Assembly: GCA_028752905.1 (NCBI GenBank)
Contig: JAQNBH010000142.1
Coordinates: 248,001 to 312,000 of the forward strand
Direction: 5' to 3'
DNA length: 64,000 nt
From: Cladorhizidae sp. MBARI D1340-BT2
Taxonomy: Eukaryota; Porifera; Demospongiae; Poecilosclerida; Cladorhizidae
The notes beneath the pieces are model-generated. The model made no database searches. It saw only the letters and a program-made list of their open reading frames with translations, and had not been told where the DNA came from. A program made the translations under genes and the position numbers. Below, piece after piece: positions 1 through 64,000 of the stretch (position 1 is its first letter; each line of letters opens with the position of its first letter).

Positions 1-290
1 ACTATATTATGTGAATTAACTTATAATTATTAGATGATCTACAACTGTTGTTATCTAGCTATAGCTTTCACTATGTTATGTGAATTAACTTATAATTATT
101 AGATGATCTACAACTGTTGTTAGCTAGCTATAGCTTTCACTATATTATGTGAATTAACTTATAATTATTAGATGATCTACAACTGTTGTTAGCTAGCTAT
201 AGCTTTCACTGTATGTGAACTAACTTATAATTATTAGATGATCTGGAAACTAGCTGTAGCTTTCACTGCATGAAATTATAACTAATTAAC
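1..290. repeat. 69-bp tandem repeat
   Basis: Three and a half copies of a 69-base AT-rich unit start at 1, 70, 139 and 208. Copies differ at only a few positions, and the last one is degenerate and trails off near 290. The array may continue to the left of the window. No coding potential is seen. Confidence 0.9.
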
Positions 291-608
291 TAGTCCTCTA
301 GTCATCTGGAAACATTTAGCTATGGATGTATCTAGTGGAATATTCTCTCTAGAATGATATATGTTATTTGTAGATATACTAATCTCTGCTGCTACAGATC
401 TGTAGGAAAAGACTAAGCAAGTCTGTAAGCTTTAGCTTGTCTATGCACACACCACATATCTAAGTAACCTTTATCTTGACTATATATACACCACATATCA
501 AAGTAACCTTTTTGTCTACATATAATATCACCCACATCTAAGTAAACTTTAGCTCAAACACCACTTATCTAAGACCAGATGTCTCCACCACAACAGAAAC
601 ACAGACAT
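291..608. other. AT-rich spacer with weak short repeats
   Basis: No gene is seen. Between about 450 and 575 a roughly 40-base motif (containing CACCACATATC and AAGTAACCTTT) recurs imperfectly three to four times, which suggests a decayed tandem repeat. Confidence 0.5.
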
Positions 609-1890
609 GGCTATTCTTGAGACGTGCATGCCTAAGTCTTCTTCAACTCTGCTGGAAAGACAGAAATGGCTGCTCTTGAGACGTGCATACATAAGTCTTC
701 TTCAACTCTGGTGGAAAGACAGAAATGGCTATTCTTGAGACGTGCATGCCTAAGTCTTCTTCAACTCTGCTGGAAAGACAGAAATGGCTGCTCTTGAGAC
801 GTGCATACATAAGTCTTCTTCAACTCTGGTGGAAAGACAGAAATGGCTATTCTTGAGACGTGCATGCCTAAGTCTTCTTCAACTCTGCTGGAAAGACAGA
901 AATGGCTGCTCTTGAGACGTGCATACATAAGTCTTCTTCAACTCTGGTGGAAAGACAGAAATGGCTATTCTTGAGACGTGCATGCCTAAGTCTTCTTCAA
1001 CTCTGCTGGAAAGACAGAAATGGCTGCTCTTGAGACGTGCATACATAAGTCTTCTTCAACTCTGGTGGAAAGACAGAAATGGCTATTCTTGAGACGTGCA
1101 TGCCTAAGTCTTCTTCAACTCTGCTGGAAAGACAGAAATGGCTGCTCTTGAGACGTGCATACATAAGTCTTCTTCAACTCTGGTGGAAAGACAGAAATGG
1201 CTATTCTTGAGACGTGCATGCCTAAGTCTTCTTCAACTCTGCTGGAAAGACAGAAATGGCTGCTCTTGAGACGTGCATACATAAGTCTTCTTCAACTCTG
1301 GTGGAAAGACAGAAATGGCTATTCTTGAGACGTGCATGCCTAAGTCTTCTTCAACTCTGCTGGAAAGACAGAAATGGCTGCTCTTGAGACGTGCATACAT
1401 AAGTCTTCTTCAACTCTGGTGGAAAGACAGAAATGGCTATTCTTGAGACGTGCATGCCTAAGTCTTCTTCAACTCTGCTGGAAAGACAGAAATGGCTGCT
1501 CTTGAGACGTGCATACATAAGTCTTCTTCAACTCTGCTGGAAAGACAGAAATGGCTATTCTTGAGACGTGCATGCCTAAGTCTTCTTCAACTCTGCTGGA
1601 AAGACAGAAATGGCTGCTCTTGAGACGTGCATACATAAGTCTTCTTCAACTCTGGTGGAAAGACAGAAATGGCTATTCTTGAGACGTGCATGCCTAAGTC
1701 TTCTTCAACTCTGCTGGAAAGACAGAAATGGCTGCTCTTGAGACGTGCATACATAAGTCTTCTTAAACTCGGCTGGAAAGACAGAAATGGCTGCTCTTGA
1801 GACGTGCATACATAAGTCTTCTTCAACTCTGGTGGAAAGACAGAAATGGCTATTCTTGAGACGTGCATGACTAAGTCTTCTTCAACTCTG
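609..1890. repeat. 59-bp minisatellite with two alternating variants (118-bp higher-order unit)
   Basis: About 22 copies of a 59-base unit are seen. Two variants alternate regularly: one contains GGCTATTCTTGAGACGTGCATGCC, split here as GGCTATTC...GCATGCC, and the other contains GGCTGCTC...GCATACAT. The functional period is therefore 118 bases. The alternation breaks near 1520-1550 and near 1764-1790. A 93-codon minus-strand open frame here is a by-product of the repeat. Confidence 0.93.
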
Positions 1891-1935
1891 TTGTTACTAT
1901 TGTTATTGTTGAGACATAATTATATTTATTGTTAG

Positions 1936-2245
1936 TGTCGCAGGGTGACTCGGATATCACCCAACGATGTATCGGTTAACTGGTAATTGCTGCCACCAGG
2001 TAGACTGACTACCATGTTACAGGTCTAATTCAGATGTTGTCTCAAAGACCTTTATAGCCAAAGTTATATACATAAGATAGACAGCTGTATGCTCGCAATC
2101 AACTCTCTGGTAACTCTAACTAGGCTCCTTTAATAGGGACCAGTCAGACTAAACATGCAATGGGTTACAGTAATTAAATACCTATTCACAATTAATTAAC
2201 AACGGACTGCATGACAGTAATCAGTGTGTGCAATATTATGATTAC
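1936..2245. mobile_element. Solo LTR, left part (interrupted by element A)
   Basis: The sequence starts TGTCGCAGGGTG. Its far end, beyond element A, is CACCCTGTGACA at 12417-12428, so the termini form an imperfect inverted repeat of TG...CA type. GTTAG lies directly before it (1931-1935) and directly after the far end (12429-12433), a 5-bp target duplication. Removing element A and one ATTAC leaves about 356 bp with no coding sequence, as expected for a solo LTR left after LTR-LTR recombination. Strand cannot be set. Confidence 0.75.
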
Positions 2246-2432
2246 TAAAGAATAAGGCATCCGCCTATTTGCATCAAACTCGCACAAAACATCATGGTGA
2301 TTAACAATGCTGTCATTGGCTGACAATGCCTGGTAAAGGGCTTACGTTAGGTAAGGGGTCTACGCTAGGTAACGGGTCAATAGCTACCTATACATATGCG
2401 TGTGCGTGTTAGTTACTGTTGGTTATTGTCTA
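2246..2432 (-). repeat. Element A 3' LTR
   Basis: This 187-base direct repeat matches 12189-12377. On the sense strand it starts TAGACAATAACC and ends CTTTA, so its termini are TA...TA and not TG...CA. It contains CCCTTTACC (plus 2332-2340 as GGTAAAGGG) and the self-primer complement at 2308-2327. The only difference from the 5' LTR is loss of two bases in ATCATG(TG)GTGATT. Confidence 0.93.
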
Positions 2433-2443
2433 CTTCCCCCTAG
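2433..2443 (-). promoter_or_regulatory. Element A polypurine tract
   Basis: The sense-strand sequence CTAGGGGGAAG abuts the inner edge of the 3' LTR. This is the position and composition expected for the plus-strand DNA primer of an LTR retrotransposon. Confidence 0.75.
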
Positions 2444-2483
2444 TCTTTGGCCAGTAGGGGTAAAGGCTGGTAGTGTTCTCTCT

Positions 2484-3305
2484 TCAGAAAAGCTGATACC
2501 CAAGCCGATTGGGTGGCTTTCGCTGTCTGTCGGATCTTCTCAACGGTGGCTTGGGTTGAGCGGTGATAAGGGTCCTTGGTTGGAGGAGGCCTTGGTTATC
2601 GGAGGCCTGGGGCGTAGCTGGCGGAGGAGCTGTAGGGGGGGTGGATGGTAGAGGAGAGAGAGGGGGCCGGGCCGGAGTAGCAGGGGAGGGGGCGTCGGGA
2701 AACGGAAGTATCTCTGGGATCAGGGGGGAAATCACAGGAGCCGGTGTGGTGGTGGTGCTCTGTGGAACGGGGGGCAAGTGGATGGCGATATTGGGTGGTG
2801 GGTGGTGGGGTGGTTTAGAGGCTGCGATGTCCTCCAGGATAGAACGTTGTGACGGTTGGGTTTTGGCCGGGGTGAATCGCCTGAGGTAGCGTCTGTTGCG
2901 GAGGGTCAGGCGGCTTGATCCGTCGACTCTGATTCCGTATTGGTGAAATTGTTTAACTTCAACAACGCAGCCGGTGCGGTCCCATTTGTTGGGAAAGTTC
3001 CCTGTCTGGTTTTGTAGGCGCACCCGGTCTCCAACTTTAAGCGGGGAAAGCTGTCTTGTGTGCTCCGTCCAACGCTCTTGGGCCAGGCTGTGTCTCTGGC
3101 GTAGGGCTGTCTCTCTCTGTGAGAGGTTATCCTGCCATGTAGGGTGAGGGTGGTATTTTCCTGGGACGAGGGGGATGAGATCCCGAGTTGGGCGGCCAAA
3201 GAGGCATGTGGCAGGTGACTGCTTTGGTGGCAGGATCAGGTGAGTTGCGGTATAGGAGTATGGCACGTTGTACTGCGTCCACATCGATGTCACCATCAGA
3301 GCCAA
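2484..3305 (-). pseudogene. Element A pol, part 3: integrase C-terminal region and proline-rich tail
   Basis: This is the last open segment of element A pol. From about 3230 leftward it reads as the end of integrase (LFGRPTRDL), then a basic C-terminal region with VGDRVRLQNQTG and KWDRTG, then about 130 residues rich in proline, ending in RRSDRQRKPPNRLGYQ before the stop. The same order occurs in element C. The first 25 or so codons of the open frame (about 3305-3230) are out of frame with the protein. The break from part 2 is near 3215-3230. Integrase C-termini of this type bind DNA and help target insertion. Confidence 0.8.
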
Positions 3306-5055
3306 CGTTGCCGGCTATGATTCTCTTGACAGTCTTAACTGCTATTTCGGCCCAGCAGTTGCCGTGGGGAAAAGCCGCTGAGGTGAGGCGATGGTGGACC
3401 CGCCAGTCACGGAGCAGTTGTGTGGTCTCGTGAGCTGTGAATTCGGGGCCCCCGTCCGAGGCAAGCTCATCCGGAATGCCATAGGTGGCGAAGGTGTGTC
3501 GTAGTATGGCGACGAGGCCTTTGGATCCTCCTCTTGCCCTGGCGAGGATGGGCCAGTTTGTGTATCTGTCCATGATGACTAAGTAGGCATGGCCTTTGTA
3601 ATGAAAATAGTCGGCGCAGATACATTGGAAAGGGTATTCCGACGGCGTGGGAGGTGTGGGTGGCAGAGCTGCCTGTGAGGGTGCCATCCGGTTGCAGGTA
3701 GTGCATGAAGATCGTAGCTGGTGGATGTCGGCAGTGATGCCAGGCCAGAAGATCGAGGTCTCAGCTCGTGCGGTCATGGCAGAGGTGCCCTGGTGAGCCG
3801 CGTGGAGAGCGGTGAGACACGCTTTCCTGAGGGATGGGGGGATGACGATGCGATCTTTGTAGATAGCGATGCCGTCAGTAGCGTAGAGATGCTGGCGTAC
3901 GTTGAAGTATTCCCTGATGGTAGGGGGTGTCAGAAGTCGAGTGTCGGGCCATCCTTCCTCGATTGTGTCGAGGAGTTTGGACATGGTCTCGTCTGAGGAG
4001 GTGGCGGTCTGGACCTCTTCCCAGGTGGTGATGGATGTGGCCGAGAGTGTGGAGATCAGGGACTCGTGGAGGAGGGTTTCCATGGGGTCTTCGTCGTGCG
4101 AGGCTGTGGATAACCCGGCCATCAGTTGGCTGGGGATGTGGATTTTGGGGTGAAGCTGGACGGAGACAGAGCTGACATCATCTTGGAGATGCATCTTGGC
4201 TGGTGTGGTGGAGCCAGAAGGGTGGCGAGAGAGTGTATCTGAAGCCCTATTCTTGACGCCAGGGATGTGTGACATCTTAAACCTGTAACGGAGGGTCTTC
4301 TCTTTCAGATTCCTCAGCCTCGTGTTGCTGATGTCCAGCGAGCGGTCTCCAAAGATCTTCAGGAGGGGGCGGTGGTCCACAGCTATGGTTAGGTTTTTGC
4401 AACCCAAGACAAAGTGGCGGGCTTTGTCCAGGGCATCAGCCACAGCCAGTGCTTCCCCTTCGATGGGTGCGTATCTTGATTCGGCCTCATGAGTAAATCT
4501 GCTCCCTACTAGCGTGATCTTCCATCCATCCCTGCAACAGAACAGGTCTGAGGATGGGCACTGGCAGTGTTTTTGAAACAGCCAGTACCCTATCCCGTGT
4601 TTCGACCAGTCTGTCGCGAGGCATGTGGGCTTCTCCTTATCGAAGATGGTGACGCCGTGTTCAATCTCGGCAATGATGGCAAGTTTTGAACGGTCGAAGG
4701 CTTGTTGGAGGGCGTCAGTCCATTCGAAGGTGGTGCTGGGTTTCAGGAGGCCTCTGAAGGGGAGCATGATATCTGACATGCTGAAAGCATAGGCGACTTG
4801 GTTGATGAGCCCGAACCAGGATCTGATGTCGGTGAGGCTTCGTGGGGTGGGAAAGTCGGAGATTGCCCGTGTGTACTTCTGGCATGGCCTGACACAGGTG
4901 TTGGTAATTTCGAACCCCGCGAACTCCACTGTTTGTCGAGCGAACCGGAACTTCTCTGGGTTCAGGGTGATCCCATCGTCCGCAGATGTCGAGCCACTCC
5001 TGGGCTTGGTGGAAGCTCTCCTCGATGGTAGAGGACCACAGGAGCGTGTCGTCAA
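3127..5055 (-). pseudogene. Element A pol, part 2: RT end, RNase H and integrase core
   Basis: The meaningful frame runs from about 4985 down to about 3215. It starts inside RT (GITLNPEKF, FAGFEIT), passes the connection domain, then RNase H (CLATDWSKHGIGYWLFQKHC, cut here to ATDWSK; later EGEALAVADAL and VDHRPLL), and then integrase. Integrase shows the zinc-binding histidines and cysteines (HAAHQGTS...SCTTCN) and the catalytic series: D in CADYF, D in SDGGPEF, E in WAEIAVK. The usual NPQSNGRAE-type context before the glutamate is eroded. It is joined to parts 1 and 3 by frameshifts, so no full polyprotein could be made from this copy. Confidence 0.87.
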
Positions 5056-6102
5056 TGCACTTCGTCTTTCTCTCGATCAGTGCCACAATCTCATCATAAC
5101 GCCGGGTGTAGCCGTCCCCAGAAGCGATGTAGCCTTGGGGTGCTGTCTTGTAGCGGTAACGGCCCCATGGCGTTATGAAAGTTGTGAGATGTTTGTCTGC
5201 AGGGTGGAGGGCGACGGAATGGTATCCATTCCATGCATCGAAGACGGTCTTGCGGGTGTTGGGAGGGATGGAACGAGCCTGATGGAAAGGTGATTGGGTG
5301 TGGTGGGTCTCGCGGGTCGCATGTGCGTTGAGAGGCTGAAAGTCGATCGTACGACGTAGTGACCCATTTTTCTTAGCACATGTGACCATGCGATGGCACC
5401 ATGTCACTGGGTCTCCAACTGGGACCTGTTCCAGGACCCCTAGTCTCACATCACGGTCTAGGCCTAGCTTCACCTCGTCCTGCCAATGGAGGGGGACAGG
5501 TATAGGAGAGTGGTGAGCAGTGGGGACAGCGTTGGGGTCAATCATCAGGCGGAGGGGTGGTCCATCCATGAGGGGCAGAGGCTGGTGGTCGCACGTATTG
5601 AAGGTGCTGGTCTTGTACCGATCAAGGAGGAATTTCTCGAGTTTGTCTCGGTTCTCCTCTGTGGCTGGGTATGGGAGCTCGGAGAGGATTGATGGCGGCT
5701 GTGAGCGTCGTGGACAGGGGCATGGCCTCGGTGTGTTGGGTTGTGGCGTGTCTGGAGCAACTGCCGTGGGATGATTTGCTGTTAAGGAACAGTGGGTGGT
5801 TGGGAATCCAGTAGGGATGATCCCGAGGTCGGTGCACGTTTCCCTGCTGAGAAACAGGTTGGAGACGTGACCAGTGATGTAGACCATCTGTCGTGAGGAT
5901 CGTCGGCCTTGTGGTTCTGCGATCTTGACCAGTATGGCCCCCAATATCTTGATGTCACTGTTGTTGGCAGCGTGCATCTTAAGGGAGACAGGTAGCAGGT
6001 CAGTGGTCTTGAGTCCGAGGCGCTTCATAGTGGTGGTGCCAGCTAGGCAGCTTTGGCAGCCGGTGTCGGCCATGGCCTGGACTGTGATTCTCCTCTGGGG
6101 AG
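4715..6102 (-). pseudogene. Element A pol, part 1: protease and reverse transcriptase
   Basis: The frame continues to 6154, but its first 17 codons are element B LTR sequence; element A sequence begins at 6102. The protease active site ADTGC lies at about 6070-6056. RT follows with FDAWNGYHS, FITPWGRYRY, PQGYIASGD and the catalytic CIDDTLLW (IDD at 5056-5048, an I-D-D version of YxDD). The meaningful frame ends near 4985 at a one-base shift; codons beyond that to 4715 are out of frame. Insertion of B severed the protease from gag, just before its conserved start. Element C keeps that junction unbroken. Confidence 0.87.
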
Positions 6103-6296
6103 TGTCAGCTTTCCACTCTCTACTCAACTTCTTTAGCTTGAGTAGTGGGAACAACTGCGACGCCCTAATATAACTATTAACTTACTGTCACAATTACTAC
6201 TAGAGCCAAAATCAGACTACCCTTCCTGGTAGCTGTTTCCCCCTGCCTAGCCCGAAACTAGTAGGGAATAGCGCCTTGCTATTGAATGGGTTAAAG

Positions 6297-6302
6297 TTTA
6301 TT
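6297..6302 (-). promoter_or_regulatory. Candidate polyadenylation signal in element B LTR
   Basis: AATAAA on the sense strand lies about 420 bases into the LTR. The same site is at 10496-10501 in the other LTR. Use is inferred from position only. Confidence 0.45.
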
Positions 6303-6437
6303 AAGAAACTGGATAACTATCCAAGCCTCTTTAACTGCAATATCACATATACTTACAACAATACTCAGTTGTACTATAGTCAGTTTTTAAACTAAAACAA
6401 TCCCGCGTCTCTAACAACAACAATCGCCGTTAGCTGA

Positions 6438-6445
6438 TGACGTCA
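6438..6445. promoter_or_regulatory. CRE-like palindrome TGACGTCA in element B LTR
   Basis: This perfect 8-base CRE/ATF-type site overlaps the Pol stop codon (6445-6443). It is repeated at 10637-10644 in the 5' LTR, where it would lie in the promoter-proximal part. CRE-family factors are known to drive several LTR promoters; activity here is inference. Confidence 0.4.
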
Positions 6446-9400
6446 CTGTTCGTCATCAGTGGATTCGCCACTCCGTAAATAAACCCGTAAGGGCACCGTC
6501 TCGTAGCCCTCCGCTGGCCTTCCGTTGCGAAGATTCCCTTTGTGAGCTTTGTTGGCAACCACATGTCCTTTTGGAGAGCTTTCCTTTTGATAGCTTCGTT
6601 GTTGAGTATATCTTTGTGGCTTTGTTAATTGCTCATTACTGTTCTTATTCGTTTGTAGGTGCTGTGCTGTCTCATACTTGTCTAGTGCTGGGCACTCTGT
6701 AGTCAGGGTTGAGATCCCTGACACTCCCTCAACCTTAGTCAGAGACCCCTGGTCTCTTGATAACCCATCAGCATTGGCGTTCTTGCTGCCACTTCGGTGT
6801 ACAATCATAAAATCATATTGCTGTAATGATAGGGCCCACCTTGCCAACCTGCCATGACTGTCCTTCAGGTTGCCAAGGTGAGTTAATGGGTTGTGGTCTG
6901 TTTCGATTGTAAACTTTGATCCTTGCAGATAGGTACGAAAGTGTTTAACTCCTTTAACAATTGCCAGAGCCTCGCGCTCTATGGCAGAGTAATTTCTTTC
7001 ACTTTGTAACAACTTCTTTGAGGCGAAAGCGATCGGATGCTCTTCCCCTTTTTCATCTACCTGACTAAGGACATAACCCAATCCAAATGCTGACGCATCC
7101 GTCTGTAAAATAAATGGTTTGGTCCAATCTGGCATGACTAACACCGGTGCTCGGGTGAGTACTTCTTTTAGCTCAACGAAAGCTTTGTCGCATTTCTCAT
7201 TCCATTTAACATGCTTAGGCATACTTTTCCTTGTAAGTTCGGAGAGGTGTGTGGCAATAGATGAAAAGTTAGGAATAAATTTCCGGTAGTAACCGCAAAG
7301 ACCTAAGAAAGAACGGACGTCCTTTTTAGTCTGGGGCTGCTTAAAGGTCTTCACTGCCTCCACCTTACATTCCATAGGCTGTACCAAGCCACTCCCAACT
7401 ACGTGTCCCAGATATACGCAACTACCACTTCCGAAAGTACACTTTCTCTCTTTTACTTTTAACCCAGCTTCTCTTAGCTTGTCGAACACAATTTCCAAAT
7501 GACCTAGATGGTTCTCCCAGGTATCACTGTGGATAATAATATCATCCAGGTACGCAACAGTGAACTCATGCAATCCATTCAATAAACCATCCATTAACCT
7601 CTGGAAGGTAGATGGTGCTGAAATTAACCCAAAGGGCATCGTCAAAAACTCATACTTTCCGTATGGAGTCACAAATGCTGTCTTTTCTCTGTGTTGAGGG
7701 TTTACGGGGACCTGATAATAACCTTTCGTTAAATCCAGGGTGGTTATAAACTTTGATGAGCCAATGTTAGCTATCAGGTCTTCAATATTTGGGAGTGGGT
7801 ATGGGTCATTAATGGTCACCTTGTTCAGTTTCCTGTAATCTACACACATACGTTGTGTGCCGTCCTTTTTCTTTACCAATACAATAGGCGCTGCCCAAGG
7901 GCTTTTGGATGGTCTAATTATTCCCTGATCAAGGAGTGTTCTTATCTCCTCTCTCAGTACCTCTTGAGAGTGGTGGGCCAACCGGTAAGGGTGCAATCTT
8001 ATAGGCACAGCATCTCCTGTGCGTATCTCATGCTGCACAACTTGTGTCTTTCCCGGTACATCTTGCAATACATCTTTGTATTTTTCCTTGAACTTTTGAA
8101 TGTCTAAGTGATGAGGGTCTAGCATGTGTGAGGTATGCACAACCTCATCATTCTCCAAATCTTCCTCGTCGTCGTCACGGGCTAAGAATGTAGCTGACTC
8201 AGGAGGAGTCCACAACTTCATGCAATTGACATGAAAGGTTCGATACTGTTTTAACCGGGTTCCAAAATCTACTTGGTAAGTTATTTTGGTGATTTTTTTC
8301 ACAATGGGAAAGGGTCCTTGCCATTGATTGTGTAGTTTGTCCGGTCTAAATACTAACACGAATTCGCCTACAGCAAAGGATCTCTCTTTAGCCTTCTGGT
8401 CAATGTGTTTCACTTTTTCATCTCTCTCTTTCTTATAGACCAAGTCTCGTACTACTTGCATATTTGCTTTGGGTGTAGCTATATATTCACTCACGCTACT
8501 TTCATCAGACACTTCTCCGTCACAGTCCTCAGTGGGAGAGGTCATCTCATCCTCGGTCTCTGCTCCTAACTCCTTCATCTCACTTCCATTTTCGACCGGG
8601 TAGAGAGAAGATATGATGGGCTGGTCCCGCTCCTGTTGAAGACCCTCCTCCTCCTCGAGGTTGTCTTGCTGTATCTTCTGGGCACGGGTGACTACCAGGC
8701 CTGACTCGGTCGTGATGGAAGTCGATGGGGCGTTCTTTTCTTCAATTTCTAGCTCTTCACTGAGAGCCTTCTTCAGATACTGCCTGAAATGGGGAATGTC
8801 TCTTCCCATCAGCATATCTTCAGTTATGTGCTTTGACACACCTACAGCAATGCAGGTAGACTTCCCTTCTACCTCCAGCATGACACTTGCTGCTGGGAAG
8901 TATGTTTTCCTTTCTGAAGCTGTACTATATGGAATAGTCCATCCTAAGTAATCTTTCTCAGCTACACATCGAGGATGCACAATGGTTTTTGTGCATCCAG
9001 TATCAAGTAATGCTGTTATTTCATGACCATTGATCCTAACTGTCTTGGTCCAGTCGGGCATCTTGGGTTTCCTTTGAGTGACAAGGCTGCATTTCGCATT
9101 TTCAACTTTAACCCGACAATCTCGCTGGTAATGACCTTTCTTGCCACATTTAAAGCACTCAATCGTTCGCAGGTCACGGTAAGGAGGAGGTCCATCTCTA
9201 CTCCTTGGTGAAGGTCCATCGTTCTTTCGAGAGTCTTGACTTGCCAAACGGTTGTGTGTTCCTTTCGAAAATGGTTGATACTCTTTTTCCTTTTTAAATG
9301 GTAATCTCTCAGTTTTTGTCCTTTGGTTTCCCAAATGTCTCACGATGGATTCTGTCAGCTCAGCATAATTTTGGCAGTTTAAGTTCCTCATTTGGGTTTC

Positions 9401-10171
9401 GAGCCACGGTGGTAATTTAGCCAGGACTAATTCCATCATTACTACCTCTCTGGTAGGTACCTTTGTAGAATCCAACCATTGATGAAAATTTTGCCGGAAG
9501 TCCCGCAACCACTGATCAGGTTTGTTTGAATTAAAACACTGCTCAAACACTTTCTTACGATGTGATTCAGTAGACATTTGATACACTGACAAAAGTGTGC
9601 TCTTCACCATCTGGTAGTCGGCCTGTTGGACCGCCGAAAGTGCAGACACAGCCAACAGCCCGGCTCCAGACAGTGAGCCCCTCAGGTGGATTGACCATAA
9701 TTCCACTGGCCATTCACTGGCATAGGCAGTGGCTTCAAACGTATCCAAATACGCTGACATGTTGTCTGTTTCCTCAATAAATTTCTGAAGGTGCAGATGT
9801 AGTACTGGTGTAGGTGGTGGAGTTCTTGCTCGAGCTCCCTGTACTCCTTCCATCAGTCTCATGAAATGGTCCTGCTGGTCTGCTATTGCCTGACGGTCTA
9901 GTTCCCGCTGTTCAGCTGCTTGTGCCTTCTCCTTCTTACGGACACTAGCCTCTTTATCCAGACGTGTGGCTTCTCTATCAACACGGCTCTGTTCGATAGC
10001 CAACATTTGTTCCATAAAGTTTTCCATACTATCTTCCTCTTGCTGGTCGGTTGGTATGTGACTTCTTAAGGTTCTCCGTCGTTCGTGGGACATATAACTA
10101 TTAAGAAACAACTCGACAACTGTAATAATTATTAGTGAACAACTTAGCCTAGGCTCAGGGTTGGTTTGCAA
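6443..10171 (-). CDS. Element B Gag-Pol polyprotein, 1242 aa, integrase core missing
   Basis: One open frame without breaks. Order by residue: charged coiled coil 42-105; capsid region about 125-280 whose second half (FRQNFHQWL...ELVLAKLPPWL) resembles a SCAN domain; CCHC zinc knuckle CFKCGKKGHYQRDC 339-352; aspartic protease LLDTGC 388-393; acidic linker; an integrase C-terminal GPY/F-type module 573-657 (VGEFVLVF, QWQGPF, FHVNCMKLW); RT 700-930 with YLDD at 874-877; RNase H with QTDAS near 1023 and ETDHNPL near 1090. Residues 1150-1242 are encoded by the LTR. Integrase before RT is the Gmr1-type order. The integrase zinc-binding and DDE domains should lie between about 500 and 573 and are absent without loss of frame. 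Start could be Met1 or Met27. Confidence 0.9.
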   Translation of the reverse strand: MQTNPEPRLSCSLIIITVVELFLNSYMSHERRRTLRSHIPTDQQEEDSMENFMEQMLAIEQSRVDREATRLDKEASVRKKEKAQAAEQRELDRQAIADQQDHFMRLMEGVQGARARTPPPTPVLHLHLQKFIEETDNMSAYLDTFEATAYASEWPVELWSIHLRGSLSGAGLLAVSALSAVQQADYQMVKSTLLSVYQMSTESHRKKVFEQCFNSNKPDQWLRDFRQNFHQWLDSTKVPTREVVMMELVLAKLPPWLETQMRNLNCQNYAELTESIVRHLGNQRTKTERLPFKKEKEYQPFSKGTHNRLASQDSRKNDGPSPRSRDGPPPYRDLRTIECFKCGKKGHYQRDCRVKVENAKCSLVTQRKPKMPDWTKTVRINGHEITALLDTGCTKTIVHPRCVAEKDYLGWTIPYSTASERKTYFPAASVMLEVEGKSTCIAVGVSKHITEDMLMGRDIPHFRQYLKKALSEELEIEEKNAPSTSITTESGLVVTRAQKIQQDNLEEEEGLQQERDQPIISSLYPVENGSEMKELGAETEDEMTSPTEDCDGEVSDESSVSEYIATPKANMQVVRDLVYKKERDEKVKHIDQKAKERSFAVGEFVLVFRPDKLHNQWQGPFPIVKKITKITYQVDFGTRLKQYRTFHVNCMKLWTPPESATFLARDDDEEDLENDEVVHTSHMLDPHHLDIQKFKEKYKDVLQDVPGKTQVVQHEIRTGDAVPIRLHPYRLAHHSQEVLREEIRTLLDQGIIRPSKSPWAAPIVLVKKKDGTQRMCVDYRKLNKVTINDPYPLPNIEDLIANIGSSKFITTLDLTKGYYQVPVNPQHREKTAFVTPYGKYEFLTMPFGLISAPSTFQRLMDGLLNGLHEFTVAYLDDIIIHSDTWENHLGHLEIVFDKLREAGLKVKERKCTFGSGSCVYLGHVVGSGLVQPMECKVEAVKTFKQPQTKKDVRSFLGLCGYYRKFIPNFSSIATHLSELTRKSMPKHVKWNEKCDKAFVELKEVLTRAPVLVMPDWTKPFILQTDASAFGLGYVLSQVDEKGEEHPIAFASKKLLQSERNYSAIEREALAIVKGVKHFRTYLQGSKFTIETDHNPLTHLGNLKDSHGRLARWALSLQQYDFMIVHRSGSKNANADGLSRDQGSLTKVEGVSGISTLTTECPALDKYETAQHLQTNKNSNEQLTKPQRYTQQRSYQKESSPKGHVVANKAHKGNLRNGRPAEGYETVPLRVYLRSGESTDDEQ
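6724..6730 (-). promoter_or_regulatory. Element B polypurine tract
   Basis: Sense-strand GAGGGAG directly precedes the 3' LTR. The tract is short, but position and purine content fit. Confidence 0.6.
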
Positions 10172-10280
10172 GTTCCCTGGTTTACACCTGAACTGTGTCC
10201 CTGACTTAGCTAGCTAACAATTCACAACTCAATCACTACTGGCTAATCCTATTAGCTAGTTCTGGTAGTTCTGGGATACA

Positions 10281-10300
10281 GAATCCCACCGCTGCCACCA
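10281..10300 (-). promoter_or_regulatory. Element B primer-binding site, tRNA-Leu type
   Basis: The sense strand reads TGGTGGCAGCGGTGGGATTC, one base inside the 5' LTR. It is complementary to a 3' tRNA end of CCA plus an acceptor and T-arm that match, from memory, animal tRNA-Leu(AAG). It shows that B uses a host tRNA primer, unlike elements A and C. Confidence 0.8.
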
Positions 10301-10301
10301 A

Positions 10302-10922
10302 TGTCAGCTTTCCACTCTCTACTCAACTTCTTTAGCTTGAGTAGTGGGAACAACTGCGACGCCCTAATATAACTATTAACTTACTGTCACAATTACTACT
10401 AGAGCCAAAATCAGACTACCCTTCCTGGTAGCTGTTTCCCCCTGCCTAGCCCGAAACTAGTAGGGAATAGCGCCTTGCTATTGAATGGGTTAAAGTTTAT
10501 TAAGAAACTGGATAACTATCCAAGCCTCTTTAACTGCAATATCACATATACTTACAACAATACTCAGTTGTACTATAGTCAGTTTTTAAACTAAAACAAT
10601 CCCGCGTCTCTAACAACAACAATCGCCGTTAGCTGATGACGTCACTGTTCGTCATCAGTGGATTCGCCACTCCGTAAATAAACCCGTAAGGGCACCGTCT
10701 CGTAGCCCTCCGCTGGCCTTCCGTTGCGAAGATTCCCTTTGTGAGCTTTGTTGGCAACCACATGTCCTTTTGGAGAGCTTTCCTTTTGATAGCTTCGTTG
10801 TTGAGTATATCTTTGTGGCTTTGTTAATTGCTCATTACTGTTCTTATTCGTTTGTAGGTGCTGTGCTGTCTCATACTTGTCTAGTGCTGGGCACTCTGTA
10901 GTCAGGGTTGAGATCCTTGACA
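10302..10922 (-). repeat. Element B 5' LTR
   Basis: This copy is 621 bases, identical by eye to 6103-6723 except for one base near the outer end. It carries an orphan copy of the Pol C-terminal coding segment (10923-10642, 93 codons). That segment has no function here and exists because the LTR overlaps the end of pol. Confidence 0.95.
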
Positions 10923-11125
10923 AGGAGCCCTGAGTGTGTGCCCTAGGTGTTTGTAGTCCTCAGCTTGGGTCTGGAGTGAAATGGTTAAGAACGGCTGGGA
11001 CTTAGATTGCATTCTCTTCCATGATAGCGTTGATTGACTATAAGTATGGTGGTCAATCGAGTTGGAATGTTGACGTGAGGTCATTGTGCTTAGGGTGTCA
11101 AAGAGTGCGCTCTCTTGCTGACCCC
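10923..11125 (-). pseudogene. Element A gag-pol linker, frame-shifted
   Basis: This is element A sequence between the gag stop and the B insertion. The frame matching downstream pol is 11084 down to 10923, and its last residues (DYKHLGHTLRA) align with element C's DFRAHGHTLR just before protease. Gag and pol thus lie in different frames here. A shift near 11160 removes the last cysteine of the second zinc knuckle (HHFGKMS here, HHYAQLC in C). Confidence 0.75.
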
Positions 11126-12085
11126 TTACCGCCCTGTTGTCGCCCCTGCTCCTGACATCTTCCCAAAGTGGTGGTCACGGTCACATGAGTCACACCTGGT
11201 ACCAAAGGCAGGGCAGTTGTTGCGTCTGACCTTAGTAGGTGCGCTCTTCCCGTGCCCCTTGGTCCCACAGTACGAACATAGTTCGTTGTTTGGTTGGGTT
11301 GGGGGATTGGGGATTTGGGGTCTCCTCTGGTGGCGGTACGAACTACCCATAGCACCCGTGGATTGGGGGAGGGATAGCTGGGCGGCGGATCGTTTCCCAG
11401 CTTCCTTGGCCTCAATGTACTTGAGTGCTTGCTCTAGGGTCATGGCCTGATTGGGATCGCCTAAGAGATCCATCTGAATCTCGGGGTCGGCAATCCCCCG
11501 GCACAATACGTCTGTTAGTATGGCCTCCGTGTATGATACATCAATGTTGCACCCGGGACATACCTTGGTGTACTTGCAGACCCCGGCCTGTCCACGGAGT
11601 CTGGCAGCGAACGCACGGATCGATTCGTCTCGGTCTTGCTTCATGTGGTGCAGCGCCACTCGTGCAACCATGACGTTCTCCTCACGCACCGCCAATCTCT
11701 TGATGGCCGCTAGGGTCTCCTCCTCGGTTCCTCCAGCTAGGGTGCCGCCTGCGTTCCTCGTCAGGTCTCTTCTCAGCTGTTCATCGCAGCACTCTAGCAG
11801 TTGGATGACTCTGTCTGGACCGGCTATCAGCTTGGTAGCTCTCACGTAGTCTCCCCACCGGGACTGGAAGTACATCCAGTCCTCGGTGGTACCCGCTGAC
11901 GAAATGTCAGGTCTTTTCACCTTCTCAACCCTGGCAGCTTGGATAGATCTCTGTGCCTGGTGGGTTGTGGCATGGGCATTGAGGAGGGCTGCCCCGATCA
12001 CTGCCTCTTGGTCAGGGGTGCTGTACTCGCAGCCATCCACAGGGCACCTGATCACTGGCATGATCTCGTGGTGGGTTCTCTTCAA
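11126..12085 (-). CDS. Element A Gag, 319 aa
   Basis: The protein starts near the 5' LTR after an 83-base leader; Met1 or Met9 (12061) could be used. Residues about 14-42 form a C2H2-like finger (CPVDGC, 18 residues, HATTH), which is unusual at the start of Gag. A helical capsid-like region follows (WMYFQSRW, QLLECCDEQLRRDL, VREENVMVARVAL, FAARLRGQ). The C-terminus has two zinc knuckle motifs, CSYCGTKGHG and CPAFGTRCDSCDRDHHF, for packaging RNA. The final cysteine of the second knuckle is lost by a frameshift. Element C Gag is similar throughout. Confidence 0.85.
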   Translation of the reverse strand: MKRTHHEIMPVIRCPVDGCEYSTPDQEAVIGAALLNAHATTHQAQRSIQAARVEKVKRPDISSAGTTEDWMYFQSRWGDYVRATKLIAGPDRVIQLLECCDEQLRRDLTRNAGGTLAGGTEEETLAAIKRLAVREENVMVARVALHHMKQDRDESIRAFAARLRGQAGVCKYTKVCPGCNIDVSYTEAILTDVLCRGIADPEIQMDLLGDPNQAMTLEQALKYIEAKEAGKRSAAQLSLPQSTGAMGSSYRHQRRPQIPNPPTQPNNELCSYCGTKGHGKSAPTKVRRNNCPAFGTRCDSCDRDHHFGKMSGAGATTGR

Positions 12086-12168
12086 TTGGAGTTTGTTGGA
12101 TAGTCTTGCTTTCTCCTTGGATTCGGGCGATTGGTTCGGTGCCTCAGGGTCCCCTGGTCCTTAGCGAG

Positions 12169-12188
12169 ATTGTCAGTCAATGACAGCA
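12169..12188 (-). promoter_or_regulatory. Element A self-complementary primer-binding site
   Basis: These 20 bases abut the 5' LTR. The first 11 on the sense strand, TGCTGTCATTG, are exactly complementary to a segment of the same LTR, and complementarity extends to 20 bases with one mismatch (LTR segment at 12253-12272 and 2308-2327 on the plus strand). No tRNA-type TGG primer site is at this position. The arrangement matches Tf1-type self-priming, in which the 5' end of the RNA folds back to prime reverse transcription. Confidence 0.75.
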
Positions 12189-12377
12189 TAAAGAATAAGG
12201 CATCCGCCTATTTGCATCAAACTCGCACAAAACATCATGTGGTGATTAACAATGCTGTCATTGGCTGACAATGCCTGGTAAAGGGCTTACGTTAGGTAAG
12301 GGGTCTACGCTAGGTAACGGGTCAATAGCTACCTATACATATGCGTGTGCGTGTTAGTTACTGTTGGTTATTGTCTA
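12189..12377 (-). repeat. Element A 5' LTR
   Basis: This is a 189-base copy of the LTR at 2246-2432. The self-primer complement lies 106-125 bases into it on the sense strand, so the RNA is predicted to start near there, about 5 bases after a CCCTTTACC motif (plus 12277-12285). The loop between primer and primer site would be about 64 bases. Confidence 0.93.
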
Positions 12378-12428
12378 ATTACTGTGTAAGGGTTCAGTTA
12401 GAGTCTTGTCCAGGGACACCCTGTGACA
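12378..12428. mobile_element. Solo LTR, right part
   Basis: This resumes the sequence interrupted at 2245, beginning with the ATTAC duplication, and ends CACCCTGTGACA followed by the GTTAG duplication at 12429-12433. Confidence 0.75.
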
Positions 12429-12553
12429 GTTAGTATTACATATATTATTATTATTTCTCGTCAACTATGTGTTACATGGCATGACTTCATTGTCACCTCT
12501 AACTAGTGGTCAATGATGTGTTTATTGTGATCCCTACACAGTGGTCACTGATG

Positions 12554-13684
12554 TGTACGAGGCCCAGTACATAACAATTATTGACGATAAAAAATGGCTA
12601 AAGAGAAGTAGAATCAAACAATAATGAATGAGAGGCAGTCACTTCCATGACTAAAACTTGAGGAGTGAAGGAAGTGGGCAACCACTGCTGTTTGAATTAG
12701 GTCTCTACAAGAACTCTAACCACTGTCTCTCTAGCCACTGTCAAAAACTAACAACAACCTATGACTTTACAGTTACCTTCTCAATAATCAACTTGAAATT
12801 GTAAGTTGATTATTGAGGTTATTGTAATGTTATTATGTCAACTGAGAGTTCATTGAGAACCTAGACTATTGCAACCAAGCTACCTGGCTATACTAAGTCA
12901 ACCATAGACATCTTATTACAATGACCTTCTCACCAGAGATTAAATTTCAAGTTGATTTATTGTAATATCGTGATGTCAACTGAGAGTTGGTTCATAGATA
13001 TCTCACCTGAACTTTTGGATGCACACTCCCTCAGCTTCCAATTGCTTTAGGTCTTCCAGAGGTGCGGTAAGGTACATCTAATTCTGCTGTTCCTCTGCTA
13101 ACACGAAAGATCTTGTTTCAGTGAATGCACGACCCTTTTCCATTTACCCTGGAGAAAAGGAAAAGGATCGACAATGCGTGAAATTTGCGCGGTCAGTAAT
13201 TTTGTCCAGCGTATTTTAGTCTCGATGCAATATATAGGCAAGCTAGATAGTTATATTTACAAGCGACTTGTAATCTGCTTGCTGGGGTTCAGCAACTACG
13301 AGACTCTCTTTTCATAGATTATGCTGCGACAACTTTAGGGCGACTAATTATCTGTGGACAACACCCTTCACGGATTCACTGCGCAGCTACAGTGCCTTGG
13401 TATATAAAGTATCGCAGTTTCTTTTTTTTATTTTAGGATTGGTACCCCAGGAAGCTTTATATTTTTATCAGCCAAGTCTGGTGGCAGGGCATGAATGGAA
13501 GAGGCAGGAAATCTTTCCTCGCATCCTTGATCGCAGATTTTTAAACCTCCCTGTCTCTGGTCATTATTCTCATCACTAGGAATGCAGCAAAGGAAGTCTT
13601 GCATGAACTTCATGTTTATAATTAAGAGCCTTGGTAGAGGATCAGCTACAGCTACTTTCAAATATGTGCTAACATTTGCACATG
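12554..13684. other. Module a, first copy (non-coding)
   Basis: This non-coding module occurs four times: here, at 32617-33080 plus 35302-35450 (same orientation, split by the Harbinger element), and inverted at 35821-36372 and 50186-51327. It includes a foldback near 12780-12816 (15-base stem CTCAATAATCAACTT). A 77-codon minus-strand frame (13428-13661) has a counterpart at 50263-50505, but differences between them are nearly all amino-acid changing, so coding is not supported. Confidence 0.7.
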
Positions 13685-13689
13685 ATATG

Positions 13690-13872
13690 TAGTTAAGCTC
13701 AGTAAGCTATTCACCTAGCTGATGCAACTGGACGAGTTCAACAAGTTATCAGTAGGAAATGTGTATAGCGAATGAATGTGTGCTAGTATGCATGCGCGAG
13801 GTAAAGGAGTCGTGTGTGAGGTAAAGGGCCGTACGTAGCAATGTTTATACATGTAAGGGTGGTTATTGTCTA
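13690..13872 (-). repeat. Element C 3' LTR
   Basis: This 183-base LTR starts TAGACAATAACC on the sense strand, as in element A, and ends CTTAACTA. It differs from the 5' copy at two bases (GGCCGTACG/GGCCTTACG and TACATG/TACCTG). The self-primer complement is at 13760-13773. Confidence 0.95.
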
Positions 13873-13885
13873 TCTCCCCCCAAGT
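13873..13885 (-). promoter_or_regulatory. Element C polypurine tract
   Basis: On the sense strand a G-rich purine run (CTTGGGGGGAGA) directly precedes the 3' LTR, as in element A. Confidence 0.75.
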
Positions 13886-13890
13886 CCGTC

Positions 13891-15684
13891 TTAAGGGGGA
13901 CTGATAGTTCTCTGTCCGTAGCGTACGACTGGTTTTGCTCCTCTCTTGCTGCGTCTCAGCGCGGCCGCTGGGTTGGGGTTCTTGGGGGGGTTGATGGCGG
14001 GCGTCAAGGCCAGGGTTTTCTGGGCGGTCTGGGTGGGGCGATGAGGCGGGGTTCCGGTGCCGGTGACGGAGGCGTATGATCGTCCGTCTGCCGGGGTAGC
14101 CAGCAGGGCGGGCTTTGTTGATGTTGATGGTGGATGTACAGGTGTCCCCGGTGTAGTAGGGGGCAGTTTGGTCTGGGGTATCGGTTGAGGGGGCGGGAGC
14201 GGTGGGGGGGCGATCTGGGGTGGAGTAGATGGTGGTGGTATGGGAGGGGGGTATTCAATGGGGGGTGGAATATAGGTTGGTGGTATGGGAGGGGGGTATG
14301 CAATGGGAGGAGTGCCAGGCAGCGGACGGCTGAGCGGGTGAGTCGGCTGGGCTGGTTGAGTCTCCGTCTGACGACGTAGGAATCGTCTGTTCCTTGTGGT
14401 GAGGCGGCCCGATCCGTCCATCCTCACGGCATATTGGTGGTACTGGAGCACCTCCACGACCAATCCAGTTTTGTCCCACTTCGTTGGGTGGCGGCCTGTC
14501 TGATTTTGGATGAATACTCTGTCACCGCAACGAAGGGGGGAAAGGCCGTGGGTGTGTTCGTCCCAGCGTGCTCTGCCGAGGGTTTGGCGATGGGATCTGG
14601 CTTGTTGCCTCTGGTGGAGTTGTGATTCTGATGCATGGGTTTGTCGCAGCCGCGTGGGGAGGCCGGGTAGTGCATCACGGATGGGGCGACCAAATACGCA
14701 TTCGGCGGGTGACATCCTTGTGTCTGGGTTCGGGCTGTTGCGGTAGACCAGGAGGGCCTTGTGGAATTTGGTGGTGAGTGTGCCTCCTGGTCCTGTGTTC
14801 CCCGAAATGAGCCTCTTCATGGATTTGACCGCGGTCTCTGCTCGGTTATTGGAGTGTGGGTTATAGGCAGAGGAGGTGCGGTGGTGGATGCCCCAAGAGG
14901 TGAGGAGCTCCCTGGTGGTATGAGCGGCAAATTCTGGGCCGCCGTCCGAGGTTAGAGTGGTGGGGATGCCATAGGTGCTGAATGTCTCTCTCAGTATGGT
15001 GGCGAGGCCTGCTGCGCCGTTGGTGGCCGGTTTGGTGATTGGCCAGCCAGAGTACCGGTCCACCAGCACAAGGTATGCGGATCCTTCGTGGTGGAAGTAA
15101 TCCGCGTGCTGGAAGGGGTACTCTGGCTCTTCTGGGGTGACTGACGGCATGGCAGGTTGAGAGGGGGCGTTGCCGTTGCATGCTGGGCACCTGTTCCTGG
15201 TTGCAGCGATGTCTGCGGGCATACCCGGCCAGTACAGGGAGGAGGTGGCTCTGGCAGTCATCCCGCTCGTGCCCTGGTGGGCTGCATGGAGGGTGGATAG
15301 GCAAGTTGGTCTCAGGGATGTGGGGATGATAAGTCGTTCCCCGTAGCATACCACACCGTCTACGATGGAGAGGTGTGGGAGGATTGAGAAGTAGTCCCTG
15401 ATGGGGGCTGGGAGCATCTGCCTGTTGTCGGGTGTGCCTTGCTCGATATAAAACATCAGGTCCTGAAGGGTAGCGTCGGAGGCGGTGGCTGTCTGGAGGT
15501 GCTCCGAGCTGATGGGGATCGAAGAGATTGCCTTGCAGACGGCGGTGGAGAGGCCGGACTCGTCTATATGCGCAGAGTGTGGAGGCAGGGCTGCCCGGAC
15601 AGGCTGGGCTGGGGTTCGCAACATCATCGGGGAGGTGGAGCTGGGGAGGCATCCGGGTTCCGGATGGGTGGCGTGAGAGGGCAT
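13891..15684 (-). pseudogene. Element C pol, part 4: integrase and proline-rich tail
   Basis: The meaningful frame begins near 15600. Integrase is the best preserved part: zinc-binding residues (HAAHQGTS...RCPACN), then catalytic D in HADYFHH, D in SDGGPEF and E in NNRAETAVK, then CVFGRPIRD and a basic C-terminal region (GDRVFIQNQTG, KWDKTG). A long proline-rich tail ends in RRSKRGAKP just before the polypurine tract. Compared with element A, two residues are missing before the first aspartate (YPFQHADYF against YPFQCICADYF), an in-frame 6-base loss. Integrase itself may be intact, but it is cut off from RNase H by a frameshift. Confidence 0.87.
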
Positions 15685-16441
15685 CGCTGGTGAGGTTCTT
15701 AACGCCAGGAATGTACACCATCCGGAACCGGTACCGGAGGGTCTTCTCCTTGATGTTGCGGAGGCGTGGGTTAGGTATGTCCTCGAGGCAGCGATCCCCG
15801 AACAGTTTGAGGAGGGGCTTGTGGTCTACAGCTACCACTAGATCGCTGCACCCGAGGACGAAGTGCCGGGCTTTGTCTAAGGCATCCGCCACTGCCAGAG
15901 CCTCGCCCTCCACAGGGGCGTAGCGGGACTCGGCAGGGTGGGTAAACCTGGAACCCACAAGGGTGACGCGCCAACCCTCCCGACAACAGAGGATCTCCCG
16001 GGATGGGCACTGGCAGTGCTTCTGGAATAGCCAGTACCCTATCCCGTCTTTGCTCCAGTCTGTTGCCAGGCAGGTTGGGCGGTTTCGGTCGAATATGGCC
16101 ACCCCATCGCGAATCTTCTCTACAATCTCCGACTTGGATGCCTGGAATGCGTGGTCCAGGGCTGGTGTCCAGAGGAATGGTGAGGTGGGCTTCAGGAGGG
16201 CCCTGAATGGCAACATGGTGGCGGTGAGGGAAAATGCATAGGCGACCTGGTTCACCAACAGGCGCGGATGTCCGTGATGCTTGCTGGGGTGGGGAAGTCG
16301 GTGATAGAGTTGACGAACCTCGGAGCTGGTCGTACTTCGGAGGGGGTGATGTCGAACCCGGCAAACTCCACTCTGTCCTGGGCAAAGCGGAATTTGCGCG
16401 GGTTCAGGGTGATGCCGTTCACGGCACAGATGTGGAGCCAC
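14861..16441 (-). pseudogene. Element C pol, part 3: RNase H
   Basis: Only about 16262-15600 of this open frame is in register with the protein. It gives the end of RT (NQVAYAFS, MLPFRALLKP), then RNase H (ATDWSKDGIGYWLFQ, EGEALAVADALDKA, VDHKPLL) and the connection to integrase (SDALSRHPSG). Both ends of the frame are out of register. Relative to element A, about 7 bases are missing near 16255, which explains the shift from part 2. RNase H removes the RNA template during reverse transcription. Confidence 0.82.
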
Positions 16442-17016
16442 TCAGTCGCCTGGTGGAATGCTCCCGTGATGTCGTCCGACCAAAGCAGAGCGTCGTCGAT
16501 GCACTTGGTCTTCGACATCACGTTGGCGACGAGGGCATCGTACCTGGCCGTGTAGGCATCACCTGAGGCGATGTACCCCTGGGGGGCCGAGCAGTAGCGG
16601 TACCTTCCCCAGGGGGTGATGAAGGTGGTGTAATGGCGGTCAGCTTCTTTGAGGGCCACGGAGTGGTAGCCGTTCCAGGCGTCGAAGATGGTCTTTTTGG
16701 TGTTGCCTGGAACGGCTCTTGCCTGATGGAATGGGGATGGGCAGTGATGGGTCTCGCGCGTGGCGTGCTGGTTGAGTGGTTGAAGGTTGATGGTCCTCCT
16801 GAGTAACCCGTCCTTCTTGGTGCAGATGATCATACGGTGGCACCAAGTGACGGGCGCACCCAGGGGGACCTTCTCCAGCACGCCGAGGAGGACGTCCCGA
16901 TCAAGGCCGGCCTTCACCTCGTCCTGCCAATGAATTGAGATATCAATGGGGTTGTGGCAGGGTTTGGGGATGGCGTTGGGGTCAATGTGGAGGGAGAGGG
17001 GGGGTCCTGACATCAT
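16252..17016 (-). pseudogene. Element C pol, part 2: reverse transcriptase
   Basis: This covers the RT fingers and palm: ATRETHHCPSPFHQ, FDAWNGYHSVAL, FITPWGRYRY, APQGYIASGDAYT and the catalytic CIDDALLW (IDD at 16500-16492), then GITLNPRKFRFAQ. It ends at a stop just after TDIR, where element A continues with the connection domain. The frame differs by one base from the protease segment upstream; the break is at 17013-17020. Confidence 0.87.
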
Positions 17017-17774
17017 GGGAAGGGTTGATGCTCACAGACATTGAACGCACTTGCTGAGTATAAGTCCAGCAAGTGACGTTCAAGCCTGTGACGGTTGGCC
17101 TCAGTGCCAGGGAATGGCAGGGAGGTGGGTCTGACAGGGGGCGGGGCACGGGTGGGGCATGAGCAGGGTCTGGGTTGGTTATGGGAAGGTTTGCTCACCA
17201 CAGGTGTCGAGGGGCTGTCCATAGTTCTGGTCTGCAGGTTCGCGACTTCAGGGGGTGGGGGCCGATTCGGGGTCGCCCATGCATCCGTGCCGTCTCTCGA
17301 AGGTGGCGTCTGCTTGCAGAGGGGAAACTCCGTGTGAATCAGTCCCAGATCGATGCAGCTGGCCAGACTGAGATATAGTTTGGAGGCCAGGTCGCTGAAG
17401 TATACCATCTGCCGCGTTTCACGGCCTGAGTGGATGGATATTCTGAGGAGAGCGGCACCCTTGATGGGGAGGGGGTTGCCACTGGCGGAGCTCATGAGGA
17501 GCGTGGCCGGGACCAGGTCGTGGTCAGTAAGGAGCAGTTCCTTCATGAGGGCTGGGCCTGCCAGACAGCTCTGGCACCCCGTGTCAGCTAGGGCTGTGGT
17601 GGCGATATTGTGCCTTTCTACCCTGAGGGTGTGGCCGTGGGCCCTGAAATCCTCTCGGTGGGACGAGACTCTCACCTCCATGTTGGGTTGGGGCGGGGAG
17701 CGGCGTTGGGTCCAGGTCATGGTGCTGGAGTCCCACGATTGGTGTGGTAGCGATCCCTCGGTCATGGTTGCCAC
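17013..17774 (-). pseudogene. Element C pol, part 1: protease and spacer
   Basis: It has the aspartic protease motif ADTGCQSC and a flap-like region (QMVYFSDLASKLYLS), then a proline-rich spacer leading to RT. It lies in the same frame as gag. Between the gag stop (17882-17880) and 17774 the frame stays open and encodes the second zinc knuckle, so gag and protease are separated only by one UAA codon. Confidence 0.85.
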
Positions 17775-17879
17775 TGTCTCGGAGATCGCGCTCTCTTGCT
17801 CCGCCTGTCTCGACCAGCACAGCTGTGCGTAGTGGTGTTGTCTACCACAGGAGGAGCAAGTGGAGCCAAAGGCGGGGCA

Positions 17880-18854
17880 TTAGAGCCTTCGCACCGCTGT
17901 CCGTTCCCTCTCACCGTGGCCTTGGTGGCCACAGAAGCAACACACTGCCTTCGGGTTGATCTTGGGGCGGGTGGTGTTGCTGGGTTGCCCTCTGTTCTGT
18001 TGGGGCAGGTTCCGGGGGTGTGTGTGGGAGATGGGTGAGCGGCGTTGGGTCCAGGTCTGTGTTGTCCTTGGTGTGACTGGGTTTGGCTGTCTCTGTTGGC
18101 GTCGGTACGCGCTATTGATAGCATCCCCTTGGTCATGGTCGTCACCCAATGAGTCTGTCGAGGTGGGTGTGGTGATGGTGACCGCGGACCGCTTGCCTGC
18201 GGCCCTCACCTCGACAAACCTGATTGTCTCCTCGACAGTCATGTTTTGGTTTGTGTCTTTTAGGAGATCTTCCTGAATATCTGCATCTGCCAGGCCGATG
18301 CAGAGTTGATCGGCAACTCTTTGCTCCCCTTGGCTGTTGACGACTTCACAGCCAGAGCACTTTTGTGTGAACCTGCACACCTCAGATTGGCCTCGGAGGC
18401 GGGCAGCGTACGAGCGAATGGGTTCCCCCCGGTCCTGCACCATGCGGGAGAGGGCGACCCTGGCCACTTTCGGGTTCTCCTCCCGCACTGCAAGGGCCTT
18501 GATGGCAGCGAGGAGGTCTGTCTCCGAAAAATCTTCAATGGGTAAAGGGCCCACCGCATTGCGGGTGACGTCCCTTCTTAGCTTCGGCTCGAGGCACTCG
18601 AGCAGCTGGATGGCCACATCAGTGCCCGTTAGTCTTACTGCCATGGAGTATGCCCTCCATCTGGTGGCAAAGTAGTGCCAGGCTTCAGTGGTGCCCCCGG
18701 CCGTTATCTCTGGGCGCTTGACCGGGGTGGGCTTAGCCCGGGTCGCCTGGCTGTGGATCAGCATGTGTCCATTCAGCACGGCCGCAGTCACCACGGGGAT
18801 CAACTCTGCTGGTGTCGAGAAGTCGCAGCCGGGGTATGGGCAGTCAACAGCCAT
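17880..18854 (-). pseudogene. Element C Gag, cut by an in-frame stop between zinc knuckles
   Basis: The 324-residue frame starts with a C2H2-like finger (CPYPGC, 19 residues, HMLIH) as in element A. The capsid-like region follows (WHYFATRW, QLLECLEPKLRRDV, VREENPKVARVAL, YAARLRGQ), then the first knuckle CCFCGHQGHGE. A UAA codon (17882-17880) sits exactly where element A reads into its second knuckle. In the same frame after the stop come CPAFGSTCSSC and HHYAQLC, so the knuckle pair is otherwise complete. A nonsense mutation is the simplest reading. Stop-codon readthrough as a Gag/Pol ratio device is possible but would be oddly placed. Confidence 0.82.
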
Positions 18855-18945
18855 TAGGAGGGTGGGCGGTAATTGGAAATATCGAACAACGGTCCCCCTC
18901 CTAACTTCTTCGGGCGGGGCTAGGTACTACCAATCACTATCGAAG

Positions 18946-18959
18946 ATTCGCTATACACA
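18946..18959 (-). promoter_or_regulatory. Element C self-complementary primer-binding site
   Basis: The sense strand reads TGTGTATAGCGAAT directly after the 5' LTR. This 14-mer is the exact reverse complement of a sense-strand segment 100-113 bases into the LTR (plus 19030-19043; also 13760-13773 in the 3' LTR). The loop between them would be about 70 bases. No tRNA-type TGG is at the LTR edge. Geometry matches element A and Tf1-type self-priming. Confidence 0.8.
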
Positions 18960-19142
18960 TAGTTAAGCTCAGTAAGCTATTCACCTAGCTGATGCAACTG
19001 GACGAGTTCAACAAGTTATCAGTAGGAAATGTGTATAGCGAATGAATGTGTGCTAGTATGCATGCGCGAGGTAAAGGAGTCGTGTGTGAGGTAAAGGGCC
19101 TTACGTAGCAATGTTTATACCTGTAAGGGTGGTTATTGTCTA
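18960..19142 (-). repeat. Element C 5' LTR
   Basis: This 183-base LTR holds two CCTTTACC motifs (plus 19090-19098 and near 19071-19078) upstream of the predicted RNA start at the self-primer segment. Confidence 0.95.
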
Positions 19143-19147
19143 ATATG

Positions 19148-20563
19148 GAGGAATAATCAAATGCTATATACTCTATTGCTACAAGTATAATCCAACAAAT
19201 TGCAGATTGCCTGCAGGTCCTCTTTATTTCTTAGAAGAAGATTCTCAGTAGACAAACTGAGTGTAAACTATATAATGTGCTAGAATTAAATACAGCTGCA
19301 TTAGCTAAAGGTTTTGATACACTTGCATAAGTCCTATAATTATGTATACATAATTATATAAATAAGGTTGCAGAGTATTAAGCTGTAGCACAGTGCAACC
19401 ACTGTTAGCTAAATAGGGGAATTTAATTTTTGAGTTGAGACCACTGGCTGGTCCCCAGCTGCCAGGTTCTCCATTGCCACCATGAGCACCTTCTCTATCT
19501 AAACTTTTCTCTCCACAGAGTGAGCCTTTCATGAAAGCAGTTGACCATTCACTTCTTTGCAGAGAAAGCATGTAGCTGCTGCACCAGCTCAGCCAGGCTC
19601 AGTCACACACATGTACACACACATGCATACACACACACGACTATTCTGTTTATGTTCCTTACCAATTCTTGTGCTTGGCTGAATTAAAGAAACAGCCATG
19701 GGATTCTTATAATAGCAAATTTATGAACATGGACATGGTAATATGTAAGTTACAATATCACAAGGAGGGAAAAGTAACATAACAGACAGGATGAAATGTT
19801 TCTCCCATATGTTCCATCCTTATTTGTTCAATCACCTGGTGTGTGTGTGTGTGTGTGTATGGTGTGGTTGTGTGGTGTCGGTGGATAAATAGACAAAAAA
19901 GATAAAAAGTATAGAAAACCAAAACCAGAACTTGATCGAATTTACTCATCAAAATATACAGCAAGCAAATAAATGCACTTGCTTATGAAGTCAACTATAT
20001 ACTGCACGGACAGGTAAATGAACTTTATTATGTATTTTTGGACTACAATACTTAATCTCCATTATATTACAGCTGGTGCATATATAGGTGTCTGGGCAGG
20101 TGTCTGGGCATGTAACATCCCACACTACTGATGCACCACACTTTCATGGGACCAAACTGATGCCATCCGGCTGTTTGCCATTTGATCTGAACACTCCATT
20201 GGATTCGAGTTGAGATGGGATCTTTGCAGATGCCACTGGGATGACATTGAGCCAAACACCAGATTCTTTCCATGCCGTTAACAAACATGCACGATAAGTT
20301 TCAGAACTAGCGTCACTTAGCAGCTGATGGAATGAATGTAGCAGTGGAGAAGAGAAGGAAGGAGATGAAAGTAATAGTTTGGGAATGTAAAATGCATGAC
20401 GGAGGAGATGCAATGCATCATGAGCATGGAGGTCACTAAGTCTCTCTCACAAAATGTATCTTCTTCCCAACAATGCCTTTCGCTCCATCAATCAGTGAAC
20501 CCAAAAGGATGACCCTGGGTTCACTACCAAAAACATAAATAAATCAAGCTTTAAAAAAAAATA
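19148..20563. other. Module b, left arm
   Basis: This sequence matches 48721-50180 in reverse. It includes a (GT)n run at about 19840-19858 and, at 20066-20440, a decayed coding relic listed separately. Nothing else is recognisable. Confidence 0.7.
20066..20440 (-). pseudogene. Relic of a retroelement-associated PD-(D/E)XK-like domain
   Basis: The minus strand encodes a fragment with LLSDASSETYRACLL, WKESGVWLNVIP, then RSNGKQPDGISLVP and, after a stop, VVWDVTCPDT. The combination 'KxPDGxxxxPW...WDVTxxDT' is one I recall from many invertebrate retroelement-linked proteins, and it has the spacing of a restriction-like nuclease core (PD...DVT). The middle of that domain is missing and the frame is broken. 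A sister copy lies at 48930-49195 on the plus strand. The family assignment is from memory and tentative. Confidence 0.5.
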
Positions 20564-20608
20564 TTTTTTTAAAATATTATAATAATAAACATAATAATAA
20601 TAATAAAC

Positions 20609-20682
<74 letters not shown>

Positions 20683-20690
20683 CATGTTTG
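20564..20690. repeat. (AAT)n microsatellite, left arm
   Basis: An A/T run is followed by about 27 AAT units with a few interruptions. The reverse-complement counterpart is at 48401-48720. Confidence 0.9.
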
Positions 20691-23262
20691 ATATTAAACA
20701 CCAACAAAGAATAATAAAAAAGAATAATAAATAACTGAATACAGAATAATTATGGTGGGCGTGGCTTCAAGTTCACCAGGCTCTTGAGAGTGGCCCCCCA
20801 GCAGCCAGGCAAGTCCATTCCACAGTCACGATTGAACCACTCACACTTTGGTGCTAGGCTGATGTGCAATGCCGCAGTTCTTTCTGTCTTCTGGCCTGGT
20901 CCACGCATCTAGTCGAAACATCGAGAGAGTAAAATTATTGAGGTCATTCTAATTAATATAATAATAGTAGTAGTAGTAAATAATAATAACAACAACAACA
21001 ACATAATGGACTTGATCAGGCAAGAGTTAATATCTAAGGTGAAAAATAGAATTCAAAGAAACATCATATTTCTGAAAAGCTTGTTTATAGAACATATTAT
21101 TTGAAGTTATGGAACATTTTAGTCTCGGACAAGTCAGATTTGTGATTTGTCGAACCTTCTTTTCTGTGACTCGAGATATTTAAAAACCAATTAGCATGGA
21201 AATAAATTTATTTGTAGTTACATAATCCACAAGCGATATTTGAATAATATGGTTTTAGTATATAGGATTGTGGTGATGAATTCTGTCATCACAATTTTCC
21301 TTTTTCCTTGCTGTCACACACACAACTATCTTAGGCAGACAGCTGAAGGAAAGCATATTATTGGCACACACTAATAACTTGCACTGGGTGCATGGCAATT
21401 ATGAAATATTGCTATTTTTCTTTATGTACTAAAGAGGCACTTTTATGAAATTCCGTTACCCAGTAATGGTATTTAAACTGTTTTCAGTAAAACTTCTTGA
21501 GCAATCCAACAGCAAGCAATATTATATTCATACAATTTCCTTTCATTGTATTTCAAAGACCACTCCTAATATTTAGCATGAATATACTGTGGGACTGGTT
21601 GTGACCACTTCTAAGAAGTAATACCAAGTTATTAACATGCAAAACAATGGCCAACTTTATTAATAGTCTTTCGCACTCTACTAGAGGACTTTAGATCATT
21701 TTCTCACCTCCCACAGGTGACATCTAGGTTTCACATATAAGGGCAAATTGTCTGAACTCTTCTTGTACAATTTGTACATTGTAGTGTACCTGATCTTGCA
21801 TCAATCAGTAAAGCACCCATATGCAGCTGCAGGGCTTATAGATCAAGACAGGGTTGGGTCCCAAAGGGTTTGAATAAGTGAGGGTTGTACGGTGTTCTCT
21901 TCTTGGCTGCCCAGCCACCTACATGTTCCGTCTCTGCTTCTCTCTCACTGCCTCTGGGTTGGTGGCTCTGACCTTCTTCTTCCTCTCACAGTCTCTCTGC
22001 TTCCAGGCCTGCTCACCATCTCTGCCCTCTTCTGCTCATGTTTATTACTCTGTAGAGTATCCAGTGAGTTAGTTTGCAATGTTGTTCAGGTCTGAGTCAG
22101 CATGGCACTCAGTGCTGCTGAGATACAGCACCACTACCATGAGCAGAAGTGGGCAGAGATGGTGAGCAGGCGCAGAGAGACTCTGAGAGGAAGAAGGCAA
22201 GAGCCACCAACACAGAGGCAGTGAGAGAGAATAAGAGGCAGAACCTCCATAGGTGGTGGGCATTCAAGAAGGAGAAGCAGTCCCGCAGATACCTCAGTAG
22301 ACACCCAACCTGGAGCAGGGGCAGACCTCGGACCTGGCAGTTTTGTTGCCATTCCTGTTGCAACTGAACGAGGCTGGTATTTCTCTACATGGCAACACTG
22401 TGTAGCATGCAGGAAGAGCAGATGCAGCTGAAGTTCCTCGGCAAGGTGGGCAACTCTGGTGTGTACAGGGATCCAGAGTGGGAAGACAACATTGGGGCGT
22501 GCCCAGAGCTGCAGGTGAAGGGAACTTCACGCCTACAATACTCTAGAGTTCATGGTTGCACAGCGAGCAGTGATGGCTAAGTACACCACTAAGTACAGAG
22601 ACTATACGATATGATTGTTCTATCATCTTCAAAAGCAGTACACCTACATTGTACAGACATGTATATGATACTCATTGCAGGCATCAGAAAAGTGAAGCAG
22701 TCAGTGCCAATGATTAGTTGCTGTACATAGCAGCATGGAATTAAATAAATTGTACCCAGCAGGTAAATGAGGTGATCAACATGGATAGAGCAAGTATGCA
22801 GTCCACAGGAGAGCCATGCGCATGGTTATAGACATCTGAAATTCCTTTACTATGAAATTACGTTAGCTTTTTTTTACTAGAAGGATTGCTGAAGCCTTCA
22901 TGTATATATAGTGTGATAACCCTGCACCAATACCAGATCCCACCATCAAGCCATTTATATATAAGAACAGCAGGTTATATGACACTGTGTGCAACACTGA
23001 AAATTTGATGTTAATTTTACGATATTCCATTACGTGTTTTTTTCCTGGCCTCACTCAAAGACAGACCTCACTCAAAGACAAAAATATTTATGGAAATAAA
23101 ATATTGAGTAACATTAAAGTGTCAATGGAGACCTACATGCCTGAGATATAGTTTTTATAAAATGTTGAGTCTTTCTTGCCCCATATGTAGTGAAAGGGAA
23201 ATTCCGTTACCACGTGATCAAATCCAATAATAATGTTAATAATAATGACGATGATGATACAT

Positions 23263-23265
<3 letters not shown>
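20691..23265. other. Modules d and e, left arm (no gene recognised)
   Basis: This 2.6 kb is duplicated in reverse at 45916-48400 with near identity. A stretch around 21880-22560 is CT/AG-rich with several overlapping short frames on both strands. None resembles a known protein and several are broken differently in the two arms. No RNA gene was seen. Confidence 0.6.
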
Positions 23266-23332
<67 letters not shown>

Positions 23333-23344
23333 CAACAATAATAA

Positions 23345-23413
<69 letters not shown>

Positions 23414-23460
23414 TAAAATAATAACAATTAAAATAATAATAACAACAATAATGATGATGA
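23266..23460. repeat. (AAT)n microsatellite, left arm, with the empty TTAA site
   Basis: About 55 AAT units with AAC and GAT variants at the edges. TTAA at 23428-23431 lies at the position where the right arm carries the 3.1-kb TTAA transposon. Confidence 0.9.
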
Positions 23461-24576
23461 CGACCACGACGACGATGATGATAAACTTTTTCATAATTTC
23501 AAGAAGCTTATAGAGGGGGATTTGCCCCCCCCCCCCCCCCCTTTCAAGTGGCACTCTATACAAGACACTCTTTGTGTCAGTCTGCCAGGCCCTTTGGAAT
23601 GCAGTGATTGGGTAAAGGGTCAAATACAACACGGGGAATTCAACCTTTGACCTGTGAGATCACAATGTCATTGCTAGTGTTTGAGAGTCTGTCTAGCAAG
23701 ACTGGCTGTCACACACCTCACATATGTAGACCAATGTCAGCACTAGTCTTGTACAGACCCTTTACCAATTTAAGAATCGACAGATCTACAGAGGCAAAAT
23801 GCTCGGAATGTCCCCCTTCAGATCCCGTTTAGAGATATCCAATCAGAACGTGCATAAGTTCTTACACTGCATATCAACATGTGTATAAGTTTTCTGCTAC
23901 CTGAGGTTCTTCCAGATGATGTGAACCATCTTTATTACAGGACCTGTTTCACTCTCCAGACCTGTCTTTGTATTGTCATCAAGCACCTTAGTTACATTAG
24001 TAACAGGAAGGAAGAAAGAAAACAGTTTTATTTTTAAAAAAAGGATAAACTATGTTGGTAAAAATATCAAGGAAATGAGCTGGACACACGTATGCAGGCA
24101 GCTTTGAGTTTGATGATCCTTTAAATCATGTTCACCATCAAGCTATACAATAAGTATAGGTGCACAAGTTGAAATGGTAAAGGGTCATCTTTTAACAAGC
24201 TGTGGTCCTACGACTATCTCTTGCTTCCTTTCCTTTCCTTTTTAACCAAATTAAAACGAAAAAATTAAATTTTTATTGTTTGTTTGTCGTTTGTGTATGT
24301 TTCAGATGTTGTTTGCAGGAAAGACCACAAAGTTAACTCAGAGCTTCAGAGATGTCTGGAGTTGAAAACACTTTTCCTATTCGTTAATTTTCGTATATCG
24401 TACAATTACTTTCAACTCGCGGCATCAAATGTACTGGGGGATTCCCCTTTGAACACCTTCATGCTTTTATAATCATCAGGAATACTTCAGTCTACTTCAG
24501 TCTTCATCGCCTTGGAGACAAAAGTCCTCCCATTGAAATGTTGGCAATAAAAGCAATGAGAAATCTACAGAGCATC
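23461..24576. other. Module g, left arm (no gene recognised)
   Basis: It matches 41502-42600 in reverse. A poly(C) run lies at about 23527-23542. GGTAAAGGGTC (23611-23621) and GACCCTTTACC (23756-23766) form an 11-base inverted pair 134 bases apart, and another GGTAAAGGG is at 24176-24184. No coding sequence is supported. Confidence 0.6.
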
Positions 24577-25682
24577 ACTACACATACCAGCACATGCCAG
24601 TTCTTATACATACACTACACACACCAGCACATGCCAGTTCTTATACATACACTACACACACCAGCACATGCCAGTTCTTATACATACACTACACACACCA
24701 GCACATGCCAGTTCTTATACATACACTACACACACCAGCACATGCCAGTTCTTATACATACACTACACACACCAGCACATGCCAGTTCTTATACATACAC
24801 TACACACACCAGCACATGCCAGTTCTTATACATACACTACACACACCAGCACATGCCAGTTCTTATACATACACTACACACACCAGCACATGCCAGTTCT
24901 TATACATACACTACACACACCAGCACATGCCAGTTCTTATATCTTATACATACACTACACACACCAGCACATGCCAGTTCTTATACATACACTACACACA
25001 CCAGCACATGCCAGTTCTTATACATACACTACTCACACCAGCACATGCCAGTTCTTATACATACACTACACACACCAGCACATGCCAGTTCTTATACAAT
25101 CACAACACACACTAGCACATGCCAGTTCTTATACATACACTACACACACCAGCACATGCCAGTTCTTATACATACACTACACACACCAGCACATGCCAGT
25201 TCTTATACATACACTATACACACCAGCACATGCCAGTTCTTATAAATACACTACACACACCAGCACATGCCAGTTCTTATACATATACTACACACACCAG
25301 CACATGCCAGTTCTTATACATACACTACACACACCAGCACATGCCAGTTCTTATACATACACTACACACACCAGCACATGCCAGTTCTTATACATACACT
25401 ATACACACCAGCACATGCCAGTTCTTATACATTCACTACACACACCAGCACATGCCAGTTCTTATACAATCACAACACACACTAGCACATGCCAGTTCTT
25501 ATACATACACTACACACACCAGCACATGCCAGTTCTTATACATACACTACACACACCAGCACATGTCAGTTCTTATACATACACTACACACACCAGCACA
25601 TGCCAGTTCTTATACATACACTACACACACCAGCACATGCCAGTTCTTATACATACACTACACTACACACACCAGCACATGT
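24577..25682. repeat. 37-bp minisatellite, left arm
   Basis: About 30 copies of a 37-base unit (CAGCACATGCCAGTTCTTAT core). Every forward frame lacks stops, which produces long overlapping open frames of no coding meaning. The reverse-complement array is at 40187-41501 (about 35 copies). Confidence 0.95.
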
Positions 25683-26088
25683 CCAGGCTAAAAGTGGTCC
25701 AGTCTAAAAGTGGTCCAAGCTAATGTGGTCCAGGCTAATGCGGTCCAAGCTAATGTGGTCCAAGCTAATTGGTCCGGGCTAAAAGTGGTCCAGGCTAATG
25801 TGGTCCGGACTAAAAGTGGTCCAGGCTAATGTGGTCCAGGCTAATGTGGTCCAGGCTAATGTGGTCCAGGCTAATGTGGTCCAAGCTAATGTGGTCCAGG
25901 CTAATGTGGTCTAAGCTAATGTGTTTCAGGCTAATGTGGTCTACGCTAATGTGGTCCGGGCTAAAAGTGGTCTAGGCTAATGTGGTCCAAGCTAATGTGG
26001 TCCAAGCTAATTGGTCCGGGCTAAAAGTGGTCCAGGCTAATGTGGTCCGGACTAAATGTGGTCCAGGCTAATGTGGTCCAGGCTAAAA
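25683..26088. repeat. 15-bp minisatellite, left arm
   Basis: Repeats of a 15-base unit (GGTCCAGGCTAATGT) with AAAAGTGGTCC variants. It is directly fused to the 37-bp and 60-bp arrays. The same motif is reversed at 39281-40186 and again at 62874-64000. Confidence 0.93.
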
Positions 26089-28450
26089 GTGCCATGAACT
26101 AACTCAGAGGCAACCACATGTCTCCTGTACAGACCTACTCTCTCACTGGTGCCATGATCTAACTTAGAGGCAACCACATGTCTCCCATACAGACCTACTC
26201 TCTCACTGGTGCCATGAGCTAACTCAGAGGCAACCACATGTCTCCCGTACAGACCTACTCTCTCACTGGTGCCATGAGCTAACTCAGAGGCAACCACATG
26301 TCTCCCGTACAGACCTACTCTCTCACTGGTGTCATGAGCTAACTCAGAGGCAACCACATGTCTCCCGTACAGACCTACTCTCTCACTGGTGCCATGAGCT
26401 AACTCAGAGGCAACCACATGTCTCCCATACAGACCTACTCTCTCACTGGTGCCATGAGCTAACTCAGAGGCAACCACATGTCTCCCGTACAGACCTCCTA
26501 CTCTCTCACTGGTGCCATGCGCTAACTAAGAGGCAACCACATGTCTCCCGTACAGACCTACTCTCTCACTGGTGCCATGAGCTAACTCAGAGGCAACCAC
26601 ATGTCTCCCATACAGACCTACTCTCTCACTGGTGCCATGAGCTAACTCAGAGGCAACCACATGTCTCCCGTACAGACCTACTCTCTCACTGGTGCCATGA
26701 GCTAACTCAGAGGCAACCACATGTCTCCCGTACAGACCTACTCTCTCACTGGTGCCATGCGCTAACTCAGAGGTAACCACATGTCTCCCATACAGACCTA
26801 CTCTCTCACTGGTGCCATGAGCTAACTCAGAGGCAACCACATGTCTCCCGTACAGACCTACTCTCTCACTGGTGCCATGAGCTAACTCAGAGGCAACTAC
26901 ATGTCTCCCGTACAGACCTACTCTCTCACTGGTGCCATGAGCTAACTCAGAGGCAACCACATGTCTCCCGTACAGACCTACTCTCTCACTGGTGCCATGA
27001 GCTAACTCAGAGGCAAGGCAACCACATGTCTCCCGTACAGACCTACTCTCTCACTGGTGCCATGAGCTAACTCAGCGGCAACCACATGTCTCCCGTACAG
27101 ACCTACTCTCTCACTGGTGCCATGAGCTAACTCAGAGGGAACCACATGTCTCCCGTACAGACCTACTCTCTCACTGGTGCCATGAGCTAACTCAGAGGCA
27201 AGGCAACCACATGTCTCCCGTACAGACCTACTCTCTCACTGGTGCCATGAGCTAACTCAGAGGCAACCACATGTCTCCCGTACAGACCTACTCTCTCACT
27301 GGTGCCATGAGCTAACTCAGAGGGAACCACATGTCTCCCGTACAGACCTACTCTCTCACTGGTGCCATGAGCTAACTCAGAGGCAACCACATGTCTCCCG
27401 TACAGACCTACTCTTACTCTCTCACTGGTGCCATGAGCTAACTCAGAGGCAACCACATGTCTCCCGTACAGACCTACTCTCTCACTGGTGCCATGAGCTA
27501 ACTCAGAGGCAACCACATGTCTCCCGTACAGACCTACTCTCTCACTGGTGCCATGAGCTAAGTCAGAGGCAACCACATGTCTCCCGTATAGACCTACTCT
27601 CTCACTGGTGCCATGAGCTAACTCAGCGGCAACCACATGTCTCCCGTACAGACCTACTCTCTCACTGGTGCCATGAGCTAACTCAGAGGCAACCACATGT
27701 CTCCCATACAGACCTACTCTCTTACTGGTGCCATGAGCTAACTCAGAGGCAACCACATGTCTCCCGTACAGACCTACTCTCTCACTGGTGCCATGCGCTA
27801 ACTAAGAGGCAACCACATGTCTCCCGTACAGACCTACTCTCTCACTGGTGCCATGAGCTAACTCAGAGGCAAACACATGTCTCCCGTACAGACCTACTCT
27901 CTCACTGGTGCCATGAGCTAACTCAGAGGCAACCACATGTCTCCCGTACAGACCTACTCTTACTCTCTCACTGGTGCCATGAGCTAACTCAGAGGCAACC
28001 ACATGTCTCCCGTACAGACCTACTCTCTCACTGGTGCCATGAGCTAACTCAGAGGCAACCACATGTCTCCCGTATAGACCTAGTCTCTCACTGGTGCCAT
28101 GAGCTAACTAAGAGGCAACCACATGTCTCCCGTACAGACTTACTCTCTCACTGGGCCATGAGCTAACTCAGAGGCAACCACATGTCTCCCATACAGACCT
28201 ACTCTCTCACTAGTGCCATGAGCTAACTCAGAGGCAACCACATGTCTCCCATACAGACCTACTCTCTCACTGGGCCATGAGCTAACTCAGAGGCAACCAC
28301 ATGTCTCCCGTACAGACTTACTCTCTCACTGGGCCATGAGCTAACTCAGAGGCAACCACATGTCTACCATACAGATCTACTCTCTCACTGGTGCCATGAG
28401 CTAACTCAGAGGCAACCACATGTCTCCCATACAGATCTACTGTCCCACTA
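26089..28450. repeat. 60-bp minisatellite, left arm
   Basis: About 39 copies of a 60-base unit (GAGCTAACTCAGAGGCAACC core). Several copies carry small duplications (AGGCAAGGCAACC at about 27013 and 27199; TACTCTTACTCTC at about 27411 and 27957). A period divisible by three keeps frames open on both strands. Confidence 0.95.
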
Positions 28451-29875
28451 GTGACCTGAAAATAAGGCAACATAAATAAATAATTTATAAGCTGATGTCC
28501 AAGTAGCAGATGACATAACTGAGTGTGTGTTAATGGTCTGTATTTGTGCAGCAGGACATTGTCTTGTCTTGAGTGAGTGAGGCACCTTAACAAGGTACAG
28601 GGGTCAGGGTTTGAGCTGGAGATAACAAATAAAAATTAGAGATGGGAGAGGGAGGGGGTATCCTTTTTGCCACCCCCCCCCAATATAAATGTCTGGGGGA
28701 TAAACAGGAGCGAGTTGGCTGATAGCTACAACTCTGCGAGGCACAGTTGACGTGATATCAGAAACTGAGCCCCTCTAGGTCCTCCCCTCCCCCTCTCTCA
28801 CGCACACTCAGCATATTCACAAGATAACAATGCTTCATTAAATAATACATCTGTAGACCACACACATCTGTTGACCCTTTACCAACTGAAACATCATCCA
28901 GTTCATGCCTTTCATGGTGAGGGAAAACCCCCATTTCCACCTAAGGATTACTGTACTTACTGTGAGCTACACCCTCACAAAGTTGGTAAAGGGTTCACTC
29001 ACGAGAAATAGAATACCTGCATTTCATGAGGAACACATATCCACATGTGAACACACCCTCTCAGCATGGCTCTAGAGAGATCTCCTAGTATTGTTAATTG
29101 TGCTGGACCGTTAGCTAGCTAGTGATTTCTATTCCCATGCCCTATCTCCCTACTTGAATAAGGCTAAAAGGACAACTTGCGTCCAGCACCTGCAACTATG
29201 CCATGAATCACTCCACCTCATAGCAATAGTAGAGCACAGACTGAAGACATCTTCCTGAGAACATGACCAGCTAATATGCCCAGACTTCTGCACCTCCCAC
29301 ACAAAATACACCTGCTGATTATGAGTCTCTGGCAAGCACTGCAGTTGCTCGCCAGAGACACCATCCCAAATTACCTATATACAATGGGTGTGGTCTCTTC
29401 AAACCACACCCTTACTCCGGGGGAAATTGATATCGCTCATTTTTTTCATAGAACAAACTGAAAAGAGGTGTGGTTATCAGACACAGCTAATATGCCTAGA
29501 CTTCAGCACCTCCCACAACAAAGCATATTAGACACACATGCGTAATTAGCAAGTGCATTACAAAACCACGACTCTTTCCCCACAATAATTATTACAGACA
29601 TATTGCCTCAAGGAAACTATCCTCCATACAGTAATGATAGCAACATTAATTGCAAAGGCAGTATAATAGTGGTGCTCATTATAAAGTCTTATAAGTGGGT
29701 GTGGTCTACTAACACTTTTCTGTCTTGTTTCTATTCCATAGTCAAGCAGCCGCTTACAAGAAGTTACTCAGTGTAACTCCAGAACTACCCAATCATAGAT
29801 GCCACACTTTACCATATTTATTACTAAAGGAGACACATGTCCCTATGCATAATTATGCACACACACACACACACA
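28451..29875. other. Module k, left arm (no gene recognised)
   Basis: It is closely matched in reverse by 53580-54958 and more loosely by 37361-38499. It contains a 13-base inverted pair, CCCTTTACCAACT at 28875-28887 and its complement at 28981-28993, enclosing about 93 bases. No protein-coding frame is supported. Confidence 0.6.
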
Positions 29876-30395
29876 CACATAGATACATGCATCATGTCCC
29901 TATGTATTTAATATACACACACATAGATACATGCATCATATGTCCCTATGTATTTAATATACACACACATAGATACATGCATCATATGTCCCTATGTATT
30001 TAATATACACACACATAGATACATGCATCATATGTCCCTATGTACTTAATATACACACACATAGATACATGCATCATATGTCCCTATGTATTTAATATAC
30101 ACACACATAGATACATGCATCACATGTCCCTATGTATTTAATATACACACACATAGATACATGCATCACATGTCCCTATGTATTTAATATACACACACAT
30201 AGATACATGCATCACATGTCCCTATGTATTTAATATACACACACATAGATACATGCATCACATGTCCCTATGTATTTAATACACACACACATAGATACAT
30301 GCATCACATGTCCCTATGTATTTAATATACACACACATAGATACACGCATCATATGTCCCTATGTATTTAATACACACACACATAGATACAAGCA
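29876..30395. repeat. 46-bp minisatellite, left arm
   Basis: About 11 copies of a 46-base unit (ATACATGCATCATATGTCCC core). Reverse arrays are at 36640-37360 (about 15 copies) and 52331-53575 (about 27 copies). Confidence 0.95.
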
Positions 30396-30474
30396 TCATA
30401 ATCAGTTATCTAGTGTTGCTGAAGGTCTGTTATCAACTGTCATAAGCGTAACCTTCTGAGGAAAATTTCTGATA

Positions 30475-30549
30475 ACTATAATAATAATAATAATACTAAT
30501 ACTAATAATTATAATAATAGCAATAATAGTAATAATAACAGTAATAATA

Positions 30550-30638
<89 letters not shown>

Positions 30639-30715
30639 AATACTAATAATACTAATACTAATACTACTACTACTACTACTAATAATAATAATAATAGTCA
30701 GTATTATTATTACAT
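30475..30715. repeat. (AAT)n microsatellite, left arm
   Basis: A mixed AAT/ACT tract of about 240 bases. The reversed counterpart at 51995-52270 is a longer and purer tract. Confidence 0.9.
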
Positions 30716-30750
30716 ATCTTGGAGGTGTGGTCCCTATATTGGTGTGACTC

Positions 30751-32051
30751 CAGGCCCGTACACAGGGGGGGTGCACGGGGGTGCACAGGCACCCCCCTTT
30801 AAAAATAATTATATTCATGACAGTACTTGGTGTACATGTATGTATGTATGCATGAAATAGCTAGCTGACATTTTTATTGTTAATCATCAGTTCAACTTCC
30901 GTTATACATAAACCATAAACCCTGTTTCATTCCAATCATGTTTAATGATCTGTGGTCACCAGAAGATAAAAAGAATGCACTTGCCCATATGAAAACCTTG
31001 GAATCTTTTGAGTTTCTTTACTCAATGGTAACGATCTATCGTTCCTTAATTTACCTGAAAGAAGCAGTTGTTAAAATTCAGGGGAAAAAACAAGATATAG
31101 TTTCTGGTGTATATATCCACAGTAATGCAATGCTGTGAGGAGTTGAAGATAGTGAGGGAAGATATTGACAGCTATTCCAAGCGAATTTCTGATCACAGCA
31201 GTAGAATTGCAGAACAATCTGGCATATCTGTATCAATGCCTCGTATAAGTCAACGGCAGCAACATTGTTCAAGATCCACAATTTACATCAGTTGAAGAGT
31301 ATTTCAAGATAGCTATTGCAATTCCATTCCTTGACCATCTAATAACTGATATTTGTTCGAGATTTACAGCTCACAGTAAGCGAGCAGCTTCCCTTCAAGG
31401 GCTTTTACCTGCAAACATCAATGCTAATTCTTCTTTCAGTGATATTAAAGAGGCAATAGATTTCTACTCTGATGACCTTCTCAATCCAAATATAATCGAT
31501 GAAGAACTCTGTCGGTGGAAGTCAAAGTGGTTGCTTGTTGCAGAAAAAGATCGTCCTGAAACTTTAAGTGACTCTCTAAAGCAGTGTCCTCAATCTTTTC
31601 CAAATATCTGTATATTATTTAAGATCTTTGCTACCATCCCTTTGAGCTCTTGTTCATGCGAAAGATCGGCATCAGCTCTCCGACGACTACACAATTATTT
31701 AAGGTGTACACAGACAGAAGAACGTTTAACTGCCTTAGCATTAATACATATGAACTATGAAACCACGATAAGTATAGATAACATTTGCAAGTTTTTTCTG
31801 CAGAAGCACCCTAGAAAATTACAGAAGGCTAACTTGCTATTTGAGTGACATGATGATATTATTTACCATTTGAGTGATATTGTGATTTTTTTTTTTTTGT
31901 GGTAATGATTAATTATTTGAGGACCAAATTGACTCTCAGAGCACCTAAGATACAGGCCTGGGGAACATACCCCTAGACCCCTGCAACACGATTTCTTGAA
32001 TCACATACCAAATTGTGCACCCCCCTTTTCAAAAGTCTGTGTACGGGCCTG
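30751..32051 (+). mobile_element. hAT-type DNA transposon, internally decayed
   Basis: It has a perfect 15-base terminal inverted repeat CAGGCCCGTACACAG (30751-30765 and 32037-32051), followed on both sides by GGGGGGTGCAC. GACTC lies directly outside each end (30746-30750 and 32052-32056), a 5-base repeat. The third module copy (near 51960) lacks the insertion. The element is 1.3 kb and holds only the C-terminal half of a transposase. Confidence 0.88.
30938..31848 (+). pseudogene. hAT transposase, C-terminal half
   Basis: Recognisable blocks in order: FEFLYSMVTIYRSL with KIQGKKQDIVSG; VPRIS-type segment near 31240; VEEYFKIAIAIPFLDHL; WKSKWLLV; then the hAT dimerisation region with SSCSCERSASALRRLHNYLR, ERLTALALIHMNY and a final KFFLQKHPRKL. 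The N-terminal zinc finger and first catalytic region are absent, and frames break between 31138 and 31290. It cannot encode a working transposase. Confidence 0.87.
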
Positions 32052-32616
32052 GACTCTCGTGTTAAAGTTGCAGACAAGCAACAAAGTTGATGCCTCAGCT
32101 GACACTGGCATTATAAAATGCTGGTATTATTAATGCATTACTGAGCTGAGGTGCAGCAGGTGTGGCTGGGGGAGGAAGAGGAAAGGTGCGGGGAAGAACA
32201 CTTTTTGGCTTCCCTTTTCTTTAGGTTGGCCAACGAAGACTGGAGCTAAAAATGGCCGAACACAAAGTTAGTGACTGCCAGTGAGTTTTACTCGTATTGG
32301 ACATTTTCTATTGGACCATGAAAATGTATTATTTATTTATTTATCATTTTTGTAGCCTGCATTTTGAAATACTGGCAGAGTGCACTGTGTGCTCCAATAA
32401 TGATCTACTTGAATAGAAGAACACACAATTATAAGAGCAACAACTTCTCAAATTTCAGTTGTTGTACTTCCTTCCCTAAACTTTTGCTCCACAAAGACAA
32501 CACAGTGGGAGGAGCAGAATTCAGAGACACCTATGATCCTTGGAAGAAATCTTATAATGGAAAATATAACAAAACATGGGCACAAAGCTGCAATGACCTT
32601 TAAACCTTCGTGCTTA
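32052..32616. other. Module n, remainder (no gene recognised)
   Basis: It matches 51400-51955 in reverse. AT-rich, with no supported coding sequence. It ends at the second copy of module a. Confidence 0.6.
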
Positions 32617-33080
32617 TAATCAACTTGAAATTGTAAGTAGGTTATTATAATGATATTATGTCAACTGAGAGTTCATTGAGAACCTATGACTATTGCAACC
32701 AAGCTACCTGGCTATACTAAGTCAACCATATATACTAAGTCAATATATACTAAGTCAACCATATATATCTTGTAATAATGACCTTCTAATGACCTTCTCG
32801 CCAGAGGTTAAATTTCAAGTTGATTTATTGTAATATCGTGATGTCAACTGAGAGTTGGTTCATGGATCATATCTTACCTGGAACTTCTGGATGCACACTC
32901 CCTTAGCTTGCATTTGCTTTAGGTCTTCCAGCGGTGCGGTAAGGTACATCTATTCCAGTGCTACACTTGAATGCACGACCCTTTTCCATTTGCTCTGAGG
33001 AAAAGGAAAAGGATCGACAATGCGCTTGGACTTGTACACGTTCGCGCGGTCAGTAATTTTGTAGTTCCTCCAGCGTATTA
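32617..33080. repeat. Module a, second copy, left piece
   Basis: This is a direct repeat of about 12785-13215. It contains a short local duplication (AGTCAACCATATATACTAAG region). It ends in TTA, the target duplication of the Harbinger element, and resumes at 35302-35450. Confidence 0.8.
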
Positions 33081-33322
33081 AGGCTGGTTCACAGTGTGAC
33101 GCTCAGCCATCGTATCGTATCGTATCGTCCTATCGTAACGTATCGTGGTATTGTGAACCAGCAACGACATGACGATACGATACGATAGGACGATACGATA
33201 CGATACGATGGAATAGGATCTGGTTCTATTTGAGCGTCGAGCGTCGAGCGTCCGACCAATCAGAATGCTGGCAAGCGGGAAGGTCACGTGAAAGACTTTG
33301 ACCTTCACACTAGAATTTAACT

Positions 33323-34503
33323 ATGAACGAGGAGAAGTTGATTGAGGCTGTGCGCAAATATCCTTGCTTGTGGCAGGTCTCTTCTGCGATTTACAAGGAG
33401 TTGAGGCCGAAGGAAAATGCTTGGGTTCAAGTGGCTGTGGAAGTAAGATCAGTTATAGTTACCTACGCAATTTAGCTACTAAGATATTGCTCATTTAAAA
33501 ATAGCCACTGCTCACTACAATAGCCATTGCTATAACTGCAATAGTATCAATAGTTTAGAAGTATTTAACTCCATATTTTTTATAGGTTGGAGATGTGACG
33601 GTTGATGAATGTTCCCGCAAGTGGAAGTCCCTGGGGATCGCTTTGTTCGGGAGGTGAAGAAGGTAAGTATATTTGGCCATGTGCATGCATGTGACCTGTT
33701 CATTTGAAACATTACAGGGAAAAGGGAAGCGCAAAAGTGGTGATAAGGGCCCCCCTTATATATCCTGCTGGCCCCTTTATGATGTCCTAAGTTTTTTGCA
33801 GGACACGATCAAACACAGAAGGCAAGTCGTTTTTGATATACTTATAAATGATAAAACTATGTTTGTGTAATAAAATGATAAAAGATACAACTATGTTTGT
33901 GAACAGGACCTACACAAATTACAGTGAAGAGACTTGTGCGGAGACTCCAGTCATAACTCCCAATCACTCCACTACTCCCACTCACTCCAGTACTCCCATT
34001 TACTCCGCCACTCCTACCCCTTCCGTCTTTGATGTCGATTCCGATATTGATGATAGGTATACAAAATAATTTTGTAAACTATTGCATAATGTGGTTGCTT
34101 TTAATCTAGTTTGGTTGAGCCCGAGGCTGCGTCCATCCAACCACCACATGCCAAGCGGCGTGCAACCAATGGCAGGGATGAGGTAAATGAGGCCATCATG
34201 CAGAGTCTACACAGTACAGAAGAGAGGAGGAGAGAAAAGGCAAAGAAGAAGGCTGAAAAAAAGGCAGGCCGTGAAGCAAAGGATGAGGAACATTACTATT
34301 GTCTTCATCTGGCAGCACGGCTACGGAAACTACCTCCCTATGAGAACTCCCTTATCAAACTTAAAATTAGACAATGGCTGCATGAGGCTGAGTTTCCCCA
34401 ACATTGCCCACCCCAACGATACCCTCCTTCCCAATCACAACTACTCCTCCAATCACAATTGCCCCAAACACAACCACCCAGTTGTTATTATGACGAAATT
34501 TGA
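33323..34503 (+). pseudogene. Harbinger accessory MADF/Myb-like DNA-binding protein, 5 exons, one frameshift
   Basis: Exons inferred from splice sites and frame: 33323-33442, 33586-33662, 33718-33821, 33907-34056 and 34110-34503. Exons 1-3 encode a MADF domain (EEKLIEAVRKYPCLW, IYKELRPKENAW, VDECSRKWKSL, YDVLSFLQDTI). Exon 4 is Ser/Thr/Pro-rich; exon 5 has a basic coiled stretch and a BESS-like end (LPPYENSLIKLKIRQWLHE). Exon 2 is 77 bases, one short of whole codons, and the missing base is in KSL-GDRFVREVKK, so this copy has a 1-base deletion. The third intron has a GC donor (GCAAGT). In this superfamily the Myb/MADF partner carries the transposase to DNA. Confidence 0.85.
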
Positions 34504-34554
34504 TATAATTATGCAATAAGTTTAATGTAGCAATACGTTTTTGTTCTCCTAACA

Positions 34555-35153
34555 TAAGTATATTGCCAGGAGACTTCACCAATGCTGCTGTTGAAGTACT
34601 TCGAGAAATCATCACGCATAGAAGCAGCATTACTTGCGAATTTCCTGTAGCAAGGTACCATAACGTAAGAGCCAGCCTTTCTGCAGGTACAATTGGGGCT
34701 CTCACAGAGCTGCTAGACCCACGATGGCTCAGGGATGGACTAACCTGTTCCAAGGGAAATATACAACAGAAATATATAACATATATACTTGGCTAACTAT
34801 GGCATATAACTATTAAAACATACCGCTGCCAGAAGGGAGTCAAATCTTTCCCTACTCATTCTGAGGTATCTGAAATGACTTTCAGGGTCACAGAGCCTCA
34901 TCTCTTGCAGCAAATTGTGGTACTCTCCTTGCCTCCGACGCTGCTGAAAGATGGGGCGTACCAACATCTTCCTTTTCCTTTTCCTTGTAGTCCTCAAGGC
35001 CAACAATAGTACCATGGTCAAATCGTCTTCGCTACTAGAAGAAGAAGAGGAACTGTCACAGCTAGAGCTGCTAGATGAACTTGAACTATCGCAGCTAGAA
35101 CTACTAGATGAAGAAGAAACGGGGTCCATAGCGTCCTCGCGATCGGTCAACAA
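34555..35153 (-). pseudogene. Harbinger transposase remnant lacking the catalytic core
   Basis: Exon 1 (35153-34824) has acidic Ser runs, a basic stretch, then YHNLLQEMRLCDPESHFRYLRMS, cut here to EMRLCDPESHFRYLRMS, typical of the Harbinger N-terminus. After a 79-base intron, exon 2 (34744-34634) gives VPAERLALTLWYLATGNSQ. Directly after it comes MRDDFSKYF...GEVSWQ (about 34630-34555), which resembles the C-terminal end of these nucleases. The DDE nuclease core that should lie between is deleted. The element therefore depended on transposase from elsewhere. Confidence 0.82.
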
Positions 35154-35301
35154 CTCCTATCACGTGAGCACCTTGTCAAAACTCGCCGTTCGAGCGCTAT
35201 ATTGTGAACCAGAAACAATACGATACGATAGAACGATACGATACGATACGATAGGACGATACGATACGATGGCTGAGCGTCAAACTGTGAACCAGCCTTT
35301 A

Positions 35302-35820
35302 GTCTCTATGCAATAGGCAAGCTAGATAGCTATATTTACAAGCGACTTGCTATCTGCTTGCTGGGGTTCAGCAACTACGAGACTCCCTTTTCATAGATTA
35401 TGCTGCGACGATTTTAGGGTGACTAATTATCTGTGACAAGACCCACCGCGCCTAATTATAGTTAGGCCACTCCAATAAGATTCATTGGTTCTCATCACTT
35501 CAGGAGACATAAACAGGATGCGGGCGGGCGGGCGGGCTATTACATTATTAAAACCATACACCACAAATATTTTTTTTAATTTTTTTTTATTATAATTTTT
35601 TTATTATAGTCAGAAGGCTTTCATTAGGCTGTAATTACATAATGATATTCATCATATGTGGTCGTTGCTTAGCAACCTGAAGCTGACCACACTGTTTGTC
35701 GACACCAATGCTATCCCATCAACCATGGTTGCTAGGGACTTTAGTTTAATATTGATTTTTATTTGCACCCGAGTCCAATTTAAAAAAAACGCTGCTTAAA
35801 CCCAACGGTGAAGGGGTTAA
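35302..35820. other. Module a second copy, right piece, then centre of the inverted duplication
   Basis: Bases 35302-35450 continue module a in the left-arm orientation. From 35451 to 35820 the sequence is not found elsewhere in the window. It includes a (GGGC)n run near 35519-35536 and T-rich runs near 35570-35610. This is the spacer between the two arms. No gene is seen. Confidence 0.65.
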
Positions 35821-36372
35821 TAAATGAAGCTCATGCAAGACTTCCTTTGCTGCATTCATAGTGATGATAATGTCAAGAGACAGGGAGGTTTAAAAATCTG
35901 AAATGAGCGAGGAGAATTTCGGCGCGCGGTAATAGGAAATCGTGATCGCGCGAACATGGAAAGTTTTCAGGTCAAAGTGCACATGTACTCACACATTGTC
36001 GATCCTTTTCCTTTCCCCCAGGGTAAATGGAAAAGGGTCGTGCACTCAAGTGTAGCAGTGAGTTTTACGACTACTGAGAGGAAGTTTGCAACAAGGTCTT
36101 TGGAATTGCTTGTGTTAGAGAAAGAAGCAGAGGAACAGCAGAATTAGGTCTACGTTACCGCAGTGCTGGAAGACCAAAAGCAATTGGAAGCTAAGGGAGT
36201 ATGCGTCCATAAGTTCAGGTGAGACAAAATATGACCAACTAATAAATCAACTTGAAATTTTATCTCTGGTGAGAAGGTCATTGTAATAAGATTTATATGG
36301 TTGACTTAAAGTATAGCCAGGTAGCTTGGTTGCAATATTCATAGGTTCTCAATGAACTCTCAGTTGATAAAT

Positions 36373-36403
36373 AAAATAAAAATTATTATTACAATAATAT
36401 TTA

Positions 36404-36467
<64 letters not shown>

Positions 36468-36570
36468 GTATTATTATTATTATTGGTGTTGTTGTTGTTA
36501 TTGTTATTATTATTGTTATTATTTTATTATTATTATTATTTTAATATTATTATTATTATTATTTTAGTTA
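36373..36570. repeat. (ATT)n microsatellite, right arm
   Basis: An interrupted ATT tract with GTT variants. It joins module a directly to the 46-bp array because module n is missing in this arm. Confidence 0.88.
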
Positions 36571-36639
36571 TCAGTAATTTCCCTCAGAAGCTTAGGTTTA
36601 ATAGTTGATAAAACAGACCTTCAGCAACACTATATAACT

Positions 36640-37360
36640 GATTATTAAATACATAGGGACATATGATGATGCATGTATCTATGTGTGTGTATATTAAATA
36701 CATAGGGACATATGATGCATGTATCTATGTGTGTGTATATTAAATACATAGGGACATATGATGCATGTATCTATGTGTGTGTATATTAAATACATAGGGA
36801 CATATGATGCATGTATCTATGTGTGTGTGTATTAAATACATAGGGACATATGATGCATGTATCTATGTGTGTGTATATTAAATACATAGGGACATATGAT
36901 GCGTGTATCTATGTGTATGTATATTAAATACATAGGGACATATGATGCATGTATCTATGTGTGTGTATATTAAATACATAGGGACATGTGATGCATGTAT
37001 CTATGTGTGTGTGTATTAAATACATAGGGACATATGATGCATGTATCTATGTGTGTGTATATTAAATACATAGGGACATATGATGCATGTATCTATGTGT
37101 GTGTACATATTAAATACATAGGGACATATGATGATGCATGTATCTATGTGTGTGTGTATTAAATACATATGGACATATGATGCATGTATCTATGTGTGTG
37201 TATATTACATACATGTGGACATATGATGCATGTATCTATGTATGTGTATATTAAATACATAGGGACATATGATGCATGTATCTATGTGTGTGTATATTAA
37301 ATACATAGGGACATATGATGCATGTATCTATGTGTGTGTGTGTGTATGTGTGTGAGCATA
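36640..37360. repeat. 46-bp minisatellite, right arm
   Basis: About 15 copies, reverse complement of 29876-30395. Several units carry small indels (GATGATGCATG near 36665 and 37130). Confidence 0.94.
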
Positions 37361-38499
37361 ATTATGCATAGGGACATGTAGTAATAAATATGGTAAAGTG
37401 TGACATCTATGATTGGGTATATTGTTCTGGAGTTACACTGAGTAATTTCTTGTAAGCAGCTGCTAATAGAAACAAGACAAAAAAAGTGTTAGTAGACCAT
37501 ACCCACTTATAAATGAGCACCATTATTATACTGCCTTTGCAATTAATGTTGCTGGAGGATAGTTTCCTGGGGGAAATATATGTCTGTAATAATTATTGTG
37601 GGGAAAGATTTGTGGTTTTATAATGCACTTGCAAATTACGCATGTGTGTCTGATAACCGCACCGCTTTTTAGTTTGTTCTATGAATTTTTTTATCAACAC
37701 CAAATTTTTCTGAAGTAAGGGTGTGGTTTGAAGAGGCCACACCCATTGTATAAAGGTAATTTGGGAGAGTGTCTCTGGCGAGCAACTGCAGTGCTCCACA
37801 GAGACTCAAAATTAGCAGGTGTGTTTTGTTGTGGGAGGTGCTGAAGTCTGCTGGTCATGTTCTCAGGAAGATGTCTTCAGTCTGTGCTCTACTATTGCTA
37901 TGAGGTGGAGTGATTCATGGCATAGTTGCAGGTGCTGGACGCAAGTTGTCCTTTTAGCCTTATTCAAGTAGGGAGACAGGGCATGGGAATAGAAATCACT
38001 AGCTAGCTAACGGTCCATCACAATTCACAATACTAGGAGTGCTCTCTCTAGAGCCATGCTGAGAGGGTGTGTTCACATGTGGATATGTGTTCCATATATC
38101 TTGTGAGTGGACCCTTTACCAACTCAGTGAGGGTGGGGCTCACAGTACTACATTAGGTGGAAATGGGGTTTCCCTGACCATGAAAGGCCATGAACTGGAT
38201 AGTGTCTCAGTAGGTAAAGGGTCATACAGATATTTGTGGTCTACACTTGTTATCATTGTTATCTTGTGTATGTGTGTGTGTGTGTGTGTGTGAGGCACTG
38301 GCACACCTCCCATCGCTAATTTTTAAATATTTATTTGTTATCTCCAGCTAAAACCCTGACCCCTATACCATGTTAGGGGAAATGATGGCCACACGAAAAC
38401 AGACCATTAACATAGTCATCTGCAAGTGTCCTACTTGCAGATGACATAACTGAACATCAGGTAATAAATTATTTATTTATGTTGCCTTATTTTCAAGTC
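37361..38499. other. Module k, right arm (no gene recognised)
   Basis: It is the most diverged of the three k copies, with several deletions relative to 53580-54958. The inverted CCCTTTACC pair is kept (38112-38120 and 38213-38221). No coding frame is supported. Confidence 0.6.
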
Positions 38500-39280
38500 A
38501 CTAGTGAGAGAGTAGGTCTGTACGGGAGACATGTGGTTGCCTCTGAGTTAGCTCATGGCACCAGTGAGAGAGTAGGTCTGTACGGGAGACATGTGGTTGC
38601 CTCTGAGTTAGCTCATGACACCAGTGAGAGAGTAGGTCTGTACGGGAGACATGTGGTTGCCTCTGAGTTAGCTCATGGCACCAGTGAGAGAGTAGGTCTG
38701 TACGGGAGATATGTGGTTGCCTCTGAGTTAGCTCATGGCACCAGTGAGAGAGTAGGTCTGTACGGGAGACATGTGGTTGCCTCTGAGTTAGCTCATGGCA
38801 CCAGTGAGAGAGTAGGTCTGTACGGGAGACATGTGGTTGCCTCTGAGTTAGCTCATGGCACCAGTGAGAGAGTAGGTATGTACGGGAGACATGTGGTTGC
38901 CTCTGAGTTAGCTCATGGCACCAGTGAGAGAGTAGGTCTGTACGGGAGACATGTGGTTGCCTCTGAGTTAGCTCATGGCACCAGTGAGAGAGTAGGTCTG
39001 TACGGGAGACATGTGGTTGCCTCTGAGTTAGCTCATGGCACCAGTAAGAGAGTAGGTCTGTACGGGAGACATGTGGTTGCCGCTGAGTTAGCTCATGGCA
39101 CCAGTGAGATAGTAGGTTTGTACGGGAGACATGTGGTTGCCTCTGAGTTAGCTCATGGCACCAGTGAGAGAGCAGGTCTGTACGGGAGACATGTGGTTGC
39201 CTCTGAGTTAGCTCATGGCACCAGTGAGAGAGTAGGTCTGTACGGGGGACATGTGGTTGCCTCTGAGTTAGCTCATGGCA
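38500..39280. repeat. 60-bp minisatellite, right arm
   Basis: Thirteen copies of the 60-base unit, in reverse orientation to 26089-28450. This is the smallest of the three arrays. Confidence 0.95.
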
Positions 39281-40186
39281 CTTTTAGCCTGGACCACATT
39301 TAGTCCGGACCACATTAGCCTGGACCACTTTTAGCCCGGACCAATTAACTTGGACCACATTAGCTTGGACCACATTAGCCTGGACCACTTTTAGCCCGGA
39401 CCACATTAGCTTAGACCACATTAGCCTGAACCACATTAGCTTAGACCACATTAGCCTGGACCACATTAGCTTGGACCACTTTAGCCTGGCCCACATTAGC
39501 GTGGACCACATTAGCCTGGACCACATTAGCCTGGACCACATTAGCCTGGACCACATTAGCCTGGACCACATTAGCCTGGACCACTTTTAGTCTGGACCAC
39601 ATTAGCCTGGACCACTTTTAGCCCGGACCAATTAGCTTGGACCACATTAGCTTGGACCACATTAGCCTGGACCACATTAGCTTGGACCACATTAGCCTGG
39701 ACCACATTAGCTTGGACCACATTAGCCTGGACCACATTAGCTTGGACCACTTTTAGACTGTACTACTTTTGGCCCGGACCACATTAGCCTGGACCACATT
39801 AGCCTGAACCACATTAGCTTGGACCACATTAGCTTGGACCACATTAGCTTGGACCACATTAGCTTGGACCACATTAGCCTGGACCACATTAGCTTGGACC
39901 ACATTAGCCTGGACCACATTAGCCCGGACCACATTAGCCTGGACCACATTAGCCTGAACCACATTAGCTTGGACCACATTAGCTTGGACCACATTAGCTT
40001 GGACCACATTAGCTTGGACCACATTAGCCTGGACCACATTAGCTTGGACCACATTAGCCTGGACCACATTAGCCTGGACCACATTTAGTCCGGACCACAT
40101 TAGCCTGGACCACATTAGCCTGGACCACATTAGCCTGGACCACATTAGCCTGGACCACTTTTAGACTGGACCACTTTTAGCCTGGA
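39281..40186. repeat. 15-bp minisatellite, right arm
   Basis: About 60 copies of GGACCACATTAGCCT/CTT, with TTTTAGCCCGGACC variants. Parts repeat at a longer period (compare the GAACC-containing segments near 39808 and 39956). Confidence 0.94.
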
Positions 40187-41501
40187 CATGTGCTGGTGTG
40201 TGTAGTGTATGTATAAGAACTGGCATGTGCTGGTGTGTGTAGTGTATGTATAAGAACTGGCAGGTGCTGGTGTGTGTAGTGTATGTATAAGAACTGGCAT
40301 GTGCTGGTGTGTGTAGTGTATGTATAAGAACTGACATGTGCTGGTGTGTGTAGTGTATGTATAAGAACTGGCATGTGCTGGTGTGTGTAGTGTATGTATA
40401 AGAACTGACATGTGCTGGTGTGTGTAGTGTATGTATAAGAACTGGCATGTGCTGGTGTGTGTAGTGTATGTATAAGAACTGACATGTGCTGGTGTGTGTA
40501 GTGTATGTATAAGAACTGGCATGTGCTGGTGTGTGTAGTGTATGTATAAGAACTGGCATGTGCTGGTGTGTGTAGTGTATGTATAAGAACTGGCATGTGC
40601 TGGTGTGTGTAGTGTATGTATAAGAACTGGCATGTGCTGGTGTGTATAGTGTATGTATAAGAACTGGCATGTGCTGGTGTGTGTAGTGTATGTATAAGAA
40701 CTGGCATGTGCTGGTGTGTGTAGTGTATGTATAAGAACTGGCATGTGCTGGTGTGTGTAGTGTATGTATAAGAACTGACATGTGCTGGTGTGTGTAGTGT
40801 ATGTATAAGAACTGACATGTGCTGGTGTGTGTAGTGTATGTATAAGAACTGGCATGTGCTGGTGTGTGTAGTGTATGTATAAGAACTGGCATGTGCTGGT
40901 GTGAGTAGTGTATGTATAAGAACTGGCATGTGCTGGTGTGTGTAGTGTATGTATAAGAACTGGCATGTGCTGGTGTGTGTAGTGTATGTATAAGAACTGG
41001 CATGTGCTGGTGTGAGTAGTGTATGTATAAGAACTGGCATGTGCTGGTGTGTGTAGTGTATGTATAAGAACTGGCATGTGCTGGTGTGTGTAGTGTATGT
41101 ATAAGAACTGGCAAGTGCTGGTGTGTGTAGTGTATGTATAAGAACTGACATGTGCTGGTGTGTGTAGTGTATGTATAAGAACTGGCATGTGCTGGTGTGT
41201 GTAGTGTATGTATAAGAACTGACATGTGCTGGTGTGTGTAGTGTATGTATAAGAACTGGCATGTGCTGGTGTGTGTAGTGTATGTATAAGAACTGGCATG
41301 TGCTGGTGTGTGTAGTGTATGTATAAGAACTGACATGTGCTGGTGTGTGTAGTGTATGTATAAGAACTGGCATGTGCTGGTGTGTGTAGTGTATGTATAA
41401 GAACTGGCATGTGCTGGTGTGTGTAGTGTATGTATAAGAACTGGCATGTGCTGGTGTGTGTAGTGTATGTATAAGAACTGGCATGTGCTGGTGTGTGTTG
41501 T
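40187..41501. repeat. 37-bp minisatellite, right arm
   Basis: About 35 copies, reverse complement of 24577-25682. Three minus-strand frames stay open for over 420 codons because 37 bases carries no stop in any frame; this is not coding. Confidence 0.95.
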
Positions 41502-42662
41502 GATGCTCTGTAGATTTCTCATTGCTTTTATTGCCAACATTTCAATGGGAGGACTTTTGTCTCCAAGGCGATGAAGACTGAAGTATTCCTGATGATTATA
41601 AAAGCATGAAGGTGTTCAAAGGGGAATTCCCCAGTACATTTGATGCCGCGAGTTGAAAGTAATTGTACGATATACGAAAATTAACGAAGAAGAAAAGTGT
41701 TTTCAACTCCAGACATCTCTGAAGCTCTGAGTTAACTTTGTGCTCTTTCCTGCAAACAACATCTGAAACATACACAAACGACAAACACAAACGACAAACA
41801 AACAATAAAAATTTAATTTTTTTGTTGTAATTTGGTTAAAAAGGTTAAAAAGGAAAGGAAAGGAAACAAGAGATAGCCATAGGACCACAGCTTGTTAAAA
41901 GATGACCCTTTACCATTTCAACTTGTGCACCTATACTTATTGTATAGCTTGATGGTGAACATGATTTAAAGGATCATCAAACTCAAAGCTGCCTGCATAC
42001 GTGTGTCCAGCTCATTTCCTTGATATTTTTACCAACATAGTTTATCCTTTTTTTAAAAATAAAACTGTTTTCTTTCTTCCTTCCTGTTACTAATGTAACT
42101 AAGGTGCTTGATGACAATACAAAGACAGGTCTGGAGAGTGAAACAGGTCCTGTAATAAATATGGTTCACATCATCTGGAAGAACCTCAAAAGAAGCAGGT
42201 AGCAGAAAACTTATACGCGTGTTTATATGCAGCATAAGAACTTATGCACGTTCTGATTGGATATCTCTAAACGGGATCTGAAGGGGGACATTCCGAGCAT
42301 TTTGCCTCTGTAGATCTGTCGATTCTTAAATTGGTAAAGGGTCTGTACAAGACTAGTGCTGACATTGGTCTACATATGTGAGGTGTGGGACAGCCAGTCT
42401 TGCTAGACAGACTCTCAAACACTAGCAATGACATTGTGATCTCACAGGTCAAAGGTTGAATTCCCCGTGTTGTATTTGACCCTTTACCCAATCACTGCAT
42501 TCCAAAGGGCCTGGCAGACTGACACAAAGAGTGTCTTGTATAGAATGCCACTTGAAAGGGGGGGGGGGGCAATTCCCCCTCTATAATCTTCTTGAAATTA
42601 TGAAAAAGTTTATCATCATCGTCGTCGTGGTCGTCATCATCATTATTGTTGTTATTATTATC
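41502..42662. other. Module g and part of the ATT tract, right arm
   Basis: Reverse counterpart of 23428-24576. A poly(G) run lies at about 42558-42569, and the GGTAAAGGG motifs are at 41906-41914, 42333-42341 and 42480-42488. No gene recognised. Confidence 0.6.
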
Positions 42663-42666
42663 TTAA

Positions 42667-45600
42667 GGGGGGAAGAGGGCTGAAAACACATATTTTTTCA
42701 AAAAATTTTTTATGGGCCCAAAAGGGTTCATAATATGTCTGGAGTTTGAGTTTCAAGTTTCAGAGCAAGTGAATACTTGCATCAGAAGATATAGCCATTT
42801 TTATACAGTGCATTATTATTCCATTTCATTTCATTTCACTTCACATTGGAAGAGGTTCTCTCCCAGTCTTACCTGGCTACAATCGGGCGGTCGGCGATGA
42901 TCGCCTACCCAAAATACAGTTTTTATATATCAAAATGTTGCCAATTTCATGGAGACCCTTACCAGTCGTTTGCGCAATGAATTGGCTATGTGGGGTGGTA
43001 GTGCGCAACCGCTAAGACGAGCACGTTTTTTAGGTCAAGGTTCACTTGAAACTTTTACACTGTTGAGTTATGGGGAAGAGAACAGAGAAGCATTTTAAAC
43101 AGAAAGGCCAAGGATTCAAGAAGAGTGACGACAAGAAGAAGAAAGCCCTACAGGCGGCTGTTGTTGAGCCTGTCACAGTAGCCGCGCAAGGCAAGTTTTA
43201 ATGTTTATCTCAATACTAAAAAGTTACTAGCTGTTTCCTTCCTTTGTTAGTGAGTCTCTTGGATCCTGTGGGTGGGGTAGCGCCTTCTGTGAACCTTCAC
43301 TTACCTTGCAATCAATTGCAAATGTCTGAAGAGAGGCCAGTTCCATTGGTGACCATGACCAGTGACTATGACCAGGAAGAAGTTGGCTCTCATGGATCGT
43401 TCAGCTGCTTCTGTGGCTGTTGCTACTGGATCTACTGGCTCTACCTCTTTGGACTCGGGTGGTGTTGGAGAACTAGGTAAGGGTATTCGTATAATAAACT
43501 TAGATAAGCTTAGAGAGGTCATTGAAAGGTGTAATAAGTTGGTAACTGAGCTCCCTTGCAACTGAAGCCCGTAGGGCAGGCATGGTTTACTTATTTGTTC
43601 AAATTGTAGTAACAACACTCAAGTCATCTCAAACCCTGTATCTGTAGAAGCATTCTTTGAACATCCAGTCAGTACTGGGTGCTCGCATTGCTGGAATTAG
43701 TCATTCTGGTCTGGAAGACATCACTGCAGTCATGGATATGTTGCCCCCTCTTAGTTCCACTTGTTTTTAAAATATATACTAGGTCAATAGGGAGTGACGC
43801 AAATGCAGTAACAGAGTATTATGTTGGATGCCGCTCATAGGTTACATGATTTTTATAGGGTTAGGCATGAAGATATCATTGATGTTAGTATTACTGTTGA
43901 CGGCACATGGCTTAGACAGGGCCACAAATCAAATTATGGCTTGGTTGCGGTGATGTCTTGTGACACTGGAGAAGTTTTAGATTATATCTTATGTCTAAGT
44001 TTTGTCAAGCTTGTGCGCGAAGACCTGAAGATGAAACTGAAGCAAGTTACACAGAATGGTTTGAGGGTCACAAGATAAATTGTGAAGCCAATTTTGAAGG
44101 CTCTTTGGGTTCTATGGAAGTTGTAGGAACACAAAAACTGTTTTAGCGTTCAGTGGAGAGACTGAAGCTTAGGTACACACACATTAATTAGTGATGGCTA
44201 TACAAATGCACATAAACGGTTGTTGGAAGTCTAGCCTTACGGTCCTAGTGTCTTTGGGTGGTGCTAGGGGGGTTAGTCGTGTGTCTATAGTTAAAAAATC
44301 TATAGGGGAGCAATTAGAAATAATGAGGATAACCTAGAGGGGATGATTTGCGATGTGAAAGCGATTTTTTATCACTCTTAGTCAACTATGGAACATCCCA
44401 ACACGAGTATTGTCCTACAGGAGTTTTGAGTTGGTGTAAGTTTAATCCAGCTTGTGCTAAAGGTGAGGTACCACCAGTACCCATATGCCTATGATTCCTC
44501 TGGACAAGGCTATGTATGTTAGGAGGTATTTGATAAATTAATGTCTGAGGATCTTTTGTGCAAATGTTTAGGTGGTTATACACAGAACCAAAATGAGAGT
44601 TTAATTCAGTTGTGTGGAGTAGAGCGGGTAAGAGAGAACATATGAGTGCAACAAGTGTCAGGCTTGCCGTCGAGAGGCAGCAGAGTTCAATGGAGGGCGG
44701 AGCATTGTATGGTCCTGGCATGGGGGACCTGTAACATTTTTATTCTGTTTGTGTCTTTTGCTGTCTATTGTCAAACAGTTTTCAAACAGAGATTACTGGA
44801 AGATATATACTTTTGTTTATGTGTATTTTTGTCAAGCTTAGGAATTAGTGGAGGATGACTTGTTTGTGTTCTATTTTTTTCAGGGATTACTGGAGGGTGT
44901 CGGAAGACATGTGTGGAGGGTGACGATGGATGGATGGACCTGGGCATGGGAGCCCTGCAAATGATGACGTGTTTATGTTTGCTAATTCAATATTAGCAAG
45001 GCAACATAAGTCTGATGCGTCTTTAATTTATGTGTATGTATATATATATAATTATGTATATATTGTTGGTTTTCAGGTTGTAGTTAGGATGTAGGATACT
45101 GCTGTTGTTGAAAAAATAAAGGACTGAAAAGTCAATTGGTTGCTTTCAATTTTGTTTGTACACACACAATTCTAGTAATGAGGGGGTGTATTCTGGTGAA
45201 GCAGGGTGTGTTTCTGGCAGCTGGGATGTGATTACAAACTGCTTGGACTTCAAGGCTCAATATCTCTGAAGTGATTTTTGAAAAACCGTTCAAATGATAA
45301 CTTGAATATTTTTTATCCTTTCATAAAAATAAAAAAATCATTTGAAAGCAAATTTTATATTCTACAACTTGCGCGAGAGTTTTTGTTTGATAGGATTACT
45401 AAAAAAGACCTATAGATGAAAATGTAAAGTGATATCATAAAGCTATGTTCAGAAAATGCAACAAAAAAACTTTTTTTCAAAATTTCAAGACGCGCAGTTT
45501 GTAGTGCTCATTATGATTGACTAATAGACCGAATAAGAGCCTCGCAAAGGTCGTTACTGCAACGTGGTTTACTTAACGGCTTACGGTCCGTACTGGAAGA

Positions 45601-45775
45601 GCCTATAATGAGCTAGGAATTTTTTTTGGCAAAACAAAATAACAAATGAGACCTACCATTAGAAAGCACAGACTGCAAGCTATAATGTGATATATAAATC
45701 GGGAGACTAGAGTGAATGCGAGTAAAGATATGGTACTTTATATGAGACTACGCGATACGCAGCCTTCTTTCCCCC
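42667..45775 (+). mobile_element. TTAA-flanked DNA transposon with Mutator-like (Kolobok-type?) transposase
   Basis: TTAA lies at 42663-42666 and 45776-45779. Terminal inverted repeats GGGGGGAAGAGGGCTG and GGGGGAAAGAAGGCTG match at 14 of 16. The left arm has a single TTAA at the matching point (23428-23431), so target and boundaries are certain. The element is 3109 bp and holds one decayed transposase gene on the plus strand. The TTAA target with this transposase type suggests Kolobok. piggyBac is less likely because its transposase motifs are absent. Confidence 0.9.
43070..44690 (+). pseudogene. Mutator-like DDE transposase, decayed
   Basis: A first exon (43070-43190) encodes a short basic N-terminus (MGKRTEKHFKQKGQGF). 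A GC-AG intron is likely (GCAAGT donor at 43191, acceptor ending 43250). Recognisable blocks follow with frameshifts between them: GIRIINLDKLREV (about 43486), VLGARIAGISHSGLED (about 43670), DVSITVDGTWLRQGHKSNYG and DTGEVLDY (43878-43985, first catalytic Asp in VDGTW), CEANFEGSLGSMEV (about 44075), SDGYTNAHKRL-like segment (about 44195, second Asp) and a C-terminal GGYTQNQNESL (about 44570). These are signatures of the animal Mutator-like transposase domain. Many stops make it inactive. Confidence 0.82.
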
Positions 45776-45779
45776 TTAA

Positions 45780-45793
45780 TTGTTATTATTTTA

Positions 45794-45836
<43 letters not shown>

Positions 45837-45915
45837 TATTATTGTTATTGTTTATTATTATTATTATTATTATTATTACATGTATCATCATCGTCATTAT
45901 TATTAACATTATTAT
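45780..45915. repeat. (ATT)n microsatellite, right arm
   Basis: Remainder of the tract split by the TTAA transposon; reverse counterpart of 23266-23427. Confidence 0.88.
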
Positions 45916-48400
45916 TTGATTTGATCACGTGGTAACGGAATTTCCCTTTCACTACATATGGGGCAAGAAAGACTCAACATTTTATAAAAACTATATCTCA
46001 GGCATGTAGGTCTCCATTGACACTTTAATGTTACTCAATATTTTATTTCCATAAATATTTTTGTCTTTGAGTGAGGCCAGGAAAAAAACACGTAATGGAA
46101 TATCGTAAAATTAACATCAAATTTTCAGTGTTGCACACAGTGTATAACCTGCTGTTCTTATATATAAATGGCTTAATGGTGGGATCTGGTATTGGTGCAG
46201 GGTTAACACACTATATATACATGAAGGCTTCAGCAATCCTTCTAGTAAAAAAAAAGCGAACGTAATTTCATAGTAATGGAATTTCAGATGTCTATAACCA
46301 TGCATGGCTCTCCTGTGGACTGGATACTTGCTCTATCCATGTTGATCACCTCATTTACCTGCTGGGTACAATTTATTTAATTCCATGCTGCTATGTACAG
46401 CAACTAATCATTGGTACTGACTGCTTCACTTTTCTGATGCCTGCAATGAGTATCATATACATGTCTGTACAATGTAGGTGTACTGCTTTTGAAGATGATA
46501 CAACAATCATATGGTATAGTCTCTGTACTTAGTGGTGTACTTAGCCATCACTGCTCGCTGTGCAACCATGAACTCTATTGTAGGCGTGAAGTTCCCTTCA
46601 CCTGCAATTCTGGGCACGCCCCACTGTTGTCTTCCCACTCTGGATCCCTGTACACACCAGAGTTGCCCACCTTGTGAAGGAATTTCAGCTGCACCTGCTC
46701 TTCCTGCTTGCTATACATTGTTGCCATGTAGAGAAATACCAGCCTCGTTCTGCCAACAAAACTGCCAGGTCCGAGGTCTGCCCCTGCTCCAGGTTGGGTG
46801 TCTGCTGAGGTGTCTGTGGTACTGCTTCTCCTTCTTGAATGCCCACCACCTATGGAGGTTCTGCCTCTTCTTCTCTCTCACTGCCTCTGTGTTGGTGGCT
46901 CTTGCCTTCTTCCTCTCAGAGTCTCTCTGCACCTGCTCACCATCTCTGCCCACTTCTGCTCATGGTAGTGGTGCTGTATCTCAGCAGCACTGAGTGCCAT
47001 GCTGACTCAGACCTGAACAACATTGCAAACTAACTCACTGGATACTCTACAGAGTAATAAACATGGGCAGAAGAGGGCAGAGATGGTGAGCAGGCCTGGA
47101 AGCAGAGAGACTGTGAGAGGAAGAAGAAGGTCAGAGCCACCAACCCAGAGGCAGTGAGAGAGAAGCAGAGACAGAACATGTAGGTGGCTGGGCAGCCAAG
47201 AAGAGAACACCGTACAACCCTCGCTTATCCAAACCCTTTGGGACCCAACCCTGTCTTGATCTATAAGCCCTGCAGCTGCATATGGGTGCTTTACTGATTG
47301 ATGCAAGATCAGGTACACTACAATGTACAAATTGTACAAGAAGAGTTCAGACAATATGCCCTTATATGTGAAACCTAGATGTCACCTGTGGGAGGTGAGA
47401 AAATGATCTAAAGTCCTCTAGTAGAGTGTGAAAGACTATTAATATAGTTGGCCATTGTTTTGCATGTGGTGACTTGGTATTACTTCTAGAAGTGGTCACA
47501 ACCACTCTCAAAGTGTATTCATGCTAAATGTTAGGACTGGTCTTTGAAATACAACGAAAGGAAATTGTATGAATATAATATTGCTTGCTGTTGGATTGCT
47601 CAAGAAGTTTTACTGAAAACAGTTTAAATTCCATTACTGGGTAACGGAATTTCATAAAAGTGCCTCTTTAGTACATAAAGAAAAATAGCAATATTTCATA
47701 ATTGCCATGCACCTAGTGCAAGTGTGTGCCAATAATATGCTTTCCTTCAGCTGTCTGCCTAAGATGGTTGTGTGTGACAGGAAGGAAAAAGGAAAATTGT
47801 GATGACAGAACAGAATTCATCACCACAATGCTACTAAAACCATCTTTTTACAATGCAAAGACTTTATATTATTCAAATATCGCTTGTGGATTATGTAACT
47901 ACAAATAAATTTATTTCCATGCTAATTGGTTTTTACATATCTCGAGTCACAGAAAAGAAGGTTCGACAAATCACAAATCTGACTTGTCCGAGACTAAAAT
48001 GTTCCATAACTTCAAATGATATGTTCTATAAACAAGCTTTTCAGAAATATGATGTTTCTTTGAATTCTATTTTTCACCTTAGATATTAACTCTTGCCTGA
48101 TCAAGTCCATTATGTTGTTGTTGTTGTTGTTATTATTTACTACTACTACTATATATTAATTAGAATGACCTCAATAATTTTACTCTCTCGATGTTTCGAC
48201 TAGATGCTTGGACCAGGCCAGAAGACAGAAAGAACTGCGGCATTGCACATCAGCTAGCACCAAAGTGTGAGTGGTTCAATCGAGACTGTGGAATGGACTT
48301 GCCTGGCTGCTGGGGGGCCACTCTCAAGAGCCTGAACTTGAAGCCACACCCATCATAATTATTCTGTATTCAGTTATTTATTATTCTTTGTTGATGTTTA
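45916..48400. other. Modules e and d, right arm (no gene recognised)
   Basis: Reverse counterpart of 20691-23265. A stretch checked by eye (46980-47120 against 22000-22110) is almost identical. Short open frames are not conserved as proteins between arms. Confidence 0.6.
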
Positions 48401-48615
48401 ATATCAAACACGTCTTTTTATTTTATTATTATTATTTTTTTTAAATATTATTATTATTATCATTATTATTATTTATTTTTTGGTTTTTGTTCCTTAATAA
48501 CAAAAAAACAACAACAATGATTATGATTATTATTTTATAATTAAAAGAAAATGTCATCAGACTCATCTGAGTCCTATTATTATTATTATTTTTATTTTAT
48601 TTTATTTTTTATTAA

Positions 48616-48662
<47 letters not shown>

Positions 48663-48720
48663 TATTATTATTGTTATTGTTATTATTATTATCATTATTA
48701 TATATATTTAATTTTTTGAT
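48401..48720. repeat. (ATT)n and T-rich microsatellite, right arm
   Basis: It is longer and more interrupted than the left-arm counterpart (20564-20690), with added T-rich segments. Confidence 0.88.
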
Positions 48721-49467
48721 TTATTTATGTTTCTGGTATATAGTGAACCCAGGGTCATCCACCCTTCTGGGTTCACTGATTGGTGGAGTGAAAGGCATTG
48801 TTTGGGAAGAAGATGGATTCATTGTGCATGTTTGGGAGAGAGACTTAGTTACCTCCATGCTCGTGATGCATTGCATCTCCTCCGTCATGCATTTTGCATT
48901 CCCAAACTATTACTTTCATCTCCTTCCTTCTCTTCTCCACTACTACTACATTCAGCTGCTGAGTGACGCTAGTTCTGAAACTTATCGTGCATGTTTGCTA
49001 ACGGCATGGAAAGAATCTGGTGCTTGGCTCAATGTCATCCCAGTGGCATCTGCAAAGATCCCATCTCAACTCGAACCCAATGGAGTGTTCAGATCGGATG
49101 GCATCAGTTTGTTCCCATGGAAGGGTGGTGCATCACTAGTGTGGGATGTTACATGCCCAGACACCTATATATGCACCAGCTGTAATATAATGGAGATTAA
49201 GTATTGTAGTCCAAATATATATATATATACATAATAAAGTTCATTTACCTGGCCGTGCAGTAGTTGAGTTCATAAGCAAGTGCATTTATTTGCTTGCTGT
49301 ATATTTTGCCTGGTAAAGGTCCTCAATTACATGTCTGTGTAATAGTGTGAGTTCATAAGCAAGTGATTTATTTGCTTGCTGTATATTTTGATAAGGAAAT
49401 TTGTTTTTGGTTTTCTATATTTTTCATCTTTTTTGTCTATTTATCCACCGACACCACACAACCACAC

Positions 49468-49498
<31 letters not shown>

Positions 49499-50185
49499 CA
49501 GGTGATTGAACAAATAAGGATGGAACATATGGGGGAAACATTTCATCCTGTCTGTTATGTTACTTTTCCCTCCTTGTGATATTGTAACTTACATATACCA
49601 TGTCCATGTTCATAAATTTGCTATTATAAGAATCCCATGGCTGTTTCTTTAATTCAGCCAAGCACAAGAATTGGTAAGGAACACCAACAGAATAGTCGTG
49701 TGTGTGTATGCATGTGTGTGTACGTGTGTGTGACTGAGCCTGGCTGAGCTGGCGCAGCAGCTACATGCTTTCTCTGCAAAGAAGTGAATGGTCAACTGCT
49801 TTCATGAAAGGCTTACTCCGTGGAGAGAAAAGTTTAGATAGAGAAGGTGCTCATGGTGGCAATGGAGAACCTGCCAGCTGGGGACCAGCCAGTGGCCTCA
49901 ACTCAAAAATTAAATTCCCCTATTCAGCTAACAGTGGTTGCACTGTGCTACAGCTTAATACTCTGCAACCTTATTGATATATGTATACATAATTATAGGA
50001 CTTATGCAAGTGTATCACAACCTTTAGCTAATGCAGCTATATTTAATTCTAGCAAATTATATAGTTTACACTCAGTTTGTCTACTGAGAATCTTCTTCTA
50101 AGAAATAAAGAGGACCTGCAGGCAATCTGCAATTTGTTGGATTATACTTGTAGCAATAGAGTAGCATTTGATTATTCCTCCATAT
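48721..50185. other. Module b, right arm, with the empty site for element C
   Basis: Reverse counterpart of 19148-20560 with a longer (AC)n run (about 49469-49498). CATAT at 50181-50185 is the single, unduplicated target of element C. Confidence 0.75.
48930..49195 (+). pseudogene. Relic of a retroelement-associated PD-(D/E)XK-like domain, right arm
   Basis: This sister copy of 20066-20440 stays open here: SDASSETYRACLL, WKESGAWLNVIP, then FRSDGISLFPW and VWDVTCPDTYICTSC. The left arm keeps RSNGKQPDGISL where this copy has lost the GKQP segment. Together they show the ancestral fragment contained the full GKxPDGI motif. Not functional. Confidence 0.5.
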
Positions 50186-51327
50186 CATGTGCAAATGTTA
50201 GCACATATTTGAAAGTAGCTGTAGCTGATCCTCTACCAAGGCTCTAAGTCTTAATTATAAACATGAAGCTCATGCAAGACTTCCTTTGCTGCATTCATAG
50301 TGATGAGAATAATGTCCAGAGACAGGGAGGTTTAAAAATCTGCAATCAAGGATGCCAGGAAAGATTTCCTGCCTCTTCCATTTATGCCCTGCCACCAAAC
50401 TTGGCTGAGAAAAATATAAAGCTTCCTGGGGCACCAATCCTAAAAAACAACAAGAAACTGCGATACTATAATGAAGGCACTGTTCTCTTCACAGCTGCGC
50501 AGTGAATCCGTGAAGGGTGTTGTCCACAGACAATTTGTCACCCTAAAGTCGTCGCAGCATAATCTATGAAAAGGGAGTCTCGTAGTTGCTGAACCCCAGC
50601 AAACAGATAACAATATAACTATCTAGCTTGCCTTATTGCATAGGGAATCGCGAGACTAATATATACGCTGGACAAAATCACTGACCGCGCAAATTTCACG
50701 CATTGTCGATCCTTTACCTTTTCCTCAGGGTAAATGGAAAAGGGTCGTGCATTCACTGAAACAAGATCTTTCGTGTTAGCAGAGGAACAGCAGAATTAGA
50801 TGTACCTTACCGCACCGCTGGAAGACCTAAAGCAATTGGAAGCTGAGGGAGTGTGCATCCAAAAGTTCAGGTGAGATATCTATGAACCAACTCTCAGTTG
50901 ACATCACGATATTACAATAAATCAACTTGAAATTTAATCTCTGGTGAGAAGGTCATTGTAATAAGATATCTATGGTTGACTTAGTATAGCCAGGTGGCTT
51001 GGTTGCAATAGTCTAGGTTCTCAATGAACTCTCAGTTGACATAATAACATTACGATAACCTTCTCAATAATCAACTTACAATTTCAAGTTGATTATTGAG
51101 AAGGTAACTGTAAAGTCATAGGTTGTTGTTAGTTTTTGACAGTGGCTAGAGAGACAGTGGTTAGAGTTCTTGTAGAGACCTAATTCAAACAGCAGTGGTT
51201 GCCCACTTCCTTCACTCCTCAAGTTTTAGTCATGGAAGTGACTGCCTCTCATTCATTATTGTTTGATTCTACTTCTCTTTAGCCATTTTTTTATCATCAA
51301 TAATTTTTATGTACTGGGCCTCGTACA
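50186..51327. other. Module a, right arm
   Basis: It joins unit 2 to the third copy. It carries an almost perfect hairpin at 51059-51104 (19-base stem CCTTCTCAATAATCAACTT, 8-base loop). The frame at 50263-50505 pairs with 13428-13661 but shows no sign of protein-level selection. Confidence 0.7.
51059..51104. repeat. 19-base-stem foldback in module a
   Basis: Stem 51059-51077 and 51086-51104, loop ACAATTTC. The left-arm counterpart keeps a 15-base stem near 12780-12816. It could be a foldback element remnant or only a structured repeat. Confidence 0.75.
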
Positions 51328-51990
51328 GAGGAAAGGGGGTCAGAATGGCGGGAGATCTTCTAAGAAAATCCTCCTCCCCCCCCCCCCCCCCCCCCCTCCA
51401 CCCAATCCAGTCATATTATATATTATTAAAGCACGAAGGTTTAAAGGTCATTGCAGCTTAAGTGCCCATTTTCCCCCCTTTTCCCCCCCCATTACAAGAT
51501 TTCTTCAAAGGATCATCTCTCAATTCTGCTTCTCCCACTGTGTTGTCTTTGTGGAGCAAAAGTTTAGGGAAGGAAGTTTAACAACTGAAATTTGAGATAT
51601 TATAATTGTGTGGCCTTCAAGTAGATCATATTGGAGTGCACAGTGCACTCTGCCAGGATTTCAACATGCAGGCTACAATAAATAAATTAATTAATAAATA
51701 CATTTTCAAGGTCCAATACGTGCTAAACTCACTGGCAGTCACTAACTTCATGTTTGGCCATTTTTAGCTCTCCAGTCTTCCTTGTTCTATCTAAAGAAAG
51801 GGAAGCCAAAAAGTGTTCTTCCCCGCACCTTTCCTCTTCCTCCCCCAGCCACACCTGCTGCACCTCAGCTCAGTAATGCATTAATAATACCAGCATTTTA
51901 TAATGCCAGTGTCAGCTGAGGCATCAACTTTGTTGCTTGTCTGCAACTTTAACACAACAGTTACCCCAATATAGGGACCACACCTCCAAT
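51328..51990. other. Third copy, module n (hAT element absent)
   Basis: Reverse counterpart of 32052-32600 and 30716-30750 with no hAT insertion between them. It has a poly(C) run at about 51372-51397. No gene recognised. Confidence 0.65.
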
Positions 51991-51994
51991 AATA

Positions 51995-52270
<276 letters not shown>

Positions 52271-52330
52271 TTTTAGTTATCAGTAATTTTCCTTAGAAGC
52301 TTAGGCTTATGACAAACCTTCACCAGATAA

Positions 52331-53575
52331 CTGCATGTATCTATGTGTGTGTGTATTAAATACATAGGGACATATGATGCATGTATCTATGTGTGTGTAT
52401 ATTAAATACATAGGGACATATGATGCATGTATCTATGTGTGTGTATATTAAATACATAGGGACATATGATGCATGTATCTATGTGTGTGTATATTAAATA
52501 CATAGGGACATATGATGCATGTATCTATGTGTGTGTATATTAAATACATAGGGACATGTGATGCATGTATCTATGTGTGTGTATATTAAATACATAGGGA
52601 CATATGATTCTTATCTATGTGTGTGTATATTAAATACATAGGGACATATGATGCATGTATCTATGTGTGTGTATATTAAATACATAGGGACATATGATGC
52701 ATGTATCTATGTGTGTGTATATTAAATACATAGGGACATATGATGCATGTATCTATGTGTGTGTATATTAAATACATAGGGACATATGATGCATGTATCT
52801 ATGTGTGTGTATATTAAATACATAGGGACATATGATTCTTATCTATGTGTGTGTATATTAAATACATAGGGACATATGATGCATGTATCTATGTGTGTGT
52901 ATATTAAATACATAGGGACATATGATGCATGTATCTATGTGTGTGTATATTAAATACATAGGGACATGTGATGCATGTATCTATGTGTGTGTATATTAAA
53001 TACATAGGGACATATGATGCATGTATCTATGTGTGTGTGTATTAAATACATAGGGACATATGATGCATGTATCTATGTGTGTGTATATTAAATACATAGG
53101 GACATATGATGCATGTATCTGTGTGTGTGTGTATTAAATACATAGGGACATATGATGCATGTATCTATGTCTGTGTATATTAAATACATAGGGACATATG
53201 ATGCATGTATCTATGTGTGTGTGTATTAAATACATAGGGACATATGATGCATGTATCTATGTGTGTGTATATTAAATACATAGGGACATATGATGCATGT
53301 ATCTATGTGTGTGTATATTAAATACATAGGGACATATGATGCATGTATCTATGTGTGTGTATATTAAATACATAGGGACATATGATGCATGTATCTATGT
53401 GTGTGTATATTAAATACATAGGGACATATGATGCATGTATCTATGTGTGTGTATATTAAATACATAGGGACATATGATGCATGTATCTATGTGTGTGTAT
53501 ATTAAATACATAGGGACATATGATGCATGTATCTATGTGTGTGTATATTAAATACATAGGGACATATGTATGTAT
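52331..53575. repeat. 46-bp minisatellite, third copy
   Basis: About 27 copies. Two identical short variants (GATTCTTATC replacing GATGCATGTATC, near 52606 and 52833) lie about 227 bases apart, a sign of block duplication within the array. Confidence 0.95.
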
Positions 53576-54958
53576 GTGTGTATGTGTGTGTGCATAATTA
53601 TGCATAGGGACATGTGTGTCCTAAATATGGTAAAGTGTGGCATCCATGTTTGGGTATATAGTTCTGGAGTTACTGTGTAACTTCTTGTAAGCAGCTGCTA
53701 ATAGAAACAAGACAGAAAAGTGTTAGTAGACCACAACCACTTATAAACTCTTTATAATGATCACACTATTATACTGCCTTTGCAATTAATGTTGCTATCA
53801 TTACTGTATGGAGGATAGTTTCCTTGAGGCAATAATTATGTCTGTAATAATTATTGTGGGGAAAGAGTCGTGGTTTTGTAATGCACTTGCTAATTACGCA
53901 TGTCTGTCTAATATGCTTTGTTGTGGGAGGTGCTGAAGTCTAGGCATATTAGCTGTGTCTGATAACCACACCTCTTTTCAGTTTGTTCTATGGAAAAAAA
54001 TGAGCGATATCAATTTCCCCCGGAGTAAGGGTGTGGTTTGAAGAGACCACACCCATTGTATAAAGGTAATTTGGGATGGTGTCTCTGGCGAGCAACTGCA
54101 GTGCTTGCCAGAGACTCATAATCAGCAGGTGTATTTTGTGTGGGAGGTGCTGAAGTCTGGGCATATTATGGTCATGTTCTCAGGAAGATGTCTTCAGTCT
54201 GTGCTCTACTATTGCTATGAGGTGGAGTGATTCATGGCATAGTTGCAGGTGCTGGACGCAAGTTGTCCTTTTAGCCTTATTCAAGTAGGGAGACAGGGCA
54301 TGGGAATAGAAATCACTAGCTAGCTAACGGTCCAGCACAATTCACAATACTAGGAGATCTCTCTAGAGCCATGCTGAGAGGGTGTGTTCACATGTGGATA
54401 TGTGTTCCTCATGAAATGCAGGTATTCTATTTCTCGTGAGTGAACCCTTTACCAACTTTGTGAGGGTGCCAACTTTGTGAGGGTGTAGCTCACAGTAAGT
54501 ACAGTAATCCTTAGGTGGAAATGGGGGTTTTCCCTCACCATGAAAGGCATGAACTGGATGATGTTCAGTTGGTAAAGGGTCAACAGATGTATTTTGTGAA
54601 TATGCTGAGTGTGCGTGAGAGAGGGGGAGGGGAGGACCTAGAGGGGCTTAGTTTCTGATATCACGTCAACTGTGCCTCGCAGAGTTGTGGCTATCAGCCA
54701 ACTCGCCCCTGTTTATCCCCAGAGATTTATATTGGGGGTGTGGCAAAAAGGATACCCCCTCCCTCTCCCATCTCTAATTTTTATTTGTTATCTCCAGCTC
54801 AAACCCTGACCCCTGTACCTTGTTAAGGTGCCTCACTCACTCAAGACAAGACAATGTCCTGCTGCACAAATACAGACCATTAACACACACTCAGTTATGT
54901 CATCTGCTACTTGGACATCAGCTTATAAATTATTTATTTATGTTGCCTTATTTTCAGG
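53576..54958. other. Module k, third copy (no gene recognised)
   Basis: A close reverse match to 28451-29830. The 13-base inverted CCCTTTACCAACT pair is at 54445-54457 and 54567-54579. One small tandem duplication (CCAACTTTGTGAGGGTG) lies at 54451-54487. Confidence 0.65.
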
Positions 54959-57900
54959 TCACTAGTGGGACAGTAGATCTGTACGGGAGACATGTGGTTG
55001 CCTCTGAGTTAGCTCATGGTACCAGTGAGAGACTAGGTCTGTACGGGAGACATGTGGTTGCCTCTGAGTTAGCTCATGGCACCAGTGAGAGAGTAGGTCT
55101 GTATGGGAGACATGTGGTTGCCTCTGAGTTAGCTCATGGCACCAGTGAGAGAGTAGGTCTGTACGGGAGACATGTGGTTGCCTCTGAGTTAGCTCATGGC
55201 ACCAGTGAGAGAGTATGTTTGTACGGGAGACATGTGGTTGCCTCTGAGTTAGCTCATGGCACCAGTGAGAGAGTAGGTCTGTACGGGAGACATGTTGTTG
55301 CCTCTGAGTTAGCTCATGGCACCAGTGAGAGAGTAGGTCTGTACTGGACACATGTGGTTGCCTCTGAGTTAGCTCATGGCACCAGTGAGAGAGTAGGTCT
55401 ATATGGGAGACATGTGGTTGCCTCTGAGTTAGCCCATGGCACCAGTGAGAGAGTAGGTTTGTACGGGAGACATGTGGTTGCCTCTGAGTTAGCTCATGGC
55501 ACCAGTGAGAGAGTAGGTCTGTACTGGACACATGTGGTTGCCTCTGAGTTAGCTCATGGCACCAGTGAGAGAGTAGGTCTGTATGGGAGACATGTGGTTG
55601 CCTCTGAGTTAGCTCATGGCACCAGTGAGAGAGAAGGTTTGTACGGGAGACATGTGGTTGCCTCTGAGTTAGCTCATGGCACCAGTGAGAGACTAGGTCT
55701 GTATGGGAGACATGTGGTTGCCTCTGAGTTAGCTCATGGCACCAGTGAGAGAGTAGGTCTGTACTGGACACATGTGGTTGCCTCTGAGTTAGCTCATGGC
55801 ACCAGTGAGAGAGTAGGTCTGTATGGGAGACATGTGGTTGCCTCTGAGTTAGCTCATGGCACCAGTGAGAGAGTAGGTTTGTACGGGAGACATGTGGTTG
55901 CCTCTGAGTTAGCTCATGGCACCAGTGAGAGACTAGGTCTGTATGGGAGACATGTGGTTGCCTCTGAGTTAGCTCATGGCACCAGTGAGAGAGTAGGTCT
56001 GTACTGGACACATGTGGTTGCCTCTGAGTTAGCTCATGGCACCAGTGAGAGAGTAGGTTTGTACGGGAGACATGTGGTTGCCTCTGAGTTAGCTCATGGC
56101 ACCAGTGAGAGAGTAGGTCTGTATGGGAGACATGTGGTTGCCTCTGAGTTAGCTCATGGCACCAGTGAGAGAGTAGGTCTGTACGGGAGACATGTGGTTG
56201 CCTCTGAGTTAGCTCATGGCACCAGTGAGAGAGTAGGTTTGTACGTGAGACATGTGGTTGCCTCTGAGTTAGCTCATGGCACCAGTGAGAGAGTAGGTCT
56301 GTATGGGAGACATGTGGTTGCCTCTGAGTTAGCTCATGGCACCAGTGAGAGAGTAGGTTTGTACGGGAGACATGTGGTTGCCTCTGAGTTAGCTCATGGC
56401 ACCAGTGAGAGAGTAGGTCTGTACTGGACACATGTGGTTGCCTCTGAGTTAGCTCATGGCACCAGTGAGTGAGTAGGTCTGTACGGGAGACATGTGGTTG
56501 CCTCTGAGTTAGCTCATGGCACCAGTGAGAGAGTAGGTCTGTACGGGAGACATGTGGTTGCCTCTGAGTTAGCTCATGGCACCAGTGAGAGAGTAGGTCT
56601 GTATGGGAGACATGTGGTTGCCTCTGAGTTAGCTCATGGCACCAGTGAGAGAGTAGGTCTGTACGGGAGACATGTGGTTGCCTCTGAGTTAGCTCATGGC
56701 ACCAGTGAGAGAGTAGGTCTGTACGGGAGACATGTGGTTGCCTCTGAGTTAGCTCATGGCACCAGTGAGAGAGTAGGTCTGTATGGGAGACATGTGGTTG
56801 CCTCTGAGTTAGCTCATGGCACCAGTGAGAGAGTAGGTCTGTACGGGAGACATGTGGTTGCCTCTGAGTTAGCTCATGGCACCAGTGAGAGAGTAGGTCT
56901 GTATGGGAGACATGTGGTTGCCTCTGAGTTAGCTCATGGCACCAGTAGTGAGAGAGGAGGTCTGTACGGGAGACATGTGATTGCCTCTGAGTTAGCTCAT
57001 GGCACCAGTGAGAGAGTAGGTCTGTATGGGAGACATGTGGTTGCCTCTGAGTTAGCTCATGGCACCAGTGAGAGAGTAGGTCTGTACGGGAGACATGTGA
57101 TTGCCTCTGAGTTAGCTCATGGCACCAGTGAGAGAGTAGGTCTGTATGGGAGACATGTGGTTGCCTCTGAGTTAGCTCATGGCACCAGTGAGAGAGTAGG
57201 TCTGTACGGGAGACATGTGGTTGCCTCTGAGTTAGCGCATGGCACCAGTGAGAGAGTAGGTCTGTACGGGAGACATGTGGTTGCCTCTGAGTTAGCTCAT
57301 GGCACCAGTGAGAGAGTAGGTCTGTACGGGAGACATGTGGTTGCCTCTGAGTTAGCTCATGGCACCAGTGAGAGAGTACAGGTCTGTACGGGAGACATGT
57401 GGTTGCCTCTGAGTTAGCGCATGGCACCAGTGAGAGAGTAGGTCTGTACGGGAGACATGTGGTTGCCTCTGAGTTAGCTCATGGCACCAGTGAGAGAGTA
57501 GGTCTGTACGGGAGACATGTGGTTGCCTCTGAGTTAGCTCATGGCACCAGTGAGAGAGTAGGTCTGTACGGGAGACATGTGGTTGCCTCTGAGTTAGCTC
57601 ATGGCGGCACCAGTGAGAGAGTAGGTCTGTACGGGAGACATGTTGTTGCCTCTGAGTTAGCTCATGGCACCAGTGAGAGAGTAGGTCTGTACTGGACACA
57701 TGTGGTTGCCTCTGAGTTAGCTCATGGCACCAGTGAGAGAGTACATGTAGGTCTGTATGGGAGACATGTGGTTGCCTCTGAGTTAGCCCATGGCACCAGT
57801 GAGAGAGTAGGTTTGTACGGGAGACATGTGGTTGCCTCTGAGTTAGCTCATGGCACCAGTGAGAGAGTAGGTTTGTACGGGAGACATGTGGTTGCCTCTG

Positions 57901-60900
57901 AGTTAGCTCATGGCACCAGTGAGAGAGTAGGTTTGTACGGGAGATATGTGGTTGCCTCTGAGTTAGCTCATGGCACCAGTGAGAGAGTAGGTCTGTACTG
58001 GACACATGTGGTTGCCTCTGAGTTAGCTCATGGCACCAGTGAGAGAGTAGGTCTGTATGGGAGACATGTGGTTGCCTCTGAGTTAGCTCATGGCACCAGT
58101 GAGAGAGTAGGTTTGTACGGGAGACATGTGGTTGCCTCTGAGTTAGCTCATGGCACCAGTGAGAGACTAGGTCTGTATGGGAGACATGTGGTTGCCTCTG
58201 AGTTAGCTCATGGCACCAGTGAGAGAGTAGGTCTGTATTGGACACATCTGGTTGCCTCTGAGTTAGCTCATGGCACCAGTGAGAGAGTAGGTCTGTATGG
58301 GAGACATGTGGTTGCCTCTGAGTTAGCTCATGGCACCAGTGAGAGAGTAGGTCTGTACTGGACACATGTGGTTGCCTCTGAGTTAGCTCATGGCACCAGT
58401 GAGAGAGTAGGTCTGTATGGGAGACATGTGGTTGCCTCTGAGTTAGCTCATGGCACCAGTGAGAGAGTAGGTTTGTACGGGAGACATGTGGTTGCCTCTG
58501 AGTTAGCTCATGGCACCAGTGAGAGACTAGGTCTGTATGGGAGACATGTGGTTGCCTCTGAGTTAGCTCATGGCACCAGTGAGAGAGTAGGTCTGTACTG
58601 GACACATGTGGTTGCCTCTGAGTTAGCTCATGGCACCAGTGAGAGAGTAGGTTTGTACGGGAGACATGTGGTTGCCTCTGAGTTAGCTCATGGCACCAGT
58701 GAGAGAGTAGGTCTATATGGGAGACATGTGGTTGCCTCTGAGTTAGCTCATGGCACCAGTGAGAGAGTAGGTCTGTACGGGAGACATGTGGTTGCCTCTG
58801 AGTTAGCTCATGGCACCAGTGAGAGAGTAGGTTTGTACGTGAGACATGTGGTTGCCTCTGAGTTAGCTCATGGCACCAGTGAGAGAGTAGGTCTGTATGG
58901 GAGACATGTGGTTGCCTCTGAGTTAGCTCATGGCACCAGTGAGAGAGTAGGTCTGTACGGGAGACATGTGGTTGCCTCTGAGTTAGCTCATGGCACCAGT
59001 GAGAGAGTAGGTTTGTACGTGAGACATGTGGTTGCCTCTGAGTTAGCTCATGGCACCAGTGAGAGAGTAGGTCTGTATGGGAGACATGTGGTTACCTCTG
59101 AGTTACATGTAGCTCATGGCACCAGTGAGAGAGTAGGTCTGTATGGGAGACATGTGGTTGCCTCTGAGTTAGCTCATGGCACCAGTGAGAGAGTAGGTTT
59201 GTACGGGAGACATGTGGTTGCCTCTGAGTTAGCTCATGGCACCAGTGAGAGAGTAGGTCTGTACGGGAGACATGTGGTTGCCTCTGAGTTAGCTCATGGC
59301 ACCAGTGAGAGAGTAGGTATGTACGGGAGACATGTGGTTGCCTCTGAGTTAGCTCATGGCACCAGTGAGAGAGTAGGTCTGTACTGGACACATGTGGTTG
59401 CCTCTGAGTTAGCTCATGGCACCAGTGAGTGAGTAGGTCTGTACGGGAGACATGTGGTTGCCTCTGAGTTAGCTCATGGCACCAGTGAGAGAGTAGGTCT
59501 GTACGGGAGACATGTGGTTGCCTCTGAGTTAGCTCATGGCACCAGTGAGAGAGTAGGTCTGTACGGGAGACATGTGGTTGCCTCTGAGTTAGCTCATGGC
59601 ACCAGTGAGAGAGTAGGTCTGTATGGGAGACATGTGGTTGCCTCTGAGTTAGCTCATGGCACCAGTGAGAGAGTAGGTCTGTACGGGAGACATGTGGTTG
59701 CCTCTGAGTTAGCTCATGGCACCAGTGAGAGAGTAGGTCTGTACGGGAGACATGTGGTTGCCTCTGAGTTAGCTCATGGCACCAGTGAGAGAGTAGGTCT
59801 GTATGGGAGACATGTGGTTGCCTCTGAGTTAGCTCATGGCACCAGTGAGAGAGTAGGTCTGTACGGGAGACATGTGGTTGCCTCTGAGTTAGCTCATGGC
59901 ACCAGTGAGAGAGTAGGTCTGTATGGGAGACATGTGGTTGCCTCTGAGTTAGCTCATGGCACCAGTGAGAGAGGAGGTCTATACGGGAGACATGTGATTG
60001 CCTCTGAGTTAGCTCATGGCACCAGTGAGAGAGTAGGTCTGTATGGGAGACATGTGGTTGCCTCTGAGTTAGCTCATGGCACCAGTGAGAGAGTAGGTCT
60101 GTACGGGAGACATGTGATTGCCTCTGAGTTAGCTCATGGCACCAGTGAGAGAGTAGGTCTGTATGGGAGACATGTGGTTGCCTCTGAGTTAGCTCATGGC
60201 ACCAGTGAGAGAGTAGGTCTGTACGGGAGACATGTGGTTGCCTCTGAGTTAGCGCATGGCACCAGTGAGAGAGTAGGTCTGTACGGGAGACATGTGGTTG
60301 CCTCTGAGTTAGCTCATGGCACCAGTGAGAGAGTAGGTCTGTACGGGAGACATGTGGTTGCCTCTGAGTTAGCTCATGGCACCAGTGAGAGAGTACAGGT
60401 CTGTACGGGAGACATGTGGTTGCCTCTGAGTTAGCGCATGGCACCAGTGAGAGAGTAGGTCTGTACGGGAGACATGTGGTTGCCTCTGAGTTAGCTCATG
60501 GCACCAGTGAGAGAGTAGGTCTGTACGGGAGACATGTGGTTGCCTCTGAGTTAGCTCATGGCACCAGTGAGAGAGTACAGGTCTGTACGGGAGACATGTG
60601 GTTGCCTCTGAGTTAGAGCATGGCACCAGTGAGAGAGTAGGTCTGTACGGGAGACATGTGGTTGCCTCTGAGTTAGCTCATGGCACCAGTGAGAGAGTAC
60701 AGGTCTGTACGGGAGACATGTGGTTGCCTCTGAGTTAGCGCATGGCACCAGTGAGAGAGTAGGTCTGTACGGGAGACATGTGGTTGCCTCTGAGTTAGCT
60801 CATGGCACCAGTGAGAGAGTAGGTTTGTACGGGAGACATGTGGTTGCCTCTGAGTTAGCTCATGGCACCAGTGAGAGAGTAGGTCTGTACGGGAGACATG

Positions 60901-61413
60901 TGGTTGCCTCTGAGTTAGCGCATGGCACCAGTGAGAGAGTAGGTCTGTACGGGAGACATGTGGTTGCCTCTGAGTTAGCTCATGGCACCAGTGAGAGAGT
61001 AGGTCTGTACGGGAGACATGTGGTTGCCTCTGAGTTAGCTCATGGCACCAGTGAGAGAGTACAGGTCTGTACGGGAGACATGTGGTTGCCTCTGAGTTAG
61101 CGCATGGCACCAGTGAGAGAGTAGGTCTGTACGGGAGACATGTGGTTGCCTCTGAGTTAGCTCATGGCACCAGTGAGAGAGTACAGGTCTGTACGGGAGA
61201 CATGTGGTTGCCTCTGACTTAGCGCATGGCACCAGTGAGAGAGTAGGTCTGTACGGGAGACATGTGGTTGCCTCTGAGTTAGCTCATGGCACCAGTGAGA
61301 GAGTAGGTCTGTACGGGAGACATGTGGTTGCCTCTGAGTTAGCTCATGGCACCAGTGAGAGAGTAGGTCTGTACGGGAGACATGTGGTTGCCTCTCATGG
61401 CACCAGTGAGAGA
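54959..61413. repeat. Expanded 60-bp minisatellite with higher-order structure, third copy
   Basis: About 107 copies of the 60-base unit. Diagnostic variants (TACTGGACACATG in place of TACGGGAGACATG; GTGAGTGAGTAGG; GAGGAGGTC with GTGATTGCC; GAGAGTACAGGTC) recur in the same order at 56461-57420 and 59421-60440, which shows a block of about 2.96 kb was duplicated. Open frames of 677 and 821 codons on opposite strands are products of the 60-base period. Confidence 0.96.
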
Positions 61414-62873
61414 TATACAGTACCACACTAATAACCTCACAAGGTGGCTTTGCCAACAGACTCCTCTAGCTGCGTTAGACTCACCCAATGCAAGCAGTTA
61501 GCCAGCGAGGCTACCTCTAGCACTACTCCATTAGAATGAAGTTGTTGGAATGATGAGATTAACAGAAGGCATTGTGGTCTTCCACTTGTTCCATACAAAA
61601 ACATCGAGTGGTCATAACAGGAATTCAGGAGAGTAAGAATTGTGATCAACACCTGGGGGCTTGGAGAAGTGGAAGGATAGGGGGAGGGAGGCACATCAAT
61701 TTGTAATCCTCTCTAGATATTGTATTGTTTCCTGGGCAACGCTGTCTACCTGAGATAATTTATTGTTTGCAGATTTAAAGAATGGTGGAATCTCCACTTT
61801 TTGCCTTTATTAGGATCCCTGTCTTGTCTCAATGACACCAAGTGCTAATGGCAGCAATCACTACCTGAAAAGCACTTCAATGCCCAAGACTAGGTATGTG
61901 AAAGAGATAGTGTCAACTATCAGCAATAATACCTCACATGCACTTCATGTATAATATGCTATGTTCTTGCTGACTTGGCAATAATCAGTCATTCCTGAAC
62001 TTGAACAGTAACTGTAGTGGGCGAGGTCATGAAGCAGGTGTGAGATCTACATGTATGTGCGTGCTCTTGTCCTCACTTGCTAGGTCATCTAAGCTCTTGA
62101 TTACAGACACTCTCCTCTCCTGCTGCTCTCTGCATCTGTCCTCACCTCTGCTATAGTGCCCTACATTCACTCTGCACTTACGGGGGGGCGGCTTGAGGAG
62201 TTTCAGTGAGCACATAGCAAAACTGCCTGCCAGAGAAATGCTGAGATACAAAATCAAGTCTTAAAATTGCTCTTACCAACTTTTTTTTAACGATTCAGCT
62301 CTGGCCTTGGACCCTTCTCTTAGCTCTGGCCCTAGCTCTGGCCCTAGCTCTAGCACTAACCCCTGGGCCTAACTCCACCCCTGGCTTTAGCCATGGCCCG
62401 AGGTCCTAACTCTGGCCCTAGCTCTAGCACTAACCCCTGGTCCTAACTCCACCCCTGGCTTTAGCCATGGCCCGAGGTCCTAACTTTTCCCCTAGCTTTA
62501 GCCCTGGTGATTCTTGTCTTAACTCTGGCCCTAATTTTAATGCTAGGCTTAAGCCCAACTCTGGCATTAGCTCTAATCCTGAGCCTTCTGGTCCTAATTC
62601 TGGCCCTATCTCTAATCCTGGACACTGGTTCTAACTACTGTAACTCTGACCTTGTCCCTAGCCCTAACATCCTGATCCTACCCTAGTTACATGGCTGCTG
62701 GTACACTGGCCTAAGCTCTGCTTCTGTGATTAGCTGAGCTGGCACCATTAAGCTCCTACATGTAGCTGTGAGTGTCTAGGCCTGGCTATGGTGGAGTCCA
62801 GCATCTTTGGTACGCAATAGGAGGCAGCAGCTTTAAACAAATTAAAAATAAAATTATTTAGGCAAACACTATT
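61414..62873. other. Unmatched 1.45-kb segment between the 60-bp and 15-bp arrays
   Basis: In the other two units the 60-bp and 15-bp arrays are fused directly. Here they are separated by this sequence, not found elsewhere in the window. I see no terminal inverted repeat, LTR or protein match. Several short minus-strand frames exist but none is recognisable. Confidence 0.6.
62290..62700. repeat. Degenerate CCCTA-rich repeat
   Basis: An irregular 12-base theme (GCTCTGGCCCTA and variants) fills this stretch, with one clear 74-base tandem duplication (starts near 62341 and 62415). It resembles a diverged minisatellite. It is not a telomere array, because no run of CCCTAA units occurs. Confidence 0.75.
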
Positions 62874-64000
62874 TTAGCCTGGACCACATTAGCTTGGACC
62901 ACATTAGCCTGGACCACATTAGCTTGGACCACATTAGCCAGGCCCACATTAGCTTGGACCACATTAGCCTGGACCACATTAGCCTGGACCACATTAGCTT
63001 GGACCACATTAGCTTAGACCACATTAGCTTGGACCACATTAGCTTGGACCACATTAGCCTGGACCACATTAGCCTGGACCACATTAGCCTGGACCACATT
63101 AGCCTGGACCACATTAGCTTGGACCACATTAGCCTGGCCCACATTAGCTTGGACCACATTAGCCAGGCCCACATTAGCTTGGACCACATTAGCCTGGACC
63201 ACATTAGCCTGGACCACATTAGCTTGGACCACATTAGCTTAGACCACATTAGCTTGGACCACATTAGCTTGGACCACATTAGCCTGGACCACATTAGCTT
63301 GGACCACATTAGCCTGGACCACATTAGCCTGGACCACATTAGCCTGGACCACATTAGCCTGGACCACATTAGCCTGGACCACATTAGCTTGGACCACATT
63401 AGCCTGGACCACATTAGCTTGGACCACATTAGCCAGGCCCACATTAGCTTGGACCACATTAGCCTGGACCAAATTAGCCTGGACCACATTAGCTTGGACC
63501 ACATTATCTTAGACCACATTAGCTTGGACCACATTAGCTTGGACCACATTAGCCTGGACCACATTAGCTTGGACCACATTAGCCTGGACCAAATTAGCCT
63601 GGACCACATTAGCCTGGCCCACATTAGCCTGGACCAAATTAGCCTGGACCAAATTAGCCTGGACCACATTAGCCTGGACCACATTAGCCTGGACCACATT
63701 AGCTTGGACCACATTAGCCTGGACCACTTTTAGCCTGGACCACATTAGCCTGGACCACTTTTAGCCTGGACCACATTAGCCTGGACCACATTTAGTCCGG
63801 ACCAAATTAGCCTGAACCACTTTTAGCCCGGACCAATTAGCTTGGACCACATTAGCTTGGACCAAATTAGCCTGGACCACTTTTAGCCTGGACCACATTA
63901 GCTTAGACCACATTAGCCTGAACCACATTAGCTTAGACCACATTAGCCTGGACCACATTAGCTTAGACCACATTAGCCTGAACCACATTAGCTTAGACCA
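62874..64000. repeat. 15-bp minisatellite, third copy, continuing past the window
   Basis: About 75 copies of GGACCACATTAGCCT/CTT with CAGGCCC and AAATT variants recurring at longer intervals. Open frames on both strands come from the 15-base period. Confidence 0.95.

Follow-up and report, generated by a model that had tools for sequence, protein, structure and literature searches.

Putative priming of reverse transcription by the RNA 5' end in a divergent clade of animal Ty3/gypsy-like retrotransposons

Introduction

Two LTR retrotransposons, here called A and C, lie in a 64,000-nucleotide stretch of DNA from a cladorhizid sponge (the window). In both, the bases just inside the 5' LTR are complementary to a segment of the LTR itself. 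This raises the question of whether these elements could use the 5' end of their own RNA, in place of a host tRNA, as the primer for reverse transcription.

Such a mode is described for Tf1 of S. pombe, in which the first 11 nt of the RNA pair with the primer-binding site (PBS) and RNase H cuts between nucleotides 11 and 12 (PMC7175516). A similar self-priming has been proposed for Tj1 of S. japonicus (PMC4600332), and Tf1 requires a U5-IR-like RNA structure, according to the title of a paper cited in PMC7175516. Self-priming has been predicted from sequence for most plant Tcn1 elements and for TAR copia elements (Houba, Osr-1), and is tied to few lineages, namely Tf1/sushi, the Tcn1 chromoviruses and TAR copia (PMC6317226). 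For SM-Tcn1, the excerpt of PMC2864245 reports that evidence of neither tRNA priming nor self-priming was found. Elsewhere, elements that have no TGG have been assumed to be self-priming (PMC5006619). Among the gypsy elements common in marine invertebrates are the Mag lineage (clades A, B and C) and the mollusc and annelid MolGy and PolGy (PMC8556966). The sources cited here by PMC number were available as excerpts or titles, and the statements taken from them extend that far. No description of self-priming in a non-chromoviral animal gypsy clade was present among the literature matches listed (titles and abstract openings).

Results

Element A is on the minus strand, as are all the element features located below. 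Its 5' LTR (12189 to 12377, 189 nt, TAGACAATAACC...CTTATTCTTTA) is 98.9% identical to the 3' LTR (2246 to 2432, 187 nt), and the termini of the element on the minus strand are TAGACAATAACC...TTCTTTA. The target-site duplication (TSD) GTAAT was found at 12378 to 12382 on the 5' side and at 2241 to 2245 on the 3' side. Between the LTRs there is a pol fragment with RNase H, the integrase zinc finger and the integrase core (3127 to 5055, Pfam), and a reverse transcriptase (RT) fragment with the active site CIDD (4715 to 6103). Near the 3' end of A we also observed a 59/118-bp tandem array (596-1890). Element C spans 13690 to 19142, with LTRs of 183 nt each (5' at 18960 to 19142 and 3' at 13690 to 13872) and the TSD CATAT. 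It starts with the same 12 bases as A, and its pol is related (69% nucleotide identity over 1.2 kb). The LTR bounds of both elements are firm, since each is flanked by its 5-bp TSD.

Element C was inserted in one arm of a large inverted duplication (12554-24000 against 51327-42090; blocks mostly 93-96% identical, one 85%). The other arm contains the empty site, with one copy of the TSD (50178 to 50185). Long tandem arrays, some of which contain long open frames, were also seen in the window in both orientations, with units of 60 bp (26089-28453, 38499-39281 and 54960-61395), 37 bp (24576-25668 and 40182-41502) and 46 bp (29871-30400, 36643-37339 and 52332-53613).

Nested in A is element B (6103 to 10922), a different Ty3/gypsy-like element with an LTR of 621 nt (TGTC..GACA) and the RT active site YLDD. 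B is a recent insertion, younger than A, and its LTRs are 99.8% identical. The PBS of B (ttggtggcagcgg) contains TGG and self-pairing is absent, and B was used as an internal control.

In A, the 11 nt just inside the 5' LTR (TGCTGTCATTG) pair exactly with LTR positions 115-125, and the helix extends to 20 nt with one mismatch (LTR 106-125). The self-primer arm (ATTGTCAGCCAATGACAGCA) is at 12253 to 12272, with the exact 11-nt core at 12253-12263, and the putative PBS (TGCTGTCATTGACTGACAAT) is at 12169 to 12188, directly at the LTR edge. In C, the candidate self-primer (ATTCGCTATACACA, LTR 100-113, 19030 to 19043) and the putative PBS (TGTGTATAGCGAAT, 18946 to 18959) form 14 of 14 pairs. The loop is 64 nt in A and 70 nt in C. 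The positions, the minus strand, the exact 11-nt match, the 20-nt helix with its single mismatch and the two loop sizes had all been put forward in an original prediction made from the window, and we recovered every one of them.

We compared the matches with dinucleotide shuffles of the LTRs (20,000 for each element). For A, the 11-nt edge match was reached in four shuffles and the extended score in none. None of the shuffles of C reached 14 nt, while in the control element B as many as 17,250 equalled or beat the real sequence. We also scanned all TA|TG sites of the window (692, counting both strands) for at least 9 exact pairs with a loop of 45-85 nt. The only sites to pass were 12188 (11 pairs) and 18959 (14 pairs), which are the 5' LTR edges of A and C.

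Six more families were obtained, five in this genome and one in an annelid contig. A genome search with the RT of A, together with 18 fetched stretches, gave families D and E and further copies of A. The stretches held 2 loci of D, 6 of E (one with no LTR pair detected) and 10 copies of A (one likewise); copy counts from protein or DNA searches are lower bounds here and below. Family F is a contig of the annelid Escarpia laminata (L009) with a single, apparently collapsed LTR, and is one relative from one scan of bacterial and archaeal genomes. This annelid retroelement contig had been binned in a bacterial MAG that represents a species genome. Scans of viral contigs gave no relative, and the plasmid scan gave nothing beyond a distant Wolbachia match.

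Families G, J and K are lineages with open frames that came from a search with a Hydractinia protein, and their distinctness in pol was judged from match tables alone. They were chosen before their leaders had been seen. From the spacing in A, D, E and F, their LTR end was expected to lie 2361-2443 nt upstream of a fixed position in RT; 321 nt of each were read, without their 3' LTRs. In this blind test the self-primer structure was present in all three, and in none of 100 shuffles of each.

The eight families (A, C, D, E, F, G, J and K) are not independent draws, as D and E resemble each other closely (87% integrase identity) and have primers that begin alike, and A, D and K have U5 sequence in common; together they formed 101 of 104 Watson-Crick pairs over 13 positions. 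The three unpaired positions were 12 in A, 7 in D and 2 in G, and three or four pair types occurred at each of positions 3-11. When primers and PBSs were swapped between families (56 combinations), the mean was 4.86 of 13 pairs and the maximum 8, and sliding the arms by 1-3 nt left only 9-33 of the 104. The observed total was attained by the true assignment alone among 40,320. Without the first two positions, a nearly invariant TG, there were 86 of 88 pairs, and once more only the true one of the 40,320 assignments reached this number. The integrases of A, C, D, E and F are 50-87% identical to one another, so that the pairing has been kept while the proteins diverged widely. Across the genome, both arms were exact at 76 places for C and 51 for E (not all of them separate insertions, since some look like parts of duplicated segments), and the backward-pattern controls gave none.

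The geometry was thus kept with differing sequences in all eight families, three of them preselected blind, and the pairs persisted despite changing letters when the families were aligned for compensatory changes. Both outcomes agree with what had been predicted from A and C. The original prediction had further read this as covariation under selection. Its first part, conservation of pairing across families, stood; the cause may be selection, copying of the primer, or both.

An exact-run scan of 2,398 sites, covering the window and the own-genome loci except three short ones, found 46 with at least 9 pairs (38 in A, 6 in E, 1 in C and 1 unexplained), which are not independent since the loci overlap. 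None of the 46 belonged to D. The longest exact run from the edge in D is 6, as a result of an A.C mismatch at position 7, and it fails a 9-nt scan. This mismatch was present in both copies of D that were read, in both LTRs. The unexplained site, an own-genome TA|TG site outside the window (TGTTTTATCACA), is in none of the eight families.

The copies of A were examined through 45 matches spanning both arms, which gave 27 rows of flank, primer and PBS. The flank of the window copy was seen in three of these rows (contigs C13, C36, C44, C45, C46, C47, which is the window, and C48). The remaining 24 rows represent 23 sites, since two of them (L038 and L057) are the same place. The mismatch of the window copy, at PBS position 12, corresponds to a C at LTR 114, present in both its LTRs. 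This C was otherwise confined to the places with the same flank; LTR 114 is T at all 23 other sites, and none has C. The contigs that have both the flank and the LTR variant (C13 near 50.67 Mb, C36, C44, C45, C46 and C48) may be duplicates or alternative versions of a single locus. Pairing was complete (20/20) at 8 of the 23 other sites, and 12 of the 15 that fell short did so only at positions 13-20. PBS positions 1-12 were fully paired at 20 of the 23. Of the other three, two were altered at position 1 (in one case to a G.U wobble) and the third had a gap in its primer arm. Mismatches that recurred between sites affected PBS position 14 at 6 sites, position 18 at 3 and position 15 at 2, the gapped copy being one of these two.

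The families also share their anatomy. In all eight the helix begins at the first base after the LTR, the loop between the arms is 52-71 nt, and the PBS is complementary to the predicted 5' end of the element's own RNA. The PBS starts with TG[ACT] in all eight and with TGG in none. A tRNA-complementary site at the LTR edge would have spoken against the original prediction; no PBS began with the TGG needed for the 3' CCA of a tRNA, and we rejected priming by a tRNA 3' end on this ground. ARAGORN (bacterial code) detected no tRNA in the window or in 19 loci, and no Rfam family passed its gathering score in the window.

An initiator-like YC|A motif is shared by the families, and the predicted transcription start is its A (GTC|A in element A, at 12266). 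A CCTTACC-like element lies upstream of the predicted start in A, D, E, G and K. The primer would be 13-15 nt long (21 nt in G), with its end at CA|TT in seven of the eight families and at TA|TT in the G copy. In A, the self-primer arm is followed by TTG, and the probable cleavage at CA|TT is 14 nt from the predicted start. The complementarity extends upstream of the predicted start by 6 nt in A and 3 nt in J, which leaves the start or the primer length uncertain. The LTR ends are TA...TA wherever they were seen. They occurred with an exact 5-bp TSD at 7 of the 16 fetched loci with an LTR pair (A, D and E, with BLAST bounds); at the other 9 the BLAST bounds were shifted or cut.

A 4-bp U5 hairpin was found 6-10 nt before the LTR end in all eight families (AGGC-GGAT-GCCT at 12198 to 12209 in A, 9 nt before the end; AGCT-TACTG-AGCT at 18966 to 18978 in C), which is only suggestive, since in each family 11-16% of mononucleotide shuffles also give 4 bp and the hairpin was picked post hoc. 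The folding of the leaders, proposed earlier as a check, placed the stem in the predicted folds of all eight families. The number of shuffles (per 200) that folded as well was 3 for A, 2 for C, 12 for D, 10 for E, 1 for J, and 0 for F, G and K. Predicted fold energy by itself is a weaker sign than the pairing, and is not exceptional in every family.

The order of pol between the LTRs is RT-RH-IN, as in Ty3/gypsy-like elements. The LTRs of A and C do not have TG...CA ends; they end in TA...TA, with 5-bp TSDs. The RT active site is CIDD in A, C, D, E and F, and C[IV]DD in place of YxDD was observed in the window (4715-6103 and 16252-17016, both minus strand) as well as in relatives. The motif pattern was recognised in 54 of the 120 relatives examined, and 52 of these have C.DD. 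In the RNase H region, D149, E201 and D227, which we take to be the catalytic residues, were invariant in 17 aligned relatives. No chromodomain was found at E<=1 in the scanned C-terminal pieces of A, C, D and F, or at E<=0.001 in the frames of A and C. We did not place the clade in Tf1/sushi, since it has no chromodomain match, TA...TA ends and a C[IV]DD active site. The RT-RH of F scored 96 bits against Ty3 and that of element B 385, which indicates that the clade is divergent. Relatives among the 120 matches listed of 1,180 proteins included sequences from Mytilus, Elysia, Nucella, Argonauta, Hydractinia, Paramuricea and Meganyctiphanes; a wide spread of self-priming is an extrapolation, since these relatives are represented by protein sequences alone.

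Discussion

The complementarity lies at the exact edge of the LTR, and it is conserved while the sequence changes. Judged from sequence, the best reading is a putative self-primed reverse transcription like that of Tf1. A and C thus very probably belong to an animal clade of Ty3/gypsy-like elements in which the RNA's own 5' end serves as the primer for reverse transcription. Transcription would start at the A of the initiator-like YC|A. The first 13-15 nt (21 in G) are predicted to fold back over the loop of 52-71 nt, and this 5' arm would pair with the PBS that abuts the LTR, in line with the predicted fold and the conserved pairing. The element RNase H would then cut this duplex behind CA|UU, leaving a free 3' end that lies opposite the first base of the PBS and would prime minus-strand DNA exactly at the LTR terminus ...TA. 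The 4-bp U5 hairpin may aid the positioning of the complex. As such a primer would be independent of host tRNA, its sequence would be free to drift while the arms stay complementary.

A chance inverted repeat has a negligible claim. Matches of 2-5 nt are common, but the shuffles, the 692-site scan, the blind families, the covariation with its assignment statistics and the exact arms across the genome all contradict it, and we rejected it. Stems that act in packaging, dimerisation or translation control are present in retroviral leaders, and the fold-back could be a stem of this kind in an element primed by another RNA. This is improbable, since a packaging stem need not start at the first post-LTR base, as the helix does in 8/8 families; this base is the place required for the primer 3' end, and the PBS offers no TGG to a tRNA end. 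Half-tRNA priming is known in plant copia elements (PMC6317226), and here too the primer might derive from the interior of a host tRNA or be some other small RNA, the LTR match being secondary. We hold this to be more remote still, as the eight different PBSs would need several RNA sources, each of them with a similarly spaced counterpart in the LTR.

A further explanation accepts self-priming and attributes the covariation to the primer being copied into the new PBS during plus-strand synthesis, and not to selection on pairing. Copying is conceivable if the primer stays attached to the minus strand, the title of one paper cited in PMC6317226 says that the Tf1 self-primer is not removed, and the mismatches common to several copies of A are confined to PBS positions 14, 15 and 18. 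A strict copying model is weakened by D, in which the position-7 mismatch was kept in 2/2 copies and in both LTRs, and by the window copy of A, in which both LTRs have C at position 114 and PBS position 12 was not renewed; copying is therefore at least not obligatory. The D mismatch and the mismatches shared among A copies make copying in every cycle unlikely, and suggest some tolerance. We regard copying in place of selection as possible, though rather doubtful.

Read as self-primed, the A/C clade resembles Tf1/Tf2 and Tj1 in that a segment at the 5' end of the RNA can pair with a PBS close to the 5' LTR and no tRNA acts as primer. Those elements are fungal and belong to the Tf1/sushi chromovirus branch, whereas the present clade has TA...TA LTR ends, no chromodomain match and C[IV]DD. 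The primer is 11 nt in Tf1, against a predicted 13-15 nt here (21 in G). Self-priming in the vertebrate sushi group was reportedly described by Butler et al. in 2001. The vertebrate sushi elements are like the A/C clade in that self-priming would occur in animals; they are chromoviral, with the LTR ends TGTYANR..CNTNACA (PMC3601003), in contrast to TAGACAAT..TTTA in A. The LTR motifs of Mag A and Mag C start with TGT and end with ACA in the excerpt of the same source, unlike TA...TA here. Tcn1 (fungi, moss) and the TAR copia elements are of chromovirus or copia lineages, unlike the present clade. Troyka was also considered, and was rejected for its CG..CG ends and 3-bp TSDs (PMC12440569).

We lean, by a little, towards a broader picture, in which a widespread, non-chromoviral Ty3/gypsy-like clade of marine animals does without tRNA priming, its self-primers drifting while pairing, start, cut and loop stay fixed, as a second, separate occurrence of the Tf1 type. 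Programs that find a PBS by its match to a tRNA may miss such elements. The eight families would offer a natural covarying set of primers for probing the cleavage rules of RNase H. tRNA-primed elements are vulnerable to targeting by 3'-tRNA fragments (PMC7472051), and self-priming could free the clade from it. If the picture is true, tRNA independence arose or survived more than once, here in a divergent clade of animal elements, many of whose copies are nearly identical.
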